Assembly: GCA_019636555.1 (NCBI GenBank) | Contig: JAHBXH010000001.1 | Location: forward strand, 2,638,928-2,702,927 | Source of the DNA: Phycisphaeraceae bacterium | GTDB taxonomy: Bacteria > Planctomycetota > Phycisphaerae > Phycisphaerales > UBA1924 | Reading direction: 5' to 3' | Length of the DNA: 64,000 nucleotides | Translations under genes and position numbers: made by a program | Notes under the pieces: model-generated | What the model saw: only the letters and a program-made list of their open reading frames with translations | The model's database searches: none | Told to the model about the DNA's origin: nothing | Shown: positions 1-64,000 of the stretch, piece by piece | Numbering within the stretch: position 1 is the stretch's first letter | Layout of the letters: each line of letters starts with the position of its first letter

Positions 1-1569
1 TTCGCGGATGGCGGAGTTCATCTGCATCAACTCGTAGATGCCGCGTCGGCCTCGATATCCGGTATTGACACAGTTGTCGCAGCCGGTGCCCTTCATGAGC
101 TTGCCGCTCTTGGCTTCCTCTTCGCTGATGCCCACGAGTTGGAGATACTTGTGATCCATTTTTTCGTACGGATACGGCGCATTGCAATTCTTGCAGTTGA
201 TTCGGATCAGGCGCTGGCCCAGCACGGCCTGAATGGAGCTCGCGACCAGGAACGGCTTGACTCCCATGTCGATAAGACGCGTGATCGCGCTGGGCGCGTC
301 GTTGGTGTGCAGCGTGCTGAACACAAGGTGACCCGTAAGAGCCGCCTGGATGGCGATTTCGGCGACTTCTTTGTCTCGGATTTCACCGACGAGGATGATG
401 TTGGGCGCCTGACGCAGCATCGAACGGAGAATCGCGCTGAACGTCAGGCCGATGTGTTCCTTTACCTGGCATTGATTGATCCCGTCGAAGTTGTATTCGA
501 CCGGGTCTTCGGCGGTAATGATCTTCTTGTCGGGGCGGTTGAGAATGTCGAGTGCCGTGTAGAGCGTGGTCGTCTTGCCCGAACCGGTCGGACCCGTCAC
601 AAGGAAGATCCCGTTGGGGCGTCGGATGATCTTGTTGAAGGAAGCGAGGTTGTCCGCTTCGAAACCGAGATTTGCCAGACCGATGCGTACGCTGTCGGGC
701 CGCAGAATACGAAGAACGACGCTCTCGCCGTGATAGGCGGGACAGGCCGAAACGCGGAAGTCCACGAACACCTCATCAACCGGGATCTTGATTCGGCCGT
801 CCTGAGGAATCCGCTTCTCCGCGATGTTCATTCCGGACATCAGCTTAAAGCGGCTAAGCAGCGCGTTTTGCATGCGCTTTGGAAGGTTGTCGCGTTCGAT
901 GCAGACGCCGTCGATGCGGTAGCGCAACCGGACACGATCGCCCATCGGTTCAATGTGAATATCGCTCGCTCGCATCTTCACGGCTTCGACGAGAATGCGA
1001 TTGCAAAGTTTGACGATCGGCGCGTCTTCGCTCGCCACGTCGATGGACTTGTCCACCGACTTGTCGACCGATTTGTCGATCGAGGTCGTGACGAGCGATT
1101 TCGCCGGATCGGGTTTGGCCGAAGCCGCGGGTGAGCCGTTCGATCCGCCTTCAAGAAACTTCTTGATCGCGGAACGCGGAGCAAGAAGGGGCTCGATCTC
1201 CATATTGAGGCGGAAGCGGAGCATGTCCACGAGCTCGAGATCGAGCGGATCGTGGACCACCAGCTTGAGGCGCCCGCCCGCTTTTCCGATCGGCAGAATC
1301 TGGTGCTTTTTGACCAGATCTTCCGGGATCAGTTTGAGGTCGATTTTCGCGGCGTTCCCCGGTGCGGCCGGGTCGAAAAACTCGTAGCCGAATTGCGTTG
1401 CCAGGGCCTTAGCGACCTGTTCTTCCTTTGCATATCCCTGCTCGATCAGCACGTCGCCGATCCGTTTGCCGGAACCCTTGGACGCCAGAGCGGCCTTTTC
1501 GATCTGATCGCGAGTGGCAAAGCCCCACTCCACCAGAATTTCACCGAGTTTCTTGCGGGATCTTGCCAT
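1..1569 (-). CDS. pilB: Type IV pilus / type II secretion assembly ATPase, PilB/GspE family (C-terminus beyond window)
   Basis: Open from ATG 1569 to the left edge (523 codons), so the last tens of residues are missing; family members are usually 560-590 aa. The N-terminus (about residues 1-65) is a MshEN-like domain (KLGEILVEWGF, then RIGDVLIEQGY). The ATPase core has Walker A GPTGSGKTTT near residue 325, then a Walker B/Asp-box region (RQAPNIILVGEIRD) and a His box (TGHLVFSTLHTNDA). A tetracysteine zinc site is visible (CKNC followed by CDNC). Between the N-domain and the core is a short SVDK-type repeat, unusual for the family. It powers pilin polymerisation at the inner membrane. It is a paralogue of the PilB at 11690-13456 but lies outside that operon, divergent from coaB. 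No clear Shine-Dalgarno site. PilT is less likely because of the N-terminal domain. Confidence 0.9.
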   Translation of the reverse strand, partial: MARSRKKLGEILVEWGFATRDQIEKAALASKGSGKRIGDVLIEQGYAKEEQVAKALATQFGYEFFDPAAPGNAAKIDLKLIPEDLVKKHQILPIGKAGGRLKLVVHDPLDLELVDMLRFRLNMEIEPLLAPRSAIKKFLEGGSNGSPAASAKPDPAKSLVTTSIDKSVDKSVDKSIDVASEDAPIVKLCNRILVEAVKMRASDIHIEPMGDRVRLRYRIDGVCIERDNLPKRMQNALLSRFKLMSGMNIAEKRIPQDGRIKIPVDEVFVDFRVSACPAYHGESVVLRILRPDSVRIGLANLGFEADNLASFNKIIRRPNGIFLVTGPTGSGKTTTLYTALDILNRPDKKIITAEDPVEYNFDGINQCQVKEHIGLTFSAILRSMLRQAPNIILVGEIRDKEVAEIAIQAALTGHLVFSTLHTNDAPSAITRLIDMGVKPFLVASSIQAVLGQRLIRINCKNCNAPYPYEKMDHKYLQLVGISEEEAKSGKLMKGTGCDNCVNTGYRGRRGIYELMQMNSAIRE

Positions 1570-1703
1570 GGTCGTGGTCGCTGCTGCCCTGTTGAAACCT
1601 GCTCCGAACACCGATCAGATAATGCCGCGACGGCGGCGAAAGGAATTGAACCGGAAGAGTAGCATTGCACCCACCTGCGGCGGACGCTCGTGCGGTCGCG
1701 AAA

Positions 1704-2426
1704 ATGATCACGACGGGATTTCCAACTCCTTTGGAGCACGCAAAGCCCCTGAACGTGTTGATCACGGCCGGTCCCACGCAGGAGCCGATCGACGATGTAC
1801 GTTTCATCGGGAACCGCTCGTCGGGACAACTCGGGCTCGCGCTCGCGCGGGAAGCGGTCTCGAGAGGGCACAAGGTCACACTGCTGCTGGGGCCGGTGCC
1901 CGCGAGGGAATCGGGCGATTTCAACATCACTTTGACCGGCATCCGTACGCATGGAACGGTGCTGCGGTTCCGTACGACCGAAGACCTCCGGCGGCAGCTC
2001 TTGGAACACAGCCCGAACGCGGAAGCGGTCATCATGAGCGCGGCGGTGGCGGACTACCGCCCCAAAGGGGGATCTTCATCCGGCAAGATTCGCAGAGGCG
2101 AATCCTCATTCACAATTGAGCTCGAATCCACGCCCGATCTCCTCGCGATGCTCGGATCAAACCGGCAGCCTGGGCAATTGCTGGTCGGATTTGCGCTCGA
2201 ACCCCCGGAACGGCTGGAGCAGTCGGCTCGGGAAAAACTTCAACGGAAAGCAATCGACCTGATTGTCGCGAATCCGCTCGAGACCATGGAGTCGGGCGAA
2301 ATAAAGGCCCGGGTGCTCGGACGTCGCGGCGAAGACATCGCGACGGACGGAAAGATCTCGAAGTCCGAGTTTGCGCCTTGGCTATTGAATATCGTCGAAA
2401 GCGTTCACGCCACTCTTTCGGCCTGA
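1704..2426 (+). CDS. coaB: Phosphopantothenate-cysteine ligase, stand-alone CoaB domain
   Basis: Joins cysteine to 4'-phosphopantothenate in coenzyme A synthesis. The protein has the CoaB signature VLITAGPTQEPIDDVRFIGN followed by RSSG, a Rossmann-like nucleotide fold, the SAAVADYRP segment, and the NPL..M region near the end. Most bacteria carry CoaB fused behind the flavoprotein decarboxylase CoaC; here there is no CoaC domain and only about 240 aa, so the decarboxylase must be encoded elsewhere. The reading frame is open back to a TTG at 1665, but ATG 1704 fits the usual domain start better. The next gene begins 18 bp downstream with a GGAG close to its ATG, so the two are probably co-transcribed. 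Confidence 0.88.
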   Translation: MITTGFPTPLEHAKPLNVLITAGPTQEPIDDVRFIGNRSSGQLGLALAREAVSRGHKVTLLLGPVPARESGDFNITLTGIRTHGTVLRFRTTEDLRRQLLEHSPNAEAVIMSAAVADYRPKGGSSSGKIRRGESSFTIELESTPDLLAMLGSNRQPGQLLVGFALEPPERLEQSAREKLQRKAIDLIVANPLETMESGEIKARVLGRRGEDIATDGKISKSEFAPWLLNIVESVHATLSA

Positions 2427-2444
2427 GCCGCCGAACAATGGAGC

Positions 2445-4244
2445 ATGGCCGATCGCAAACCACGCCGCCACGGACAGCCCGACAAGCCGGCGCGGGGGAA
2501 CCGAAATCCTGCGGAATCGAGCCGAGGCATCGCACGCGGCGTACGCGTCGTTTTCGAAGACGACGACTTGCTGATTGTGGACAAACCCTGCGGAATGTTG
2601 TCGGCGTATGTCGGCGGGCCGCGCGGAGAGGGTTACGAGGGCGACGACCTCTTTTCGCTGGTCAAGAGATATGTGCGAGGCCGGGTGCGCTCGAGAACAC
2701 GCACCCCCGTCTTCGTCGTCCATCGACTCGATCGGGAAGTTTCGGGTCTGATGATCTTTGCAAAGAGCGAACGAGCGCTGCACTGGCTGAAAGAAGACCT
2801 CCGCGCGCGGCGACTCAGCCGGTTGTACTACGCCGTTGTGGAGGGTGAGTTGCCAACGGCGGGGACGGGCTCCTCCGGAACGATTCAGAGTTACCTTTGG
2901 GAAAACTCGCGCGGTCAGGTTGAAAGTTCATCGACACCGCCTGCGGCATCGCGAGTGCCGCAGCAGCGAGGAGGCGATCGCGATAGGTCAGACGGAAAGC
3001 TGGCGGTCACTCACTGGCGTTGCGTAAACGCGGGGCGCGGCTGTTCGCTTCTTCAGATTCGGTTGGAAACAGGGCGAAAAAACCAGATCCGCGTGCACAT
3101 GAAGGATGTGGGGCATCCGATTGCGGGAGACCGACGCTACGGCGCCGTGACCGACCCGATCGGACGCGTGTGTCTGCATGCGGGCGAGCTCGGAATGGTG
3201 CACGCATTTTCAGGACGCCCTCTGCGCCTCAAGAGCCCCGTGCCGCGTGAGTTTTTTCGTCTCGTCGGGGCCGGCAGAGACGAAGCGGCGGCGATCGAAC
3301 AAGGAGAGGCACCCGGCGATGCGGACGCCGGCCCGATCGGAGCGAGTTCACTCCCGCCGGATGCGCCGCGCGCATCCGAATCCGGCTGGAACCATGTCGC
3401 GACCTGGTATGACCGACTGATCGAAGAGGGTCGCAGCGATCATTTCGAGAAGGTGATTATTCCCGGAACGTTGCGGCTGCTCGAGCCTGCAAAGGGCCAG
3501 CACATTCTGGATATCGCCTGCGGACAGGGCGCCTTTTGCCGAACTCTCGCAAGGCTCGGAGTACAGGCAACCGGAATCGATGCGGCGCCGAATCTGATCG
3601 ACGCGGCACGCCGCGGTACAGGCGGATTGCACCCAGCTCCGCGATTTCAAGTCGGCGATGCGCGCAACCTCGGCGATGCCTCACTCGATGGCGAACCGTT
3701 CGATCGCGCGACGTGCCTGATGGCATTGATGAACATCGAACCGCTCGCGCCGGTCTTCGCGGGCATCGCATCGAAAATCCGACGCGGCGGTTCATTCGTG
3801 TGCGTGATTCTGCACCCCGCTTTCCGGTCGCCTGGGCAAACAAGCTGGGTGTGGGATTCTTCCGCTTCAAAGGACAGGCACGGGCGTGGCGGTGTGCGAG
3901 GGAGCGACGCTGCCGGGCGATCGGCACCGGGGTCGGCCCGAAGCTCCGATCGTCAGTTCCGAAGAGTCGATGGTTATCTGTCCGCCGGGCATCGCGAAAT
4001 CGTGATGAACCCAGGGGCCGCGGCATCGGGCGCCGAGAAAGTCGTCACGCTCACACACCACCGGCCCATCCAAACCTACGTGCGGTTGCTTCGGGAAGCG
4101 GGTTTGCTAATCGACTCGCTGGAGGAGTGGCCGAGTGCCCGCGAGAGTGAGCCGGGCCCGCGCGCCGCGGAGGAGAATCGCGCGCGCCGCGAAATTCCGA
4201 TGTTTCTTGCGATTCGCGCGGTTCGCCCAAACACGGCTGGCTAA
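2445..4244 (+). CDS. Fusion protein: RluA-type pseudouridine synthase + class I SAM methyltransferase
   Basis: Single 599-aa frame with two enzyme domains. Residues about 35-275 are an RluA/RluD-type pseudouridine synthase: DDDLLIVDKPCGM, the catalytic loop HRLDREVSG (93-101, nucleophile Asp96), and RKNQIRVHM (211-219). After a 40-residue Gly/Ala/Asp-rich linker, residues about 315-595 form a Rossmann methyltransferase with motif I DIACGQGAF (356-364) and acidic IDAAP after beta 2. The RluA half isomerises specific uridines in rRNA or tRNA; the methyl acceptor of the second half cannot be read from sequence. The frame is continuous and no stop or frameshift separates the halves. GGAG lies immediately before ATG 2445. 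The gene ends in a 4-bp overlap with the convergent peptidase gene. The fusion is unusual; see findings. Confidence 0.9.
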   Translation: MADRKPRRHGQPDKPARGNRNPAESSRGIARGVRVVFEDDDLLIVDKPCGMLSAYVGGPRGEGYEGDDLFSLVKRYVRGRVRSRTRTPVFVVHRLDREVSGLMIFAKSERALHWLKEDLRARRLSRLYYAVVEGELPTAGTGSSGTIQSYLWENSRGQVESSSTPPAASRVPQQRGGDRDRSDGKLAVTHWRCVNAGRGCSLLQIRLETGRKNQIRVHMKDVGHPIAGDRRYGAVTDPIGRVCLHAGELGMVHAFSGRPLRLKSPVPREFFRLVGAGRDEAAAIEQGEAPGDADAGPIGASSLPPDAPRASESGWNHVATWYDRLIEEGRSDHFEKVIIPGTLRLLEPAKGQHILDIACGQGAFCRTLARLGVQATGIDAAPNLIDAARRGTGGLHPAPRFQVGDARNLGDASLDGEPFDRATCLMALMNIEPLAPVFAGIASKIRRGGSFVCVILHPAFRSPGQTSWVWDSSASKDRHGRGGVRGSDAAGRSAPGSARSSDRQFRRVDGYLSAGHREIVMNPGAAASGAEKVVTLTHHRPIQTYVRLLREAGLLIDSLEEWPSARESEPGPRAAEENRARREIPMFLAIRAVRPNTAG

Positions 4245-6586
4245 AGACACAGCAATTGGTCGTACGCGTGAGCAAAGATGACAAAGTCGGCGTCATCGGT
4301 CAGCCCGTCGCCGTTGAAATCGGCGGCCATTGTGAGCAGTGCGTTATACGCCGCGGCAAAAACGACAAAGTCTGAATCGTCCACCATCGAGTCACCATTC
4401 AGATCACACGGGCAGGCGCCGGGAATCACGAAGAAACGGAGAATCTTCACCCCCTCGATCGTTGTGCCCGCTTGACCGTCTCCGGTCGGCAGACTCTTCG
4501 GCGATTCGGGATCGAACACGTCGCCGTCGAGCTCTTGACCTGTTGCGATCGCTGTCGGTGTGCCGACGAGCTCGATCGTGTAGGTGCTCGGGCTCAACGC
4601 GGATTCGAAGGCAAGAGTTGCGGTCTGCAAAGCCGCGGAATAGGAAAACGTGAACGGAACGGGAGAGCCTGGGCCGCGCCGAACGACGAACTGGGAGCCA
4701 TCGGTCGCAACATTCTCGCTGAATTCGAGCGTGATCTGCAATGGAGATGCTCCAAATTCGAACGATGCGCCCGGCATTGGAGCCGATTCGAGAATCACAG
4801 GTGGCCCCTGAAGCGGAGCTTCGCCGGCAACCCCGTAATTCAAGACCCAACTGTTCGGATCAAAGAACAGATCCGACGCCGGGGACACGCCGGATGAGCG
4901 CACAAAGAAGCTCGTGCGTGCGATCGGCTTCACGATGTGATCGACCGGACCCGCGCCGGTTGACAAACGAACCAGCAGCGGATTTGTGAAGACCGGCCAG
5001 GCGCTGTCCTGCGTCTGCCGCACATGGAAGCGCGTCCAGTATTTTCCGTTCACCGAAAACGTCTGGAGACCCTTCGCATATGTCGGCGCGCCTATCCCGA
5101 ACACCCATTGATTAAAGAACCACCCGAGTGACTGTCCGTACACCTGCTCGCAAACGCTCCGGAAATCGTCGGTCGTTGCGGCCGAACCTTGAAACTCGCT
5201 CCGCCACGTCGCGAGAATCCCAAAAAACTTCTGGTCTCCGACGATGCCGCGAAGCATGTGCAGCACCCACGCCGCCTTCCGATAGGTCAGATCGCGGCTG
5301 AAAATCCGCGCCTCATCGCTTGTATCAAAGCAGTACACCGAGCCACCCACGTTTTCTGCGGCGGGTTTGGTCCCGATCATGTAGTTCTGGAGTGCGGTCG
5401 CGCCTGTGGATCCCGGCTTGTGCTCCGCCCACAGCGCTTCCGTGTACGTCGCAAATCCCTCGTTGAGCCAGATATCGCTCCACGTGCGGCAAGTCACATT
5501 GTCGCCCCACCACTGGTGCCCGAGTTCGTGAATTGTGACCTGTTCGGCGTAGTTTCCCTGGCCGCTCATGGTCTGGTGTTCCATACCGCCGCCGAAGGGG
5601 AACTGATAGATGCCATATCCCTCGTTCACAAAGGGGTATTCGCCGTAGAGCGGGCGCATCGCGTCGAGCATCGGCACGACCAATTCCCACGCGGCTCTGC
5701 GCGCGGGAGTGTCGAACGCGGAATAGATAAAGAAGCGAAGCGGGAACGCCACCGGGCCCGTCGTCGGCAGTGCCGCACCCTGATATGTCAGGCTCCAGTT
5801 GTTGTACTTGGCCAGACTGAAGCACCCGAGATAGGTCGCCATCGGATAGTCGCTCTCCCATCGAGTAACCGTCTTGCCGCCGGCGATAGGAGTCTGACTG
5901 ACGAGCCTGCCGTTCGAGATCGCGGTGAGTCCCGCGTCGTGCGTTATCGTGAGATCCCACGTTGCCTTGTCGGAATTATCGCCGGGGAGACCTCGATCGC
6001 CATCCTTGCAAGCCCACCACGTTCCGGCGTCGAACGGCTCGCTGAAACTGCTCACGACCGGCTGACCATCCTGCGTAGACCAGAGGATGCCGCTCTGCCC
6101 TTGGAGCGCCGGACCGCTGAAGGGAATCGTGATAGTCACCGTTTCGCCAGTGTTGTACGGCCTGTCGAGCGTGACCGTCCGGGTCTGGGCGCCGGCCGAG
6201 ACGGGCGAAAGTACCGCAACGCCGTTCACGAGGATCTGTCCCGGTGTAAGCGCCGGCGCAAGAGAGAATGTGAATTCGGTCAACCCGTCAACTCGACTTT
6301 GAAGCGTGATGACCGAAACGCCTTCGACGGATTGCGTCGAGGGAAACACCTCGATCGTCAGGCTGTTGTGCACGACATCCGTGTCGTGATGCGCGTCGCG
6401 ATCCTGGAACGGGGCGGCAGGAGCACGACCCGCGCGAAAGAGGTACTTCATAAGGGCTGCTTTGCCGCAGGCTTCATCCGGAACGGAACAGTCGACGGGC
6501 TCGATCGCGCGCAGCATGGCGGGCGCGCCGGATAATCCCGCGCACGCTCCGAGAGCGGCGAAACCATGACCAATCCGTCGGATCAA
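4241..6586 (-). CDS. Secreted M1-family aminopeptidase with Ig-like and dockerin-like C-terminal modules
   Basis: Predicted exported zinc peptidase, 781 aa. N-terminal basic/hydrophobic signal peptide (about residues 1-27) and the M1 beta-saddle domain. The exopeptidase motif GGMEH (333-337) stands in place of the usual GAMEN. The zinc site is HELGH (353-357) with distal Glu in NEGFAT (E376), so catalysis should be intact. About residues 620-715 resemble an SbsA/Big-5 type Ig-like domain. From residue 725 there are two dockerin-like calcium motifs (DLNGDSMVDDSDF and DFNGDGLTDDADF), each followed by an Y-x-x-L helix. The start is TTG 6586 with GGAGG upstream; the first internal ATG would cut the signal peptide. 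It is a paralogue of 42535-44919. Role: extracellular or periplasmic protein degradation, inferred. Confidence 0.88.
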   Translation of the reverse strand: MIRRIGHGFAALGACAGLSGAPAMLRAIEPVDCSVPDEACGKAALMKYLFRAGRAPAAPFQDRDAHHDTDVVHNSLTIEVFPSTQSVEGVSVITLQSRVDGLTEFTFSLAPALTPGQILVNGVAVLSPVSAGAQTRTVTLDRPYNTGETVTITIPFSGPALQGQSGILWSTQDGQPVVSSFSEPFDAGTWWACKDGDRGLPGDNSDKATWDLTITHDAGLTAISNGRLVSQTPIAGGKTVTRWESDYPMATYLGCFSLAKYNNWSLTYQGAALPTTGPVAFPLRFFIYSAFDTPARRAAWELVVPMLDAMRPLYGEYPFVNEGYGIYQFPFGGGMEHQTMSGQGNYAEQVTIHELGHQWWGDNVTCRTWSDIWLNEGFATYTEALWAEHKPGSTGATALQNYMIGTKPAAENVGGSVYCFDTSDEARIFSRDLTYRKAAWVLHMLRGIVGDQKFFGILATWRSEFQGSAATTDDFRSVCEQVYGQSLGWFFNQWVFGIGAPTYAKGLQTFSVNGKYWTRFHVRQTQDSAWPVFTNPLLVRLSTGAGPVDHIVKPIARTSFFVRSSGVSPASDLFFDPNSWVLNYGVAGEAPLQGPPVILESAPMPGASFEFGASPLQITLEFSENVATDGSQFVVRRGPGSPVPFTFSYSAALQTATLAFESALSPSTYTIELVGTPTAIATGQELDGDVFDPESPKSLPTGDGQAGTTIEGVKILRFFVIPGACPCDLNGDSMVDDSDFVVFAAAYNALLTMAADFNGDGLTDDADFVIFAHAYDQLLCL

Positions 6587-6791
6587 CCCCTTCTGCTCCC
6601 TCCGAATGAAGGCGCGACTTCCTCACCCGTGCGCCCGGCTGTGCAGGTGAAAGCGTACCGGAATCATTCGGACGGGAGCACCCAACCGATGCGATTTCGG
6701 TGCGAATTGGAGTTATTTGGGACCGATACTTCGTTCGCTCGCCCCTCGGAGCACCTCATCCCCTGCACTCCCGGCTCAACCAAACGTCGGG

Positions 6792-6820
6792 TGAACATCG
6801 ATGGTTGGACTGGTTACAAT
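6792..6820 (+). promoter_or_regulatory. Probable promoter of tRNA-Gly
   Basis: TGAACA (6792-6797), 17-bp spacer, TACAAT (6815-6820). The predicted transcription start is about 3 bases before the mature tRNA 5' end. Confidence 0.5.
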
Positions 6821-6829
6821 GGGCACCAC

Positions 6830-6901
6830 GCGGGTGTAGCTCAGTGGTAGAGCGTCAGCCTTCCAAGCTGAATGTCGAGGGTTCAAATCCCTTCGCCCGC
6901 T
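6830..6901 (+). tRNA. tRNA-Gly (anticodon UCC)
   Basis: A 72-nt cloverleaf can be drawn by hand. The acceptor stem GCGGGTG pairs with CGCCCGC with one G:T pair, the anticodon arm is TCAGC-CTTCCAA-GCTGA giving anticodon TCC, and the T arm is GAGGG-TTCAAAT-CCCTT. The discriminator base is T and CCA is not encoded. Confidence 0.97.
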
Positions 6902-6925
6902 TTCGCCCCGATATTTGATTGGGTC

Positions 6926-6962
6926 AAAAAGAACGAAGCCGCCGGGAGATCCGGCGGCTTCG
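6926..6962 (-). terminator. Intrinsic terminator of the pilin gene
   Basis: Perfect 12-bp inverted repeat (6934-6945 with 6951-6962, loop GAGAT). Read on the minus strand it is followed by TTCTTTTT, so it ends transcription of the pilin gene at 7032-7514. On the plus strand, after the tRNA, the T tract is weak (CGTTTG), so it may act on both strands but best on minus. Confidence 0.75.
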
Positions 6963-7031
6963 CGTTTGTCAGTCCACGATTTCGAGTGTTTCTTCCGACT
7001 CTGTCGCAAATCCTTCAGTCGACAAGGCCCT

Positions 7032-7514
7032 TCAGTAGGTGTTGTACTTCACGCCGCGCCCGTCAACTTCGGTGTCGGGGCAGTTCGGCGTGACGTTGCC
7101 CGTTGATGCGTCGTAGACCCAGCCGAAGGCGCCGCCGAGAGATCCTGTGAAGGTCATCTTGCCTTTGTTGGCGCCGACCGAGAGCGGCGGAATGGAACGG
7201 ATGTACGGGCCATAGATGATGCCCGTGCCGGTGTTCTTGGTCGCGCTGAAGGTCGTTCCCGCGATGTCGGAATACTGCGTCAGAGCATTCGTCACGTCGG
7301 CGAGCGAGGGGTACGTGCCGCCGTGCTCGGTCTGGAACAGATCGAGGGCATTGCGGAGCACCGCAAGATCGGCCATCACCGCGTTGTCGGCGGCGGCGGT
7401 CGCGCTGCGGCTCATGCGCGGAACGGCGATCGCCGCGAGGATCCCGAGGATCACGACGACGATGACGAGTTCGAGAAGGCTGAATGCACGGCGGGAACGA
7501 AGAGCGAATGACAT
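7032..7514 (-). CDS. Type IV pilin / pseudopilin (GspG-like prepilin)
   Basis: 160-aa prepilin. A short basic leader (MSFALRSRRA) precedes FSLLELVIVVVILGILAAIA, the hydrophobic helix that drives both export and filament packing, with Glu at position +5 of the mature protein. The residue before the cleavage site is Ala instead of the usual Gly. The globular part (about 40-160) contains the alpha-helix plus beta pattern of major pseudopilins and ends in a C-terminal Asp/Gly-rich stretch. A clear CGGAG lies 8 nt before ATG. It sits 170 bp downstream of the pilM-N-O-P operon on the same strand, with its own terminator, and is likely the main subunit of the pilus or secretion pseudopilus made by those genes. 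Confidence 0.88.
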   Translation of the reverse strand: MSFALRSRRAFSLLELVIVVVILGILAAIAVPRMSRSATAAADNAVMADLAVLRNALDLFQTEHGGTYPSLADVTNALTQYSDIAGTTFSATKNTGTGIIYGPYIRSIPPLSVGANKGKMTFTGSLGGAFGWVYDASTGNVTPNCPDTEVDGRGVKYNTY

Positions 7515-7684
7515 CGTCGGTACTCCGTGGTAGACGCGAATCGCCCATTGCGGGCGGTGACGGTCGGATCATCGAGCGATTCGTCGCGCCAAATCAGTCC
7601 GGACATCGTTCCGGAGGCGCGCGGCGACAAGAAACAACCGCCTGTGAGGTTTGGGGGGACTGCGCAATCGATCCGCTGGGTGCA

Positions 7685-8185
7685 TCACCGGACGGGCGGC
7701 AAATGAAGCTCAACCAACCCGCCCGGGCCCGAGAACACCGCGCCCTCTCGGGTCACTTCGGTCAGCGTGAATCCCGCGATCACCTCTCCAACGGTCACCG
7801 CTCGCCCGTTGATCACGGCGTTCGCACTCCGGCCCGTCGAAGCGATTGCGCTCAGGTGATGAGTCGAAGCAAACTGCTGCCTCGAGTCCTCTACGGGCGT
7901 TGCAGCCGGCAGCTCGGCGATCTCGACCGGCACGGTTCGCTGGAGGGTGACTTCGAGCAAGTCGACAGTTCTCGGAACGCTGCCCAATTGCTTCAGGCGG
8001 GTCGCGAGCGTCGGAACCTGAGCCGCCGGTTTCGCCGTCCGCGCGGTCAGGGGAACAATTTCGGCCTCGGCAGCGTGCGCCGAACTCGCTCCGGTCACGC
8101 CGAAGAATCCACGGTCGACCGCCAGGACAGCCCCGGCAACCAACACCACCGCCGCGTAGACCTTGCGCTCACGTGACATCGCCAT
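7685..8185 (-). CDS. PilP/GspC-like inner-membrane pilus assembly protein
   Basis: Last gene of the pilus operon, in the position of PilP. One N-terminal transmembrane segment (VYAAVVLVAGAVLAVDRGFF) is followed by a flexible Ala-rich region. A C-terminal beta domain (about the last 55 residues) contains SANAVINGRAVTVGEVIAGF, the pattern of the PilP/GspC HR domain that links the inner-membrane platform to the secretin. The frame is open to GTG 8221, 7 bp after the pilO stop; ATG 8185 or 8179 puts the membrane helix at the usual place and is preferred, but no Shine-Dalgarno sequence decides it. Assignment rests on domain layout and synteny rather than strong sequence identity. Confidence 0.65.
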   Translation of the reverse strand: MAMSRERKVYAAVVLVAGAVLAVDRGFFGVTGASSAHAAEAEIVPLTARTAKPAAQVPTLATRLKQLGSVPRTVDLLEVTLQRTVPVEIAELPAATPVEDSRQQFASTHHLSAIASTGRSANAVINGRAVTVGEVIAGFTLTEVTREGAVFSGPGGLVELHLPPVR

Positions 8186-8228
8186 GCATGAACACTGCAA
8201 AACGCGGGTGCGGGATGCCACTCTGTCG

Positions 8229-8816
8229 CTATTTCTTTGGGGCCGCCTGTGCCGTTGGCGCGGACGGTGCGGCGTACCACACCAGATCGAAGCTGAACGA
8301 CGCCGAATCGGAGCGGCTTGAATTGTCCCGAGCGATCTGAAATCCTGCGACTGCTATGTCCGGAAACTCGGAGCGAAGATCAGAAATCCAATCGCGACTT
8401 GAGAGAAACGCCCCGCGCCCCTCGATTCGTATCGGAACAAGAGTCGCTTTCGCGGCCCGTTGCGGCGCATCGGGCGCGACGCGATCGAGCGCCAGTTTGC
8501 GATTGAATGCGGATTCGGTCAGCCGCGAAATCCTGGAGTTGAGGCGCGCGACCGGCTCCACATCCACCCGGGTTTCCTTGAGATCGTTCTCCAGGCGAAC
8601 AAGGTTGAGCTCGAGATCGGAGCGCTGCTCACGAAGGTCCCGCACTTCCATTCTTCCGGCTTCGAGACGCTCCTCAAGGGCCCGATGCGCGACTCTGGCG
8701 GTGAATACCGGAAGAATCGCGCCGACCGAAACGATCGCGGTCAAAAGAAGCATCACCGCGACGCCCGCGAGGTCCACGCTGACGTTGAGACGGATTTGAT
8801 CCAACCGTTTTCTCAT
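8229..8816 (-). CDS. pilO: PilO-like pilus assembly protein
   Basis: 195 aa. One transmembrane helix near the N-terminus (LAGVAVMLLLTAIVSVGAIL), a charged coiled coil of about 60 residues rich in Glu, Arg and Leu, and a small C-terminal ferredoxin-like domain. This is the PilO layout: with PilN and PilM it forms the inner-membrane alignment complex. It overlaps pilN by 4 bp (ATGA type), so the two are translationally coupled. Sequence similarity to PilO is low, as is usual for this family; the call depends on architecture and gene order. Confidence 0.7.
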   Translation of the reverse strand: MRKRLDQIRLNVSVDLAGVAVMLLLTAIVSVGAILPVFTARVAHRALEERLEAGRMEVRDLREQRSDLELNLVRLENDLKETRVDVEPVARLNSRISRLTESAFNRKLALDRVAPDAPQRAAKATLVPIRIEGRGAFLSSRDWISDLRSEFPDIAVAGFQIARDNSSRSDSASFSFDLVWYAAPSAPTAQAAPKK

Positions 8817-9412
8817 TTCGACCCCCCTGCGGGTTCGTCGATCTGAGCCTCGATCTCGAAGCCGACAAGACCCTCCGGTTCCGCGGCGTTCTTTCGGGCA
8901 TCCTCGAGCGCGACGCGATCAAAGAGGTGCGCGCCTTCCAGCCGGAGCGCGAAATGCGCGATGGCCTGATGATCCTTGGCGAAACCCGAGAGTCGAACCC
9001 ATACGCCCTTCACGCTCTTCGCACCGCCCGGCTTGGCTTCGGCTGTTCGAGGGCCGAGCGCAACGCGATCAACTTCGATGTCGGCGCTCTTGAGCGAAGC
9101 GATCAGGCTCAGGAGCACGCTCCAATCAGGATGATCCGCGATGGAACGTGCCGTCGACAGCGACGCCTGAACACGAACCGCCTTTTCCTTGAGCCCGGCA
9201 ATCCCCGAGTTGATCCCGGCGACTTCGGCGTCGATCGCGGCGACGCGTCTCTCGAGCCCGAAACGTCCTCCCGCGACATACTGGCGCGAACCGAGCCAAA
9301 GAACCGCGAGCACGACCGCGTACACGGCGATCACAATCGACCATCGCGCCGTGCGATCCTGTCGCGAGAGATGCCGCCTGTGCGATGCCGGTAGCAGGTT
9401 CGCCGAGATCAT
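8813..9412 (-). CDS. pilN: PilN-like pilus assembly protein
   Basis: 199 aa. The N-terminus MISANLLPASHRR matches the PilN signature (I-N-L-L-P) that docks into PilM on the cytoplasmic face. It is followed by one transmembrane helix (about 25-42), a coiled coil, and a ferredoxin-like periplasmic domain ending in a region that measures side-by-side with PilO. Four-base overlaps with both pilM upstream and pilO downstream indicate coupled translation. Confidence 0.8.
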   Translation of the reverse strand: MISANLLPASHRRHLSRQDRTARWSIVIAVYAVVLAVLWLGSRQYVAGGRFGLERRVAAIDAEVAGINSGIAGLKEKAVRVQASLSTARSIADHPDWSVLLSLIASLKSADIEVDRVALGPRTAEAKPGGAKSVKGVWVRLSGFAKDHQAIAHFALRLEGAHLFDRVALEDARKNAAEPEGLVGFEIEAQIDEPAGGSK

Positions 9413-10461
9413 GCCTCACCTCCGTTCGGGATGAGACACAAGCCCGCGGTCGCGACCAACGCTCGACGAGTGGCGGGGTCGATCCGCTCGACGCCGTCCA
9501 CATTCAATTCCGTCAGCGAGCACACCCGCGATTCCATGGAGAGTCGCGCCGCGAGGTCCTTGGTAAGATCGCTTGCCTCGTCACCATCGCAGAGAAGCAG
9601 CAGGCCCGAGACCCGGCGGCCTGCGTAACGGCGGGAGAGGTAGGAGACCGCGGTCAACGTCTCGGCCGCAATCACATCGCAGTAATGCCGGAATTGCTCC
9701 TGAATCTCGCGCGTCGCGTCGGGATCGGTCAGGAGTTCTCGCTCACCCCGCAGCGCATCCCTGATCGCGATCGAGGCAAGATCGGTGTCGACACCGATCG
9801 TTCCGGCGATCACGCGGTGCAGCGTTTCGAGGTCGGCGTTTTCCATGACGCGTTCCAGCACCACCACGCCGGAACAAGCGGCGTAGAGACGGGAATGCGT
9901 CCAACCGAGCGAAAGGATGATCTCGAGCGACTCCGCAGAGCCGCCGTCGCGACAACAAGCCCGGACCAGCGCTGTGCAGCGCGGTTCGATTGCCCGGATC
10001 GTCAAGTCTCTTGTCTCGAACGCATCGATAATCGGCTGCGACGTGGTGTGCGGGCACGCGACGACCATGCTCGCGACGGCGCCGGCCTGCCGCGAGTTCG
10101 TCGGCAATTCCCAAAGTGCAAGCTCGAGTTCTTGCGGGGAGTGCTTGAACATCCGCCCGATTTCCACGCCCGCGATCGAATGGACCGGCGCGCCCGATTT
10201 CATCGGCGGCAATTCGAGAACTGCGGAGAGCGTGTCCTCATCGGGCAGGCAAAACGCGACGTCCCGTCCGACGAAACCGCGTCGGTCGAATGTGGCCGCG
10301 ATTCTTTCGATTTCCTGCGCCAGTTCGGACTTGCTGTCCAGTCGCGGAAAAACCGCCCAGGAATGCAGCCGAACGGCCGACCCGGTTTGCGCAAACTGCA
10401 CCATGCGGATGAGCCTGCCGCCGATCTCGATCCCGACTGGCGTGTAGCGGGTCCGTCTCAT
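9409..10461 (-). CDS. pilM: PilM-like actin-fold ATPase of the pilus assembly complex
   Basis: 350 aa, cytoplasmic. It starts with VGIEIGGRLIRMVQF, the phosphate-1 loop of the FtsA/PilM actin-like fold, and has a second phosphate-loop region around ILSLGWTHSRLYAACSGVVV and the late segment LLLLCDGDEA. PilM binds the N-terminus of PilN and connects the ATPases to the membrane platform. The phosphate-2 loop is less canonical than in Pseudomonas PilM (Leu-Gly-Trp instead of Asp-Ile-Gly), so ATP binding may differ. Overlaps both neighbours by 4 bp. Confidence 0.82.
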   Translation of the reverse strand: MRRTRYTPVGIEIGGRLIRMVQFAQTGSAVRLHSWAVFPRLDSKSELAQEIERIAATFDRRGFVGRDVAFCLPDEDTLSAVLELPPMKSGAPVHSIAGVEIGRMFKHSPQELELALWELPTNSRQAGAVASMVVACPHTTSQPIIDAFETRDLTIRAIEPRCTALVRACCRDGGSAESLEIILSLGWTHSRLYAACSGVVVLERVMENADLETLHRVIAGTIGVDTDLASIAIRDALRGERELLTDPDATREIQEQFRHYCDVIAAETLTAVSYLSRRYAGRRVSGLLLLCDGDEASDLTKDLAARLSMESRVCSLTELNVDGVERIDPATRRALVATAGLCLIPNGGEA

Positions 10462-11693
10462 TGCGCGGGACCTCCGCCCGCGTTCGCGGCAAGGTCGAAC
10501 ATCGGAAGGAACATGCTGATTGCAACGCCCCCGACGAGCAGCCCCATGATGGTGAGAACGATGGGCTCGATCAGGGCCGACAGGATCTTGAGGAACTGCT
10601 CGTTGTCCTCATCGAGGAAGTCGGCAACCTGCAGGAGCACGGGGCCGACCTGGCCGGATCGTTCGCCGCTCGCAATGGCCTCCTTCACGGAAGGGCTGAC
10701 GAGCGAGGCATCGCCGATCGAATCCGCGAGCGGTTCGCCCTTCTCGACCGAGGCCTCGCAGCGGACCAGAAGATCGATGTACGCGGCGCTCGTGAGCGAT
10801 TCGCGCGTCAGGCGGAGCGCTTCGAGCAGATTGACGCGGCTTTCGAGAAGAGTTCCAAGGAGGCGCAAGAGCCGCGCCTGGGCGAAGCTGCGTCGGACCG
10901 GGCCAAAGCGGGGCAGCCTCAAGAGCGCCGCGTCCATCATCGCCCAGCCCGCGTCCGATTTCAGCCACAACACGATCATCGCGACGAACGCCGCAAAGCC
11001 CGGCGCCAGGACATACCAGTACCCGCGCAGAATCTCCGAGAGTTCGATGAGAAGCTGGGTCGACGGCGGGAGCGGAGTCTGCAGCGAATCAAACATCTCC
11101 GAAAACTGAGGCAGCACGGAGACGAGAAGCACGATGATGACACCAAAGGAAACAGTGATCAGAATCCCGGGGTAGGTCAGCGCGCCGACGATGGATCGCC
11201 GGACATTCATCTGCTGGCGCGCGAGTGCAGCGAGTGACTTCAGCATCTGATCGAGCAAGCCAGCCGATTCTCCGGCGGCGACCATGCTGCGGCAGATCGG
11301 ATCGAATGCACGCGGGTGCGCCGCGAGCGCAGATGAAAACGTCTCGCCCCGTTCCACCCGTTCGCGCAGATCGCACACCACATTTCGAAGCCCGTCTTCC
11401 GTCGCCTGCTTCTCGAGGGCGTCGAGAGCCTGAACGAGAGGCGTCTTGGTTGATACCAGAATCGAGAGCTGCCGAAAGAACTGGCTGAGGTCTCGCAGCG
11501 TGACCTTGCCTCCCGTGCCGGCTTTTTTGCGGCCGATCGTGGCGGACGCTCCGCGCGCGGACCCGGGATTGACCTGGGCGCCGAAGATCCCGCGTCGGCG
11601 CAGCATCTCGACAGCCTCCGCCGCGGCACCAGCGTCGATCGCGCCGCTGACGGCGTTTCCCGCTCCGTCATAGCCCGTGTAATTGAAGCTCAT
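10458..11693 (-). CDS. pilC: Type IV pilus / type II secretion platform protein, PilC/GspF family
   Basis: 411 aa, within the normal 400-410 range. Two T2SSF domains are visible (about 65-190 and 270-395), each a helical cytoplasmic bundle, with three transmembrane helices: about 170-190 (GILITVSFGVIIVLLVSVLP), about 220-240, and near 380. The motif LSQFFRQLSILVSTKTPLVQ is typical of the first domain. The protein is the membrane rotor on which the assembly ATPase acts. It overlaps pilB and pilM by 4 bp on either side. Confidence 0.93.
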   Translation of the reverse strand: MSFNYTGYDGAGNAVSGAIDAGAAAEAVEMLRRRGIFGAQVNPGSARGASATIGRKKAGTGGKVTLRDLSQFFRQLSILVSTKTPLVQALDALEKQATEDGLRNVVCDLRERVERGETFSSALAAHPRAFDPICRSMVAAGESAGLLDQMLKSLAALARQQMNVRRSIVGALTYPGILITVSFGVIIVLLVSVLPQFSEMFDSLQTPLPPSTQLLIELSEILRGYWYVLAPGFAAFVAMIVLWLKSDAGWAMMDAALLRLPRFGPVRRSFAQARLLRLLGTLLESRVNLLEALRLTRESLTSAAYIDLLVRCEASVEKGEPLADSIGDASLVSPSVKEAIASGERSGQVGPVLLQVADFLDEDNEQFLKILSALIEPIVLTIMGLLVGGVAISMFLPMFDLAANAGGGPAQ

Positions 11694-13456
11694 GCGGCAG
11701 CCCTCGGCGTCGCGGGTTTCGAGTGCGTTACCTCAGCGCTCGAGGGTTGTTCGTCGATGTGCGTCACGCGCAGGATTTCTTCGAGGTTGGTCTTCCCTTC
11801 TTTGGCAAGGAGGACACCTTCCTCCCGGAGGCTGAGAACTTTTTCGCTGCGCAGTTGCTCGCGCAGTTCGTGGGTCGGCGCGCCCCCGTAGATAAGGCGC
11901 TTGAGCCCCGGCGACACTTCCATCACTTCATAAATTCCGAGGCGGCCTTTGTAGCCGGTGTCGTGGCATTGCGGACACCCCTCGCCCTTGCGGAAAGGAC
12001 GACCGACCTGGTCGCTCAAGCCCGCGTCGGCGAGCACGTGCTCCGCCGGGTAGTACTTCGTCGAGCACTGGTCGCAGATTGTGCGGGCCAGCCGCTGTGC
12101 GACCACGCCGTTCAGCGCGCTCGAGATGAGGTAGTTCTCGATCGACATGTCCGTGAGTCGAGCGACAGTACCCGGCGCGTCGTTGGTGTGCAGCGTTGCG
12201 AGCACGAGGTGACCGGTGAGCGCGGCTTGCACGGCGACTCGCGCCGTTTCCTGGTCACGGATTTCGCCGACCATGATCACATCCGGATCCTGACGCAAAA
12301 TGCTGCGCAGCGCCCGCGCGAACGTAAAGCCGATCGACTCCTGCACCTGGATTTGATTGATCAGATCCAGCTGATACTCCACTGGGTCTTCAACTGTCAC
12401 GATGTTCACATCGGGGCTGCGGAGCAGATCGAGCGCGGAATACAGCGTGGTGGTCTTGCCGCTCCCCGTGGGGCCGGTCACTAGAACCAGACCGTGAGGG
12501 CGCTCGAGAACGCGGGTGAATGACTCGAGAGTCTGAGCGCGGAAACCCAGGTCGGCCAGGCGTACCCGGAGGTTGGACTTGTCGAGAATTCGGACGACGA
12601 TCTTTTCACCGAGCAGCGTCGGCATCGAGGACACGCGAAGATCGATTTCGCGCCCTTCGGCCACGATCCGGACGCGACCCTCCTGCGGGAGCCGCTTCTC
12701 GGCGATGTCCATCTTCCCGATGACTTTGACGCGCGAGACGATCGACGCGTGCATGCCCGCGGGCGGCTTCATCAGATCGCGCAGCACGCCGTCAACTCGG
12801 TAACGGATGCGTGTTCCTTTTTTGTCGGGCTCGATGTGGATGTCGCTCGCCTTGTCGCGCACGGCGGACAGAAGCGCGACATTCACAAGGTTGATGATCG
12901 GGCTGCCCGCGACGAGCTTGTCGAGATCTGTCGCGGGTCCCTCGTCGACAGACTCGCGCTCGACCACCTCGAGATTCGATTCCGAAAGCGAAGTGAGAAA
13001 GGCATCAACATTGACATCGCCGTGCGCGTATTTCTTCACGAACTCAAGAATGTTCGCTTCGGCCGCGAGCACGGGACGGATGCGACAGCCCGTCAACGTC
13101 CGCAGACGATCGATCGTCGGAAGGGACTGCGGCTCGGCCATCGCAACCGTCAGTGAATCGCGCACCTTGAACAGCGGGATCGCCTTGAGCCGCTCGGCTT
13201 CCTCGGCGCCGAGCAGCTTGAATACCTGCGGATCGATCAAACCGTGCCGCAACTGGCAATACCGAACGCCCAGAGATTTCGCGAGCGTCTGCACAAGCAC
13301 CGTTCCGGTGATCACCCCCTGCTCGACAAGCAGTTCGCCCAGCATGCGATTGGTGCGCGATTGTTCCGCGAGCGCGCGGCTCAACTGCTGCTCAGTGATG
13401 AGCCCATCCTTGAGCAATTGATCGCCGATGCGGAGCTTGGCTGCCTCGGAACTCAC
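11690..13456 (-). CDS. pilB: Type IV pilus / type II secretion assembly ATPase, PilB/GspE family
   Basis: 588 aa, full length. N-terminal MshEN domain (about residues 8-70: RIGDQLLKDGLITEQQL, then MLGELLVEQGVI), a fold known in related ATPases to bind cyclic di-GMP. ATPase core with Walker A GPTGSGKTTTLY, Walker B region LRQDPDVIMVGEIRD and His box GHLVLATLHTNDA. A tetracysteine zinc site (CDQC followed by CPQC) is present. It drives pilin assembly through PilC encoded next (4-bp overlap). The STAS gene upstream also overlaps by 4 bp. Compared with the copy at the left edge, this one belongs to the operon that contains the signalling proteins. Confidence 0.95.
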   Translation of the reverse strand: MSSEAAKLRIGDQLLKDGLITEQQLSRALAEQSRTNRMLGELLVEQGVITGTVLVQTLAKSLGVRYCQLRHGLIDPQVFKLLGAEEAERLKAIPLFKVRDSLTVAMAEPQSLPTIDRLRTLTGCRIRPVLAAEANILEFVKKYAHGDVNVDAFLTSLSESNLEVVERESVDEGPATDLDKLVAGSPIINLVNVALLSAVRDKASDIHIEPDKKGTRIRYRVDGVLRDLMKPPAGMHASIVSRVKVIGKMDIAEKRLPQEGRVRIVAEGREIDLRVSSMPTLLGEKIVVRILDKSNLRVRLADLGFRAQTLESFTRVLERPHGLVLVTGPTGSGKTTTLYSALDLLRSPDVNIVTVEDPVEYQLDLINQIQVQESIGFTFARALRSILRQDPDVIMVGEIRDQETARVAVQAALTGHLVLATLHTNDAPGTVARLTDMSIENYLISSALNGVVAQRLARTICDQCSTKYYPAEHVLADAGLSDQVGRPFRKGEGCPQCHDTGYKGRLGIYEVMEVSPGLKRLIYGGAPTHELREQLRSEKVLSLREEGVLLAKEGKTNLEEILRVTHIDEQPSSAEVTHSKPATPRAAA

Positions 13457-13788
13457 AGGAAACTCCTGACCGCGCTGTTGACGTCCTCGAATTGCTCGAC
13501 GGACGCCGCGAGATCGGTCAACTCAAGAATCTCGCGAACAGTTTCACAGACGCCGCACAACTTCAGAAACTGACCGCTGTCCCCCAGCGTTTCGCTGAGC
13601 GCGAGAAGAGTCTCAAGTCCCTGGCTGTCGAGATAGGGTGTTGCCGACAGGTCGACGACGCACCTCCCCATCGTCGAAGCGATCACGCCCGATGCCACAC
13701 GTTGAAACTCCGTCGCGTCCGCCTGGCAGAGCGGACCCTGGGGAGCGATCGTCTTCACCGCGCCGTGTTGTTGCTCACGTATCTCCAT
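13453..13788 (-). CDS. STAS-domain protein (anti-sigma factor antagonist type)
   Basis: 111 aa, a single STAS domain: beta strands at the start (GAVKTIAPQG), then VVDLSATPYLDSQGLETLLA, where Asp-Ser corresponds to the region phosphorylated by anti-sigma kinases in SpoIIAA-like proteins (D-S-x-G-L/A). It is a cytoplasmic switch protein that binds a GHKL kinase or another partner. It lies 11 bp after the histidine kinase gene and overlaps pilB by 4 bp. That suggests it passes a signal from the kinase (or a separate anti-sigma kinase) to the pilus machine; the direct partner cannot be told from sequence. Confidence 0.85.
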   Translation of the reverse strand: MEIREQQHGAVKTIAPQGPLCQADATEFQRVASGVIASTMGRCVVDLSATPYLDSQGLETLLALSETLGDSGQFLKLCGVCETVREILELTDLAASVEQFEDVNSAVRSFL

Positions 13789-13799
13789 GGCTTCTCCGG

Positions 13800-15593
13800 T
13801 CAGGCCGCCAGCGACAACGGCGCCTTGAGCGGCATCCGAATGGTGAAAGTTGACCCGCGATCGGGCACGCTCTGGACTGTGACATCGCCGCCGTGCAGCC
13901 GCATGACTTCGCGCGCGAGCGCCAACCCCAGACCGGTGCCGACGATTTTCTCGACTCTCGGGTCCTTGGCGCGATAGAAGCGATCGAAAATGCGATCGAC
14001 ATCGTCCGCCGCGATTCCGATTCCCGAATCCGCGACCTCGATCACGAGCGAATCCTCCGCCCGCACCCCCACTTTTACACTTCCCCCTTCGGGCGTGTAC
14101 TTGATCGCGTTGCCGATGATGTTGGTCAGGGCGAGCACCAGCTTGTCCCGATCGCCGACAATCGTGGGAAGCTTCGGCGGCAGATCGAAGCGCAAGGCGA
14201 TGTTCTTCGCTCGCGCCGGCGCCGCGAATTCCGCCTCGATATCGCCGAACAGCGCCGGCAGGCGGACATCATGGATCGCGAGCTTGAGCGACCCGGCTTC
14301 GATCTCGGAGACCGAGAGCATGTCTCCCACAATACGCTCGAGTCGGCGAACTTCCTGATTGATGATGTTCAGGTGTTGCGACCGAGTCGCGACGTCCGCG
14401 TCGGGCTTTTCCACGAGAGCTTCGACATACAGCCTGACATTCGTCAGCGGAGTGCGCAGCTCGTGCGTCGCCTGTTCAACAAACGCGTTCCGAGAGCGGT
14501 CCGCCACGCGCTGCTGCGTGACATCTTCGATGAGCAACATCGCGCCGCCGCCGCCCGCGAGGGGCCGGCCGCTGATCCGGAGGATCGCCCCTTGGTCGCC
14601 CTCTCCCGTGCGGGTCTCTACGACAATCTTCGCGCGACCTTTCGCCGACGCCAATTTCGAGAGCTTCTCCGATACGGGAGCTTCCTGAATGCGCTCGAGC
14701 ATGGGCGTTCCCAACAGCCCGTCGCGCGTACCGGACAGGAACACCGCTGCGGCTCCGTTGCAGTAGCGGATCCGCATCTCCTCATCCACCACAACGACGC
14801 CGTGCCAGAGGGAATCGATGATCTTCCCGACGGCTTCGTCACGCTCTCCCGGCTGCTCCCGCCGCGTGAGCACGGACTCGATGCGCGCCCGGGCGCGATG
14901 CGTGGCCAATTCCCTGAGCAACTCGTTCCAGCTCGTGGCAACTCCGCCAAACGACTCGCCCAGCTCGAGCGCAGCAAGTTCCTTCTCTCCCGCTTGCAAC
15001 GAACGAAGCGCCGACTGGACCAGGGTCATGGGCATCGCGCGCTTCTGCGCACGGACCGACACAATTCCGAGCAGCACAATCGCACCGAGACACACTCCCC
15101 CAAACCCGTATTCCAACCACTCGGAGCGCGATGCGACCGAAGGTGGGGCCTCGATCGTCAGCAACACCTTTCCTTTTTCCGGAACAGAGACCGCAAAGGT
15201 ACGGTGCGAATCGGGTTCAACAGTCAGCGGGGGCAGTTCCGCCGGAATCTCTTTGGACGTGACGGTTGATGCATCAAGATCCGCCAGCACGGTTCCGTCG
15301 CCCAGGGTGACTCGACAGCCCGAGAGCGCTCCGGCATGCGCCGCCTTCGCAATCGCCAGACGCGCCGCTGCAATATCCCGCTCGGCAATCGCCTTTTCGA
15401 GATCCGGCCGAACCATCTCCGCCACGGCGGATGATGCTCGTTCGTTCGCACGCTGCGATTCTTCGTAGCGCACGCCCCCGACAACAACCCAGAGCGCCGC
15501 CATGGCGAGCGCGACGATGGCCGTGTTCAAAACGAGAACGCCGCTCACCATCGAGCTGTGTCGCGGAAGAAACTGGAGCATCAATCGGCGCAC
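13800..15593 (-). CDS. Membrane sensor histidine kinase with PAS domain
   Basis: About 597 aa. Two transmembrane helices (about 15-38 and 160-180) frame a periplasmic sensor of about 120 residues, followed by a HAMP-like linker, a PAS domain (about 255-360) and HisKA with the H-box ATHELRTPLTN (His near 377). The ATPase domain has N (ALTNIIGNAIKYTPEGG), G1 (DSGIGI) and G2 (GTGLGLALA) boxes. Likely autophosphorylates and passes phosphate to a response regulator such as the one three genes upstream (16862). The frame is open to TTG 15635; GTG 15593 is preferred because GGGAGAG lies 7 nt before it. A 90-bp gap separates it from the HD-GYP gene. Confidence 0.93.
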   Translation of the reverse strand: MRRLMLQFLPRHSSMVSGVLVLNTAIVALAMAALWVVVGGVRYEESQRANERASSAVAEMVRPDLEKAIAERDIAAARLAIAKAAHAGALSGCRVTLGDGTVLADLDASTVTSKEIPAELPPLTVEPDSHRTFAVSVPEKGKVLLTIEAPPSVASRSEWLEYGFGGVCLGAIVLLGIVSVRAQKRAMPMTLVQSALRSLQAGEKELAALELGESFGGVATSWNELLRELATHRARARIESVLTRREQPGERDEAVGKIIDSLWHGVVVVDEEMRIRYCNGAAAVFLSGTRDGLLGTPMLERIQEAPVSEKLSKLASAKGRAKIVVETRTGEGDQGAILRISGRPLAGGGGAMLLIEDVTQQRVADRSRNAFVEQATHELRTPLTNVRLYVEALVEKPDADVATRSQHLNIINQEVRRLERIVGDMLSVSEIEAGSLKLAIHDVRLPALFGDIEAEFAAPARAKNIALRFDLPPKLPTIVGDRDKLVLALTNIIGNAIKYTPEGGSVKVGVRAEDSLVIEVADSGIGIAADDVDRIFDRFYRAKDPRVEKIVGTGLGLALAREVMRLHGGDVTVQSVPDRGSTFTIRMPLKAPLSLAA

Positions 15594-15683
15594 GCGGCAA
15601 CTCTCCCGCAATTCGGTGGGAAAACCAGCCCCCAACCCCTTGTGGATATCGGCCGAGCGGGTTCACCGCTGAACCAGAGTCTT

Positions 15684-16865
15684 TCAGGCGGCGGCACGAA
15701 CCTGAGATGCTTCCGCCGAAGCCGCCTGACGCGCCATCAGCCGGTCGTACTCGCCCAGGTCGATCCGCTTAAAGGCTTCGACCACCGCCGGATCAAACTG
15801 GCTGCCCGCGCACCGCGCAATTTCGGCGAGCACCTTTTCGCGCGGCATCGCCGGCCTGTACGAGCGGCTTGAACTCATCGCGTCGAACGTATCCGCGATT
15901 CCGATAATCCGCGCCTGGAGCGGGATGTCCGCGCCCGTCAATCGATGCGGGTAGCCGCGTCCGTCGAAGCGCTCGTGGTGATGAAGCACCCCCGGCAGCG
16001 TGTGTTCCAAGAGCGTCACGCCCTTGAGAATCCGGTGGCCGATCTCCGGGTGCAACTTGATGAGCGCGAATTCCTCGTCATCGAGCTTGCCCGGCTTGCA
16101 GAGAACGCGCTCCGGCACGCCGATCTTGCCGACGTCGTGCACGATTCCCGCCGTCCTGATGCGCTCAGACTCGCCCTCGTCGAGACCATACGCCAGCGCA
16201 ATCTGCTTCGCGAGCGCCGCGACGCGCTCCGAATGTCCGCGTGTATACGGATCCTTTGCATCGATCGCGGCGGTCAGTGCCTCGATCGTCCCGATGCTCA
16301 TCGCCCGCTGCTCAAAGAAACGCGCGGCGTTCTCGTGAAATGTCCCGACAAACTCGGCGACCGCATCGAGAAACTGCATCTCCGGGCTTGCGATTTCGCC
16401 GTTTTCTGTCTCTTTCCCGCCCGCGACCAGCAGCCCGACGACGCTGTCGTCGAACGTGATCGGATCACACACGACCTCCGACCCCGAAAGTGTCGCCAGT
16501 TCGTGCTGCCCCACGACAAGAACCTTGGTCCACTCGTTTCCTCGAAGCGAATCGCACGCGCGCCGCAGCGCCGCCTCAAATTCCAGGGGATTTCCCGTCT
16601 CTCCGGTCACGATCGTCCGGCCGCGCAATGCCGGAACGACGTTGGCATCCGTGCGAAAGACCGCGGCAACCCAGCGGAACGGCAGTACCTGTTGAACATT
16701 GCTGCACACCAGCCTGATCTGCTGCACCGGTTCCGGCGCGCAAGCCAGAAGCCGCAGAATGCGAAAGAGCGAATACGTCTCCTCGTACGACTGCATCAAC
16801 CGCTGGCTGAAGTGGTGCAGCAGCTGCTCTGCGCCCTCGATCTTCGCCTCTTTCGGGGGCCTCAT
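15684..16865 (-). CDS. GAF-like + HD-GYP domain cyclic di-GMP phosphodiesterase
   Basis: 393 aa from ATG 16865 (GGGAGG 5 nt upstream, ATGA overlap with the response regulator stop); a longer frame from 16889 is less likely. The N-terminal half looks like a GAF sensor. The C-terminal half (about 195-370) is HD-GYP: IDAKDPYTRGHSERV, HDVGKIGVP, HPEIGH, HHERFDGRGYP and IADTFDAM. All metal-binding His/Asp residues and the GYP motif are present, so hydrolysis of cyclic di-GMP is expected. In the same operon as PilB with an MshEN domain, it probably sets local cyclic di-GMP for pilus control (inference). Confidence 0.93.
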   Translation of the reverse strand: MRPPKEAKIEGAEQLLHHFSQRLMQSYEETYSLFRILRLLACAPEPVQQIRLVCSNVQQVLPFRWVAAVFRTDANVVPALRGRTIVTGETGNPLEFEAALRRACDSLRGNEWTKVLVVGQHELATLSGSEVVCDPITFDDSVVGLLVAGGKETENGEIASPEMQFLDAVAEFVGTFHENAARFFEQRAMSIGTIEALTAAIDAKDPYTRGHSERVAALAKQIALAYGLDEGESERIRTAGIVHDVGKIGVPERVLCKPGKLDDEEFALIKLHPEIGHRILKGVTLLEHTLPGVLHHHERFDGRGYPHRLTGADIPLQARIIGIADTFDAMSSSRSYRPAMPREKVLAEIARCAGSQFDPAVVEAFKRIDLGEYDRLMARQAASAEASQVRAAA

Positions 16866-17254
16866 GCCGCCTCCCTTGCTTCGCCGCACACCTCGACGAT
16901 CATCGCCTGCAGTTCCCTCGCGCTGAACGGCTTGGGCATGACGTGCTGGATCCCCGTTTCCTGCAGTTCCCTCGGCGAAAGCCTGTGCCCACGCGCCGTC
17001 AGCATGATGACCGGGACGGATGCCGTTCGCGGCTCGCTCCGAAGCTCTCGCGCAAGCTGAAGCCCGTCTCTTTGGGGCATTTGAAAATCGCTGATGACCG
17101 CGGTCGGCGGCACGGGCATCGACCGCACAATGTTCATCGCTTCGTCGCCATTTCCCGCGGTCACCACTTCATACCCGAGCTCGCGAAAACGGCTGGCGAG
17201 CATGAAGGTGATGCAGGCTTCGTCGTCGACGATGAGTAGGGTCTTGGTGCTCAT
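16862..17254 (-). CDS. Single-domain response regulator (CheY-like)
   Basis: 130 aa receiver domain: LLIVDDEACI (acidic pair), AVISDFQMPQRDG (phosphoacceptor Asp), VIMLTARGH (Thr) and MPKPF (Lys). No output domain, so it acts by protein contact. First gene of the signalling and pilus operon; ATG 17254 is preferred over the longer frame from 17287 because the receiver fold begins at once. It overlaps the HD-GYP gene by 4 bp, which suggests the two proteins work together. The divergent pilin genes start 160 bp away. Confidence 0.93.
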   Translation of the reverse strand: MSTKTLLIVDDEACITFMLASRFRELGYEVVTAGNGDEAMNIVRSMPVPPTAVISDFQMPQRDGLQLARELRSEPRTASVPVIMLTARGHRLSPRELQETGIQHVMPKPFSARELQAMIVEVCGEAREAA

Positions 17255-17415
17255 AATCCGCGGCAGACCGCCACGGCACATCGGCACCTTTGCCTATCGC
17301 CTTCATGATCTTCGCGCCGAATCGGACCAAACACGCCCCGCCGCGCCATTCCGACCCCCAATCCCGCTCGGCGCGCTCAACCCGGCCTCCTCCAAGACCG
17401 AAAACAGAAGGAGCC

Positions 17416-17910
17416 ATGGCCGCGTCTCCGCCATTCTCTTCGGCGCGGATGCCAATCCGCGTTCACCGTGCTTTCTCGCTCTTCGAGCTGGTCGTCGTAC
17501 TTTCGATCCTCACGATCTTCGCCTCGATCGCCGCGCCCAAGTACGCCGGCGCCGTCTCTCGCTACAAGCTCGATGCCGCCGCGAGGCGAGTCGCCGCAGA
17601 CCTCGAACGCTCACGCGCACTCGCCCGCGCAAGCGGCTCCAACTGGACGATCCGCTTCGTGCCCAGCAGCAATTCCTATTCGATCGTCGGTCTTGTTGTC
17701 GGCAGCTCCAAAGGCTCAGACTACACCGTCCGCCTGGGCAGCCCTCCCTATTCCATCACCCTCGAGAGCGCCGACTTCGCCGGCTCGAAAGACCTGCAAT
17801 TCGGCGGATTCGGATGCCCGGCGATCGGCGGCACAATCGTCCTCCGAGGCGGCGTTGACAAGCGATCCATTGTCGTCGATTCGGCCTCGGGGGCGGTGAG
17901 CATCCAATGA
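17416..17910 (+). CDS. Minor pseudopilin, GspH/FimT-like
   Basis: 164 aa. Prepilin signature RAFSLFELVVVLSILTIFA, with Glu at +5, and a C-terminal beta-rich domain (GspH type) containing AARRVAADLERSRALARASG. ATG 17416 follows AGAAGGAG only 2 nt upstream; ATG 17449 is an alternative. First of four prepilin-type genes that overlap or abut, forming an operon divergent from the signalling and pilus operon. GspH-type proteins form part of the tip or priming complex of the filament. Confidence 0.82.
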   Translation: MAASPPFSSARMPIRVHRAFSLFELVVVLSILTIFASIAAPKYAGAVSRYKLDAAARRVAADLERSRALARASGSNWTIRFVPSSNSYSIVGLVVGSSKGSDYTVRLGSPPYSITLESADFAGSKDLQFGGFGCPAIGGTIVLRGGVDKRSIVVDSASGAVSIQ

Positions 17911-18962
17911 CGGCCGCCGGTCTCCGTCCATCCTCGCGACCCGCATTCTCGCTTCTCGAGCTCGTGCTCGCCTGCGCAATTCTCGCGATCCTGCTCGCCG
18001 CCGGACGCGGCGCGATCGGACTCGCGAAGAACGCCGCTCGCAGCCCCGTCGTCGATCGGAGCATTCTGCTCAGCGCCGCACTCGATGATCTCACCAACGA
18101 CGTTTCCTGTTCGACGCGCATCACCCGCATCACAGCCAACGCAATCGGCGTCGTCGTCCCCGATCGCAACGGCGACGGAGCAGACGAGCTCATCGAGTAT
18201 TCCTGGTCGGGAACCGCGGGGGCTCCTCTGTTGAGATCTCTCAACGGAGCTGCGCCCGAAACCGTCGTTCCTTCACTTCAATCCCTCTCCATCGTCTCCG
18301 ATCAGCAGACGATTTCTGTGCCGGGATCTCCCGCGAAGACCGTCGAAGTACAGGTCGGTGGCTTCTACTACAACTCCGGCCTGAAAAACACCTCGATAAA
18401 GAACGATACGTGGAGATGCGGATCTTTCGTCCCGGCAAATCTGCCGACGAACGCCACGACGTGGAATCTGACCAGAGCGAGACTGATGCTCCGTACAAAG
18501 AACGCGATCGACAGCACCCTCGCGGTGCAAGTCAGAACAACCAACGCGCAGTTTCCCTCCGGCGTTGTGCTTGATCAATGCATCGTGTCCGAATCGGAGT
18601 TGTCCTCTTCCTATGCGTGGAAAGATGTCACGTTTACAAAGACAACCGGGCTCAGCGTCATCAACCCGATCGCGATTGTCGTCTCGTACGTTTCGGGTGG
18701 GTCCGAAGCCTGCGAACTACTGAGTTCCGGTTCCGGCAGCGCGATGATCGAATCCAACAGCTACTTCAAATCCAACGATCAAGGCGCATCATGGAGCCTG
18801 CTCGGCAGCGAAGACATGATCTACGCCGTCTACGGAACGCCGAACGTCCCGACGCCCACAACCACCGCGACCGGGCTCACTTCGATCCGCGTCACCGCAG
18901 AGTCGACCTCGGGCGTGCCCATTCAGGTCAATATCCCGATCGTCAATATCCCGCAAATGTGA
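17907..18962 (+). CDS. Prepilin-type protein, GspJ/PilW-like position
   Basis: 351 aa. Leader ending in RPA, then FSLLELVLACAILAILLAAG. Overlaps the preceding gene by 4 bp. The globular part is longer than usual for GspJ (about 200 aa) and includes a Ser/Thr-rich beta region of about 180 residues (from about 130 to 320) that looks like an added carbohydrate-binding or adhesive-type beta-sandwich; two Cys pairs may form disulfides. A large minor pilin of this type could carry the surface-exposed adhesive function of the filament (inference). Confidence 0.75.
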   Translation: MTAAGLRPSSRPAFSLLELVLACAILAILLAAGRGAIGLAKNAARSPVVDRSILLSAALDDLTNDVSCSTRITRITANAIGVVVPDRNGDGADELIEYSWSGTAGAPLLRSLNGAAPETVVPSLQSLSIVSDQQTISVPGSPAKTVEVQVGGFYYNSGLKNTSIKNDTWRCGSFVPANLPTNATTWNLTRARLMLRTKNAIDSTLAVQVRTTNAQFPSGVVLDQCIVSESELSSSYAWKDVTFTKTTGLSVINPIAIVVSYVSGGSEACELLSSGSGSAMIESNSYFKSNDQGASWSLLGSEDMIYAVYGTPNVPTPTTTATGLTSIRVTAESTSGVPIQVNIPIVNIPQM

Positions 18963-19474
18963 TGCGCACCACGCCGAGACATCGCCTTCCGTTTCGCCCC
19001 GCCGTCACGCTCATCGAGTGCGCCGGCGCCGCGGCAATCCTGGGCCTCATGATCACCGCCGGGCTCCGCGCCGCGGCGGGCGCCGGCGCCGCCCAGGCCG
19101 TCAGCGCGCGCGCACTCACCGGCTCGCTTCTCGCAGAAGGCCTTTTGAACGAGGCGACTTCACTCGCCTACGCCGAACCCTCCGGAGCATCGACCATCGG
19201 AATCGACGCCGGCGAAGTCGCGACCAACAAGGCCACCTTCGACGATGTCGATGACTTCCACAATTGGACCGAGTCTCCCCCGCAGTCTCCGGGCGGTTCA
19301 CCGATTCCCAATATGACAAAGTGGTCGCGCTCGGTCAAGGTCTATCGCGCGCTTCTCAGTGCGCCCGAGAGCAACAGCGCGTCCGAAACCGGACTCAAGC
19401 GAATCGAGGTGAGCGTGACATTCTCGGGAAAACTCGTCTGCAAACTCACCGCGCTGCGCGCAGCGGATCCATAA
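18962..19474 (+). CDS. Prepilin-type protein, GspI/PilV-like position
   Basis: 170 aa from ATG 18962, which shares a base with the previous TGA (TGATG). N-terminus RPAVTLIECAGAAAILGLMI is a diverged prepilin helix with Glu at +5 (T-L-I-E) and an Ala/Gly-rich core. The rest is a small domain without recognised motifs. The frame is open upstream to 18578, but that part is the shadow of the previous gene. Likely a minor pseudopilin by position and length. Confidence 0.7.
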   Translation: MRTTPRHRLPFRPAVTLIECAGAAAILGLMITAGLRAAAGAGAAQAVSARALTGSLLAEGLLNEATSLAYAEPSGASTIGIDAGEVATNKATFDDVDDFHNWTESPPQSPGGSPIPNMTKWSRSVKVYRALLSAPESNSASETGLKRIEVSVTFSGKLVCKLTALRAADP

Positions 19475-19476
19475 GC

Positions 19477-20784
19477 ATGCGATCGACCTGTCGCCATGCC
19501 CGCGTTCCGATTTCCCGGCGAGGCACCGCCTACGTCGTCGCCGTGGGCATCGGCCTCATGGTCGCCGCGGTATCGCTCGGCGGCATGGCGGTTGCGCGAT
19601 CTCGCTCCGAGTCGAACAAACTCCGTCGGGACGAAGTTCAGGCTCGAATTGCAGCGAAATCGGCCATCGAACTCGCACGGGCGCTCATCCAGTCGGATTC
19701 GTCCTGGCGTACCACCCGAACGAACGGCACCTGGAATTCCGGTCAGTCACTCCAGGATTCCACATTCGACGTCTCCGTTTCGAATCCTTCGGGACCGCTG
19801 AACAACTCTGAACTCGACTCTGTCGTCGTACTCGGGGATGCCTCCGTTGGTCGAGCGAGACAGCGGCTCTCCGTCCAACTCGATGCCAAGACCGTCCCGC
19901 TCGACTGCCTCGCGGTCCCCCTGACGGTCGGCGGCGCTATCACCGCGACCTCCTCGACGATCAATCCATCCGGCGCGACGATCGCGACCAACGTGAGCAT
20001 CACTTCCGTTCTCGCGACGATCCGCCCGAACGTCGAGGCGACGGTTTCCATCATCGGCACCGGCTTCTACGGCACGACCAAGTCGGGCGTTGCAGCTCGC
20101 ACGCTTCCGAAGTCATCGGTCTTCGATTCCTACGTCGCCGCGGGCACGCCGATCCCGATCGGCTCGCTTCCGGTCGTCTCGCTCAAGCCGACTCTTCAGA
20201 AAGTTGTTCTCAGCCCCGCATCCAATCCGTACGGCGCGACCAACGCCAACGGCATCTACGTTATCGACTGCCAGGGACAATCGCTCATCATCACCAACTG
20301 CCGGATCGCCGGAACGCTCGTTCTGCTGAATCCCGGACTCTCAACGGCTGTGACCGGCGGCGTCCGTTGGGCTCCCGCCGTCTCAAACTACCCTTGCCTG
20401 CTGGTCAACGGCAGCATTGCGCTGCAAATGACGAGCGCCAATCTCAGCGAATCCAGTCTCAACGCCAATTTCAATCCACCGGGTACGCCGTACGTCTATC
20501 CGACAGGCTCGACCGATACCGACACCAGCGATTCGTATCCCTCCTCGATCACGGGTCTGATATACGCCTCGGGCAATGTCACGACAAGCAACGCACCTAC
20601 GGTCTCCGTTCTCGTCGTGAAAGGCACGCTCTCGGTCGGCGGCACGCTCACTCTCTCGTACTCAAGTACTCCATACACCTCTCCCCCACCCGGCTTCTAC
20701 ACCGTGTCCATGACGCCCTCGCAAGGCTCGTGGAAGCAGATCGTCGATGACCCGCCGGTCGCAAACCTGATTCAGACAAAGTGA
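19477..20784 (+). CDS. PilX/GspK-like minor component of the pilus
   Basis: 435 aa from ATG 19477, 2 bp after the previous stop. The N-terminus (RRGTAYVVAVGIGLMVAAVS) is a basic stretch followed by a hydrophobic helix like GspK/PilX proteins, which lack a strict Glu at +5. It is followed by a SAIELARALIQSD helix typical of the PilX N-domain. Residues about 130-400 are rich in Ser, Thr, Val and Ile and look like a right-handed beta-helix or stacked beta repeats. Probably sits at the filament tip with the three preceding proteins. Confidence 0.68.
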   Translation: MRSTCRHARVPISRRGTAYVVAVGIGLMVAAVSLGGMAVARSRSESNKLRRDEVQARIAAKSAIELARALIQSDSSWRTTRTNGTWNSGQSLQDSTFDVSVSNPSGPLNNSELDSVVVLGDASVGRARQRLSVQLDAKTVPLDCLAVPLTVGGAITATSSTINPSGATIATNVSITSVLATIRPNVEATVSIIGTGFYGTTKSGVAARTLPKSSVFDSYVAAGTPIPIGSLPVVSLKPTLQKVVLSPASNPYGATNANGIYVIDCQGQSLIITNCRIAGTLVLLNPGLSTAVTGGVRWAPAVSNYPCLLVNGSIALQMTSANLSESSLNANFNPPGTPYVYPTGSTDTDTSDSYPSSITGLIYASGNVTTSNAPTVSVLVVKGTLSVGGTLTLSYSSTPYTSPPPGFYTVSMTPSQGSWKQIVDDPPVANLIQTK

Positions 20785-20805
20785 ACCGCACCAGAGATGG
20801 TCGGG

Positions 20806-20842
20806 TATGATGGCGATTCCACCCTTCGCCGGAAAAACCGGC
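20806..20842 (+). promoter_or_regulatory. Possible promoter and leader hairpin of the xanthine dehydrogenase operon
   Basis: TATGAT at 20806-20811 is a good -10 box without a clear -35. A GCCGG-AAAAA-CCGGC hairpin (20828-20842) follows in the leader. An alternative TACATT (20852-20857) ends 4 nt before ATG 20862 and could give a leaderless mRNA. The two possibilities cannot be separated from sequence. Confidence 0.35.
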
Positions 20843-20861
20843 CAATCGGTCTACATTCGCC

Positions 20862-23075
20862 ATGCAACGTCTCGAAGGTCTTTCCAAACTCTCCGGTGTA
20901 GAGCGCTACCTCGACGACGAACCGCTCGAAGGTCCACTCAAAGGATGCCTCTGGGGCATGACCGTGCGCTCCCCGGCCTCTCGAGGGAAAATCCGATCGG
21001 TCTCGTACGACCCGGCATTCGACTGGTCTCAGTTCGTCGTGGTCGAGCCGTGCGACATCCCCGGCCCGAACGAAACCTACCTGATTGAGAACGACCAGCC
21101 GGTTCTCGCCCCCGGATATGTGCGCCACATGCACGAGCCCGTCGCTCTGATTGCTCATCCCGATCGTGCTCTGCTCCGGCGTGCCGTCGCTTCTGTCAAA
21201 GTCGAGATAGAGCCAGATCCGCCCGTACTCGATTTTCGCGTCGCGCCCCGCCCAGATCAGATCCAGCGCGGCAACGACAACATCATCAAAAAACTTCAGA
21301 TCAAAAAGGGCGACGTCCACGCCGCCTTCGCCCGCGCGCACAGAATCATCGAAGGCGAATACGAGACCGGGGGACAGGAACACGTCTACATCGAAAACAA
21401 CGCGATGTCCGCGTGGATCGAAGATGGCCCGAACGGTGACGTCGTTGTCGTCCGGGGCTCGATGCAGTGCCCGTACTACGTCCTCAACGCGCTCAAGCAC
21501 GCGCTCAAACGCGATGAATCCCGCGTCCGCGTCATCCAGGCCCCGACCGGCGGCGGCTTCGGGGGCAAGGAAGACTACCCCTCCACCATCGCGCTTCACT
21601 GTGCTCTACTCGCACTCAAAGCCCGCCGCCCCGTCAAGATCATCTACGACCGTTCCGAAGACATGGCCGCGACTCCCAAGCGCCATCCTTCTCTCGTGCG
21701 TCACAAAACCGCCGTCGACAAAAACGGCAAGCTTCTTGCTCAGTACATCGAAGTCATCCTCGATGGCGGCGCATACGTCACGCTTTCTCCCGTCGTGCTC
21801 TCCCGCGGCATCATCCACGCCGCGGGACCCTACTCCTGCGACAATGTGCTGATCGAGGGCAAAGCCGTTCTTACCAACAGCGTTCCCTACGGCGCTTTCC
21901 GAGGCTTCGGCGCGCCGCAGACGATTTTCGCCTGCGAACGCCACATGGACCGCATCGCGCACGCGCTCGGGCTCGATCCGCTCGAAGTCCGACGCATCAA
22001 CCTCATCAAAGACGGACAAACAACCTCCACGCAGCAAACAATTTCCGACGGCACCGACCGCCACGCGCTCCTCGATGCAGCGCTGCGCGCGTCCGAATAC
22101 GATCGCCACAAACGCGAGTCCGCCGCGTTCAACGCTTCGCATCCTTATCTCCGCCGCGGCATCGGCCTCTCAACCGTGCTCCACGGCGCCGGCTTCACCG
22201 GAAACGGCGAGGTGTACCTCAACTCCAAGGTCGATGTCGGCGCCACGCCCGACGGCAAGATTGAAGTGCTCGCCGCTAGCACCGAGATGGGGCAGGGAAC
22301 CAACACCGCGTTCACCAAGATCGCGGCGGACGCCGCGGGTTTCGTCCCGTCCGATGTCGTCATCGGCACGCCCGACACGTTCCGCGTTCCCAATTCCGGC
22401 CCCACCGTTGCCTCGCGCACCGTCATGGTCGTCGGAAAACTCATCGAACGGGCGATCGACGATCTTGCCTCACAACTCGGTCAGAACGGTAAACCGCTCC
22501 GAGGCCCCGTGCTCAAAGCTGCCATAACTCAGTGGCATGCCGCCAATCCCGGCAAGGAACTCAAGGGCCGCGCTACCTACGCCCCGCCGCCCAACGTGAA
22601 GTTCGACGACAAGAACTACGTCGGCGATGCTTACGCCACCTTCGCGTGGGGCGTCTGCATCGCCCATGTCGAGGTCGATCTTCGAACCGCATCGGTCCGC
22701 CTCCTCGATTTCACTTCGATGCAGGACATCGGCAAGGTCATCAACCCCGTGCTCGCCAAAGGTCAGGTGCAGGGTGGTGTCGTTCAGGCCATCGGCTGGG
22801 CGCTCTCCGAGGACATCAAGTTCAAAGACGGTGGCATGCTCAACAACACGCTCACCAATTACATCATCCCCACCTCGGACGATGTTCCGCCCATCCGCGT
22901 CGTCTTTCACGAGACTCCGTATCGCTTCGGTGGCGGCGGCGCCAAAGGCGTCGGCGAACTGCCGATGGATGGCCCCGCGCCCGCGATCCTCAACGCGGTC
23001 GCCAACGCCACCTGCGCCCAGGCGATGTCCATTCCTCTCACACCCGAGCGCCTGCTCCCACTCCTGCCCGCCTAG
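20862..23075 (+). CDS. xdhA: Xanthine dehydrogenase, molybdenum-binding subunit
   Basis: 737 aa, close to E. coli XdhA. Aldehyde oxidase/xanthine dehydrogenase a/b hammerhead domain (about 10-125) followed by the molybdopterin-binding domains: GGGFGGKED (230-238), GAFRGFGAPQ (344-353), AASTEMGQGTNTAF, and the catalytic Glu in GAKGVGELPMDG near the end. It hydroxylates hypoxanthine to xanthine and xanthine to urate. The substrate call rests on context: the Fe-S and FAD subunits follow, and uricase, allantoinase and adenine deaminase are in the same locus. The gene order Mo, Fe-S, FAD, xdhC, mocA resembles a reordered B. subtilis pucABCDE set. No Shine-Dalgarno sequence is visible. Confidence 0.92.
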   Translation: MQRLEGLSKLSGVERYLDDEPLEGPLKGCLWGMTVRSPASRGKIRSVSYDPAFDWSQFVVVEPCDIPGPNETYLIENDQPVLAPGYVRHMHEPVALIAHPDRALLRRAVASVKVEIEPDPPVLDFRVAPRPDQIQRGNDNIIKKLQIKKGDVHAAFARAHRIIEGEYETGGQEHVYIENNAMSAWIEDGPNGDVVVVRGSMQCPYYVLNALKHALKRDESRVRVIQAPTGGGFGGKEDYPSTIALHCALLALKARRPVKIIYDRSEDMAATPKRHPSLVRHKTAVDKNGKLLAQYIEVILDGGAYVTLSPVVLSRGIIHAAGPYSCDNVLIEGKAVLTNSVPYGAFRGFGAPQTIFACERHMDRIAHALGLDPLEVRRINLIKDGQTTSTQQTISDGTDRHALLDAALRASEYDRHKRESAAFNASHPYLRRGIGLSTVLHGAGFTGNGEVYLNSKVDVGATPDGKIEVLAASTEMGQGTNTAFTKIAADAAGFVPSDVVIGTPDTFRVPNSGPTVASRTVMVVGKLIERAIDDLASQLGQNGKPLRGPVLKAAITQWHAANPGKELKGRATYAPPPNVKFDDKNYVGDAYATFAWGVCIAHVEVDLRTASVRLLDFTSMQDIGKVINPVLAKGQVQGGVVQAIGWALSEDIKFKDGGMLNNTLTNYIIPTSDDVPPIRVVFHETPYRFGGGGAKGVGELPMDGPAPAILNAVANATCAQAMSIPLTPERLLPLLPA

Positions 23076-23081
23076 CACGCA

Positions 23082-23585
23082 ATGCAGCATCAAGCCGGCA
23101 ACATCTCCAAGACCGGTCGTTCCGCGACGATTCCAATCCGTTTCAATCTGAACGGACAGAAAGTCGAGATCGCAGTCGACCCGACCGAGCGCCTTCTCGA
23201 CACGCTCCGCTACCGCCTCAATCTGCCCGGCACAAAGGAAGGCTGCGGCGAGGGCGAATGCGGAGCCTGCTCAGTCATCATCGACGGCCTGCCCGCCAAT
23301 TCCTGCCTCGTTCCGACCTTTCAAGTCCGAAATCGAATCGTCCGCACTATCGAGTCGATCCCCGCTTCATCTCTTCAGCCGATGCTCGAAACCGGCGCCA
23401 CCCAGTGCGGCGCCTGCACCCCCGGTGTCGTCGTCACCGCGAACTGGATCAAAGAGAACTCCGGCGTGCTCGCTTCACACTCGATGCGTGCGCTCATGGC
23501 CGGCAATCTCTGCCGCTGCACCGGATACGACGGCATCATCGACGGGCTCGAGAAGTGGCTCGGGCGTGACGGAGGACGCTCATGA
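23082..23585 (+). CDS. Xanthine dehydrogenase, [2Fe-2S] subunit
   Basis: 167 aa. Plant-type ferredoxin cluster CGEGECGACSV plus a distal Cys (NSCL), then the second cluster domain with CGACTPG and NLCRCTGY. All eight cluster cysteines are present. Transfers electrons from the molybdenum centre to FAD. Seven bases after xdhA and overlapping the FAD gene by 4 bp. Equivalent to PucE of B. subtilis and XdhC of E. coli; the latter name is avoided here because the accessory protein downstream belongs to the XdhC family. Confidence 0.95.
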   Translation: MQHQAGNISKTGRSATIPIRFNLNGQKVEIAVDPTERLLDTLRYRLNLPGTKEGCGEGECGACSVIIDGLPANSCLVPTFQVRNRIVRTIESIPASSLQPMLETGATQCGACTPGVVVTANWIKENSGVLASHSMRALMAGNLCRCTGYDGIIDGLEKWLGRDGGRS

Positions 23586-24457
23586 ACGTCCTCATGCCCA
23601 CGTCACTCTCCGAAGCCTGCGCGTTCTGTGCCAAGCAGCCGGATCTGATCCCGCTCGCGGGCGCGACCGATTTGCTCGTGCATTGGCCCATCCACCCAGC
23701 CGAACACGACAAATCTTATCTCGATCTTTCTCACGTACAGGAACTCCGCACAATCGGTTGGGCATCGGGCACGCTCACGCTCGGCGCGCTCGCGACTTAC
23801 TGGGATGTCCTGCAAGATGGCAGAGCAAAGTCCGAGTTTCCCTTGCTCCTCGAAGCCGCGCGACAAGTCGGCGCCATCCAGATCCAGTCCCGCGGCACAT
23901 GGGCGGGCAATATCGCGAACGGGTCCCCCGCCGCCGACGGCGTGCCAGTGCTCATGGCGTACGACGCATCCGTCACGCTCACTTCCGCCGGCGGCTCTCG
24001 CTCGGTCCCGCTGCACGAGTACTACACCGGCTACCGAAAGTCCGTGCGACGCCCGGATGAACTGATCTCCGCGATTTCGATGCCCATCCGCAAGTACGAT
24101 TTTTCCGTCTTCCACAAGGTCGGCGCTCGCCGCGCACAAGCGATTACAAAGATCGGCGTCGCCATCACACGCGAGTCTGAAGCCCCCTCCCTGGGGGAGG
24201 GGGTTGGGGGAAGGGAGAATTTCCACCCCTGGCGCGTCGTCGCGAACAGCGTCTCCGCGACCGTGAAGCGCTGCACCGCGGTCGAGCAACTGCTGCAATC
24301 GAATTCGCCCGTTCGAAAGCCCGAAGATTTTCTGCCCGCCCTCGCGAGCGACGTCTCCCCGATCGACGACATCCGCTCGACCGCCGACTACCGACGCACA
24401 GTGCTCGCCCGGCTTCTCTACCATTCTCTCCGGAACGTCGCACCCGCCGTGACCTGA
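23582..24457 (+). CDS. xdhB: Xanthine dehydrogenase, FAD-binding subunit
   Basis: 291 aa, similar to E. coli XdhB (292). FAD-binding motifs: IPLAGATDLLVHW near residue 20 and QIQSRGTWAGNIANGSPAADG near 100 (the T-x-G-G-N-I-x-N-x-S-P region), then the CO dehydrogenase flavoprotein C-terminal domain. Passes electrons from the Fe-S centres to NAD or another acceptor. It contains an in-frame palindromic repeat (24182-24208) that adds a Gly-rich loop (APSLGEGVGG) in the C-terminal domain; the frame is kept. Overlaps the Fe-S gene by 4 bp. Confidence 0.92.
   Translation: MNVLMPTSLSEACAFCAKQPDLIPLAGATDLLVHWPIHPAEHDKSYLDLSHVQELRTIGWASGTLTLGALATYWDVLQDGRAKSEFPLLLEAARQVGAIQIQSRGTWAGNIANGSPAADGVPVLMAYDASVTLTSAGGSRSVPLHEYYTGYRKSVRRPDELISAISMPIRKYDFSVFHKVGARRAQAITKIGVAITRESEAPSLGEGVGGRENFHPWRVVANSVSATVKRCTAVEQLLQSNSPVRKPEDFLPALASDVSPIDDIRSTADYRRTVLARLLYHSLRNVAPAVT
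24182..24208. repeat. Palindromic repeat inside a coding sequence
   Basis: CCCCCTCCC (24183-24191), loop TGG, GGGAGGGGG (24195-24203), then TTGGGGG. The same 9-bp stem and TTGGGGG tail occur at 27675-27702. Here it lies in frame in the FAD subunit gene. Confidence 0.8.
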
Positions 24458-24461
24458 TCGC

Positions 24462-25313
24462 ATGGACGAAGACCGCCTCATTCTCCGCACGGCCGCCGAA
24501 CTCGCCGAAGCCGGTGAAGAGTTCGTCCTCATCACCGTGACCCGCACGCAGGGAAGCACGCCCCGCGCCGCCGGCACCAAGATGATCTGGAGGCCGCACC
24601 CGGCCGACGCGCCCGCGAGAGAGTCCGCCGCGCTTCCCAACAGTTCATTCGGCACCATCGGAGGCGGACAATTCGAGCACCTCGTACTCGAGGCCGCGCG
24701 CGAGTGCCTGCGAAAGCGCACCCATCTGACCGAGCGGTTTGTACTCGGCGCCGAGGCCGAGCAGTGCTGCGGCGGCGTCATGGAAGTCTTCCTCGAATAC
24801 CACGGCAGCCCGGCGCGTGTCGTCATCTTCGGCGCCGGGCATGTCGCGCAATCGCTCTCGCAAATCCTCGCTCCTACTCCGCTCGCCGTTTCGATCGTCG
24901 ATGATCGCCCCGAATGGAATTCGGCCGAGCGCTACCCCGGCGCGCAGCGAATCACCGACTGGTCGCAAGGAATCGACGCTGCGACAAGTCAGCCGGAGTC
25001 CACGCTCGCGCTCGTGATGACCTGCTCGCACGACACCGACTTCAAAATCCTTCGAGGCCTGCTGCGAGAGACGCTCCCGGCTTTCACCGGACTCATCGGC
25101 TCAAAGAGCAAGCGCGCCTGCCTCTTCGGCCGGCTCATCGCCGCCGGAATCGATGAATCTCTCGTGCGCCGCGTCCGCTGTCCGATCGGCGTCGGCGATA
25201 CCGGCAAGGAACCGCACGCCGTCGCCATCTCGGTCGCGGCACAATTGCTCCTCGAAGCGCGCGCCCTAAGCCGCACCGCTCTTCCCGCCGATGCACGCTC
25301 CGCGAAAGCATGA
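24462..25313 (+). CDS. xdhC: XdhC/CoxI family accessory protein for xanthine dehydrogenase maturation
   Basis: 283 aa. N-terminal XdhC/CoxI domain (VTVTRTQGSTPRAAGTKM near residue 25-43, TIGGGQFEH near 65, EQCCGG near 100) and C-terminal Rossmann domain (VVIFGAGHVAQSL near 128, TGLIGSKSKR near 215). The family binds and sulfurates the molybdenum cofactor before it is inserted into xanthine dehydrogenase. The CGG of E-Q-C-C-G-G is the conserved Cys region. It starts 4 bp after the FAD subunit gene and overlaps mocA by 4 bp. Equivalent to PucA. Confidence 0.93.
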   Translation: MDEDRLILRTAAELAEAGEEFVLITVTRTQGSTPRAAGTKMIWRPHPADAPARESAALPNSSFGTIGGGQFEHLVLEAARECLRKRTHLTERFVLGAEAEQCCGGVMEVFLEYHGSPARVVIFGAGHVAQSLSQILAPTPLAVSIVDDRPEWNSAERYPGAQRITDWSQGIDAATSQPESTLALVMTCSHDTDFKILRGLLRETLPAFTGLIGSKSKRACLFGRLIAAGIDESLVRRVRCPIGVGDTGKEPHAVAISVAAQLLLEARALSRTALPADARSAKA

Positions 25314-25912
25314 ACACTCCGGCGCTGATTCTCGCGGCAGGAAAGGGCTCCCGGATGGGAACCCCCAAAGCGCTGATGATGTGTGCCGATCGACCGTGGT
25401 GGGAAATCCAGGCGACTCGGCTCCGCGAAGCCGGAATCACAGCGCGCTGGGTCGTTTCACCTGAAGTGCTCGCCCGGCTAGATTCCGGCGTCATCGGACC
25501 GGGAGATTTGATCAAGTCCGATTCCTCCCTCCCGATGTTCGCGAGCGTCCGCACCGGCATCGATTCATTCCGGGCGAGCCCGCCCGATGGTGTCTACATC
25601 CTCCCGATTGATGTCCCCGCCTCGCGCCAGGGCGCGCTCTGGCGCTCGCTCCGAGGTGCCCCCGCGCCGGTCGCGCCTCTTTTCGAGGGCAAGAAGGGTC
25701 ATCCGATTTATGTTCCGTGGACGTGGATCACATCGACATTCGATCCCGCCGTTGCCGCCGCAAAGAAGCCGAATCAGTTGCGGCTGGATGAATTGCTCCG
25801 TCCCTCTCTGCTCGAAATCTCCGTGAACGATCCCGTGGTTGCGTGTAATCTGAACACGCCGGACGATCTTCGCCGCTTTCTTGAATCGCCGACCTCGGGA
25901 CTATCCGCGTGA
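25310..25912 (+). CDS. mocA: MobA/MocA-like molybdenum cofactor nucleotidyltransferase
   Basis: 200 aa. NTP-transferase signature ALILAAGKGSRMGTPKAL at the N-terminus, LPIDVPA for metal binding, and a C-terminal NLNTPDDLRRF typical of MobA/MocA proteins. The position between xdhC and ade, as pucB in B. subtilis, suggests CTP transfer to make the cytosine dinucleotide form of the cofactor. MobA (GTP) cannot be excluded by motifs alone. Overlaps xdhC (ATGA) and ade (GTGA), so translation is coupled. Confidence 0.8.
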   Translation: MNTPALILAAGKGSRMGTPKALMMCADRPWWEIQATRLREAGITARWVVSPEVLARLDSGVIGPGDLIKSDSSLPMFASVRTGIDSFRASPPDGVYILPIDVPASRQGALWRSLRGAPAPVAPLFEGKKGHPIYVPWTWITSTFDPAVAAAKKPNQLRLDELLRPSLLEISVNDPVVACNLNTPDDLRRFLESPTSGLSA

Positions 25913-27672
25913 GTTCTGCTTCCACATCTCTCCCCGCCGGGCCGATCACGCCCGAATTGCTCGCGGTCGCGCGGGGCGATGCGCCCACCGATCTGCTGCT
26001 CTCAAACGCCAAGGTGATCAATGTCTTCAACCGCTCGATCGAGTCGGCCAGCGTCGCGATCCATCGGGATCGCATCGCCGGAGTCGGGGACTACGCCGCG
26101 GGCAAGGAAGTCATCGACCTCAAGGGCGCCTTCGTCGCGCCCGGCTTCATCGATGCCCACATGCACGTCGAATCGACCAGCCTCCCGCCGTCGCAATTCG
26201 TAAGGCTCGCTCTCCCGCACGGCACGACCGGCGTCGTCCTCGACCCGCACGAAATCGCCAACGTGCTCGGCATCCCCGGCATCCGCTACATCATGGACGA
26301 CGCGGCCGATCTGCCCATCAACGCCATGTTCGCGCTCTCGTCGTGCGTTCCTTCTTCCCACCTCGAGACTTCGGGCGCTCGCCTCGAGGCATCCGATCTG
26401 GCTCCCCTCTTCGACGATCCGCGTGTCGTCGCGCTCGCCGAGATGATGAACTTCCCCGGCGTCGTTCACGCCGATCCGAATGTGCTCGCAAAGATCAATC
26501 TGGGCCTCGATCGCCGCATCGTCGACGGCCATTCTCCCGGATTGAAAGGCAAGCCGCTCCAGGCCTACATCGCCGCGGGCATCTCTTCCGATCACGAGTG
26601 CACCACCGCAGCCGAAGCGCTCGAAAAGCTCTCCCGCGGCATGCGCATCTACATCCGGGAAGGAAGCGCCGCGCGAAATCTCGAAGCACTGCTCCCCGCC
26701 GTCAAGCCCGAAACCCTCGCTCGCTTCTGCTTCTGTACCGACGATCGCCACCCCGGCGACCTCGCCGACGAAGGTCACATCGATCACATCGTGCGAAAAG
26801 CCATCGCGCTCGGGCTCGACCCGATCGCCGCGATCACGATCGCGACGCTCAACCCCGCGATGCACTACCGCCGACGCGATCTCGGCGCGATCGCTCCCGG
26901 CTATTTCGCCGATCTCATCGTCTTCGATGATCTTCGCGAGCCGCGACCTCGCCAGACCTATTTCCATGGACGGTTGACCGCAAGAGACGGCGTCTTTGTG
27001 GATGCGGCCATGCCCCCGTCGCCGCGCCCCAAACCGCCGGTCTCACCGCTCCGGCTTCCAGCGCTCTCGGAAGATTCGTTCGCGATTCCTGCCAAGTCCG
27101 GCACGCAGCAGATCCGCGTCATCGGAATGGACCCGCACCAGCTTCTGACGACGAATCTCATCATGCCGCCGAAAGTCATCGACGGCAAGTATGTCGCCGA
27201 TGTCTCGCGCGACCTGCTGAAACTCTGCGTCGTCGAGCGCCACCGCGCCAGCGGCAACATCGGCCGCGGATTCATCACCGGCTTCGGCCTCAAGGAAGGC
27301 GCGATCGCTTCCACCGTCGGTCACGATTCGCACAACCTCGCCGTGCTCGGCACGAACGACGCCGACATGCTCGCCGCGGCACGCGCGCTCGAAGCCTGCG
27401 GCGGAGGCCAGTGCGCCGTGCGAAACGGAAAAGTTCTCGCCCTCTTCCCGCTCCCCATCGCCGGCTTGATGTCCGATCAGCCGGCGACGATTGTGATTCA
27501 GCAGCAACGCGCCCTCATGGCCGCGGCACAATCCCTCGGTTGCCCGCACCACGATCCCTTCATGCCCCTCTCGTTCATGCCGCTCCCCGTCATCCCTTCG
27601 CTCAAACTCTCCGATCTCGGACTCGTGGATGTCGACCAGTTCAGGGTCGTCCCCCTCGAAGTGCCTCTCTGA
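25909..27672 (+). CDS. ade: Adenine deaminase
   Basis: 587 aa, the usual length. Amidohydrolase with metal site FIDAHMHVES (His-x-His), PHEIANVLG, VDGHSPGLKG, DHECTT and TDDRHPGDL, the pattern of Ade-type adenine deaminases (adenine to hypoxanthine plus ammonia). The C-terminal domain is intact through VGHDSHN. It starts with GTG 25909 overlapping the mocA stop, so it belongs to the same operon and supplies hypoxanthine to xanthine dehydrogenase. A hairpin and T run follow directly. Confidence 0.95.
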   Translation: MSSASTSLPAGPITPELLAVARGDAPTDLLLSNAKVINVFNRSIESASVAIHRDRIAGVGDYAAGKEVIDLKGAFVAPGFIDAHMHVESTSLPPSQFVRLALPHGTTGVVLDPHEIANVLGIPGIRYIMDDAADLPINAMFALSSCVPSSHLETSGARLEASDLAPLFDDPRVVALAEMMNFPGVVHADPNVLAKINLGLDRRIVDGHSPGLKGKPLQAYIAAGISSDHECTTAAEALEKLSRGMRIYIREGSAARNLEALLPAVKPETLARFCFCTDDRHPGDLADEGHIDHIVRKAIALGLDPIAAITIATLNPAMHYRRRDLGAIAPGYFADLIVFDDLREPRPRQTYFHGRLTARDGVFVDAAMPPSPRPKPPVSPLRLPALSEDSFAIPAKSGTQQIRVIGMDPHQLLTTNLIMPPKVIDGKYVADVSRDLLKLCVVERHRASGNIGRGFITGFGLKEGAIASTVGHDSHNLAVLGTNDADMLAAARALEACGGGQCAVRNGKVLALFPLPIAGLMSDQPATIVIQQQRALMAAAQSLGCPHHDPFMPLSFMPLPVIPSLKLSDLGLVDVDQFRVVPLEVPL

Positions 27673-27673
27673 A

Positions 27674-27718
27674 GCCCCCTCCCGGAGGGAGGGGGTTGGG
27701 GGCGGGTGCCCCATTTTT
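27674..27718 (+). terminator. Hairpin repeat acting as likely terminator after ade
   Basis: CCCCCTCCC (27675-27683), loop GGA, GGGAGGGGG (27687-27695), TTGGGGG, then a short GGGC...GCCC pair and ATTTTT (27713-27718). It is a second copy of the palindrome found in the FAD subunit gene. The T run suits rho-independent termination at the end of the xdh-ade operon. Confidence 0.6.
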
Positions 27719-27747
27719 AATTCCTGATTTCTCACTCTCTGCATCTC

Positions 27748-29217
27748 ATGAAAACCACACTCAGTGCATCCGCTCTCTCTCCCACACTCTCGCAGCTCGC
27801 GACATCCAACTCCGCCTATGCCAAGGTCTATCCGGGCGAACCGATCGATCGCCAGCCCGTGCACACGATCTACGGAGGCGGGCACCTTTTCAAGAAAGAC
27901 ACCGCCCGCCGTCTCGGCGATGTCGCGCTCGCGTCTCTCCGCGACTACGCCCCGGACTTCGCGACCTTCGCCCGCGCGATCGGTCTCCGCGGCAGCGAAT
28001 CGCTCCCCGAAACCTCCGGCGCCGCCGCCGCAATCGACGCCGAGTTCCAGCGCGATCCTTCCGGTGCTGCAAAAGCGAACCCGCATGCCGCGTTTGCTCG
28101 CGTCGTCTACAACCGCGTCGTCGATAAACTCACCCGCGAACCCGCCGAAGATTTCCGCATCGACTTCGAAGATGGATACGGCGTGCGCACCGATGCGGAT
28201 GAAGATGCCCACGCCCACCAGGCCGCGCTCGAAACCGCGCTCGGCATGAAGGAGGGCACGCTGCCTCCCTTCATCGGAATCCGCATCAAGAATTTCGGCC
28301 CCGACACCCACGCCCGCGGCATCCGCACGCTCGACATCTTCCTCACCGCGCTCTCCGAAGCGACCGGCAAGAAACTCCCGCCCAATTTCGTGGTCATGCT
28401 CCCCAAGCTCGTCTCGGCACAGCAGGTCGCGACAATGGTCGAAATTCTCGAGCAATTCGAAAAAGCAGGGCTCTTTCCCGTAGGCTCACTCAAGATGGAG
28501 TTCATGGTCGAGACGACGCAATCGGTGATCGACACGCGAGGCATCTGCCCGCTCCCCGATTTCGTGCGCGCATCCAAAGGCCGCTGTATCGCCGCGGCGC
28601 TCGGCGTTTACGACTACACCGCGAGCGTCGGCGTCACCGCGCAGGAACAAAAGATCGATCACCGGGCCTGCGATTTCGCGCGCCACGTGATGCAGGTCTC
28701 TCTCGGCGCAACCGGCCTTTATCTCTCCGACGGCGCGACCAACATCATGCCAAGCGCTCTGCATGTCGCCCCCGAAGGCGGCGCGCTCACGCCGCAGCAG
28801 ACCACCGAGAACCGCAGCGCCGTTCACTCCGCCTGGAAACTCAACTTTGCACACGTCCGCCGCTCGCTCGCACACGGCTGGTACCAGGGCTGGGATCTCA
28901 ACCCGGCGCAGCTCCCGATCCGCTACGCCGCGGTCTACTCGTACTTTCTCGAATACCTGCCCGACGCGACCGCCCGCCTCCGCAACTTCGTCGAGAAGGC
29001 CGCACGCGCAACTCTCGTGCGCGGAGCCGGCGGCGCGGGAGGCGGCAGCGTCTTCGATGACGCCGCAACCGCGCAGGGCCTGCTCACGTTCTTCATCCAG
29101 GGTGTGCGCCGCCAGGCGATCAGCCCGCAGGAACTCGCCGCAACCGGCTTGACGACCGATGAAATCCGCATGCGCTCGTTCATCGAGATCCTGCGCAAGC
29201 GCAGCGGCATCAAATAG
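27748..29217 (+). CDS. CitE/HpcH-like TIM-barrel protein (DUF6986-like)
   Basis: 489 aa. The segment RQPVHTIYGGGHLFKKDTAR and the acidic motif FRIDFEDGYG (Asp-x-Glu-Asp, metal-binding in CitE and malate synthase G-like barrels), followed by IGIRIKNFG, VVMLPKLVS, KMEFMVETTQSV and CIAAALGVYDYTASVGV, match the citrate lyase beta/HpcH barrel order. It most resembles the family listed as DUF6986, which I recall next to uricase and allantoicase in actinobacteria. No activity is established. Lies 75 bp after ade, convergent with uricase. A role in handling glyoxylate from ureidoglycolate (malate-synthase-like chemistry) is inference. No Shine-Dalgarno sequence; a TTTAAT lies about 30 nt upstream of ATG. 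Confidence 0.72.
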   Translation: MKTTLSASALSPTLSQLATSNSAYAKVYPGEPIDRQPVHTIYGGGHLFKKDTARRLGDVALASLRDYAPDFATFARAIGLRGSESLPETSGAAAAIDAEFQRDPSGAAKANPHAAFARVVYNRVVDKLTREPAEDFRIDFEDGYGVRTDADEDAHAHQAALETALGMKEGTLPPFIGIRIKNFGPDTHARGIRTLDIFLTALSEATGKKLPPNFVVMLPKLVSAQQVATMVEILEQFEKAGLFPVGSLKMEFMVETTQSVIDTRGICPLPDFVRASKGRCIAAALGVYDYTASVGVTAQEQKIDHRACDFARHVMQVSLGATGLYLSDGATNIMPSALHVAPEGGALTPQQTTENRSAVHSAWKLNFAHVRRSLAHGWYQGWDLNPAQLPIRYAAVYSYFLEYLPDATARLRNFVEKAARATLVRGAGGAGGGSVFDDAATAQGLLTFFIQGVRRQAISPQELAATGLTTDEIRMRSFIEILRKRSGIK

Positions 29218-29235
29218 CGCCGGTTCGAAGCGCGG

Positions 29236-30087
29236 TCACTTCCGCTCGATCGTCGCCTCGATCAATCCGTACGGCTCATCGGTCGGGACGAAAATCTCGT
29301 TGGGGTTTTCCATCCCGAACGGCTTGAGATTCACGAGCAGGCAGTGGATGTTCGGCAGGCTCAGCCGGATGTTGCCGATCGATTCGCACCGATCGATCGC
29401 GGCTTTCCCCATCGCGAACAGCGTCTGTTGCACCGATTCGCTCTTGTGATCGGCGAACGTCTCGATGATCGCACCGCGGATCCGCTCCCGCGCCGCGCCG
29501 AAATCCGCGCGCTCCGAGGTGTACTTCCAGTTCGCTGTCACGCTCGTCGCAAAGATCCGATCGCGCGTCTCGGGCAACGTGGTGTACGCATCCTTCAGGT
29601 ACCCCGAGAACGCCGAGTCGGTCGACTTGAGCACAAGCAGCTTCTCGATTCCCCCCGCAGCGCCGATCGCGCCGCCCCGATCAAACGACACTTCGCACGT
29701 TTGCCTTTCTTCCGTTCCCTTCGTGAACGCGTGCGGATGCTCGCGACCGTTGATCGTCATCCGCTCCCACGGCACCTGCGCGATGCGCACCCGCGCGCGC
29801 TGCACCGGTGCTGTTTTCTCGACGAAGTGCTTTGCGAGATGCATCGCGAAGCCCTCGATCGTGTCGAGCGGATGATTCTTTCCGAGCGCGTAGACCGTGT
29901 TCTTCATCGTGTCGGTAGGAAGACACTTGGAGTTGTCGCCCGCGAGGTGGATCGCATCGAAATCTCCCTCGAGCGCGATGTCGACACTGATCTCGCGCAC
30001 GGTGTGCTTCGCACCGTCGCGCGAGACTTTGACCAGCCGGACCTTGCTCTTGCCGTAGTTGTTGACGCCCAGCACCGCGCTCATCAT
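29236..30087 (-). CDS. uaZ: Urate oxidase (uricase)
   Basis: 283 aa. Cofactor-free T-fold oxidase that converts urate to 5-hydroxyisourate. Signature segments: YGKSKVRLVKV (active-site Lys), LAGDNSKCLPTDTMKNTVY (Thr-Asp-Thr), TGLLVLKSTDSAFSG-type segment seen here as LLVLKSTDSAFSGY (with Phe for urate stacking), and LPNIHCLLVNL (Asn/His region). ATG 30087 is chosen: GGAGA lies 5 nt upstream and a second ATG follows at once. Last gene of the allB-alc-uraD-uraH-uricase operon, 46 bp after the HIU hydrolase gene. Confidence 0.95.
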   Translation of the reverse strand: MMSAVLGVNNYGKSKVRLVKVSRDGAKHTVREISVDIALEGDFDAIHLAGDNSKCLPTDTMKNTVYALGKNHPLDTIEGFAMHLAKHFVEKTAPVQRARVRIAQVPWERMTINGREHPHAFTKGTEERQTCEVSFDRGGAIGAAGGIEKLLVLKSTDSAFSGYLKDAYTTLPETRDRIFATSVTANWKYTSERADFGAARERIRGAIIETFADHKSESVQQTLFAMGKAAIDRCESIGNIRLSLPNIHCLLVNLKPFGMENPNEIFVPTDEPYGLIEATIERK

Positions 30088-30133
30088 CACATCTCCTGCA
30101 TCTTGTACACCGCGCTGCATCCCGCGCTGCGCC

Positions 30134-30478
30134 TTACGTTCCCCTGTACGTGCTGTATCCGAACGGGCTCACCAAGAGCGGCACGTGGTGATGACGCGCC
30201 GAATCCACAACCCGGAACACGACGGTCACGCTCGGAAAAAAAGTCGTCACGCCCGACTTGGCGAAGTACGCCTCGGTTTCGAACGTGAGTCGGTAGGTCG
30301 CGAGTTCGAGTGAACGCCCGCTGGAAAGAAGCGACTTCGCCCGCCCGTCGGCATCGGTTCTTCCTTCGCCGAGCTTCTCCCAGCTTCCCGGCGCGGCCTC
30401 TCGCTCGAGCACTACGCGCACGTCAACGCCGGGCGTGCCTTTCGAAGTGTCGAGTACATGTGTGCTGATTCCGCTCAT
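30134..30478 (-). CDS. uraH: 5-Hydroxyisourate hydrolase (transthyretin-like)
   Basis: 114 aa. ISTHVLDTSKGTPG at the N-terminus (active His), LTFETEAYF in the middle, HHHVPLLVSPFGYSTYRGT at the end, the C-terminal Y-R-G-T/S tetrapeptide that marks the enzyme rather than transthyretin. Hydrolyses 5-hydroxyisourate to OHCU. ATG 30478 overlaps the uraD stop (ATGA); longer frames upstream are shadow. Confidence 0.96.
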   Translation of the reverse strand: MSGISTHVLDTSKGTPGVDVRVVLEREAAPGSWEKLGEGRTDADGRAKSLLSSGRSLELATYRLTFETEAYFAKSGVTTFFPSVTVVFRVVDSARHHHVPLLVSPFGYSTYRGT

Positions 30479-31014
30479 GATTCCACCAGCTTTTCCAGCC
30501 TGATCCGGACGATCCTGCTCTGCTCCTGTGCCGCGTTCTTGAGTTCGGTCGCGCCGTCGTTGCTCATGCGTTTTTTCAGACTGTCCAGCATTTCCTGACC
30601 GGTTTTTCCGGTTGCGCAGATCAGAAAAACGTGGCCGAACTTTTTCTCGTACTTCTCGTTTCCTTCGGCGAATTCCGCTCTCACCCGCTCGCTCGCGCCG
30701 GCCATGCCGCTTTGTTCTTTCGAGCTCTGCGTGGCGGTTGCGGCGAATTTCGCTTGTGCGAGATTGCGCTCGCCGATGCGCGGGTGATGCGAGAACGCCT
30801 CGAGCCAATCCTTTGTTTCGAGGCCGAACCAGACGCGGTCGGCCTCTGCGAAGAGTTTACCAGAATCGGCGAAGGGCCGCAAGCTGAGCATTTGGTCTAC
30901 CCACTTGCACGAACCGCACACGGAATGCAGCGCGGCACGCGCGGATTGCTCATCCATCGCGTTCAATTTCGCGAGCCCCGTTGTAGCGCCTGATTGGAAT
31001 TGAGCATCTGCCAC
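30475..31014 (-). CDS. uraD: OHCU decarboxylase
   Basis: 179 aa. All-helical decarboxylase giving S-allantoin. Key segments: HPRIGER (active-site His-Pro and Arg), SSKEQSGM, FLICATGK and RMSND near the end. Starts with GTG 31014, 6 bp after the allantoicase stop; overlaps uraH by 4 bp. With uricase and uraH it completes the urate-to-allantoin step. Confidence 0.95.
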   Translation of the reverse strand: MADAQFQSGATTGLAKLNAMDEQSARAALHSVCGSCKWVDQMLSLRPFADSGKLFAEADRVWFGLETKDWLEAFSHHPRIGERNLAQAKFAATATQSSKEQSGMAGASERVRAEFAEGNEKYEKKFGHVFLICATGKTGQEMLDSLKKRMSNDGATELKNAAQEQSRIVRIRLEKLVES

Positions 31015-31020
31015 CGCTGG

Positions 31021-32049
31021 CTACTCCGTGATTCCAAAGAGTCGAAGTCGGCTGATGCCGCCATCGGGGAAGATTTTCAATCGCGCGTGCGTGCAGGACT
31101 TCCCGGCGGCGCGGAGTTCGCTTTCGTAGAAATGCTGTTCGCTCGCTCGCAGCTTGGTTCGCGGGAGCAGCGTCTCCCACTGCTGCAACGCGGGATCGAA
31201 AGCATCGCCCGCGCGCGCATCGCAGATCTCGATTTCGCAGCTCTCGGGGAAGTTGCCCTTGAAGTGATTGGTATCGACTTCCACTTTTTGGACTCTGCCT
31301 CGGTGGCCAAGCTGCACGATGCACCAATCGAACTCGCCGCCTTTGAGCCCGCGCTTGCGGCGGGTTTCCCAGCCGTCGCCCATGTTGGCGCTGCGGCCGG
31401 GCATGATCAGATTGTGGCGCGAGCCGAAGTGCATGTCGTTGCAGGCGATCACGAGCGCGCCGTTTTCCGCGCCGGCGAGATCGACCACTTTGCCTCGGAG
31501 CGCCTGCCAATCCGGGAGGACGGTTCCGTGCACGCGGAAGCGCGCGACGCCTCCATCGGGGAAGATGTTGAGGCGGACGTGCGTGAAGCGCTTGCCGCCT
31601 GCGGCGTCATTCGCGGGGATCAGGTGTTCGCTGTCGGGATTGAGCGTGGCGCGATCGGTCACCTGGACCCAGCGCGTGTCGGGGGAGAGGAGGCGATCAA
31701 CGCCCGGGTCGCCGTCGATCTCGACCGCTTCGACGGTGCAACTCTCGGGCTGATTGCCCTTGAAGTGTCCGGTGTCCACGTTGACGCCCCGGATGATGCC
31801 GGGTCTGCCGAGCGCGATGATGCACCAATCGTGCCCGGCGACGCGCTTGCGCCGGCTTTCCCAGCCGTCCATCCACTTGCCGAATTCGGTGTACTTGTCG
31901 GCGATCCAGATCGCGCGACCCGGCTTGAGCAGGTTTTCCTTGCCCGCGAAGAACTCGTCGCTGGCGATGAGCGCTTTGCCGCCCATCCGCGCCGACGCCA
32001 GGTCGATGAGATCGGAAAAGTCTGCTACGCCCGCGATCGCTTGACCCAT
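31021..32049 (-). CDS. alc: Allantoicase
   Basis: 342 aa with the expected two repeated jelly-roll halves: each half contains DxHFKGNxPESC (DTGHFKGNQPESC and DTNHFKGNFPESC), GWETRRKR or GWESRRKR, and a final H-x-R-L-x-I-F-P-D-G-G motif. Hydrolyses allantoate to ureidoglycolate and urea. It starts 25 bp inside the 3' end of allB, so translation is probably coupled. No ureidoglycolate lyase is seen in the window. Confidence 0.96.
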   Translation of the reverse strand: MGQAIAGVADFSDLIDLASARMGGKALIASDEFFAGKENLLKPGRAIWIADKYTEFGKWMDGWESRRKRVAGHDWCIIALGRPGIIRGVNVDTGHFKGNQPESCTVEAVEIDGDPGVDRLLSPDTRWVQVTDRATLNPDSEHLIPANDAAGGKRFTHVRLNIFPDGGVARFRVHGTVLPDWQALRGKVVDLAGAENGALVIACNDMHFGSRHNLIMPGRSANMGDGWETRRKRGLKGGEFDWCIVQLGHRGRVQKVEVDTNHFKGNFPESCEIEICDARAGDAFDPALQQWETLLPRTKLRASEQHFYESELRAAGKSCTHARLKIFPDGGISRLRLFGITE

Positions 32050-33443
32050 CTTCCGGTTGCCTCTTTCGCGAATGCACGCCCGCCATCGAGCCCCGAGCCG
32101 AAGCGAATATTGCCGCTCGAAAACACCTGTTTTCCTCGGATGAATGTCGCGTGCACAACACCTTTCACGTTCCGCCCATCATACGGCGTGGCCTTGTGGC
32201 GATGTTCGAGTTCGCTGCCGCGGATGGTCCACTCGGCTTCGGGATCAACAACGATCAGATCGGCATCCAGGCCGGGCGCGATCTTGCCTTTTTGATCTTC
32301 GATGCCCGCGAGCTTCGCGGGGGCTTCGCACATCCAGCGCGCGAGATCGACGAGTGTTCCGCCGCGCGATTGGGCGCCGGCCCACACCGCCGGGAACTGA
32401 GCCTGCAGGCCCGCGATTCCGCCCCATGCTTTGGCAAAGTTGCCCTCCTGAAGGCTCTTGAGTTCGGCGGGGGCGGGCGAGTGGTCGGAAGCGATGAGGT
32501 CGAGCGTGCCATTTTCAAGGGCGCGCCAGAGCGCTTCGCGGTGCGCGGATTCGCGGATGGGCGGCGCGCACTTGAACTCGGTCGCGCCGTCGGCGATTTC
32601 CTCTGACGCGAAAGAGAGGTAGTGCGGGCAGGTCTCAGCGGTGAAGCCGCGGAGTGATTCCTTTGCGCGCGCAATCGGTGCGATGGAATCTCCCGACGAA
32701 ACATGGACGATGTGCGTGCGACAGCCGGTCTGGCGGCACAGCTCGACCATCATCTCGATCGCGCGGGTTTCGGAGATCGAGGGGCGCGAAGCGAGATACT
32801 TGCGGTAGCTGCGCGGATCGGACTCGAGCCCGCTGGGCCCGCGCGCGGCCTCGATCGCGGGCGGGTCTTCCGCGTGCACAAGCAAAGCGCCGGCGTGCGC
32901 GCCATCGCGGAGGGCCGCGATCAGCGGCATCGCCGACTCGAGATCGCGGCGCGTGACGTTCGGAAACTCATCGATTCCGGAGTGGATCGTGAAACACTTG
33001 AAGCCGAGCACCCCGGCGTTCCAGAGTTTCTCCAGTTCGCCGGTGTTGCCGGGAACCACACCACCCCAGAATCCAAAGTCGCAGGCGCACGTCCCCGAAG
33101 CGGACCGAAGTTCGCCCTCGAGCGCTTCGACGCTGGTCGCGACGGGCGAACAGTTCAGCGGCATCACGATGATTGTGGTGACGCCCCCGGAAACCGCGGC
33201 CTTGCCGGCGCTCGCGAAGCCTTCCCATTCGGTGCGACCCGGCTCGTTCACGTGCACGTGGGCATCGACGAGTCCGGGCATCAGGGCGAGTTGCCCGATA
33301 TCGATCGAGCGGATGCCCTGCGGCGGGTTGCGGCCGGCGCGGACTTCCGCGATGCGCTCGCCACGCACAATCACCGTCGCGGGGGCGATTGCTCCATCGC
33401 GCACGACGCGCTCGCTGAAAATCGCGAAGGGTTCTTCGTTCAC
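32025..33443 (-). CDS. allB: Allantoinase
   Basis: 472 aa cyclic amidohydrolase. Zinc site DAHVHVNEPGRTEWEGF, likely carboxylated Lys in LGFKCFTIHSG, HAEDP, HIVHVSSGD, ETCPHYL and DHSPAP. Opens allantoin to allantoate. Dihydropyrimidinase or dihydroorotase is less likely given the E-P-G-R-T-x-x-E-G segment and the neighbours. The start is GTG 33443; TATTCT ends 6 nt before it and there is no Shine-Dalgarno sequence, so the operon mRNA may be leaderless. First gene of the allB-alc-uraD-uraH-uricase operon, divergent from moaA. Confidence 0.95.
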   Translation of the reverse strand: MNEEPFAIFSERVVRDGAIAPATVIVRGERIAEVRAGRNPPQGIRSIDIGQLALMPGLVDAHVHVNEPGRTEWEGFASAGKAAVSGGVTTIIVMPLNCSPVATSVEALEGELRSASGTCACDFGFWGGVVPGNTGELEKLWNAGVLGFKCFTIHSGIDEFPNVTRRDLESAMPLIAALRDGAHAGALLVHAEDPPAIEAARGPSGLESDPRSYRKYLASRPSISETRAIEMMVELCRQTGCRTHIVHVSSGDSIAPIARAKESLRGFTAETCPHYLSFASEEIADGATEFKCAPPIRESAHREALWRALENGTLDLIASDHSPAPAELKSLQEGNFAKAWGGIAGLQAQFPAVWAGAQSRGGTLVDLARWMCEAPAKLAGIEDQKGKIAPGLDADLIVVDPEAEWTIRGSELEHRHKATPYDGRNVKGVVHATFIRGKQVFSSGNIRFGSGLDGGRAFAKEATGRWVKRSRA

Positions 33444-33449
33444 GACAAG

Positions 33450-33455
33450 AGAATA
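33450..33455 (-). promoter_or_regulatory. -10 box of a possibly leaderless allB promoter
   Basis: TATTCT on the minus strand, 6 nt (CTTGTC) before GTG 33443. No -35 consensus at the expected distance. Confidence 0.5.
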
Positions 33456-33478
33456 ACCGGGGAAAGAGAAGAAGAAAG

Positions 33479-33596
33479 GCGGTCAACTCAAAGGGCTCGA
33501 AGGGCTCAAAGGGTTCCGCGTCTCTTTTCTCCACTCCGCGCAGCTCTGCTTCCTCCGCAGCTCCGCGTTCTCTCCGACTTCTCAACGCAACCCATC
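33479..33596. repeat. GA-rich composite dispersed repeat, copy 1
   Basis: Module A (TCAACTCAAAGGGCTCGAAG, from 33483) on plus, followed by module B (GAGAGAACGCGGAG core) on minus. Related copies at 34710-34980 and 40913-41098. It fills the gap between the divergent allB and moaA genes. Confidence 0.75.
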
Positions 33597-33617
33597 GCCC
33601 GCATCGGGCCGGCCCTG

Positions 33618-33623
33618 TACGAT
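33618..33623 (+). promoter_or_regulatory. -10 box of a possibly leaderless moaA promoter
   Basis: TACGAT, 6 nt (CGTGGC) before GTG 33630. Same box and GTGAC start as moaC and mnmA. Confidence 0.5.
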
Positions 33624-33629
33624 CGTGGC

Positions 33630-34709
33630 GTGACACCCCGCCCGCACTCGCTGCCGCTGCTGAAGGACTTGCCGCTGAGTGCGGCGCCGCGCGCCGATGC
33701 GGGGGAGGCTCGGGAACTGCGGGATTCGCACGGACGCACGATCCACGACCTGCGTCTTTCGATCACCGATCGCTGCAATTTCCGCTGCATCTACTGCATG
33801 GAGCCGGATGTCCGTTTCTTTGCGCGCGAGCAACTTCTTTCGGTTGATGAACTTGTTCGCGTCGCATCGATCTGCGAGTCGCTGGGGATTCGGCGGCTGC
33901 GGTTGACCGGTGGCGAGCCGACGCTGAGGCCGGAGCTGGACGAGATCATCGAGCGGGTCGGCGAATTGGCCTTCGACGATTTCTCGATGACGACAAACGG
34001 TTCGCTCATTGAGCCGGCGCGGCTGCGGCTGTGGAAGGCTTCGGGATTGACGCGCCTGACGTTCAGCCTCGACAGCGCGGACGAAGCGACGTTTGCCTCG
34101 ATGACGCGTTCGCGTTCGAAGATCTCGGATGTCTTCGGTGCGATCGCGGCGGCAAACGTAGCGGGGCTCGGGCCGGTCAAGGTCAACGCGGTGGTGATGC
34201 GGGGGAAGAATGAGGATCAGATGGCGAGGCTCGCGCGGATTGCCGCGGAGGGCGGATTCGAGATGCGGTTTATCGAATTCATGCCGCTTGATTCAGGGCA
34301 CGCATGGAACCGGGCGCTGCTGGTGCCGGCATCGGAAATCCTGGAACTGCTGCGGGGAGAGGGAGACATCACGGCGCTCGATCGCGCGCGGCCGAGCGAA
34401 ACGGCGGAGACGTTTCTGTTCACGCCCCGAGGTTCGCGGCATACCGCACGCATCGGGATCATCGCGCCGGTCACACGCTCATTCTGCGGCAGTTGTTCGC
34501 GACTGCGCATCACGGCGGACGGCAAGGTTCGGCCGTGTCTCTTCAGCCTGCGCGAGTTCGATGTGCGGTCTTTGCTGCGTTCGAATGCGGAGGACGCGAT
34601 ACTTGAGCAATTCCTGATCGATGCAACGTGGACAAAGCAGGCGGGGCACGGAATTTCGTCGCCGGATTTTGAGCAGCCTTCCAGACCGATGTCCGCGATC
34701 GGGGGGTAA
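33630..34709 (+). CDS. moaA: GTP 3',8-cyclase MoaA
   Basis: 359 aa. Radical SAM enzyme that begins molybdenum cofactor synthesis by rearranging GTP. N-terminal 4Fe-4S motif CNFRCIYC (Cys49, 53, 56), LTGGEPTLR, MTTNGSL, and the C-terminal second cluster FCGSCSRLRITADGKVRPC. Ends in Gly-Gly, as active MoaA does. The frame is open back to 32703 but only the part from GTG 33630 shows MoaA sequence. No Shine-Dalgarno sequence. MoaC, its partner, lies 3 kb downstream on the same strand. Confidence 0.96.
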   Translation: MTPRPHSLPLLKDLPLSAAPRADAGEARELRDSHGRTIHDLRLSITDRCNFRCIYCMEPDVRFFAREQLLSVDELVRVASICESLGIRRLRLTGGEPTLRPELDEIIERVGELAFDDFSMTTNGSLIEPARLRLWKASGLTRLTFSLDSADEATFASMTRSRSKISDVFGAIAAANVAGLGPVKVNAVVMRGKNEDQMARLARIAAEGGFEMRFIEFMPLDSGHAWNRALLVPASEILELLRGEGDITALDRARPSETAETFLFTPRGSRHTARIGIIAPVTRSFCGSCSRLRITADGKVRPCLFSLREFDVRSLLRSNAEDAILEQFLIDATWTKQAGHGISSPDFEQPSRPMSAIGG

Positions 34710-34980
34710 GGCGTTCAACTCAAAGGGTTGAAAGACAGGAGAGAACGCGGAGTTGCGGAGTTTGCGGAGTTGCGCGGAGGGGAAGAAAAGAGAATAGATA
34801 GAAGAGACTGAGAGGAGACGAAAGGCAGTCAACTCAAAGGGCTCGAAGAGCTCAAAGTGTTGAAAGGCAGGAGAGAACGCGGAGTAGCGGAGTCTGCGGA
34901 GTTGCGCGGAGCGGGGAAAGAGACGAGAGAAGAGAGACGAAGCGAAAGAAACGAAGAGGACTAAGGACGAGGAGAGGCGG
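34710..34980. repeat. GA-rich composite dispersed repeat, copies 2 and 3 (tandem)
   Basis: Two direct copies (34711-34825 and 34826-34980): TCAACTCAAAGGG, then GAGAGAACGCGGAG with three to four GCGGAGTTN units, then GAAGAGA-rich sequence. No gene is visible in this gap. Confidence 0.8.
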
Positions 34981-34985
34981 CACGC

Positions 34986-35771
34986 TCAGCGGGTGATGGC
35001 AATCGGTCGGCCTGGCTGAAGCGACAGGCGGATTCCTTCCCAGACGAGAGCGGTGCCGGCGACGACGAGGACGATTGCGAGCAGACGGCGGATTGTCTGG
35101 CCACCGAAGCGACGAGCGCCGAGGTAGGAACCGGCCAAGCCGCCCGCGGCGGCGGCGATGCACCACACCCAGATCTCGGAAGGTGGGTGCATGCCGCTCT
35201 TGATTGCGCCGGAGAGTCCGGCGATCGAGTTGACGAGGATAAAGAGCACGCTTGCCGCGGCGGTTTCCTTGGCGGTCGCCCAGCGGCAGAGCAGGAGGAG
35301 AGGGCTGAGGAAGATGCCGCCACCGGTGCCGGTCAAACCGGAGGCGAGACCGAGCGCGCCGCCCGCGCCGAGCGCGATGGGAATCGGGGGCGGGTGTGCC
35401 GCGGGTTCGTCGCGCTTGAGCGACCCGATCCACAACCGCCACGAACTGAAGAGGAGGATCGCACCGATAAGCGGCTTGTAAATCTCTGGGGGCAGATTCA
35501 CTGTGCCCCCGATGTATGCGAAGGGGACGGACATGAGCGCGAAGGGCCAGAACGATCGCCAGCGGAAGTGGCCCGCGCTTATGAACTGAACAGTGCCGAT
35601 CACGGCAACCACGATGTTCAGGGTCAAGGATGTCGGCTTCATCACTGCCGCCGACATCCCCCACAATCCCATCACGGTTAGATAGCCGGACGCGCCGGCG
35701 TGACCGACGGATGAATACAGAAAACCGACGAGAAGAAAGAGCGCACCGAGAATCCAGATGTCCGCGGTCAA
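34986..35771 (-). CDS. TauE/SafE family membrane permease
   Basis: 261 aa with about eight hydrophobic helices and the two-fold pattern of TauE/SafE (DUF81) proteins: SVGHAGASGYLTVM in the first half and LASGLTGTGGGIFLSPLLLL in the second. The family moves sulfite, sulfoacetate or other small anions. The start ATG 35771 overlaps the moaE stop by 4 bp, so it is the third gene of moaD-moaE-permease. Substrate cannot be assigned; a role tied to molybdenum cofactor or sulfur supply is inference from the coupling. Confidence 0.85.
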   Translation of the reverse strand: MTADIWILGALFLLVGFLYSSVGHAGASGYLTVMGLWGMSAAVMKPTSLTLNIVVAVIGTVQFISAGHFRWRSFWPFALMSVPFAYIGGTVNLPPEIYKPLIGAILLFSSWRLWIGSLKRDEPAAHPPPIPIALGAGGALGLASGLTGTGGGIFLSPLLLLCRWATAKETAAASVLFILVNSIAGLSGAIKSGMHPPSEIWVWCIAAAAGGLAGSYLGARRFGGQTIRRLLAIVLVVAGTALVWEGIRLSLQPGRPIAITR

Positions 35772-36211
35772 CGCTTGGCCTTTCGCTTGCTCTTCTTTTT
35801 CTTCGAGGGTGCAGGCGTTCTCGATCGGGCTTCGGCGAAGACGGGTTTCTTCCAGATTGGCACGTCGCGTTTCATGCGGTCGATGAATTCGCCGGTCGCT
35901 TCGAGCGCCTCGGCGCGGTGCGCGCTCTCCACGACAAGCCGGAATGAGACTTTGCCGACGCCCACTTTGCCCTTGCTGTGCCAGACCGAAACATCGAGCA
36001 CGCCGAACTCTTTCTGCATGGCCTCGGCGAGGAGCTGAAGCTGCTTGCTCGCCATGGGTTCGTAGACCTGATAGTCGAGTGAGCGGATTTTTTTTCCCGC
36101 TTCTTCGGCACGCACGACTCCTTCGAAAACGACGAACGCGCCGGTTCCTTTTCCGACCGCCAGGCGGGCCGGCTTGAGCGCGCCCCTCACGATTTCAACG
36201 TAGACGCTCAT
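35768..36211 (-). CDS. moaE: Molybdopterin synthase catalytic subunit MoaE
   Basis: 147 aa. MoaE signature: GAFVVFEGVVRAEEAGKKI, LDYQVYEPMA (Y-E-A-Y-like), VWHSKGKVGVG (H-R-x-G-x-v-x-x-G), RDVPIWKKP (V-P-I-W-K-K/E, active Lys). The C-terminus has an extra Lys/Arg-rich tail (KKKKSKRKAKR) that is not part of the usual fold. Transfers sulfur from MoaD thiocarboxylate to cPMP. Overlaps moaD (ATGA). Confidence 0.95.
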   Translation of the reverse strand: MSVYVEIVRGALKPARLAVGKGTGAFVVFEGVVRAEEAGKKIRSLDYQVYEPMASKQLQLLAEAMQKEFGVLDVSVWHSKGKVGVGKVSFRLVVESAHRAEALEATGEFIDRMKRDVPIWKKPVFAEARSRTPAPSKKKKSKRKAKR

Positions 36212-36441
36212 CCCCCGCTCACCATCCCGATCAGCGCCAGCTCGTCCTTCGAGCCGACGACTTCGTTTCCGGAGGCGAACGCGTGATTGACCGCGAGCCT
36301 CGCCCCCTTTAATTCGGGCCACTTGTCTTCCAGCACCCGCAGGATTTCTCGAGCGCGTGCCGGGCTGTTCACTTCGACCTCCACGCTCTCTCTCCCCAGC
36401 TTCGCCTGTTCGCTGCCGAATAGAAAGACTCGAACCTTCAT
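36208..36441 (-). CDS. moaD: Molybdopterin synthase sulfur carrier MoaD
   Basis: 77 aa ubiquitin-like protein: MKVRVFLFGSEQAKLG at the start and LALIGMVSGG at the end. The C-terminal Gly-Gly is the thiocarboxylate site. The length and overlap with moaE support the call. The start ATG 36441 follows TACACT by 6 nt and has no Shine-Dalgarno sequence. First gene of moaD-moaE-permease. No MoeB-type activating enzyme is seen nearby. Confidence 0.93.
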   Translation of the reverse strand: MKVRVFLFGSEQAKLGRESVEVEVNSPARAREILRVLEDKWPELKGARLAVNHAFASGNEVVGSKDELALIGMVSGG

Positions 36442-36447
36442 GGCTTC

Positions 36448-36453
36448 AGTGTA
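36448..36453 (-). promoter_or_regulatory. -10 box of a possibly leaderless moaD promoter
   Basis: TACACT on minus, 6 nt (GAAGCC) before ATG 36441. Confidence 0.5.
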
Positions 36454-36478
36454 ATGTCCCGTCTCCTGATTCGCGAAA

Positions 36479-37702
36479 ATGCTCTGCATGTCTACCAAAG
36501 AGACTCCATTTCGTTTCAACTCTCCGGCGGCGGCACTCGGGGAATTGCTGCGCAGGCTCCCCCGGGTTTCGCAGGAGCGTGTGGCGCTCGGCCGAACGGC
36601 GGGCCGGTTTCTGGCGGAGGCCGTACACGCGGATCGGCCGTCGCCCGCGCTCGATGTGAGCGTGATGGATGGATACGCGGCACGTCTTGAAGATCTTGCC
36701 CGTGGCACACTTCCCGTTCGGGGCGATGCGCTGATCGGAAAGCCGCCGATTGTGCTCGAGGCCGGCTCGGCGGCGCGGATTGTGACGGGAGCGCCTGTGC
36801 CGCGGGGCGCGGACTGTGTGATCCGCGTTGAGGACACGACGAGCGCAGAAGATCGGATCTCATTTGATCCGTCGATCGGGGCATCGCTTCCTACGAACCG
36901 ATTCATTCGGCGCCAGGGCGAGAACGCCACTGCCGGGGCGGAAATCCTGACTGCGGGCACGTGCATCACTCCCACGGTTGCATCGGCGCTCGCTTCGTTC
37001 GGGATCGCGACGCCCCTGGTCTATCGCCGGCTGCGCATCGGCATTCTGAGCACCGGCGATGAAGTCTTGCCTGCGGAGGCGATGCCTCAGCCGTGGCAAC
37101 TGCGCGATGGGAATGGCGCGGCACTCGAGGGGCTTTTTTCGTCCCTCGGGTTTGTCGAATCGGTGGAAGTGCGGCACGCGCCGGACGATCAGGCGCGGAT
37201 ATTGGCGAGCGCTTCGGAACTTTTGTCACGATCGGACGCGTTGTTTTTATCCGGCGGAGTTTCGATGGGGCATCGCGATCTTGTTCCGGCGGCGCTGGCC
37301 CAACTGGGCGCAACGACGGTGTTTCACAAGGTGCCGCAGCGTCCGGGGAAGCCGATCCTGGCGGCGACGGGTCCGCGCGATCAGTTGATCTTGGGCCTGC
37401 CGGGAAATCCGGTATCGGTGCTCGTCACGGCGCACCGGTTTGCGGTGCCGGCGCTTGAACACATCGGAGGGAGCGCGACGCTCCGGCCGGTGCCTTCGAT
37501 CGCGATCGAAAGCCCGGACGAACAGACGATCCCGCTTTGGTGGCATCGCATCGTGCGGGTCAATGAGGCGGGACGCGGCGAGTTTGTCGAGAACAAGGGG
37601 AGCGGCGACTTGATCGCGTCGGCCCGATCGGACGGGTTCGTCGAGATTCCGCCGGGAACCTGCGGGGCCGGGTCGTGGCCGTTCTATTTGTGGCGGTGTT
37701 GA
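36479..37702 (+). CDS. moeA: Molybdopterin molybdenumtransferase MoeA
   Basis: 407 aa. MDGYA near residue 63-67, GAPVPRGAD, GILSTGDEV, LFLSGGVSMG and LGLPGNPVSVLV are the conserved MoeA motifs. Inserts molybdate into adenylated molybdopterin made by MogA. ATG 36479 and ATG 36488 are both possible; no Shine-Dalgarno sequence helps. Divergent from moaD with 37 bp between starts. The C-terminal domain IV is present but short. Confidence 0.95.
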   Translation: MLCMSTKETPFRFNSPAAALGELLRRLPRVSQERVALGRTAGRFLAEAVHADRPSPALDVSVMDGYAARLEDLARGTLPVRGDALIGKPPIVLEAGSAARIVTGAPVPRGADCVIRVEDTTSAEDRISFDPSIGASLPTNRFIRRQGENATAGAEILTAGTCITPTVASALASFGIATPLVYRRLRIGILSTGDEVLPAEAMPQPWQLRDGNGAALEGLFSSLGFVESVEVRHAPDDQARILASASELLSRSDALFLSGGVSMGHRDLVPAALAQLGATTVFHKVPQRPGKPILAATGPRDQLILGLPGNPVSVLVTAHRFAVPALEHIGGSATLRPVPSIAIESPDEQTIPLWWHRIVRVNEAGRGEFVENKGSGDLIASARSDGFVEIPPGTCGAGSWPFYLWRC

Positions 37703-37730
37703 GGGCGTGCGCCAGGCGCGGACCGCCTCG

Positions 37731-37736
37731 TACGAT
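37731..37736 (+). promoter_or_regulatory. -10 box of a possibly leaderless moaC promoter
   Basis: TACGAT, 5 nt (TGGGC) before GTG 37742. Confidence 0.5.
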
Positions 37737-37741
37737 TGGGC

Positions 37742-38224
37742 GTGACAAGCAGCGGCGGAAAACTCTCGCACATCGATGACAACCGCGCGAAGATGGTCGA
37801 TGTCTCGGCGAAGCCGGTGAGCGAGCGCACCGCGGTCGCGGAGGCGTTTGTTCGCGTCTCGCGCGAACTCGCGTCGGCGATTTCGGAAAACCGCATCGCC
37901 AAGGGAAACATTTTCGAGACGGCGCGGCTCGCGGGCATTCAGGCGGCGAAGCGCACCGATGAGTTGATCCCGCTGTGCCACTCGCTGGGGCTGGACTCGG
38001 TCGATGTCCAGATTTTTCTGGAAGACGAAACGGTGCGGATCGTGGCGACGGCGCGAGCGACTTCACGCACGGGCGTCGAGATGGAGTCGCTAGCGGCGGC
38101 GAGCGTCGCGGCGCTCACGATCTATGACATGGGGAAGGCGATTGATCGCTCGATGAGGATTGACGGGATTCGGCTGCTGAAGAAGACCGGCGGCACGCGG
38201 GGCGATTACACGGCGCCGGGATGA
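37742..38224 (+). CDS. moaC: Cyclic pyranopterin monophosphate synthase MoaC
   Basis: 160 aa. Key segments: [50 protein letters not shown] (L-C-H-P/S-L), [27 protein letters not shown]. Works after MoaA to give cPMP. GTG 37742 is preferred to TTG 37736 because the latter lies inside the -10 box. Length is normal. Confidence 0.95.
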
Positions 38225-38231
38225 TGCCGAC

Positions 38232-38417
38232 TCAAGCTGCCGCGGCCCGGCGCTTGTGCTGCTTGGCCCGACCCAGACCCAAAGCCCGCTTATCAAGAAC
38301 GCTTTCGATGTCGGAGCGCTGGCGCTGACCCGAGAGAATGGCGAGGAGGAGGAGGCTCTCACCGGAGGCGGAGGAGAGGATCGAACGGGCGGAGTTGGTG
38401 TCGGTGCGAGTCTTCAT
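38232..38417 (-). CDS. Possible small protein of unknown function
   Basis: 61 codons from ATG 38417. Ser/Leu/Arg-rich, with SGESLLLLAILSGQRQRSD in the middle and a KQHKRRAAAA basic tail. It lies in the 268-bp gap between moaC and mogA on the opposite strand. No Shine-Dalgarno sequence and no recognised motif. Could be chance in GC-rich DNA; retained because the composition is protein-like and no other gene explains the gap. Confidence 0.3.
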   Translation of the reverse strand: MKTRTDTNSARSILSSASGESLLLLAILSGQRQRSDIESVLDKRALGLGRAKQHKRRAAAA

Positions 38418-38480
38418 GAAAGGACTTGCCGCGGGAAGGCGGGTTCTTGCAGCGGATTCTCAAGATTTGTCCCTTTGCTG

Positions 38481-38486
38481 TATCCT
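38481..38486 (+). promoter_or_regulatory. -10 box of a possibly leaderless mogA promoter
   Basis: TATCCT, 6 nt (GCCCTT) before ATG 38493. Confidence 0.5.
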
Positions 38487-38492
38487 GCCCTT

Positions 38493-38984
38493 ATGCCGAT
38501 CCGAGCCGCTGTTTTGACCATTTCCGACCGGTGTTCAAGGGCCGAGCGAGAGGATCTGTCGGGGCCGGCGCTGCGGGCGATCCTGACAGGGAAACTTGCG
38601 GCACAGATTGCGGCGTTCGACATCGTTTCGGACGACCCGGACGCCATTGCGAACCAGTTGGTGGCGTGGTCGCACCCTGATCAGAAGATCGATCTGATCC
38701 TGACGACGGGCGGAACGGGGCTCGCGCCACGCGACAATACGCCCGAGGCGGCGAAACGCGTGGTCGAGCGCGAGCACCCGGGTCTGCTCGAATTGGCGCG
38801 GCGGCGGTGTTACGAAAAAACGCCGAAGACCTATCTGTCGCGCGGCATTTCGGGGACGCGGAACCGGACGCTGATCATCACGCTTCCAGGTTCGCCGCGG
38901 GGAGCCGGCGAGATGCTGGAGGCGCTGCTGGATGTGTTGCCGCACGCGATGGAGACGCTGCGGGGGGAAGTGACGGATGGATAA
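38493..38984 (+). CDS. mogA: Molybdopterin adenylyltransferase MogA/MoaB
   Basis: 163 aa. AAVLTISDRCSRAEREDLSG, LILTTGGTGLAPRDNTPEA (T-T-G-G-T-G and the D-x-T-P-E-A motif), SRGISGTRNRTLIITLPGSP: a complete MogA/MoaB fold. Adenylates molybdopterin before MoeA acts. Length is that of MoaB (about 170) more than MogA (195), but either name covers the activity. The open frame from 38256 is not used. Confidence 0.92.
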   Translation: MPIRAAVLTISDRCSRAEREDLSGPALRAILTGKLAAQIAAFDIVSDDPDAIANQLVAWSHPDQKIDLILTTGGTGLAPRDNTPEAAKRVVEREHPGLLELARRRCYEKTPKTYLSRGISGTRNRTLIITLPGSPRGAGEMLEALLDVLPHAMETLRGEVTDG

Positions 38985-38995
38985 ATGGGAGGCGG

Positions 38996-39673
38996 TCAGA
39001 AATCCGCGAAGTGATCCCACTTGCGAACTTTCATCTCACGTGGAACACGCAAGGAAATGAAGCGATGTCCGGGCGTTCCTTTGGGCGCCGACTCGTCGAT
39101 CAGCCCAATATTGCCTGTGAAGAATGCCGCGGTTTTCTGTATGGCGGGCATCCATCGATCATCGAGCACGATGAGAGAGCCGGGGCGCGCGAGCCTGACA
39201 GCGAAGAAGGTGTCCACGAAAGCATTGTCGAACAGGTGGCCTCCGTCCACAAAGATGAAATCGAACCTGGTTCCCGCCTCTGCGAGGCGAGGGAGAACGT
39301 ACTCCGAGTATTGTTTTTCGAACTTCACCCGATCCGACAATCCGGCGCGTCGGATCATTTCAAGTCCGACAGAGTCCCAGTGGCTTTCCTGAAAGGGATC
39401 GAGCGTGAGCGCGTCGAACGATTCCCGGTGACGCAGGATCCCGAGGCTGAGAAAGACGGTCGAGAGGCCGAGCCCCAGACCGACTTCCAGAAAGTTTGCG
39501 GCGCCTTCGTTTGCGATCAGCTCTGTCAACGTATCGCCCGAATCGCGGGTCATGCCTGTCGGAAATACTTCGATCGGCGCGCCGGAGCGACCGAACAGCT
39601 TCTTCGTTTCGTACGCGTCTGCCAGAACACTTTGGCAACGATCGGCGAGCACTCGCTCGATAGTGGTCGTCAT
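38996..39673 (-). CDS. Class I SAM-dependent methyltransferase (Methyltransf_24-like)
   Basis: 225 aa. Motif I FLEVGLGLGLSTVFLSLG, post-I acidic LTLDPFQ, and FDFIFVDGGHLFDNAF with VDG-G-H, the pattern of Methyltransf_24/CmcI-like enzymes. These often act on sugars, lipids or small metabolites. Start ATG 39673 has GGAGG only one base upstream, so spacing is poor. Ends 11 bp from mogA on the opposite strand. Substrate unknown. Confidence 0.8.
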   Translation of the reverse strand: MTTTIERVLADRCQSVLADAYETKKLFGRSGAPIEVFPTGMTRDSGDTLTELIANEGAANFLEVGLGLGLSTVFLSLGILRHRESFDALTLDPFQESHWDSVGLEMIRRAGLSDRVKFEKQYSEYVLPRLAEAGTRFDFIFVDGGHLFDNAFVDTFFAVRLARPGSLIVLDDRWMPAIQKTAAFFTGNIGLIDESAPKGTPGHRFISLRVPREMKVRKWDHFADF

Positions 39674-39806
39674 GCCTCCATGATCGACACTGGCGGAATG
39701 CGTGCTTGAGCGCCGGCGGAGAATGATCGCTCGTCAACCCCGCGGGCTGCCGCGGACAATGAGAAAAGCCGCCGGCGAATTCGCAACGCCTTGCCAAAGG
39801 GAAAAA

Positions 39807-39892
39807 ATGCCGGAGGAGGGAGTCGAACCCACACGCCTTTTGAGGGCGGCGGATTTTGAATCCGCTGCGTATACCAATTTCGCCACTCCGGC
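39807..39892 (-). tRNA. tRNA-Leu (anticodon CAA)
   Basis: 86-nt class II tRNA. Acceptor GCCGGAG with CTCCGGC, anticodon arm GCGGA-TTCAAAA-TCCGC (anticodon CAA), a long variable arm, T arm with GGTTCGACTCC. Discriminator A, no encoded CCA. On minus it is followed by a T6 run. Confidence 0.96.
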
Positions 39893-39907
39893 CGCTAGAA
39901 ACGAAGG

Positions 39908-40912
39908 TTAGGCACCTTGCGAGTGTCTTTTGGCACCCTCTTGTGACGGGGTTTCATCCAGCAGACGCAACTTTACAAAATCTGCTCGCCCAAGCACCTT
40001 GATGGCTTCTTGGTGGTTCTTCGGGGCCAAGTGAGCATACCTCTGGGTGGTCATGATCGACTTGTGGCCGCACAGCTTGGAGACGGTTAGTAGCTCCACA
40101 CCACGCTGTACCAGACGGCTTGCGTAGGTGTGCCGAAGAACGTGGGGAACGAACTCCTCATCCATCTCCAGCCCGAGCTTGGTCCTCATCCGATCCCAGC
40201 GGTGGTCAATGGCTGAGACGGTGAGTTCAGGAGGGAAGAAGGAGAGCCCAGCCGGCCTTTGCTGGAGCATCTGCCAGACCCGTGGAGGGAGAGGAACCAC
40301 TCGGGTAGTTCCGTTCTTGGTCTTCCTCAAGGTCGCCCAGAACTCCCCATTGGATTCCCGAACATCCGGCTTGGTCAGATTGAGGGCCTCGGAGAGACGC
40401 GCTCCGGTGTCAATCAGGAAGACCACCAGATCGTGCATGTCCGTATCCCCGATGTGATTGAACCATCGGCAGACCTGATCCTCTTCCTCTTGGGTGAGCC
40501 AGCGGACTCGATGTTCCGCTTCCTTCTGCTTGCTGATCCGAGGCATCTTGGTAAGCCAGCCGAGATCATCAGCGAGCTTCAGCATCTTGGAAAGAGCGGA
40601 GAGCTTGCGGTTGATGGTCCCACCTGAGTTGCCCTTGGTCTTCAGTTCAGAGATCATCAGGTCAATCACCGCTGAGGTGATGAGACGTACCTCGATGTCT
40701 CCAAGCATCTCCACCACGAGATCGGCATTCAGGACGGCCATTCGCTCGCCCTTGGTGCCCTTCCAGAACTTCTCAACGGCCTTATCCCTTAGGACTCCCA
40801 GCGTGTGCTTCTCTGAGGGGGCCTTGGTATCCACCACCAAGCCCTTCTCAAGCCTGGCCCGGAGTTCGTTTTCAAACGCCTTGGCTTCAAGCTCCGTCGT
40901 GAAGGCGTTCAA
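39908..40912 (-). CDS. Tyrosine recombinase / phage-type integrase, apparently 5'-truncated
   Basis: 334 codons from TTG 40912. Catalytic residues are intact: Arg in TGARLSEAL, His-x-x-Arg in HVLRHTYAS, His in CGHKS, Tyr in TQRYAHL. A SAM-like core-binding domain precedes them. The N-terminus starts in what is normally the middle of the arm-binding region (KAFENELRARLEKG), and the open frame continues upstream into repeat sequence without any start codon, so the true 5' end seems lost. Ends 15 bp from the 5' end of tRNA-Leu, an odd position, since integration is usually at the 3' end. Base composition looks lower in GC than neighbours. Probably a remnant of a mobile element. Confidence 0.82.
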   Translation of the reverse strand: MNAFTTELEAKAFENELRARLEKGLVVDTKAPSEKHTLGVLRDKAVEKFWKGTKGERMAVLNADLVVEMLGDIEVRLITSAVIDLMISELKTKGNSGGTINRKLSALSKMLKLADDLGWLTKMPRISKQKEAEHRVRWLTQEEEDQVCRWFNHIGDTDMHDLVVFLIDTGARLSEALNLTKPDVRESNGEFWATLRKTKNGTTRVVPLPPRVWQMLQQRPAGLSFFPPELTVSAIDHRWDRMRTKLGLEMDEEFVPHVLRHTYASRLVQRGVELLTVSKLCGHKSIMTTQRYAHLAPKNHQEAIKVLGRADFVKLRLLDETPSQEGAKRHSQGA

Positions 40913-41098
40913 GTCAAACGGCGCGAAGGGTTGAAAGGCGGGAGAGAACGCGGAGGGGCGGAGTTTGCGGAGTGGCGCGGAGGGGAGAAGAGAAGAGAGA
41001 AGAGAGACGAAGAGACGAAGAGACGGAGAGACGGAGAGACCGACAGAAAGGCATTCAACTCAAAGAGCTCGAAGGGCTCAAAGAGCAGAAAAGAAATG
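40913..41098. repeat. GA-rich composite dispersed repeat, copy 4
   Basis: Contains both modules: degenerate A (GCGCGAAGGGTTGAAAGGCG), B (GAGAGAACGCGGAG, then GCGGAGTTTGCGGAG), GAAGAGA and GAGACG tandem units, and a second A (41054-41086). It directly abuts the truncated integrase. Confidence 0.8.
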
Positions 41099-41179
41099 CG
41101 TTGCGGGGTAGGCGGGTCGAGATGATTCCGATTGGGGCAGCGCATCGAACGGCTGGGGAGAAGTCGAATCCTTCGGTTC

Positions 41180-41875
41180 TCAGTTTCGGCCCGCGGCGTA
41201 CTTCATCGCGCCGTCGGCCAGAATGTCGACCGCGTCGTAGAGCTTCACCGGGGTGACATCCTGTGTGACGACCAGCGGAACTTCGCTGCAGGCGATGACC
41301 ACGCCGTCGCAGCCGCGTTTGCAAAGGTTGTTGATGATCGAGAAGATCGCGGAGCGGCTTTCGGGGCGGGCGGTGCCGTAGATCAGTTCGCCGAAGATGA
41401 TTTCGTCGAGCAGTTCGACCTCGTTCTCCTCGGGCGCGAGGACGTGGATGCCTTTGAGGCCGAGGCGGGTCTGGTAGGTGGAGGCCATGGTCACGAGCTT
41501 TGTGCCGAGGATGCCCACTTTTTTTCGCCCGTCCACCTCGATCGCCTGCGCGACGAGATCGGTCATGGTGATCCACGGGATCGGAGAACCCGCTTCGGCG
41601 AGGTAGACGCCGTGCTGCACGATGTTGTCGGGCGTCATGCAGACGCGGGCGCCGCATCGGGCGAGCATCTCGGCGGAGCGGCGCAGAAGGCCGCCAACGG
41701 CGTGCCAGTCGTCTCTGCGGATGGCGTCGATGTATTGACCGAGCGGCTCGTTGTGGAGCGTGATGACCGGCTGCTGGTCCGGTGGCAGATGGTGCGACGC
41801 GGCGCGCGACAACTGCCGATAAAAGAGCGCCGCTCCCTCCGGACTCACTCCAACAATGCCCAGGTGCTTCAACAT
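41180..41875 (-). CDS. Aspartate/glutamate racemase family protein
   Basis: 231 aa from ATG 41875. Two catalytic Cys regions, ARVCMTPDNIVQH (with T-P-x-N) and VIACSEVPLVV, as in PLP-independent Asp/Glu/hydantoin racemases; KVGILGTKLVTM is the linking strand. Substrate not known; aspartate racemase is the best guess. TACAGT ends 6 nt before ATG and there is no Shine-Dalgarno sequence. Confidence 0.87.
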   Translation of the reverse strand: MLKHLGIVGVSPEGAALFYRQLSRAASHHLPPDQQPVITLHNEPLGQYIDAIRRDDWHAVGGLLRRSAEMLARCGARVCMTPDNIVQHGVYLAEAGSPIPWITMTDLVAQAIEVDGRKKVGILGTKLVTMASTYQTRLGLKGIHVLAPEENEVELLDEIIFGELIYGTARPESRSAIFSIINNLCKRGCDGVVIACSEVPLVVTQDVTPVKLYDAVDILADGAMKYAAGRN

Positions 41876-41881
41876 TGCAGG

Positions 41882-41887
41882 ACTGTA
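41882..41887 (-). promoter_or_regulatory. -10 box of a possibly leaderless racemase promoter
   Basis: TACAGT on minus, 6 nt (CCTGCA) before ATG 41875. Confidence 0.5.
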
Positions 41888-41922
41888 GAAAGCCCGAAGG
41901 TCGGAGCGGCGAGAGAACCGGG

Positions 41923-42495
41923 ATGAGACGCTCCGGCGCGGATGAGAGCGGAAAGGCGGACGTGACCTCAAGCCCTTTCGAAATCCTCGGATTGCCCCGC
42001 ACCTTCGATCTTGACGAGGGCGCGATCCGTCGCGCGTACCTTGCGAGAGTCGCGGCATTGCACCCCGATCTGGCGGAGGCGGAAGACGCTCAAGCAGAAT
42101 CGGCCGAACTCAACCGGGCGCGCGACGTCCTGGTTGATCCCGAGTCCAGAGCGAACTTGCTGCTGTCGTTGCTTGGGGGACCGCCGAAAGAAGCGGATAA
42201 ATCGCTGCCGCCGGCGTTCCTGATGGAGATCATGGAGACCCGGGAAGCGATCGAGTCGAGCCTGGCGTCGGGAGATGAGGCGGAGCGGAAGCGCTGGAGC
42301 GACTGGGGGCTGAAAGAGCGGTCGAAGTATGTCGGGCAGGTGAAGGGCCAGTTTGCGGGGCTCGGGGCTTCTCCCGATCCGGGTGCACTTCGGGAGTTGC
42401 GCAAGACGCTGAATGCGTGGCGGTATATCGAGCGGCTGATCGAGCAGCTCGATCCGGCGTATGACCCGAATTCGGCGGACTTCAACAGCCCGTGA
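41923..42495 (+). CDS. HscB-like J-domain co-chaperone
   Basis: 190 aa. J domain (SPFEILGLP near residue 16, then VAALHPDLAEAED with the HPD tripeptide) and the C-terminal three-helix HscB domain starting PAFLMEIMETREAIE. HscB helps HscA deliver Fe-S clusters from IscU. The HPD is intact. The N-terminal Cys-rich zinc hairpin of eukaryotic HscB is absent, as in bacteria. ATG 41923 or GTG 41962 can start it. Divergent from the racemase gene with 47 bp between starts. Confidence 0.8.
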   Translation: MRRSGADESGKADVTSSPFEILGLPRTFDLDEGAIRRAYLARVAALHPDLAEAEDAQAESAELNRARDVLVDPESRANLLLSLLGGPPKEADKSLPPAFLMEIMETREAIESSLASGDEAERKRWSDWGLKERSKYVGQVKGQFAGLGASPDPGALRELRKTLNAWRYIERLIEQLDPAYDPNSADFNSP

Positions 42496-42534
42496 TTCGG
42501 CGGCAAAGGCCGCTCCGGGGGGCTTGGAGAGGGC

Positions 42535-44919
42535 TTAGGGGCAATTCAGCAGGTCATAGGCCTGAGCGAAGAGCACGAAGTCGAGATCATCGGTGAGGGC
42601 GTCGCCATTGAGATCGGCGGCCATGGTCACGAAGACGTCGTACGCCGTGGCGAAGAGCACGAAATCGGCATCATCGACGACGTTGTCGTTGTTGAGATCG
42701 GCGGGGCAGGAACCAGCGACAACCGCGAAGTTGTACGAAGCCCCGCCACCGGGCGCGCCATTGCCGCTGGGGAGGCTTGAAGCCAGATTCGGATTGTCGA
42801 TGTCGCCATCGAGGGCGACGGAAGTGGCGACGGAGGTCGGCGTGCCGAGAGATTGAACGGTGTAGGAGGCGGCACTGAGTTTGGAATCAAACTGAAGCGT
42901 CGCGGTGAGCGTGCTGAGGTTCCAGGAATAGGTGAACGCGATCGGTGAGCCGTTGCGGAGGACCTGGAAGTTTGCGGCGGAGAGGTTCATGTTCTCGCTA
43001 AAGGTGAGTTTCACGTTCGAGGGCGAAACACGGAACTCGGGCGCGGCGCCTGGCACGGGAGCGCCTTCGAGAATGACCGGGGGCGCGCCGGTGGAGATGT
43101 AAGTTTCGGTGGTCTTGCCGTAGTTGAGAATCCAGGTGTTGGGATCAAGATTGAAACCGGTCGGGGAGGAAGGCGTCGGCCGGATGAACCAGCTCGTGCG
43201 GGCGGCGGGCGCGACCTTGTACGTCACGCTGCCGGCGCCGCTTGTGAACTGCGAGTCGATCGGGGTTGTGAAGACTGGGTAACTCGCGGTCTGCGATTGG
43301 CGGATGTGGAACTTGGCGTAGGTTTTTCCGTTGACGGTGAGGGGCGTATAGCCCTTGACGTAGGTGGGCGCGCCGCCGAGATAGACCCATTGATTGAAGA
43401 AGGGCGCGAAGTCCTTGCCGGTGACGGCGTCGGCGACGGCGCGGATGTCGTCGGTCGTGACGGCGGAGCCGGTGTATTGCGCACGAATCTGGCCGAGGAA
43501 GTTCCAGAAGGTCGTATCGCCCATGACGCCGCGCAGCATGTGCCAGACCCAGCCGGCTTTGTAGTAGACAAGCGATGTGTTGAAGATCGATGAGTCGTTG
43601 GTGGTGTTGTAGACGTAGACCGTTCCGGCGACGGAGCTGCTGCTGGGCTTGCGCGAGTTGAGCGCGCTGATCAGTGCCGCCTGGCCGCTCGAACCGATTT
43701 TCTTTTCGGCCCAAAGGCATTCGGTGTAATCGGCCATTCCTTCGTTGAACCAGATGTCGCTCCACGTGCGGCAGGTCACGTTGTCGCCAAACCATTGGTG
43801 ACCGAGTTCGTGGACGGTGAGCGATTCGCCGTAACCCTGCTGGCCGGTCATGGTCTGGTGTTCCATGCCGCCGCCGAACGGGAATTGATACATGCCGTAG
43901 CCTTCATTCGCGAAGGGATAGACGCCGTAGATGGGCTGGAGGACGTCCATCATCGCGGGCACTTTTTCCCACGCGGCGCGATTGGAAGCGGTGTCGCTCT
44001 GGGGGTAGAGGTAATAGCGGAACGGAAATGTCACCGGGGCGCCGCCGCCCGGAGGGTTGTAGGTGTACGACAGCGAGTGCTCGTTGTAGTTGGTCATGCT
44101 GAAGCATGCGAGGTATGTCGACATCTGGTAGTTTGACTGCCAGCGCCAGCGCTTGCGTCCGTCGATCAGAGTGTCGACGCCCTGGGGTGTGCCGTTGGAA
44201 ACGCCCATGAGGTTCGATGGGGTCGTGAGCGCGAGATTCCAGGTCGCCTTGTCGCTGTTGTCGCCCGGCTGCGCAAAATCGCCGTCTTTCGCGGGCCACC
44301 AGGTGCCCGCGTAGTAGGGCTCGCTGAGCGAGGAAACGACAGGAATCCCAGCTTGTGTCGTGAAAGTGATCGAACCGAAACCCGCGGAAACGGGAACGCC
44401 GCTGTAGGTGATCTTGATCGTGAAAACTTCGTTGAGCGCGTAAGGACGGTTGAGCGTGATCGTGCGGAGATAGGAACTGCCGGAGGGGGTTGTGGGGAGA
44501 CTCGAGGGCACGCCATTGATCTCGATCGCGGAGACCGTGAAGTTGCTGCGCAGCGCGAAGGTGAATTGAGTGAGATTGGCGACGAGGCTCTTGACGGTGA
44601 TCGTGTTGCTGCCGCTGATGACCTGCGTTGTCGGATCGACGGCGATATCGAGCGAGTTGTTCAGCACGTCCGTCGCCGAAAAGGCCTCGCGATCCGAAAA
44701 AGGATTGGCCGGCGGGAGATCGCTCGGGGCGAGCCCGGCGGCGAAGCGTCGGCGGAGCATCTCGGCCTTGCCGCATCCATCAACCAGAGGAGCGAGACAG
44801 TCATCGAATTCGTCGTGTTTATGCGAGTCCGTCGTCGCCGGCTGAGCCGATGCCATCGAGGAAGCGAGGCCACAAGATAGAGACAGCCGGCAAATCCAGC
44901 GAACGGATCGACTCGTCAT
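42535..44919 (-). CDS. Secreted M1-family aminopeptidase with dockerin-like tail (paralogue)
   Basis: 794 aa. Signal peptide with cleavage near ASA-Q (25-26). GGMEH (350-353 region), HELGH (370-374) and distal Glu in FNEGMADYTE (E393): a complete M1 zinc site. Ig-like domain (about 635-730), then two dockerin-like motifs from residue 738 (DLNNDNVVDDADF and DLNGDALTDDLDF). Clear CGGAGG 8 nt before ATG. Same architecture as 4241-6586, so an old duplication; here the second zinc ligand context is WFGDN instead of WWGDN. Confidence 0.9.
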   Translation of the reverse strand: MTSRSVRWICRLSLSCGLASSMASAQPATTDSHKHDEFDDCLAPLVDGCGKAEMLRRRFAAGLAPSDLPPANPFSDREAFSATDVLNNSLDIAVDPTTQVISGSNTITVKSLVANLTQFTFALRSNFTVSAIEINGVPSSLPTTPSGSSYLRTITLNRPYALNEVFTIKITYSGVPVSAGFGSITFTTQAGIPVVSSLSEPYYAGTWWPAKDGDFAQPGDNSDKATWNLALTTPSNLMGVSNGTPQGVDTLIDGRKRWRWQSNYQMSTYLACFSMTNYNEHSLSYTYNPPGGGAPVTFPFRYYLYPQSDTASNRAAWEKVPAMMDVLQPIYGVYPFANEGYGMYQFPFGGGMEHQTMTGQQGYGESLTVHELGHQWFGDNVTCRTWSDIWFNEGMADYTECLWAEKKIGSSGQAALISALNSRKPSSSSVAGTVYVYNTTNDSSIFNTSLVYYKAGWVWHMLRGVMGDTTFWNFLGQIRAQYTGSAVTTDDIRAVADAVTGKDFAPFFNQWVYLGGAPTYVKGYTPLTVNGKTYAKFHIRQSQTASYPVFTTPIDSQFTSGAGSVTYKVAPAARTSWFIRPTPSSPTGFNLDPNTWILNYGKTTETYISTGAPPVILEGAPVPGAAPEFRVSPSNVKLTFSENMNLSAANFQVLRNGSPIAFTYSWNLSTLTATLQFDSKLSAASYTVQSLGTPTSVATSVALDGDIDNPNLASSLPSGNGAPGGGASYNFAVVAGSCPADLNNDNVVDDADFVLFATAYDVFVTMAADLNGDALTDDLDFVLFAQAYDLLNCP

Positions 44920-45114
44920 GAATGGGGCCTCCGAGGGCGTTGGTCATCAAACATACCGCACCGGTCCGGATAAGAACAGGCTTCCTTGCAGGAACCGCGA
45001 AAGAAACTGCCTGCGGATCGGGAGAACCATGTGCGGACCAAGAGATATGGGGAGTCGGTGGGCCGTCGTGGAGCGCTGCGGCCGGTCATAATTCCGACGT
45101 GTCGCGGCGCTGGG

Positions 45115-45687
45115 CTAGTGAGGTGGCGACTTGAGCGCCGGGGCCGTATCCGCTGCCCTCGACGCCGGCGTCGGCTCGTGCGCCTCGATCTTCGCGTTCA
45201 GATTCCGAACGAACTCGTCGCTTGCGCGTTCGAGGAATGGTGTATCGCTGATGGCCTGCGCGTGTGCCGCGGCGAGCCACTGCTGGTAGGAATCGTGCGG
45301 AACGACACCCTCCATGCGGGCGACGACTTTTCCGTCCCACAAGATCAGCGTGGCGGGGATGGAGAAGACTTTCAGCCGCTCCGCGGCGGTTTTTTCTTTA
45401 TCGAGATCGACGTACGCCGGAACAAAGTCGCGCGCGATCTGCCGCTCAACCGATGGCTCGGACAAAACACTTCGCTTCATTTCCTGGCACGGGCCGCACC
45501 AGTCGGCCGTGGTGAACGCGAACACGGGCTTTTTCTCGGCGCGGCCGCGCTCTATCGCGGCATCGAGCGAGAGACCCTGAGCAAAGACTTTCGGCACGGG
45601 CGCTGTCGCGCCGCCAAAGAGGCGATGGACCACGATCACCGTGACGATAAATGTGAGGATCAGCGCGATGGGGCGGAGGATTTTCAC
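45115..45687 (-). CDS. Membrane-anchored thioredoxin-fold protein
   Basis: 190 aa from GTG 45687. One N-terminal transmembrane helix (about 5-24) then a thioredoxin domain with ADWCGPCQEMK (active CxxC) and cis-Pro in FSIPATLIL. Thus a periplasmic disulfide reductase or a DsbD-gamma-like domain. 26 bp after the DUF1015 gene on the same strand; the longer frame to 46026 overlaps that gene and is not used. Confidence 0.85.
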   Translation of the reverse strand: MKILRPIALILTFIVTVIVVHRLFGGATAPVPKVFAQGLSLDAAIERGRAEKKPVFAFTTADWCGPCQEMKRSVLSEPSVERQIARDFVPAYVDLDKEKTAAERLKVFSIPATLILWDGKVVARMEGVVPHDSYQQWLAAAHAQAISDTPFLERASDEFVRNLNAKIEAHEPTPASRAADTAPALKSPPH

Positions 45688-45713
45688 GATGATTTGGAAA
45701 TAGCTTCGCTCAA

Positions 45714-47051
45714 TTATTCCAGAGCATTGAGAAACAGGCCGGTCGCGAGCTTCGGATAGAAGAACGTGCTTTTCTGAGGCATCAGTTCGTTCGCGCGGCT
45801 GACGGCACGGACGGCGCTCAGCGGAGTTGGACGGACGATGAGCGCGACCTGCGGCACGAAGTTTTTGCCGCCACCGGCGCCGGTTTCGGCGCCTTTTCCG
45901 ATTTCGAGAACCTCGGCGATCGAGTGAGGAAACGCCCACTTCACGGCTTCGTTGCCGTTGAGCTTTGGCTGGCAGATCGCTTCCACGATCAGATACTGAA
46001 TGATCGCGACATCGAGCGTGCGCCACTCGCGCGGCTTGGACGCAAAGCGGGAAACCAGCGGATCGGGCCTTTGCGGTGTGATGAAGAATGCCTCGCGCAA
46101 AGCGAAGTCGTAGAGACCGATGGTGTTCTCAACTTTCGCAGCCTTGACTGCCGAATCGAGCGCGGCAGCATCGCCCCGCACAGGCTCGAAGCGGAGGTCA
46201 TTTGCCGCGGCATCGCGGAACGCATCGAGCGAATACCCCTTCATGCCTCCGAGAACGCGGTGCGTCGGACCGATGATCAGACCCGGATCGGACATGCCGA
46301 TGAGAACCATCATGCATTTGCGGGCGGGGTGATCCGCGGAAACCGGCCCTTTGCTTTCGAGCTGCTTCAGATAATTGAGCTGCGTGTTGTATCGGTGATG
46401 TCCATCGGCGATGAAAATGTCTTCGCCGGCGAGCGCGGTCTGATAGGCGGAGATCGTCGCCTGATCATCGACCGCCCACACTTCGTGGAGCACGCTGTCG
46501 TAGTCCATCTTTGCCGCGGAATCGGGCCGGCGCGAGGACATGATGGAGCGGACGAGTTTGGTCGCGGCACCGGAATCGTCGGCGTGAAGACCGAAGATGG
46601 GCGAGAGTTGTGCGCGCGTCGCGTTCATGAGCGCGAGGCGGTCTTCCTTCGGGCCGGAAAAAGTTTCTTCGTGCGGGAGAATGCCGCCTCCGGCGCGTGT
46701 TCCGAAGGAAACCGCATCGATCGTGGCGGCCATGCCGCATCGCTGATGCGTCGCGCCGTCGAATTCAAAGGTCTGCCGGTACGCAAACATCGCGGGCACT
46801 GCGCGGCGAGCAAGTCTCTTGGACTCGAGCATTTGCCGGTAGCGCCGGCCCGCTTCTTCGTAGGAAGCCGCGGGGCCGAGTTCCTTGGGCGGAACGTGCG
46901 GCAGATCAACTCCGACGATGTTCTGCTCGCTGCGCGCAAGCAGCCGCGCTTTCGCCTTCGAATCGAGCACGTCGTAGGGCGGCGCGATGAGCGCGGAGAG
47001 ATCGGGACCCGACGAGAACTGGACGGCGCGAAATGGATAGACCTGCGGCAT
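45714..47051 (-). CDS. DUF1015 family protein
   Basis: 445 aa from ATG 47051 (GGAG 6 nt upstream). Starts PFRAVQFSSG and APPYDVL, contains IADGHHRYNTQ, which is the hallmark of DUF1015. Family function is not established; related folds bind serine or phosphoamino compounds. A TATAGT box lies 19 nt upstream of the start. The thioredoxin gene follows in the same operon. Confidence 0.88.
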   Translation of the reverse strand: MPQVYPFRAVQFSSGPDLSALIAPPYDVLDSKAKARLLARSEQNIVGVDLPHVPPKELGPAASYEEAGRRYRQMLESKRLARRAVPAMFAYRQTFEFDGATHQRCGMAATIDAVSFGTRAGGGILPHEETFSGPKEDRLALMNATRAQLSPIFGLHADDSGAATKLVRSIMSSRRPDSAAKMDYDSVLHEVWAVDDQATISAYQTALAGEDIFIADGHHRYNTQLNYLKQLESKGPVSADHPARKCMMVLIGMSDPGLIIGPTHRVLGGMKGYSLDAFRDAAANDLRFEPVRGDAAALDSAVKAAKVENTIGLYDFALREAFFITPQRPDPLVSRFASKPREWRTLDVAIIQYLIVEAICQPKLNGNEAVKWAFPHSIAEVLEIGKGAETGAGGGKNFVPQVALIVRPTPLSAVRAVSRANELMPQKSTFFYPKLATGLFLNALE

Positions 47052-47070
47052 CGGACGCTCCGGAAACGTC

Positions 47071-47076
47071 ACTATA
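47071..47076 (-). promoter_or_regulatory. -10 box for the DUF1015 gene
   Basis: TATAGT, about 19 nt before ATG 47051. Unlike the leaderless set, this promoter leaves room for the GGAG ribosome site. Confidence 0.45.
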
Positions 47077-47103
47077 CGAACGGAGGCAGGAGATTCGGCG
47101 CGC

Positions 47104-47565
47104 TCATTCCGGCTTTCGAGGCTGATAGACTCCGGGTGTCGCGCGAAATCCGATGGAGACACGGTTCCACGCATTGATCAGCGAGATCGCCCAGCTCAAT
47201 TCCGCGATCTGCTTCTCGTCGAAATGCTTCTTGAGTTCCTCGAACGCCGGATCGGGCGCGTGCGTTTCGGAAATCCTGGTGAGCGCTTCGGTCCATTCGA
47301 GTGCCGCGCGTTCTTTTTCCGTGTAGAACGGAGACTCTTGCCAGGCATCGAGCGAATAGAGCCTGATGTCGGTCTCTCCGACCGCCTTTGCGTCCTTCCA
47401 GTGCATATCGATGCAAAAAGCGCAGCCGTTGATTTGAGATGCACGCAGCTTCACGAGATGGAGGAGCGCCGCTTCAAAGCCGCTCGCGTGCAGAGCCGCC
47501 TCCACCGCGAGCATCGCCTTGTAGATCTCCGGGGCCGCCTTCGGGTAGTTCATTCGCATTGCCAT
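47104..47565 (-). CDS. AhpD/carboxymuconolactone decarboxylase-like protein
   Basis: 153 aa from ATG 47565, with AAGGAG 5 nt upstream. Active site INGCAFCIDMHWKDA: the Cys-x-x-Cys and His of AhpD-type alkyl hydroperoxidase proteins. Length and helix pattern fit the family. Probably a peroxide-defence reductase; partner unknown. The DUF1015 start lies 53 bp beyond its stop. Confidence 0.9.
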   Translation of the reverse strand: MAMRMNYPKAAPEIYKAMLAVEAALHASGFEAALLHLVKLRASQINGCAFCIDMHWKDAKAVGETDIRLYSLDAWQESPFYTEKERAALEWTEALTRISETHAPDPAFEELKKHFDEKQIAELSWAISLINAWNRVSIGFRATPGVYQPRKPE

Positions 47566-47639
47566 GGCCGCTCCTTTTCTGCATGTCATTCGCGTTGGGC
47601 GCAGATTATTCGGCGCTGCGCCCCGGCGGCAAAGGGTTC

Positions 47640-47645
47640 TATCCT
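47640..47645 (+). promoter_or_regulatory. -10 box of a possibly leaderless purQ promoter
   Basis: TATCCT, 5 nt (TTCAC) before ATG 47651. Confidence 0.5.
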
Positions 47646-47650
47646 TTCAC

Positions 47651-48475
47651 ATGCCCACCGCGCTGGTGATTCGCGCTCCCGGAACAAATTGCGATCAGGA
47701 AATGTGCCGCGCCTTTCAACTGGCGGGCGCCACGCCGGAGTTGATGCATCTTGACGCGCTGGTGAGAGACCCTTCGCGGCTGGCGGGGTATCAGCTCATC
47801 GGGTTTCCCGGGGGATTCTCGTACGGGGACGATATCGCATCCGGACGCATTTTCGCCATGCGCTGCCGCGAGAAGCTTTACCCGGCGCTCCGAGAAGCTG
47901 TCGAGCGAGGTGTTCCGATGATCGGGGCGTGCAACGGCTTTCAGGTGCTGGTGCAGATCGGGATGCTGCCGGGCCCATCCGCGGGTTTGGCATGGCCTGC
48001 GCAGGAAGCCCCGGCGCAGAGTGTCGCGCTGACGGACAACGAAAACGGTCGCTTCTGCGATCGCTGGGTCGGCATGATCGCGGAACCAGAAAGCAAGTGC
48101 ATCTGGACGAAAGGAATCGAAGAGGAAATCGATCCGCGCGACGCGGACGATGTCTGGATGTTCCCCGTCGCTCACGGGGAAGGTCGTTTTATCTGCAAAG
48201 ACGAGGCGGTACTCCACGACATCGAATCGAGCGGGCGCGTGGCGCTTCGCTATTCGGACAACTACAACGGGTCGCAGAACGCCATCGCGGGGATTTGCGA
48301 CGCTTCCGGGTTGGTTTTCGGCCTCATGCCGCATCCGGAGCGATTCCTCGAGTGGACGCGCCATCCCTATTGGACTCGACTCGATCCGCGCGTGCGTTCA
48401 AAGCAAACGCCCGGGCTGCGCATTTTTCAGAATGCCGTGCGCTTCTCCACCTCTTCGTGTGCGCAAGCATCCTGA
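47651..48475 (+). CDS. purQ: Phosphoribosylformylglycinamidine synthase glutaminase subunit PurQ
   Basis: 274 aa class I glutamine amidotransferase. IRAPGTNCDQEM at the start, GFPGGFSYGDDI, nucleophile Cys in IGACNGFQVL, PVAHGEGRF, and HPER in GLMPHPERF with the catalytic His-x-Glu. Supplies ammonia to PurL in purine synthesis. About 40 residues longer than small PurQ proteins because of an insert and a C-terminal tail. PurL and PurS are not in the window. No Shine-Dalgarno sequence. Confidence 0.93.
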   Translation: MPTALVIRAPGTNCDQEMCRAFQLAGATPELMHLDALVRDPSRLAGYQLIGFPGGFSYGDDIASGRIFAMRCREKLYPALREAVERGVPMIGACNGFQVLVQIGMLPGPSAGLAWPAQEAPAQSVALTDNENGRFCDRWVGMIAEPESKCIWTKGIEEEIDPRDADDVWMFPVAHGEGRFICKDEAVLHDIESSGRVALRYSDNYNGSQNAIAGICDASGLVFGLMPHPERFLEWTRHPYWTRLDPRVRSKQTPGLRIFQNAVRFSTSSCAQAS

Positions 48476-48522
48476 TTCAAACTCCAGGAAACAGTTTGCG
48501 ATAGCCCCGCTTTCCGCCCACG

Positions 48523-49533
48523 ATGCAACAGTCCGCACTCACAGATCCGTCCTCGCTGCGAGATCTACTCCTCGCGCGCGGTCATATTTCAGGAAAACCG
48601 GAAGAGTGGACCATCCAGCGGTTTCCTTCGAACCCGAAACGAGCCGACGCCGCGACTCGCGGTCGCTTTGTCCTTTCATCGTCGAGCGAGCCGCCGAAGC
48701 TCCTGACGGTCGATGCTCAGAAAACCGATCTGGCCGAACGCTGCAAGAGCTTCGCGCGTGCCTGTCCCGATCTGACCTGCCCGGTTCTGTTTCACTCGAG
48801 CGATGATGATGGCCATGTGATCGCGCACGAACTCTTTCCGGGCGTTCCCATCGACCTCGCGGTTGAGAACGGGTTTCTCACGGCTCCCGAAGCGGTTGCG
48901 TTGCTGCGCCAGGCGCTGCATGTGCTCGATCGCACGTCGCATTCGTCGCGGCCGCGCTCGAGAGAGACGGAATTCGGCGAGCTCACGGCGCGTATCGCTG
49001 AAATATCCGACCTTGATCCTTCCGACCTGCGTTTTCTCATGGACGATGCCCTTCCATCACTTCGTGCCGCCTGCGTCAAGCTTCCCGCTCGAGTCCGTTG
49101 GACCAACGGAGACTTCATTGCGAGCAACGTGCTGGTATCCAGAGATCGCCGCATCCGGCTGATCGACTATGAGTTCGCTCGGGTAACGAGTTTTCCGGAA
49201 GAAGACTGGTTCCGTTTCATGAATGTGGGGCACGCAAGCCCGGAGCTGGCGAGGCTTGTGCGCGCAGAATCGGGTGAACAGCCGAAGTGGATCCACTTGT
49301 ATTTCTGGCTGCGTCAGCTTGCGCTTGAGGCCAGAGTCAACAACCACCGGCTCTTCGCGGCCTCGTTGCCGGCTCTGCTGAGCTGCATCCGTAGCGCACA
49401 CTCGCTGATCGCCCCCACGAGCGGCGCGCAGTCGCGCGTGCCCGCGCCGTTGCGCCCGATCACGCAAGCGCTTCGGTCTTTCTTCCCCCGATCCAAACTT
49501 CCGGCTTCGCTTCAACACCCGCCCGAGGGGTGA
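48523..49533 (+). CDS. Aminoglycoside phosphotransferase/choline kinase-like protein
   Basis: 336 aa. C-terminal lobe has WTNGDFIASNVLV, corresponding to the catalytic loop H-G-D-x-x-x-x-N but with Asn in place of His, followed by RLIDYEFA for the metal-binding D-F-E. The N-lobe is weak: no clear Gly loop. A small-molecule or sugar kinase is possible; target unknown. The 3' end overlaps the convergent gene by 74 bp. No Shine-Dalgarno sequence. Confidence 0.65.
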   Translation: MQQSALTDPSSLRDLLLARGHISGKPEEWTIQRFPSNPKRADAATRGRFVLSSSSEPPKLLTVDAQKTDLAERCKSFARACPDLTCPVLFHSSDDDGHVIAHELFPGVPIDLAVENGFLTAPEAVALLRQALHVLDRTSHSSRPRSRETEFGELTARIAEISDLDPSDLRFLMDDALPSLRAACVKLPARVRWTNGDFIASNVLVSRDRRIRLIDYEFARVTSFPEEDWFRFMNVGHASPELARLVRAESGEQPKWIHLYFWLRQLALEARVNNHRLFAASLPALLSCIRSAHSLIAPTSGAQSRVPAPLRPITQALRSFFPRSKLPASLQHPPEG

Positions 49534-50599
49534 ACCCGAGCGCTGCGAACCCGCCCACGCTTCCGACGAAGAAATTGACGGAAGTATCGACCGGGCTGCA
49601 ATAGCGGTACCCCTTTGAACGCATGAACTCGTTCAGGAGATGCGCTCGTCGATCCGCATCGATCACGTCGGCGGGCGCGACGCCGACTTCAGGTGCGAGA
49701 AGGCTCAGGCGATCCAGATAGTCTTCCGACACCCGGCGCTTGTGGATCATCGCGTGATAGAGCAGCGAGTAGAAGTAGTCATTCGGAGTCGGAACGAAAA
49801 AGCCGTCGCGCCCAACTCGGTCGCGGAGTATCGCGCGCGACCACTCCGGCTCCATGTACCGATCCTCCGGAGTGCGCAGATCGAACGGCACTCGCTGCTT
49901 GTTGACGGAAACAAAGTAGTGCATGCGGCGAGGATCGGGAAACGCGCGTTCCGCGTCGAGCACGTAGGCGGCCTTTGCCGGTTTCTCGCAGAGCAGATCG
50001 ATGTCGCCGTGACCTTCGAGCGTGTAGCGATCGGGCATCGATTCGAAGTTGCGGAGAACAACGAAACGGGTGCACAAATCAAGCACCGAGAAGAGCTCGC
50101 GCAGACCGCTCCATCCGTGCGCACCGGCAAGATCCTGCTCGAGCAACTCACCGTCGGGCCGCGAAGTCCGTGCCCGCAGGAAATCTTCCGGAGACAAGCC
50201 GGTCAGCAACGCGACGTCGTGCCGGCATTCTTCGACGGAATTCGTCGCGTGGATGCGATGCCCGCCGCCGGTCCATTCCCGGTAGCGCACCTTGGCATCG
50301 AAGACCTTCGTGTTGACAACGCTCGGGCCGCGCGAAGTCTTGCGCTCGGCGTACAAGGGCTCGTTGTCGCGGACCAGAACCATCGCAAAGGGACCGTTGC
50401 CGCAGTGGATTTCCTTGTACGACTGCGAGGGAAGGTGGGTGCCGTAGAAGCGCGTCATGTTGCGGGCAAACTTCCCCGCGCTCCAGCGGATGTCAACGTG
50501 CGAGAGCGGCTCGAAGCGGTCGCGCAGATCGGCCTTTATCTTGTCGAATTGCGGTCGTGCGTTCGACCAGATGAGGAACAGATGGATCTCGGGTGTCAT
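49460..50599 (-). CDS. Uncharacterised protein with a nucleotidyltransferase-like GDIDLL motif
   Basis: 379 aa from ATG 50599 (GGGAG 4-5 nt upstream). Two parts: an N-terminal half (about 1-170) without recognised motifs (IHLFLIWSNARPQFDKIK), and a C-terminal half with LEGHGDIDLLCEK, which fits the G-x-G-D-x-D metal loop of the polymerase beta-like nucleotidyltransferase fold, and FYSLLYHAMIHK downstream. Such fused proteins occur in surface-polysaccharide loci, but no glycan gene is seen here except possibly the convergent kinase. Function not assigned. Confidence 0.55.
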   Translation of the reverse strand: MTPEIHLFLIWSNARPQFDKIKADLRDRFEPLSHVDIRWSAGKFARNMTRFYGTHLPSQSYKEIHCGNGPFAMVLVRDNEPLYAERKTSRGPSVVNTKVFDAKVRYREWTGGGHRIHATNSVEECRHDVALLTGLSPEDFLRARTSRPDGELLEQDLAGAHGWSGLRELFSVLDLCTRFVVLRNFESMPDRYTLEGHGDIDLLCEKPAKAAYVLDAERAFPDPRRMHYFVSVNKQRVPFDLRTPEDRYMEPEWSRAILRDRVGRDGFFVPTPNDYFYSLLYHAMIHKRRVSEDYLDRLSLLAPEVGVAPADVIDADRRAHLLNEFMRSKGYRYCSPVDTSVNFFVGSVGGFAALGFTPRAGVEAKPEVWIGGRKTEALA

Positions 50600-50673
50600 C
50601 TCACTCCCGTCGAAGCTGCCTGCGCGCGAATGCCGCACGGATGGTATTGCGCGCGGGATCCGGCACCAATTCC

Positions 50674-50679
50674 TACGAT
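50674..50679 (+). promoter_or_regulatory. -10 box of a possibly leaderless mnmA promoter
   Basis: TACGAT, 5 nt (TCCCC) before GTG 50685. Confidence 0.5.
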
Positions 50680-50684
50680 TCCCC

Positions 50685-51914
50685 GTGACCGCCCGCCCAA
50701 CCAAAGGCAAAGTCCTCGTCGCGATGTCCGGCGGCGTCGACTCGTCCGTCGCCGCGGCACTATTGCAGCGCGATGGCTACGAAGTCGTGGGCTGCTTCAT
50801 GCGCCTTGGTTCGCCGGGCGAATCGCTGGATGCGATGATCCCGTACGAGGCCGCGGCGGCGTGTCCGGTTCCGCCAAACGGTGAGGGGCGAACGATCAGG
50901 ATCGGGCATCAGGGCTGCTGCTCGATCAACGATGCGGCGGATGCTCGTGCCGTCGCGGCGCAATTGGGCGTCGCGTTCTATGTCTGCAATTTCAAGAAGG
51001 ACTTCGGCCGGATCATCGACTACTTCGCGGGCGAGTACGCGAGCGGCAGAACGCCGAACCCGTGCGTCCGCTGCAACGACTGGCTGAAGTTCGGAAAGCT
51101 GCACGAATACGCAAAGCAGATCGGGGCGGACTTTGTCGCGAGCGGGCACTATGCGCAGATCGGACGCGACGAGCGCGGCAATCCCGTGCTGCTGAAAGGA
51201 ATCGACGACGACAAGGATCAGTCGTACGTTCTGTTCGGCGCTCCGCGCGAACGACTGGAGCACATGATGCTCCCGATCGGCGGGCTTGAGAAGCCGCGCG
51301 TTCGAGAACTCGCCAGGTCATTCGGCCTGCCGGTCTTCGACAAGCCGGACAGCCAGGAAATCTGCTTTGTTCCGGATAACGACTACGCGGGATTGCTCGA
51401 AAGACGGGAGCCATCGCTGGTGCGCGAAGGAGCGTTTGTGGATACGTCGGGCCGAACGGTCGGAAAGCACCGGGGACAGCACCAATTTACGATCGGCCAG
51501 CGACGCGGACTGAATCTGTCGCTGGGGTATCCGGTGTACGTCGTCAACAAAGACTCCACAACAAACACGGTTGTAGTCGGCCCGAAGGAAGCGCTGGCGT
51601 GCGGCTCGTGCACCTGCGCGGAGGCGAACTGGCTGACAGACCATTCACAGTTGTCGGACTGGTTCCCCGTTCTTGCAAAGTATCGCTACAACACTCCGGC
51701 GGCGCCCGCACGAGTGCGGCTTCTTGCGGATAAGCCGACGGCGCCGTCTCCCTCGGGCCGCACGGGTTCATTCGAGGTCGTTTTCGACGCGCCGCAGGAA
51801 GCGGTGGCTCCTGGCCAAGCGATGGTGCTCTACTCGAGAGAACGGCCCGAACTCGTCCTCGGGGGCGGATGGATCGCGCGAGTCGAGGCACCCAACGCGG
51901 GTAGCCCGGATTGA
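50685..51914 (+). CDS. mnmA: tRNA-uridine 2-sulfurtransferase MnmA
   Basis: 409 aa. PP-loop AMSGGVDSSVAAALL at the N-terminus, catalytic Cys in NPCVRCND, FVASGHYAQ, KDQSYVLFGA and DSQEICFVPD. Thiolates U34 of tRNA Lys, Glu and Gln. A 40-residue insert follows the first domain (SPGESLDAMIPYE to the CCSINDAADA segment), longer than in E. coli MnmA (368 aa). GTG 50685 is the only start that gives the normal N-terminus. Confidence 0.95.
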   Translation: MTARPTKGKVLVAMSGGVDSSVAAALLQRDGYEVVGCFMRLGSPGESLDAMIPYEAAAACPVPPNGEGRTIRIGHQGCCSINDAADARAVAAQLGVAFYVCNFKKDFGRIIDYFAGEYASGRTPNPCVRCNDWLKFGKLHEYAKQIGADFVASGHYAQIGRDERGNPVLLKGIDDDKDQSYVLFGAPRERLEHMMLPIGGLEKPRVRELARSFGLPVFDKPDSQEICFVPDNDYAGLLERREPSLVREGAFVDTSGRTVGKHRGQHQFTIGQRRGLNLSLGYPVYVVNKDSTTNTVVVGPKEALACGSCTCAEANWLTDHSQLSDWFPVLAKYRYNTPAAPARVRLLADKPTAPSPSGRTGSFEVVFDAPQEAVAPGQAMVLYSRERPELVLGGGWIARVEAPNAGSPD

Positions 51915-51929
51915 TCGATCGCGCCAAAC

Positions 51930-54341
51930 TCACATCAGGCTGACCGGGTCCACATCGATCGCGGTCTTTGCATCGCTCTTGAGCAACCCTTCGGCTCGCG
52001 CCGAGCCGAGCGCATCCTGCACAAGCCCGGCCCGCGGTGCGGCGAGTTCGATACCGAGTCTGTACTGATCGGCGATGCGCGTCAGCGCGGGCACGGTCGG
52101 TCCGCTGACGCGGACGCCGGCGTTGTATCGGCTCGACCAGGCGCGGAGCCACTCGGCAAGTGCCGCGGCACGCTCGCGAACGACCTGCTGTTTCCCGTCG
52201 CGACAGACAATCCGAGCCATGCGCGAAGCAGGAGGCAATCCAAATCGGCGCCTCGCGCCGATTTCTTCTGATGCAAATCGCTCGAACGCATGTTCGGCCG
52301 CCAGCACGATCGCCGGATTCTGAGGCTCCATCGTCTGGATGATCACCAGTCCGCGAGCGTCCGCACGCCCGGCGCGACCCGAAACCTGGCTGATCAACTG
52401 GAACGTGCGCTCACCCGCGCGGAAATCGGGCAGGTTGAGACCGGTATCCGCGCTCACGACTCCCACGAGCCGGACGCCGGGGAAATCGAGCCCCTTCGCG
52501 ATCATCTGCGTTCCCAGAAGAAGGCGAGCCCTTCCGCTCGAAAAAGCCGAGAGCGCGCCGAAGTAGTCCTTCGCCGTCTTCATCGTGTCTCGATCGACAC
52601 GGATCAGCGAGTCCGGACCGAGCGACAACTCTTCGAGAAGCGGCCAGAGTTCTTCTTCCACACGCTGAGTGCCCGCCCCGAGTCGCACCAGCGCGCGTGA
52701 GCAAAGCGGACACGCCCTGGGCACGACGCATTCGGAAAGACAGTGATGACAGCGGAGCAACTCGCCCGACTTGAGCGCCGCGTCGCGGTGCAGGATCATC
52801 CGGGCATCGCATCGTTCGCAGCCCATGACCCATCCACACGACGGGCCGCTCGCGCAGCCGACGTAGGTGGAAAACCCGCGCCGATTGAGAAGCAAGATCG
52901 CCTGCGAGCCTTCCTTCAGCGCCGCGTGCAGGGCACGCCGGAGCGTCGGAAGCACGCTCGGATCACGGAGCCCGAGTTTGCGGGCCTCCTGACGCTCCGA
53001 GTACATATCGACGATCTGGACGCGAGGGAGCGATCCGCCCCCCACGCGCTTGCTCAATTTCCAAAGCCGATAGCGGCTGGGAGTCTGATCGGCTGTCTGC
53101 GTCAGATGACCGCCGGCGTTCGCCCAGCTTTCCATCGAAGGGGTCGCGCTCCCGAGCACGATCGCGCATCCTTCGACGTGCGCTCGTTTGATCGCGACAT
53201 CGCGCGCGTGGTACCGAGGCAACTGGTCTTGCTTGTACGAGGCGTCGTGCTCTTCATCAACGATCACCAGACCGAGTCTTGGCACCGGCGCGAAGACCGC
53301 GCTGCGTGCCCCCACCACGACCCTTGCGTCTCCGCTCGCAACTCTTGCCCATTCGCTGTTTCGGCGCGACGCGCTCAATCCGGAGTGGAGCACGGCAACG
53401 CCCAGATCGCCGAAGCGCTGCAGGAATCGCTCCGAAGTTTGCGGCGTGAGCGCGATTTCGGGTACGAGCACGATCGCGCTCGCGCCCGGCCGTTGTTCGA
53501 TCATCGCACGAATCAGTCGCAAGTAGACTTCGGTTTTTCCCGAACCGGTGATGCCGTAGAGCAGGTGGACCGCGAAGTTTCCGCGCGGCCCAAGATCGGC
53601 CAGAATGCCCTTCACCGCCGCGGCTTGTTCTTCCGACAACGACACGGCTTTGTTCGGACCGAGGGTTTGGTGCACCGCGACGCTGCTCCGAGATCGGATG
53701 ACCTGGCGAGTCTGTTCCTCGAGCAATCCGAGTTTCAGGAGCTTGTGAACGCCTCGAAGCGTGACTTCCGCGACAGCGACCTTCAGGGCGACCGCGGTCA
53801 TGGGGAGCGCGTCCTCCGGCAGGGCACGCACTTTTTCCCAGAGCTGCTGCATGCTCGTGGAGAGTTTTTCAGGCGGCGACGCGCTCCCCCGTACAAGCAC
53901 GATTTCTTCGCGTCTGCCGACGTCGCGTTTCACGGCGCTCGGCACCATGGTGGCCAGCACCATTCCGAGCGGACACACGTAGTACGCGGAAATCCATTTC
54001 GCGAGTTCGATGAGCGACGCGGGAAGTATCGCGCCGGAGCGTTTGGCAATCGCCCGGACCCTCGAAGGATCGATCTCGCCGACGAGTTCGGGCCCGCCGG
54101 TGTCCACGACTACGCCGCCCACTCTCTTCTTTCCGAGCGGCACTTCGACACGTTCGCCGATCTGCACAGGCCCGGAGGACTCGATCGGCGGCGGGATTTC
54201 GTAGAGAAGTTCCGCACCTTCCTGCCCCGCTCGCTCAATGCCGCGCTCGACGGCAATCAGCGCGTAGCGGTGCGAAGCATCGATGGTCTGCGAGAAGAGC
54301 GAGAGGCGTCCCACGATTGCGACTGTACCCCACGGCCGCAT
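51930..54341 (-). CDS. priA: Primosomal replication restart helicase PriA
   Basis: 803 aa from ATG 54341. N-terminal 3'-DNA-binding domain (ERVEVPLGKKRVGGVVVD), Walker A GITGSGKTEVYL, DEEH box VIVDEEHDASYK, four zinc-binding CxxC pairs (CGWVMGCERC, CHHC, CPLC) and helicase motifs V/VI (GTQMIAKGLDFPG, QVSGRAGRAD). Restarts stalled replication forks. The longer frame to 54575 would run into carA. A TACAGT 7 nt before GTG 54314 is an alternative start. Confidence 0.95.
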   Translation of the reverse strand: MRPWGTVAIVGRLSLFSQTIDASHRYALIAVERGIERAGQEGAELLYEIPPPIESSGPVQIGERVEVPLGKKRVGGVVVDTGGPELVGEIDPSRVRAIAKRSGAILPASLIELAKWISAYYVCPLGMVLATMVPSAVKRDVGRREEIVLVRGSASPPEKLSTSMQQLWEKVRALPEDALPMTAVALKVAVAEVTLRGVHKLLKLGLLEEQTRQVIRSRSSVAVHQTLGPNKAVSLSEEQAAAVKGILADLGPRGNFAVHLLYGITGSGKTEVYLRLIRAMIEQRPGASAIVLVPEIALTPQTSERFLQRFGDLGVAVLHSGLSASRRNSEWARVASGDARVVVGARSAVFAPVPRLGLVIVDEEHDASYKQDQLPRYHARDVAIKRAHVEGCAIVLGSATPSMESWANAGGHLTQTADQTPSRYRLWKLSKRVGGGSLPRVQIVDMYSERQEARKLGLRDPSVLPTLRRALHAALKEGSQAILLLNRRGFSTYVGCASGPSCGWVMGCERCDARMILHRDAALKSGELLRCHHCLSECVVPRACPLCSRALVRLGAGTQRVEEELWPLLEELSLGPDSLIRVDRDTMKTAKDYFGALSAFSSGRARLLLGTQMIAKGLDFPGVRLVGVVSADTGLNLPDFRAGERTFQLISQVSGRAGRADARGLVIIQTMEPQNPAIVLAAEHAFERFASEEIGARRRFGLPPASRMARIVCRDGKQQVVRERAAALAEWLRAWSSRYNAGVRVSGPTVPALTRIADQYRLGIELAAPRAGLVQDALGSARAEGLLKSDAKTAIDVDPVSLM

Positions 54342-54493
54342 CGCCTCGCTTCCCCGGGGCGTCGGGCGAGGCTGGCGGTCGAGAGCATCGATGCGCAAGA
54401 AGCCCGATGCTTTCGCGAGCCGAGTGAGCGGCTTGAACGTCGGTTTCTTCCGGGATTCTGGTCCTCTCGACCGACAACCATTCGCGTGTGCGC

Positions 54494-54499
54494 TAGACT
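54494..54499 (+). promoter_or_regulatory. -10-like box close to the carA start
   Basis: TAGACT, 8 nt before ATG 54508; spacing a little longer than in the leaderless set. No Shine-Dalgarno sequence. Confidence 0.35.
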
Positions 54500-54507
54500 C
54501 TGCTTTG

Positions 54508-55713
54508 ATGACCAAGCCACCGACCGCCCGATCTTCCCCCGACATTCTGGCCCGACTCGCACTCGCCGACGGCACGGTATTTCACGGGCGCGGCTTTGGC
54601 GCCGCCGGAAAAGGCGTGACCGCCCGTGCCGAGGTGGTGTTCAATACCGCAGTCTGCGGCTACCAGGAATCGCTGACCGACCCGTCGTACACCGGCCAGA
54701 TTCTGGTCCAGACGTTTCCGCTCATCGGCAACACCGGGGTCAATCCGGAAGACGTGGAGTCGGGGAAGGTGCAGGTATCCGGATTCGTTGTGCGTGAACT
54801 CGCGCGCTTGCATTCCAATTACCGCGCAAACGAAGACCTTTCGACGTATCTCGCCCGCCACAACGTGATCGGCATCGAGGGCATCGACACGCGCGCTCTG
54901 ACGAAGCAACTCAGAACGACCGGCTCGATTCAGGGCGTGCTCACGGATGCGCCGCTCACCGGCACCGGAGCCGCGACCGACAAGCAGCTTGTCGAGATGG
55001 CGAAGGCGAATCCGTCGATGGCGGGACAGAATCTCGTGCCCATGGTCGGATGCGCGGCGAAGTCTTCGTGGAGTGAAGACCTGGGAGATTGGAGCCAATC
55101 GCCGTCCCAGGCGCCTCGCCGATTCAAAGTTCTCGCGCTTGACTGTGGGGCGAAACGCAACATCCTCCGCAATCTGACGGAGCGCGGCTGCGACGTGACG
55201 CTTGTGCCGCACGACATTTCGGCGGAGGAGATCAAGCAGCAGTTTCGCGACAAACAGATCGACGGCCTCTTCATATCAAACGGGCCGGGAGATCCGGCCG
55301 CCGTGGAGAAAACCATCGCGACGCTGCGAGGCGTCGTGACCGATCCCGCGATTTCGATACCGACGTTCGGCATCTGCCTCGGACACCAGTTGCTCGCGCT
55401 CGCGGTCGGCGCCTCGACATACAAGCTCAAATTCGGGCATCGAGGCATCAACCAGCCCATTCTCAACACCTCGAACGGGAAGGTCGAGATCACGAGCCAG
55501 AATCACGGATTCGCCGTCGATCGAGCTTCGCTCGAAAAAGCGGGAGCGGAACCGACGCACGTCCACCTCAACGACCAGACTCTCGCGGGATTTCGCTTGA
55601 AGAACAAGCCGGTCTTCAGCGTCCAATACCACCCGGAAGCCTCTCCGGGACCGCACGATGCGAGCTACCTCTTTGATCAGTTTGTCGAGGCGATGACCCA
55701 AGCGAAGAGGTGA
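54508..55713 (+). CDS. carA: Carbamoyl-phosphate synthase small subunit
   Basis: 401 aa. N-terminal CPSase small-chain domain (FNTAVCGYQESLTDPSY), class I glutaminase with FGICLGHQLLALAVG (nucleophile Cys) and QYHPEASPGPHD (His, Glu). Provides ammonia for carbamoyl phosphate in pyrimidine and arginine synthesis. Length is usual. CarB is not in the window. The frame is open to 54283 but only from 54508 is CarA-like. Confidence 0.96.
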   Translation: MTKPPTARSSPDILARLALADGTVFHGRGFGAAGKGVTARAEVVFNTAVCGYQESLTDPSYTGQILVQTFPLIGNTGVNPEDVESGKVQVSGFVVRELARLHSNYRANEDLSTYLARHNVIGIEGIDTRALTKQLRTTGSIQGVLTDAPLTGTGAATDKQLVEMAKANPSMAGQNLVPMVGCAAKSSWSEDLGDWSQSPSQAPRRFKVLALDCGAKRNILRNLTERGCDVTLVPHDISAEEIKQQFRDKQIDGLFISNGPGDPAAVEKTIATLRGVVTDPAISIPTFGICLGHQLLALAVGASTYKLKFGHRGINQPILNTSNGKVEITSQNHGFAVDRASLEKAGAEPTHVHLNDQTLAGFRLKNKPVFSVQYHPEASPGPHDASYLFDQFVEAMTQAKR

Positions 55714-55912
55714 GTAAAGCCCGCGGTTATCGGGCGTCGTGACGCGGATTTCCGTCTGGTGTCACCAAATGTGGTTTGCACAGGACCGATACTTGAAGAG
55801 GGCGTTCGAGGCCGAAGGAAGCGTTTCGATACATCACAATCGCGCTTTCAGGGGCAACCCAATCAGGAAAGCGTTCGTAGGTTTGTGCAGAGATAAACCG
55901 GAGCATGCCAGC

Positions 55913-57385
55913 ATGAATTCTCGTGGGTTGTTGTTTTTTGCCGCCACGGCGATCGTCGCCGCTTTCGCGTCTGCTCAGTTGCAGATGCCGAGTAACCCCC
56001 GCGCGCTCCCCCTGAGCCGCCTGGCTGCCTCGTCGCCGAGCAATGCGGCGATGGCGGGAACGCAGCAATCCCGCATTCTGTGGATTCGAAACGACAAGAC
56101 CGGGCAGGTCGTCACGCCGGGCGTCGCCGCGGGTCGAAAAGTTGCGGAGGACACGGCTCCGCGGGATATCTACAACAACTACGACAACCCCGGCGGCCTC
56201 GTCGGTCTGAACCTCAACTGGAACTACAAAGAAGCGTACACCGATCCGGATTTTTCTGCGCCCGACGAGGGCCCTCGGATCCAGTTTCTGGCATTCAACA
56301 TCTCGTCCGATCCGCAGGACCCGGATGATTTCTACCAGACGATCGGAGGCGAAAAGCTCTCGCTTCTCTTTGAACCCTATCACGCCACGAACTGGCCGGA
56401 CCAAGATCTGAATGTTCGATTCCCGATCGCGCAGTACGGCAGCGTCGTCGCCTCATACTCCGAGCAATTCGAGATTCGGATCTGCCGCATTTATTTCTTC
56501 TCGCTCAGCGACGTCGGACAGGCGTTCGATCCTGTCACGAACCCGTACGTGCTCGAGCTGCAACTCTCGTTCGCGTTCGTGAGTTTTCCGTTCTTCGGCG
56601 TCGAGTCGCCTTTCTTGTTTGATTTGACCGGATTCGAACCGCCGCTCGAGATCAAGGGTGATGGGCTGATTCTGACGCACTGGATGAAACTCTCCGAGCC
56701 GCCGCCGTGTCCCGGAGATCTGAATCTGGACGGGCTTGTGGAAGATCAGGACTTCGTCTTGTTCCTGGCGCAGTACAACATTCTCGACTGCGCCGACGAA
56801 ACAATGCCCGAGTTTTGCTCGGCCGATTTGAATTTCGATGGATTCGTGGACGACGCGGACTTTGTGATTTTCCTCTCGGGCTACAACGATCTGCTCTGCC
56901 CGCCGGCGTTTGTCATTCGCAAGGCCTACGCGCCGGTCGCCGGGGGACGATTCCGCTGGGATACCCCGGACAACATGCCGCCGGCGGATCCGCTTGAAGC
57001 TCCGGCCATTCCGAACCCGACGGGTTGGCCGTTCCCCTCCACGCTTGTGACGGTGCCGCACCTCAGCGCTCCGTATCCCGATCCGTTTGATGTTGGATGC
57101 TCGTTCTTTGGCTGTCAGCCGAGCTTTGTGTCCTATTTCTCGACACTGACGGGATTCCACAACGTCAACGAACTCAATATGGAGGCCGACGATCTCAAGC
57201 TTGAATACGAGCGGTTCCTCAACGAGATCGCCGTCGATACGAGCCCGTCGGGTCGCATGCGATCGTACGCGTTTTTCGACCTTGATTCGTTTCTTGCCGG
57301 CGGCTTCCCTAACACCGACTGGGTCCCGTCTTCAACGGCGAAACGCCTATCCATCACTGCTCCGGTGCCCACAGCCACTAAGTGA
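55913..57385 (+). CDS. Secreted protein with an internal dockerin-like pair
   Basis: 490 aa. Signal peptide (about 1-21, ending ASAQ). An N-terminal domain of about 240 residues has no known motif. Two dockerin-like motifs at about 264-325 (DLNLDGLVEDQDF and DLNFDGFVDDADF) are followed by another 150 residues, so here the dockerin-like pair is internal, unlike in the two M1 peptidases. GGAG 9 nt upstream of ATG. Function unknown; exported is likely. Confidence 0.75.
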   Translation: MNSRGLLFFAATAIVAAFASAQLQMPSNPRALPLSRLAASSPSNAAMAGTQQSRILWIRNDKTGQVVTPGVAAGRKVAEDTAPRDIYNNYDNPGGLVGLNLNWNYKEAYTDPDFSAPDEGPRIQFLAFNISSDPQDPDDFYQTIGGEKLSLLFEPYHATNWPDQDLNVRFPIAQYGSVVASYSEQFEIRICRIYFFSLSDVGQAFDPVTNPYVLELQLSFAFVSFPFFGVESPFLFDLTGFEPPLEIKGDGLILTHWMKLSEPPPCPGDLNLDGLVEDQDFVLFLAQYNILDCADETMPEFCSADLNFDGFVDDADFVIFLSGYNDLLCPPAFVIRKAYAPVAGGRFRWDTPDNMPPADPLEAPAIPNPTGWPFPSTLVTVPHLSAPYPDPFDVGCSFFGCQPSFVSYFSTLTGFHNVNELNMEADDLKLEYERFLNEIAVDTSPSGRMRSYAFFDLDSFLAGGFPNTDWVPSSTAKRLSITAPVPTATK

Positions 57386-57392
57386 CCATCGA

Positions 57393-57830
57393 TCAGCTCG
57401 GGTTCGTTCCCGCTGCCCACACCTTCGCGCCCTGTCTCTCGTAGCGTTTCACCGAGGAATCGGCGCCGAGCGACCAGAGCTCTATCCCGCCCGCGATCGA
57501 CTTCACGCCGGAGATTCCCTGCTCGCGGAGAAATGCCGCGGCTTTAAGCGATCGCACGCCGTGGTGACAAAGCGTCAGCACCGTGCAGCCGGGGTTTTCT
57601 TCCACCATCGACTGAATCTCGCCGGCCCGAGTCTCGAGCTCATCCAGCGGCACCAAAACCGAACCCTTGATGTGCGCGAAATCCCACTCGGGCTTCAACC
57701 GGACATCGATGACGAGCACGTTCGCCCCTTCATCGAGCATGGCCTTGGCTTCGCGGGGAGTGACTTCCCAATCGGGTTTGAAGTGATACGACCCCGGAAG
57801 CCCACGATCATTCAAGTGTGCATCGGCCAT
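57393..57830 (-). CDS. Rhodanese-like domain protein
   Basis: 145 aa, one rhodanese domain: VIDVRLKPEWDFAHIKGSVLVP and the active-site loop LCHHGVRS with nucleophile Cys. AAGGAG 7 nt before ATG. It may transfer sulfur or act as a thiosulfate sulfurtransferase. Followed by nothing on the same strand; the TPR gene lies upstream by 56 bp. Confidence 0.92.
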   Translation of the reverse strand: MADAHLNDRGLPGSYHFKPDWEVTPREAKAMLDEGANVLVIDVRLKPEWDFAHIKGSVLVPLDELETRAGEIQSMVEENPGCTVLTLCHHGVRSLKAAAFLREQGISGVKSIAGGIELWSLGADSSVKRYERQGAKVWAAGTNPS

Positions 57831-57886
57831 CTTTGAGCTCCTTCCAACGCTGACTCACCCCGGCTTCGCCCGTTGAATACCAGAAT

Positions 57887-58195
57887 CTACTCCAACTCCT
57901 CGAGCGCCGCCTGCAATTCTCCCGCGGCCTTTGGATCGCCCGAACGCGTTGCCGCGGCGAGCCCGGCCTGAAGCACCTTGATCTGCTCTTCGGTTCGACC
58001 CATCGCGCCGAGGGCCTTTGCCTTGTGAAAGTAGGTGTATCCGTCGTCCGGCGCGGCGGTGAGCGATCGGTCGTAGAACTCGACCGCGCACGCGAATTGT
58101 CCGTTCTTGGCGTGCTCCTGCGCGACAGCGTAGAGCAGAAACGGATCTTCTGGGCTCTTCTCAAGAAGCCTCTGCAACTGCTCAACGCTCGGCAT
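57887..58195 (-). CDS. Small TPR-repeat protein
   Basis: 102 aa from ATG 58195. Two to three TPR units: [35 protein letters not shown] and a C-terminal helix. A scaffold for protein contacts. TACTTT ends 4 nt before ATG, so leaderless initiation is possible. Upstream of the rhodanese gene on the same strand. Confidence 0.8.
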
Positions 58196-58265
58196 GAACA
58201 AAGTAAAGGCGGCACAATCAAGGAGCGTCGGCGGGTCCCCCCTTTCCCGGTTCCGTCGAACGAGG

Positions 58266-58271
58266 TATGCT
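58266..58271 (+). promoter_or_regulatory. -10 box of a possibly leaderless promoter
   Basis: TATGCT, 6 nt (GAGCGC) before ATG 58278. Confidence 0.5.
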
Positions 58272-58277
58272 GAGCGC

Positions 58278-59252
58278 ATGGCAACTCAATCAATCCACAC
58301 GATCGCGATTATCGGTGCGGGGCAGATGGGAAGCGGAATCGCCCAGGTGGCGGCGGTTTCGGGCTTCAAAACGCTCGTATGCGATGCTTCGTCCTCCGCG
58401 CTCGGAAAATGCCGCGATGCGCACAACAAGCGTCTGGCTCGCGAGGTTGAGAAGGGCCGCATGAAGGACACCGACGTCCAGACGGCCCTGGGGCGCCTCC
58501 ACTACGTCGAAAGCCTCGACATGTTGAAGGGGGCCGATGTCGTTATCGAGGCGGTCGTCGAAGACGCCAAAGTCAAGCGGGAACTCTTCCAACGGCTCGC
58601 AGCCATGTTTCCGGCTCAGATCCTCGCCAGCAACACCAGTTCGATCAGCATCACGGAGATTTGCGCGAGCGTCGGACCTCAGGGCCACCCGGAGCGGGTG
58701 ATCGGCATGCACTTCTTCAATCCCGTGCCGGTCATGAAACTCGTGGAGGTGATCCGAGGCCTTCAAACTTCGAACGAGACCGTCCAGCGCGTGACCAATC
58801 TCGCGATGCAACTCGGCAAGACGCCCATTCCCGCGAACGATCGGGCGGGCTTCGTGTCCAATCGCGTGCTCATGCCTCTCATTAACGAGGCGTTCTACGC
58901 GTGGATGGAGGGCGTCGCCGAACCGCAGCACATCGACGAGATCATGAAGCTCGGCTGCAACTTCCCGATGGGGCCGCTTCGCCTGGCCGATTTCATCGGG
59001 CTCGATACCTGCGTTCACATCATGAACGTTCTCGCGGAGGGACTTGGCGGCGAGCGCTACCGGCCCTGCCCGCTGCTGCGACAGTTGGTCGCGGCCGGCC
59101 GGCTGGGCGACAAAACCGCGAAAGGCGTGTACGACTATTCGCCGGCCGGAGCGCAGAGCTCAAACCCCGGAGCAAGCGGCGCCGGCATGAGCGGAGCGAG
59201 CCAGACCGGTCACGGCGGCATGACGTCGAGCAAAGCGGCGATCGGCGTGTAG
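58278..59252 (+). CDS. 3-Hydroxybutyryl-CoA / 3-hydroxyacyl-CoA dehydrogenase
   Basis: 324 aa. NAD-binding [45 protein letters not shown] (the HAD signature with catalytic His) and [15 protein letters not shown]. Oxidises 3-hydroxyacyl-CoA in fatty acid or butyrate pathways. The last 40 residues are Gly/Ser/Ala-rich and not part of the fold. Frame open to 58194, but ATG 58278 is the domain start. Confidence 0.94.
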
Positions 59253-59288
59253 GAAGATCGGGAACTGATTCGTGCAGCGACTGCGATG

Positions 59289-59450
59289 TCAGCGCACGAG
59301 CACCAAGCGGGGGCCTTCCACGATGGGCCGCTCGGCCTGATCGATCGCTTCGATGTCCCGCAAAATCTGATCCAAAGCCCGCGCCTCGCGTTCCCCCTCC
59401 GCACTCGCGAGACTTGCCCTCACCGAGTCTTTCTTGATTTCCTGGTTCAT
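59289..59450 (-). CDS. Possible small acidic-basic protein of 53 aa
   Basis: Codons run from ATG 59450 to TGA. N-terminal MNQEIKKDSVRASLAS, then a charged helix (GEREARALDQILRDIEAIDQ) and ERPIVEGPRLVLV. GGGGAAAAAG lies directly upstream. Helix-rich composition and a purine-rich ribosome site support a real small gene, but no family is recognised. It is convergent with the dehydrogenase gene. Confidence 0.45.
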   Translation of the reverse strand: MNQEIKKDSVRASLASAEGEREARALDQILRDIEAIDQAERPIVEGPRLVLVR

Positions 59451-59820
59451 CTTTTTCCCCTAACAACGCCTCACCCGCGCTTCGCGAAAACAGAATCGCG
59501 CCGCACGCACATTCATACGCCTCGTCGCACGTGCAGTTCGAGTGGCTTGAAGGCGCATCGCGTGTTATCAACGGACACGCGGATGAACTTGCGCTGTGGA
59601 CTTGCGAACCGCGGACCGCCCACGCTGCGAACCGCAAGTCGCGCGTGCCGCGTCATGTACGCGATGCGAATCGGGCGCAATTCGCGGTGGATAACTTGCT
59701 CGTGCGCGCGGTAAGTCGCGACGAGAAATTCTTTCATGGGACAGAAATTTTCGCGTTGCGCGAATGGCGGGCCGCGCGTGTATCCTGTTCGACGGTGAAA
59801 TCCGAAACAAGGGGTCATCC
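59451..59820. other. Intergenic gap of 370 bp
   Basis: No confident gene. A 74-codon open frame on minus (59513-59737, basic) may be chance. TATCCT at 59778-59783 or so on plus, followed by AAGGGG 6 nt before ATG 59821, is a reasonable promoter and ribosome site for the next gene. Confidence 0.4.
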
Positions 59821-60531
59821 ATGGCCGGACGGAAGAAAGCAACAAAGAACACCCGAACCCGGATCCGGGAAATGGCGATGCGCGCGATGCGGGAGCGAGA
59901 TCTCAACCCCGCGCAAGTCCGGCGCCTTGTAAACGACGCTCTCGACGGCGCCGCGAAGCAGGTCAAGAGAGAAATCCCCGCGGCGCGGCGTCGACAAATC
60001 AGCGAAGCATTCCACGGGCTTCGCGACGCGTTCCAATCCGCGGCCTCCGCCGGGATCAACACCGGCAAGAGCGCGAAACGTCGGGGGAAAGACTTGGCAA
60101 CCCACGCGCTCCCCGCCGCCAGGCAGAAAGTCGCGGCGGCAAACGAAGAGTTCCTCGAAGCCGTGAGCGCTTTCGCGAAAAAGACGTCGTCCGAATTCGG
60201 AAAGGAACTCGAGAGCCTGGTGAGGAGGTCTCGCAAGGCCGGTCGATCGATCGCCAAATCGACATCGAAGGCGGGCAAGATCGCGGCGGACAATTCCGTG
60301 CCGCTCGCGCGGGACGCCGGACGGGCCGGGTGGTCGCTCGCACGTAAGGCCGTCGAGCAGATCGCGCTCGCCGCGAGCGGACTGATGGAGGGAATCGGCC
60401 AATTGGTGGCCCCCAAACACCCGAGCCCCGCGATGGCGACCAAGCCGACGCGGCGGAAAAAGCGCCGCGGAAAGTCGCGCGCGAAGAAGAGCAAGCGAGC
60501 TTCCGGCAAGAAGCCCGGGAGCAAGAAGTAG
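59821..60531 (+). CDS. Lys/Ala-rich protein with phasin-like helices and histone H1-like tail
   Basis: 236 aa. The first 170 residues are long amphipathic helices rich in Ala, Arg, Lys and Glu (IREMAMRAMRERDLNPAQVR, SAFAKKTSSEFGKELESLV), similar in style to phasin-like or DUF6781-type proteins. The last 30 residues are nearly all Lys, Arg, Ser and Gly (PTRRKKRRGKSRAKKSKR), like bacterial H1-type tails. DNA, polyphosphate or granule binding is possible; I do not assign one. AAGGGG lies 6 nt before ATG. Confidence 0.7.
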   Translation: MAGRKKATKNTRTRIREMAMRAMRERDLNPAQVRRLVNDALDGAAKQVKREIPAARRRQISEAFHGLRDAFQSAASAGINTGKSAKRRGKDLATHALPAARQKVAAANEEFLEAVSAFAKKTSSEFGKELESLVRRSRKAGRSIAKSTSKAGKIAADNSVPLARDAGRAGWSLARKAVEQIALAASGLMEGIGQLVAPKHPSPAMATKPTRRKKRRGKSRAKKSKRASGKKPGSKK

Positions 60532-62217
60532 TCAGTCGTCCCGAAGCCGCCGATTGGTGATGACCATCAGAATGACGAGCACGACCGCCGCGAGAAATCC
60601 CGCGACCCCGATCGCCGTCAGCGCGCCCAATCCGGCGTTGCGCGCCGCCAGAATCAGAATCGAAGAACCGACGAGCATTGATGCAATGATCAGCGCAAAC
60701 GAAATGTTGCGGCTGGCGTGCTCGATCGTGTGAGTGAGCCTGGTCAGTCCGCGGTGCTCGAGATTGATCGCGAACCGGTTGCGCCTGACCTGCGTAAGGA
60801 GTGACCGCAGTTCCGCGGGAAGATCCTCCGCGAACTCGATGTAGTTCAGAAGGCTTTTTTGGGCGCGCGTCCGTAGCGCCGTGAAGCTGTATCGCTTTTC
60901 GACGAGTTTCTCAACAAACGGACGCACAAACTCCGCGAGCGGGAACGACGGATCAACCCATCGCCCGACTGATTCGATCGTCGTGAGGGCCTTGATCAGG
61001 AACACCAGGTCGGCGGGGCAGCTGATCTTGTTCGCTCGAAGTGCCCCGAAGAATTCGTCGAGGAGTTTTCCGAGATTCAACTGATCGAGCGAGACGTTCT
61101 GGAACTGCGAAACGATCGCGTGCACATCATTCCGCAGCGCGCGATCCTCGAGCTTCTCCGCGGGCACATCTCCCAGTACCCCCACCACGCCGATCACCCG
61201 ATCGACATCTCCGCCCACCACACCCGAAACCAGGTCGGCGAGCTGCCGCGCGGTCCGCGCATCGATCTCGCCCGTCATGCCGCAGTCAATGAAGGCGATA
61301 CGACCCTTCGGAAGTGCGATCAGATTTCCCGGGTGCGGGTCCGCGTGGAAGAAACCGAACTCGAGGCATTGGCGGAACACGGCGCGCGTTCCGTTTTCCA
61401 CGAGTGCCCGGCAAGTCTCCGGCTCCATTTTGTCTGGAACAAGCTGATTGAAGATTTTGCCGCGGATTTCCTGGAGCGCCAGAACATTCTGCGTCGTTGC
61501 TTCCCAGTAGACCTTCGGAAAGACCACTCCGGGGTCTTCTTCGAAGAAGCCGCGCAGGCGATCGGTCGATCGGCCCTCGTGTTCGAGATCGAGTTCCTTT
61601 GCGATTTCCCGCGCGAACTCATCAACGACCGCCGAAGGGCTGTATCCCAGATTGCGAAAATAGTTCTCGGCGATCTCGGCGAGGTGGCGGAGGATTTCCA
61701 TGTCCGCTTCGACCACGTCGCGGATACCCGGCCGGAGCACCTTCAGCACGATGCGCGCGCCATCGTGAAGCACAGCGCGATGAACCTGCGCGATCGATGC
61801 CGCGGCGAGCGGCTTCTTCTGAATGGATCGAAACAGCGTGTGCAGGCGAGGCCCGTACTCTTCCTCCAGTCGTTTTTCGATGAGCTCGTATTCGACGCCC
61901 GGGACGCTGTTCTGGAGCGACTTGAACTCTTCAGCCCACTCAATCGGGATCAAGTCCGGCCGAGTGCTGAGAATCTGACCCATTTTGATGAAGGTCGGTC
62001 CCAACTCCTCAAGCACGATCCGCAACCGGACCTGACGGGGCAAGTCCTCCGACTTGCGGGGAGACCTGCCGAGAATCTCCCGCCCGCGCTCGATGAGCGC
62101 CGCGAGCCCGATCTGCTCAGCAAAATCGGCGAACCCGTGCCGCCCGAGCACTTCGAGCACGTGGACGTACCGCTGGACGTTTCGGATGCGGCGGGCAACG
62201 GGTGAGAAAGTGACCAT
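60532..62217 (-). CDS. AarF/UbiB (ABC1) family atypical kinase
   Basis: 561 aa from ATG 62217 (AGGGAG upstream). ABC1 signature ELGPTFIKMGQILSTRPDLIP (K-x-G-Q), AAASIAQVHRA (Ala-rich loop), VLKVLRPG (Lys), FFHADPHPGN and IDCGMTG. Two C-terminal transmembrane helices. UbiB-type proteins act in quinone or lipid metabolism. Its stop abuts the previous gene end. The longer frame to 62460 lacks similarity. Confidence 0.95.
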   Translation of the reverse strand: MVTFSPVARRIRNVQRYVHVLEVLGRHGFADFAEQIGLAALIERGREILGRSPRKSEDLPRQVRLRIVLEELGPTFIKMGQILSTRPDLIPIEWAEEFKSLQNSVPGVEYELIEKRLEEEYGPRLHTLFRSIQKKPLAAASIAQVHRAVLHDGARIVLKVLRPGIRDVVEADMEILRHLAEIAENYFRNLGYSPSAVVDEFAREIAKELDLEHEGRSTDRLRGFFEEDPGVVFPKVYWEATTQNVLALQEIRGKIFNQLVPDKMEPETCRALVENGTRAVFRQCLEFGFFHADPHPGNLIALPKGRIAFIDCGMTGEIDARTARQLADLVSGVVGGDVDRVIGVVGVLGDVPAEKLEDRALRNDVHAIVSQFQNVSLDQLNLGKLLDEFFGALRANKISCPADLVFLIKALTTIESVGRWVDPSFPLAEFVRPFVEKLVEKRYSFTALRTRAQKSLLNYIEFAEDLPAELRSLLTQVRRNRFAINLEHRGLTRLTHTIEHASRNISFALIIASMLVGSSILILAARNAGLGALTAIGVAGFLAAVVLVILMVITNRRLRDD

Positions 62218-62523
62218 GACTCCCTGACAGCGTAGCGACCGCGATTCGGAGCGTTCCTTGTGCACAATCAGGCCGCGTCCCAAAGGGGAGTTGCCGCTGC
62301 GCGTTCTGCCTGGCGCTCGCTGGAGGGCTGCCCTGCACTGTTCCGATGAGGGAAACCGCGATCGCGTATCGACGCAGCCGTCGCACCCCCTGGAATTCAC
62401 GCTCGGCCGGAAGGCGCGGTGGAGCCGTGTATTCCCCGATGTCCGCACGCCCACTTGCAAGCTAATTCACAGTTTGCTAGTCTTCGCCCTCCGCATTCCG
62501 CGGCAATTCGAGGAGATTGGGGC
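62218..62523. other. Intergenic region between divergent genes
   Basis: 306 bp without a gene I can support. Contains the ubiB-like promoter side (TACGCT near 62231 on minus) and the plus-strand promoter given next. Confidence 0.4.
62455..62483 (+). promoter_or_regulatory. Sigma-70-like promoter
   Basis: TTGCAA (62455-62460), 17-bp spacer, TAGTCT (62478-62483). Leaves a leader of about 35 nt before ATG 62524. Confidence 0.6.
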
Positions 62524-63159
62524 ATGATCAAGGGCATAATCGGGGGCGTCATCGGCGGTGCGATCGGCGCTGCGATCTGGGCGGCAATTGCGTACTTCGC
62601 GCACGTGCAGATCGGATTGGTTGCAATCGGGGTCGGTGCGTTGGTCGGCGGCGGCACATTCATGTTTGCGGGAGATCAAGCCTCGCCGCTTACCGGCGTT
62701 GCCGCGGCGATCATCGCGCTTGCGTCCATCGCCGGCGGCAAGTTCATGACCGTTCATGCCTATTTCGCGAATATCAAGGGGACCGTTCACAAGGCGATCA
62801 TTGTGGACGACGAGGTCGCCGTGCTGCATATCGCACGTCAGGTCGCCCAAGAATGGGAACAGAGCGGTAAGAAGATCGCGTGGCCCACCGATGTAAAGGA
62901 CGACAAGGCAACGGAAGAGTCGGAGTTTCCGACCGAAGTTTGGTCCGATGCGAAAGTCCGGTGGTCGGCGATGAGCCAGACCCAGCAGGACGGGTACAAG
63001 CGCGATCTCGAGGCGAACCTCAAAGGTGAGGTGGATGGAGTGGTCGCCGGCATCGAGTCAGACGTCTTTGCGAAGTCATTTTCGTTCTTCGACATTCTCT
63101 GGGGGTTTCTCGCGATCGGTGCCGCGTACAAGTTGGGATCGGGCGAGGCGGAAGGGTGA
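62524..63159 (+). CDS. Membrane protein of unknown function
   Basis: 211 aa. Two to three hydrophobic helices at the N-terminus (GGVIGGAIGAAIWAAIAYF, GLVAIGVGALVGGGTFMFA, GVAAAIIALASIAGG), a soluble middle part of about 110 residues, and a C-terminal helix FFDILWGFLAIGAAYKLG. The Gly-rich helices resemble small glycine-zipper proteins. GGAG 8 nt before ATG. No family recognised. Confidence 0.75.
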   Translation: MIKGIIGGVIGGAIGAAIWAAIAYFAHVQIGLVAIGVGALVGGGTFMFAGDQASPLTGVAAAIIALASIAGGKFMTVHAYFANIKGTVHKAIIVDDEVAVLHIARQVAQEWEQSGKKIAWPTDVKDDKATEESEFPTEVWSDAKVRWSAMSQTQQDGYKRDLEANLKGEVDGVVAGIESDVFAKSFSFFDILWGFLAIGAAYKLGSGEAEG

Positions 63160-63178
63160 TCGACGGCCGAGGCAGTTT

Positions 63179-64000
63179 TCAAAGGACCAGAGCCACAACC
63201 ACCGCGACCCCCGCCACAATGGGCGCGAGCAGAATCGTGCCGAGTCGCCGTGCCAACGGCGCACCGCCCAAGGCGCCCGCGATCGCGAGCTTGACGAGTG
63301 TATTCACGACCGCCGCGATGATGATCGCAACCGCCGCGGTTGATCCATCTGCCTGACCGGACTTGGCCATCCCCGCGGTCGAAAGCGTGATCGCGTCCAT
63401 ATCCGTCAGACCGCTGATCGCCGCGATCGCGAAAAGCCCGGCTCTCCCGAGATTCTCTTTGCCGGCGATCGCCAGCAACTGCACCAGCGCGAACAGGGCG
63501 GCAAAGACCAGCGCGGACTTCAATTCGGTCGGATTCTTCTGATTGGAGGGCGAAAACGCGATTTCCGAGTCCTTTGTGCGCCTTGCGATGAGAAACCCCG
63601 TGCCCGCTCCGACAACCGATGCCGCGAGCACAACCGCAAGCGCAACCGCGATCACAGTCGCGCTGCCGCGCGCCGCGGCAAAGGCGAGAATGATCACCCG
63701 GACGAGCATGACCGAGTTTGCGAGGGCGATCGCGGGGGCCGCCGAAGCCGCCGAAGCTCCCTTGCTTCTGACCATCCGTGACACGCTCACGGTCGTCGCC
63801 GTGCTCGAAACGAGTCCGCCGAGAAGCGCGGCGAGAAGCGTGCCGGATTTGGTTCCGAATACTCGGAGGGCCACGTACCCGCAAAGGCTGATGCCGGTGA
63901 CCAGCACCACCATCAGCCAGATCTTGTACGGATTGATCGCGTCGTACGGGCCCATCGCCTCATTTGGGATCACTGGAAAAATGATCAGCGCGATGACGGC
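63179..64000 (-). CDS. MgtC/SapB-type membrane protein, DUF4010 part (N-terminus beyond window)
   Basis: Open from the right edge; 273 codons seen. Contains the DUF4010 pattern GPYDAINPYKIWLMVVLVTGI and SSTATTVSVSRM, plus about eight transmembrane helices. ISGLTDMDAITLSTAGMA near the end is also typical. The N-terminal MgtC-like half should lie outside. Transport or ion-related role unknown. Confidence 0.88.
   Translation of the reverse strand, partial: AVIALIIFPVIPNEAMGPYDAINPYKIWLMVVLVTGISLCGYVALRVFGTKSGTLLAALLGGLVSSTATTVSVSRMVRSKGASAASAAPAIALANSVMLVRVIILAFAAARGSATVIAVALAVVLAASVVGAGTGFLIARRTKDSEIAFSPSNQKNPTELKSALVFAALFALVQLLAIAGKENLGRAGLFAIAAISGLTDMDAITLSTAGMAKSGQADGSTAAVAIIIAAVVNTLVKLAIAGALGGAPLARRLGTILLAPIVAGVAVVVALVL

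Follow-up and report, generated by a model that had tools for sequence, protein, structure and literature searches.

Two enzyme families are known to convert ureidoglycolate to glyoxylate, namely AllA/DAL3 and the plant ureidoglycolate amidohydrolase UAH (PMC3793230, PMC6320678). AllA is nickel-dependent, and UAH, which belongs to a different family, acts by hydrolysis with the release of ammonia and CO2 (PMC3793230). In malyl-CoA lyase, from which the list of catalytic residues of its superfamily is taken, a D-x-E-D motif orients an arginine and holds two metal-bound waters (PMC3832036). The proteins described here, whose family is named only as a domain of unknown function, DUF6986 (PF22484), occur in uric-acid breakdown clusters, where they replace the usual last enzyme, which suggests that they are probably a second, unrelated solution for splitting ureidoglycolate. 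The family and the fold class were already known. The open-access literature searched yielded no mention of DUF6986, of the proposed function or of a role as a substitute for AllA, and no CitE-like protein tied to ureides.

The DUF6986 gene and its purine-breakdown locus

The open reading frame at 27748–29217 (+ strand) of the window, the whole stretch of 64,000 nucleotides that was analysed, encodes 489 amino acids and is a real gene. The preliminary description had singled it out as the unexplained gene between ade and uricase; it is now assigned to DUF6986, with 525.6 bits (E 1.1e-157; cut-off 27) over the full length of the PF22484 profile (positions 2–406 of 408). HpcH_HpaI is also matched, weakly (28.6 bits, over the cut-off). 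On the evidence of the reading frame, the Pfam match, the fold model and the conserved residues, the product is annotated as a predicted ureidoglycolate lyase. Among the matches listed, its closest named relatives are from Planctomycetota MAGs and are 84–89% identical.

The gene is the last of a plus-strand run, which comprises the molybdopterin subunit of xanthine dehydrogenase (20862–23075; MoCoBD_1/2, with pucD as the best NCBIfam match, below cut-off), its 2Fe-2S subunit (23082–23585; Fer2, Fer2_2) and FAD subunit (23582–24457; FAD_binding_5), the XdhC maturation factor (24462–25313; XdhC_CoxI, XdhC_C), a MobA-like nucleotidyltransferase probably involved in Mo-cofactor maturation (25310–25912; NTP_transf_3) and adenine deaminase, ade (25909–27672; TIGR01178, 597 bits, cut-off 472.5). 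The gap between ade and the DUF6986 gene is ~75 bp. A minus-strand run converges on these genes, leading from allantoinase (32025–33443; TIGR03178, 499.4 bits) through allantoicase (31021–32049; TIGR02961, 412.8 bits), OHCU decarboxylase (30475–31014; TIGR03180, 177.9 bits) and 5-hydroxyisourate hydrolase (HIUase; 30134–30478, with the start inferred and the frame open to 30808; TIGR02962, 128.9 bits) to uricase, the factor-independent urate hydroxylase (29236–30120; TIGR03383, 341 bits), with which the DUF6986 gene is convergent. Since both the xanthine dehydrogenase/ade run and the uricase-to-allantoinase run are present, the steps from adenine to ureidoglycolate are encoded at the locus, and the profile matches thereby bear out what had been read from the sequence before.

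Several other features of the window surround this locus. Directly after it, at 33600–38984, lie the molybdenum-cofactor genes MoaA, MoaE, MoeA, MoaC and a MoaB/MogA-like gene, which presumably serve the xanthine dehydrogenase of the locus. A TauE/SafE-type permease and an Asp/Glu racemase-family protein are encoded just past the ureide genes (34989–35771 and 41183–42058), and the open frames at 17290–20784 have N-termini that resemble, by eye, prepilin/pseudopilin leaders.

The source genome (3.8 Mb in 4 contigs, 95.6% complete) carries DUF6986 as a single copy. Searches of the whole genome gave 0 hits for malate synthase (PF01274), 0 hits for AllA ureidoglycolate lyase (PF04115) and no glyoxylate carboligase (Gcl, TIGR01504) at E <= 1e-100. 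The lack of malate synthase and ureidoglycolate lyase noted earlier for the window thus holds genome-wide, and an AllA or malate synthase overlooked outside the window was rejected. The window protein itself matches neither PF01274 (E <= 0.001) nor PF04115, so that its reading as a plain malate synthase relative was also rejected.

Fold and predicted active site

The AlphaFold2 model of the window protein has a mean pLDDT of 93.8. Its best solved match is the malyl-CoA lyase of R. sphaeroides (4l9y; Z 28.4, rmsd 2.2 Å for 295 residues), the superposition covering both the barrel and the C-terminal lid, and the second is human CLYBL (5vxc; Z 27.4); malate synthases H, A and G (3oyz, 3cv2, 1p7t) match at Z 24.1 to 20.8. 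The predicted fold is that of a CitE/malyl-CoA-lyase-like TIM barrel with a C-terminal lid hairpin, in line with the kinship to CitE/HpcH, CLYBL and malate synthase barrels suggested previously.

All the catalytic residues characteristic of CitE-like proteins are present, namely the D-x-E-D motif, the Arg, the Glu, the Asp and the lid Asp. The predicted catalytic residues are D139, E141, D142, R179, E255, D289 and D437/D438, together with a pocket formed by W382–P386; D139, E141, D142, R179, E255, D289 and D437 are invariant in all 91 DUF6986 sequences (91/91). The metal-binding Glu and Asp, the Arg and the lid Asp were equated by alignment, and D-x-E-D by its motif and its position on strand 2. 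The sequence DFEDGYG, which the preliminary description took to be metal-binding, is a genuine superfamily motif and the counterpart of D-x-E-D in malyl-CoA lyase, but the direct metal ligands are predicted to be E255 and D289, the D-x-E-D motif instead holding metal-bound waters. By the W-x-x-x-P pattern, W382 corresponds to Trp257 in the glyoxylate pocket of haloarchaeal malate synthase (HaloMS), and P386 to its Pro261, a proline that caps a helix in the adenine pocket of malate synthase and thus appears conserved. Because both W382 and P386 are conserved in the family, a CoA site is possible in DUF6986.

Gene neighbourhood and exchange with AllA

The 95 DUF6986 loci compared were taken from Planctomycetota, the 80 top-ranked loci in a scan of genomes, and plasmids; as the best 80 of the scan, these are the closest relatives of the query rather than a random sample, and the choice is biased accordingly. 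About two thirds of the 95 loci carry ureide genes: HIUase is found in 57, OHCU decarboxylase in 55, allantoicase in 49, allantoinase in 45, PuuD in 32 and uricase in 12, while AllA is found in none (0/95). HIUase lies within 400 bp of DUF6986 in 38 loci, 33 of them with both genes on the same strand. The DUF6986 gene typically stands directly after HIUase or beside allantoicase, the commonest gene order being puuD-alb-alc-uraD-uraH-DUF. This context extends over at least 13 phyla with names. The lineages that show it are Planctomycetota, Acidobacteriota, Bacteroidota, Myxococcota, Pseudomonadota, Fidelibacterota, Eiseniibacteriota, Balneolota, Melainabacteria/Cyanobacteriota, Bdellovibrionota, Gemmatimonadota, Chlorobiota, Ignavibacteriota, SAR324 and Actinomycetota. 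A chance neighbourhood was rejected, since the ureide link recurs across phyla and deep branches. The survey therefore came out strongly in favour of the link to ureide genes that had been suspected from this one locus, and neither finding that might have told against it, a lack of the ureide neighbourhood in other genomes or a malate synthase or AllA elsewhere in this one, was made. For about 26 copies, the stretch examined contains no ureide gene.

The most divergent branch of the family, that of the Actinomycetota (~30–36% identical by tblastn), keeps the ureide link. In Tsukamurella the DUF6986 gene overlaps that of ureidoglycine aminohydrolase, in Nocardia it precedes allantoicase, and in Gordonia it lies beside urease, on its 5′ side, with malate synthase G ~9 kb off. 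On the Gordonia plasmid p174 (8492–14844 of the locus examined), DUF6986 is flanked by a PaaI-type thioesterase on one side and the urease operon on the other, with malate synthase G near, in a gene order that may resemble a mycobacterial chromosomal neighbourhood. In a SAR324 locus (643–9692 of L099), from a genome without allantoicase, DUF6986 adjoins a ureidoglycine-aminohydrolase-like gene, an aminotransferase akin to the glyoxylate aminotransferases and, by eye and with no NCBIfam match, a look-alike of the oxamate carbamoyltransferase large subunit. In a spirochaete the neighbour is malate dehydrogenase.

Among 294 Planctomycetota genomes, 11 have allantoicase over cut-off, 11 have full-length DUF6986 and 10 have both (Fisher p ~1e-16, a statistic that ignores phylogeny). 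The genome with allantoicase and no DUF6986 was rejected as a counter-example, because its contig stops just after uraH, at the DUF6986 slot. Among 398 Pseudomonadota genomes, allantoicase is present in 31, all of which (31/31) have AllA, and a real DUF6986 occurs in only one of these, that of Ketobacter. When the 61 genomes with DUF6986 (source genome included) are considered, 50 have allantoicase and 11 have none; in the 50, AllA is absent from 43, weakly and partially matched in 3 and well matched in 4 (Ketobacter, Sorangium, Corallococcus and Myxococcus). The Ketobacter operon reads alb-alc-uraD-uraH-AllA, so that AllA occupies the slot taken by DUF6986 elsewhere, and the DUF6986 of Ketobacter lies in another cluster. 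DUF6986 and AllA thus replace each other, in a contrast that is confounded by shared ancestry because it is drawn between phyla. The AllA homologues of Sorangium, Corallococcus and Myxococcus are distant from allantoicase, and in Myxococcus and Corallococcus DUF6986, too, is outside the ureide cluster.

Seven copies (L059, L061, L062, L066, L074, L083 and L092), from three Accumulibacter, Ketobacter, a gammaproteobacterium and two Chloroflexota, lie inside clusters of the ethylmalonyl-CoA pathway. Their neighbours are crotonyl-CoA carboxylase/reductase (Ccr) and an ethylmalonyl-CoA-type (Ecm-like) mutase, as well as the acyl-CoA dehydrogenase Mcd, mesaconyl-CoA hydratase (Mch) or MeaB. They are 49–53% identical to the window protein with identical catalytic residues, and in a quick tree they form one clade (support 100) nested among ureide-linked copies. 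The joint signature of the clade is H303, T325, T332, N434 and T435, several of these positions lying close to strand 7 and to the catalytic hairpin. Although N332T and V435T both mark the clade, they were rejected as a simple residue switch between the ureide and ethylmalonyl-CoA contexts; N332T is not diagnostic, because T332 is also found in some ureide-linked and unlinked copies. Either the substrate has changed in this clade, or the true reaction of the family is that of glyoxylate with acetyl-CoA.

Predicted reaction and comparison with known enzymes

Ureidoglycolate, HO-CH(COO-)-NH-CO-NH2, and malyl-CoA, HO-CH(COO-)-CH2-CO-SCoA, have the common skeleton HO-CH(COO-)-X-C(=O)-, in which X is NH or CH2. 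On the analogy with malyl-CoA lyase, the chemistry and the gene context, we consider it somewhat probable that DUF6986 is a Mg2+-dependent ureidoglycolate lyase, non-homologous to AllA, which completes purine breakdown in bacteria without AllA. It would convert (S)-ureidoglycolate, supplied by allantoicase or ureidoglycine aminohydrolase, to glyoxylate and urea. The α-hydroxy acid would be bound by Mg2+, with E255 and D289 as ligands and waters held by E141 and D142, and R179, oriented by D139, would accept or stabilise the hydroxyl proton. Cleavage of the bond to the ureido nitrogen would follow that of the C-C bond in malyl-CoA, by a metal-held retro-aldol reaction, and the lid aspartate D437 or D438 would protonate the leaving group, with the release of urea. 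Glyoxylate would be formed from either substrate, the group that leaves being urea (X = NH) or acetyl-CoA (X = CH2).

The complementarity with AllA, the adjacency to enzymes that make ureidoglycolate and the slot swap in Ketobacter are the reasons why ureidoglycolate is favoured as the substrate. The preliminary description had proposed glyoxylate or ureidoglycolate, leaning towards glyoxylate plus an acyl-CoA; its general proposal agrees with the ureide link and the co-occurrence with allantoicase, but ureidoglycolate is now preferred, and the leaning stays alive because the ethylmalonyl-CoA-linked clade exists. That clade tells against a ureidoglycolate lyase, since ureidoglycolate makes no sense in those clusters, and if its members catalyse the same reaction as the rest of the family, the lyase assignment fails. 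The ~26 copies without a ureide gene, the 11 of 61 genomes without allantoicase and the spontaneous decay of ureidoglycolate (PMC3793230) also count against it.

It is possible, though rather unlikely, that DUF6986 is an acyl-CoA enzyme resembling malate synthase or malyl-CoA lyase that condenses glyoxylate with acetyl-CoA, the glyoxylate coming from purine breakdown or the ethylmalonyl-CoA pathway and ureidoglycolate decaying alone or being processed by another enzyme. The well-supported clade of seven would then be explained by glyoxylate as the intermediate common to its pathway and ureide breakdown, and the malate dehydrogenase neighbour in the spirochaete would fit as well. All catalytic residues of malate synthase and malyl-CoA lyase are conserved together with W382 and P386, and Y288, before the metal Asp, is closer to the malate synthases (Leu/Trp) than to the malyl-CoA lyases (Ala). 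Gcl over the TIGR01504 cut-off occurs in 0 of the 61 DUF6986 genomes and malate synthase is absent from 39 of them, absences that are better explained by a glyoxylate-consuming enzyme. However, a canonical malate synthase also occurs in 16 of the 50 genomes that combine DUF6986 with allantoicase and in five of the six genomes tested from the ethylmalonyl-CoA group, and two Accumulibacter ethylmalonyl-CoA clusters already contain an Mcl1 homologue. Condensation of glyoxylate would, moreover, leave unexplained the mutual replacement of DUF6986 and AllA and the Ketobacter swap. The replacement of AllA, together with the actinobacterial copies by ureidoglycine aminohydrolase, allantoicase or urease (in Gordonia with malate synthase G close by), leads us to favour cleavage of ureidoglycolate.

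Two further explanations are improbable. DUF6986 might act on another C2 or C3 acid, e.g. oxalurate or tartronate semialdehyde, or have a regulatory role, the ureide link reflecting co-regulation; the SAR324 context, with its aminotransferase and the carbamoyltransferase look-alike, would suit this idea, as would Myxococcus and Corallococcus, where DUF6986 is apart from the ureide clusters and AllA is also present. The nearly one-to-one correspondence with allantoicase, like the complementarity with AllA, points instead to the ureidoglycolate step, and the full catalytic set is invariant. Least probable of all, one active site might perform two steps, splitting ureidoglycolate and joining the bound glyoxylate to acetyl-CoA to give urea and malate (or malyl-CoA), in which case DUF6986 would stand in both for AllA and for malate synthase or Gcl, and the ethylmalonyl-CoA clade, later recruited to that pathway, would have retained the second half only. 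Both half-reactions would share a single Mg2+/Arg-bound glyoxylate site, and 32 genomes with allantoicase and DUF6986 lack AllA, malate synthase and any Gcl over cut-off; yet 11 with allantoicase and DUF6986 but no AllA do have malate synthase, and no precedent is known.

If DUF6986 is a ureidoglycolate lyase, it would be a third, widespread family leading from ureidoglycolate to glyoxylate, and in many phyla it would supply the final missing step in the recycling of purine nitrogen. The active site of a C-C lyase would have been re-used for C-N bond cleavage, and PF22484 would gain a directly testable function.

Compared with malyl-CoA lyase (4l9y) and CLYBL (5vxc), DUF6986 has the same barrel and C-terminal lid, and shares with them the D-x-E-D motif, the Arg, the Glu, the Asp and the lid Asp, at only ~18% identity. 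Unlike them, it possesses a long helical stretch inserted between strands 1 and 2 (residues ~50–134), Tyr288 in place of Ala before the metal Asp, and an invariant Asp383 after the pocket Trp. The barrel and the metal site are also common to malate synthases A, G and H (Z 20.8–24.1), and there are weak matches to their profile, PF01274, among DUF6986 proteins, but the window protein does not match it, and both families coexist in 22 of the 61 genomes. UAH (EC 3.5.3.19) likewise leads from ureidoglycolate to glyoxylate, as is predicted for DUF6986. AllA/DAL3 (PF04115, EC 4.3.2.3), the fold of which is a cupin, has the reaction predicted for DUF6986 and the same slot in the operon; given the different fold (barrel versus cupin) and the lack of a PF04115 match, the relation between the two is one of analogy and not of homology.
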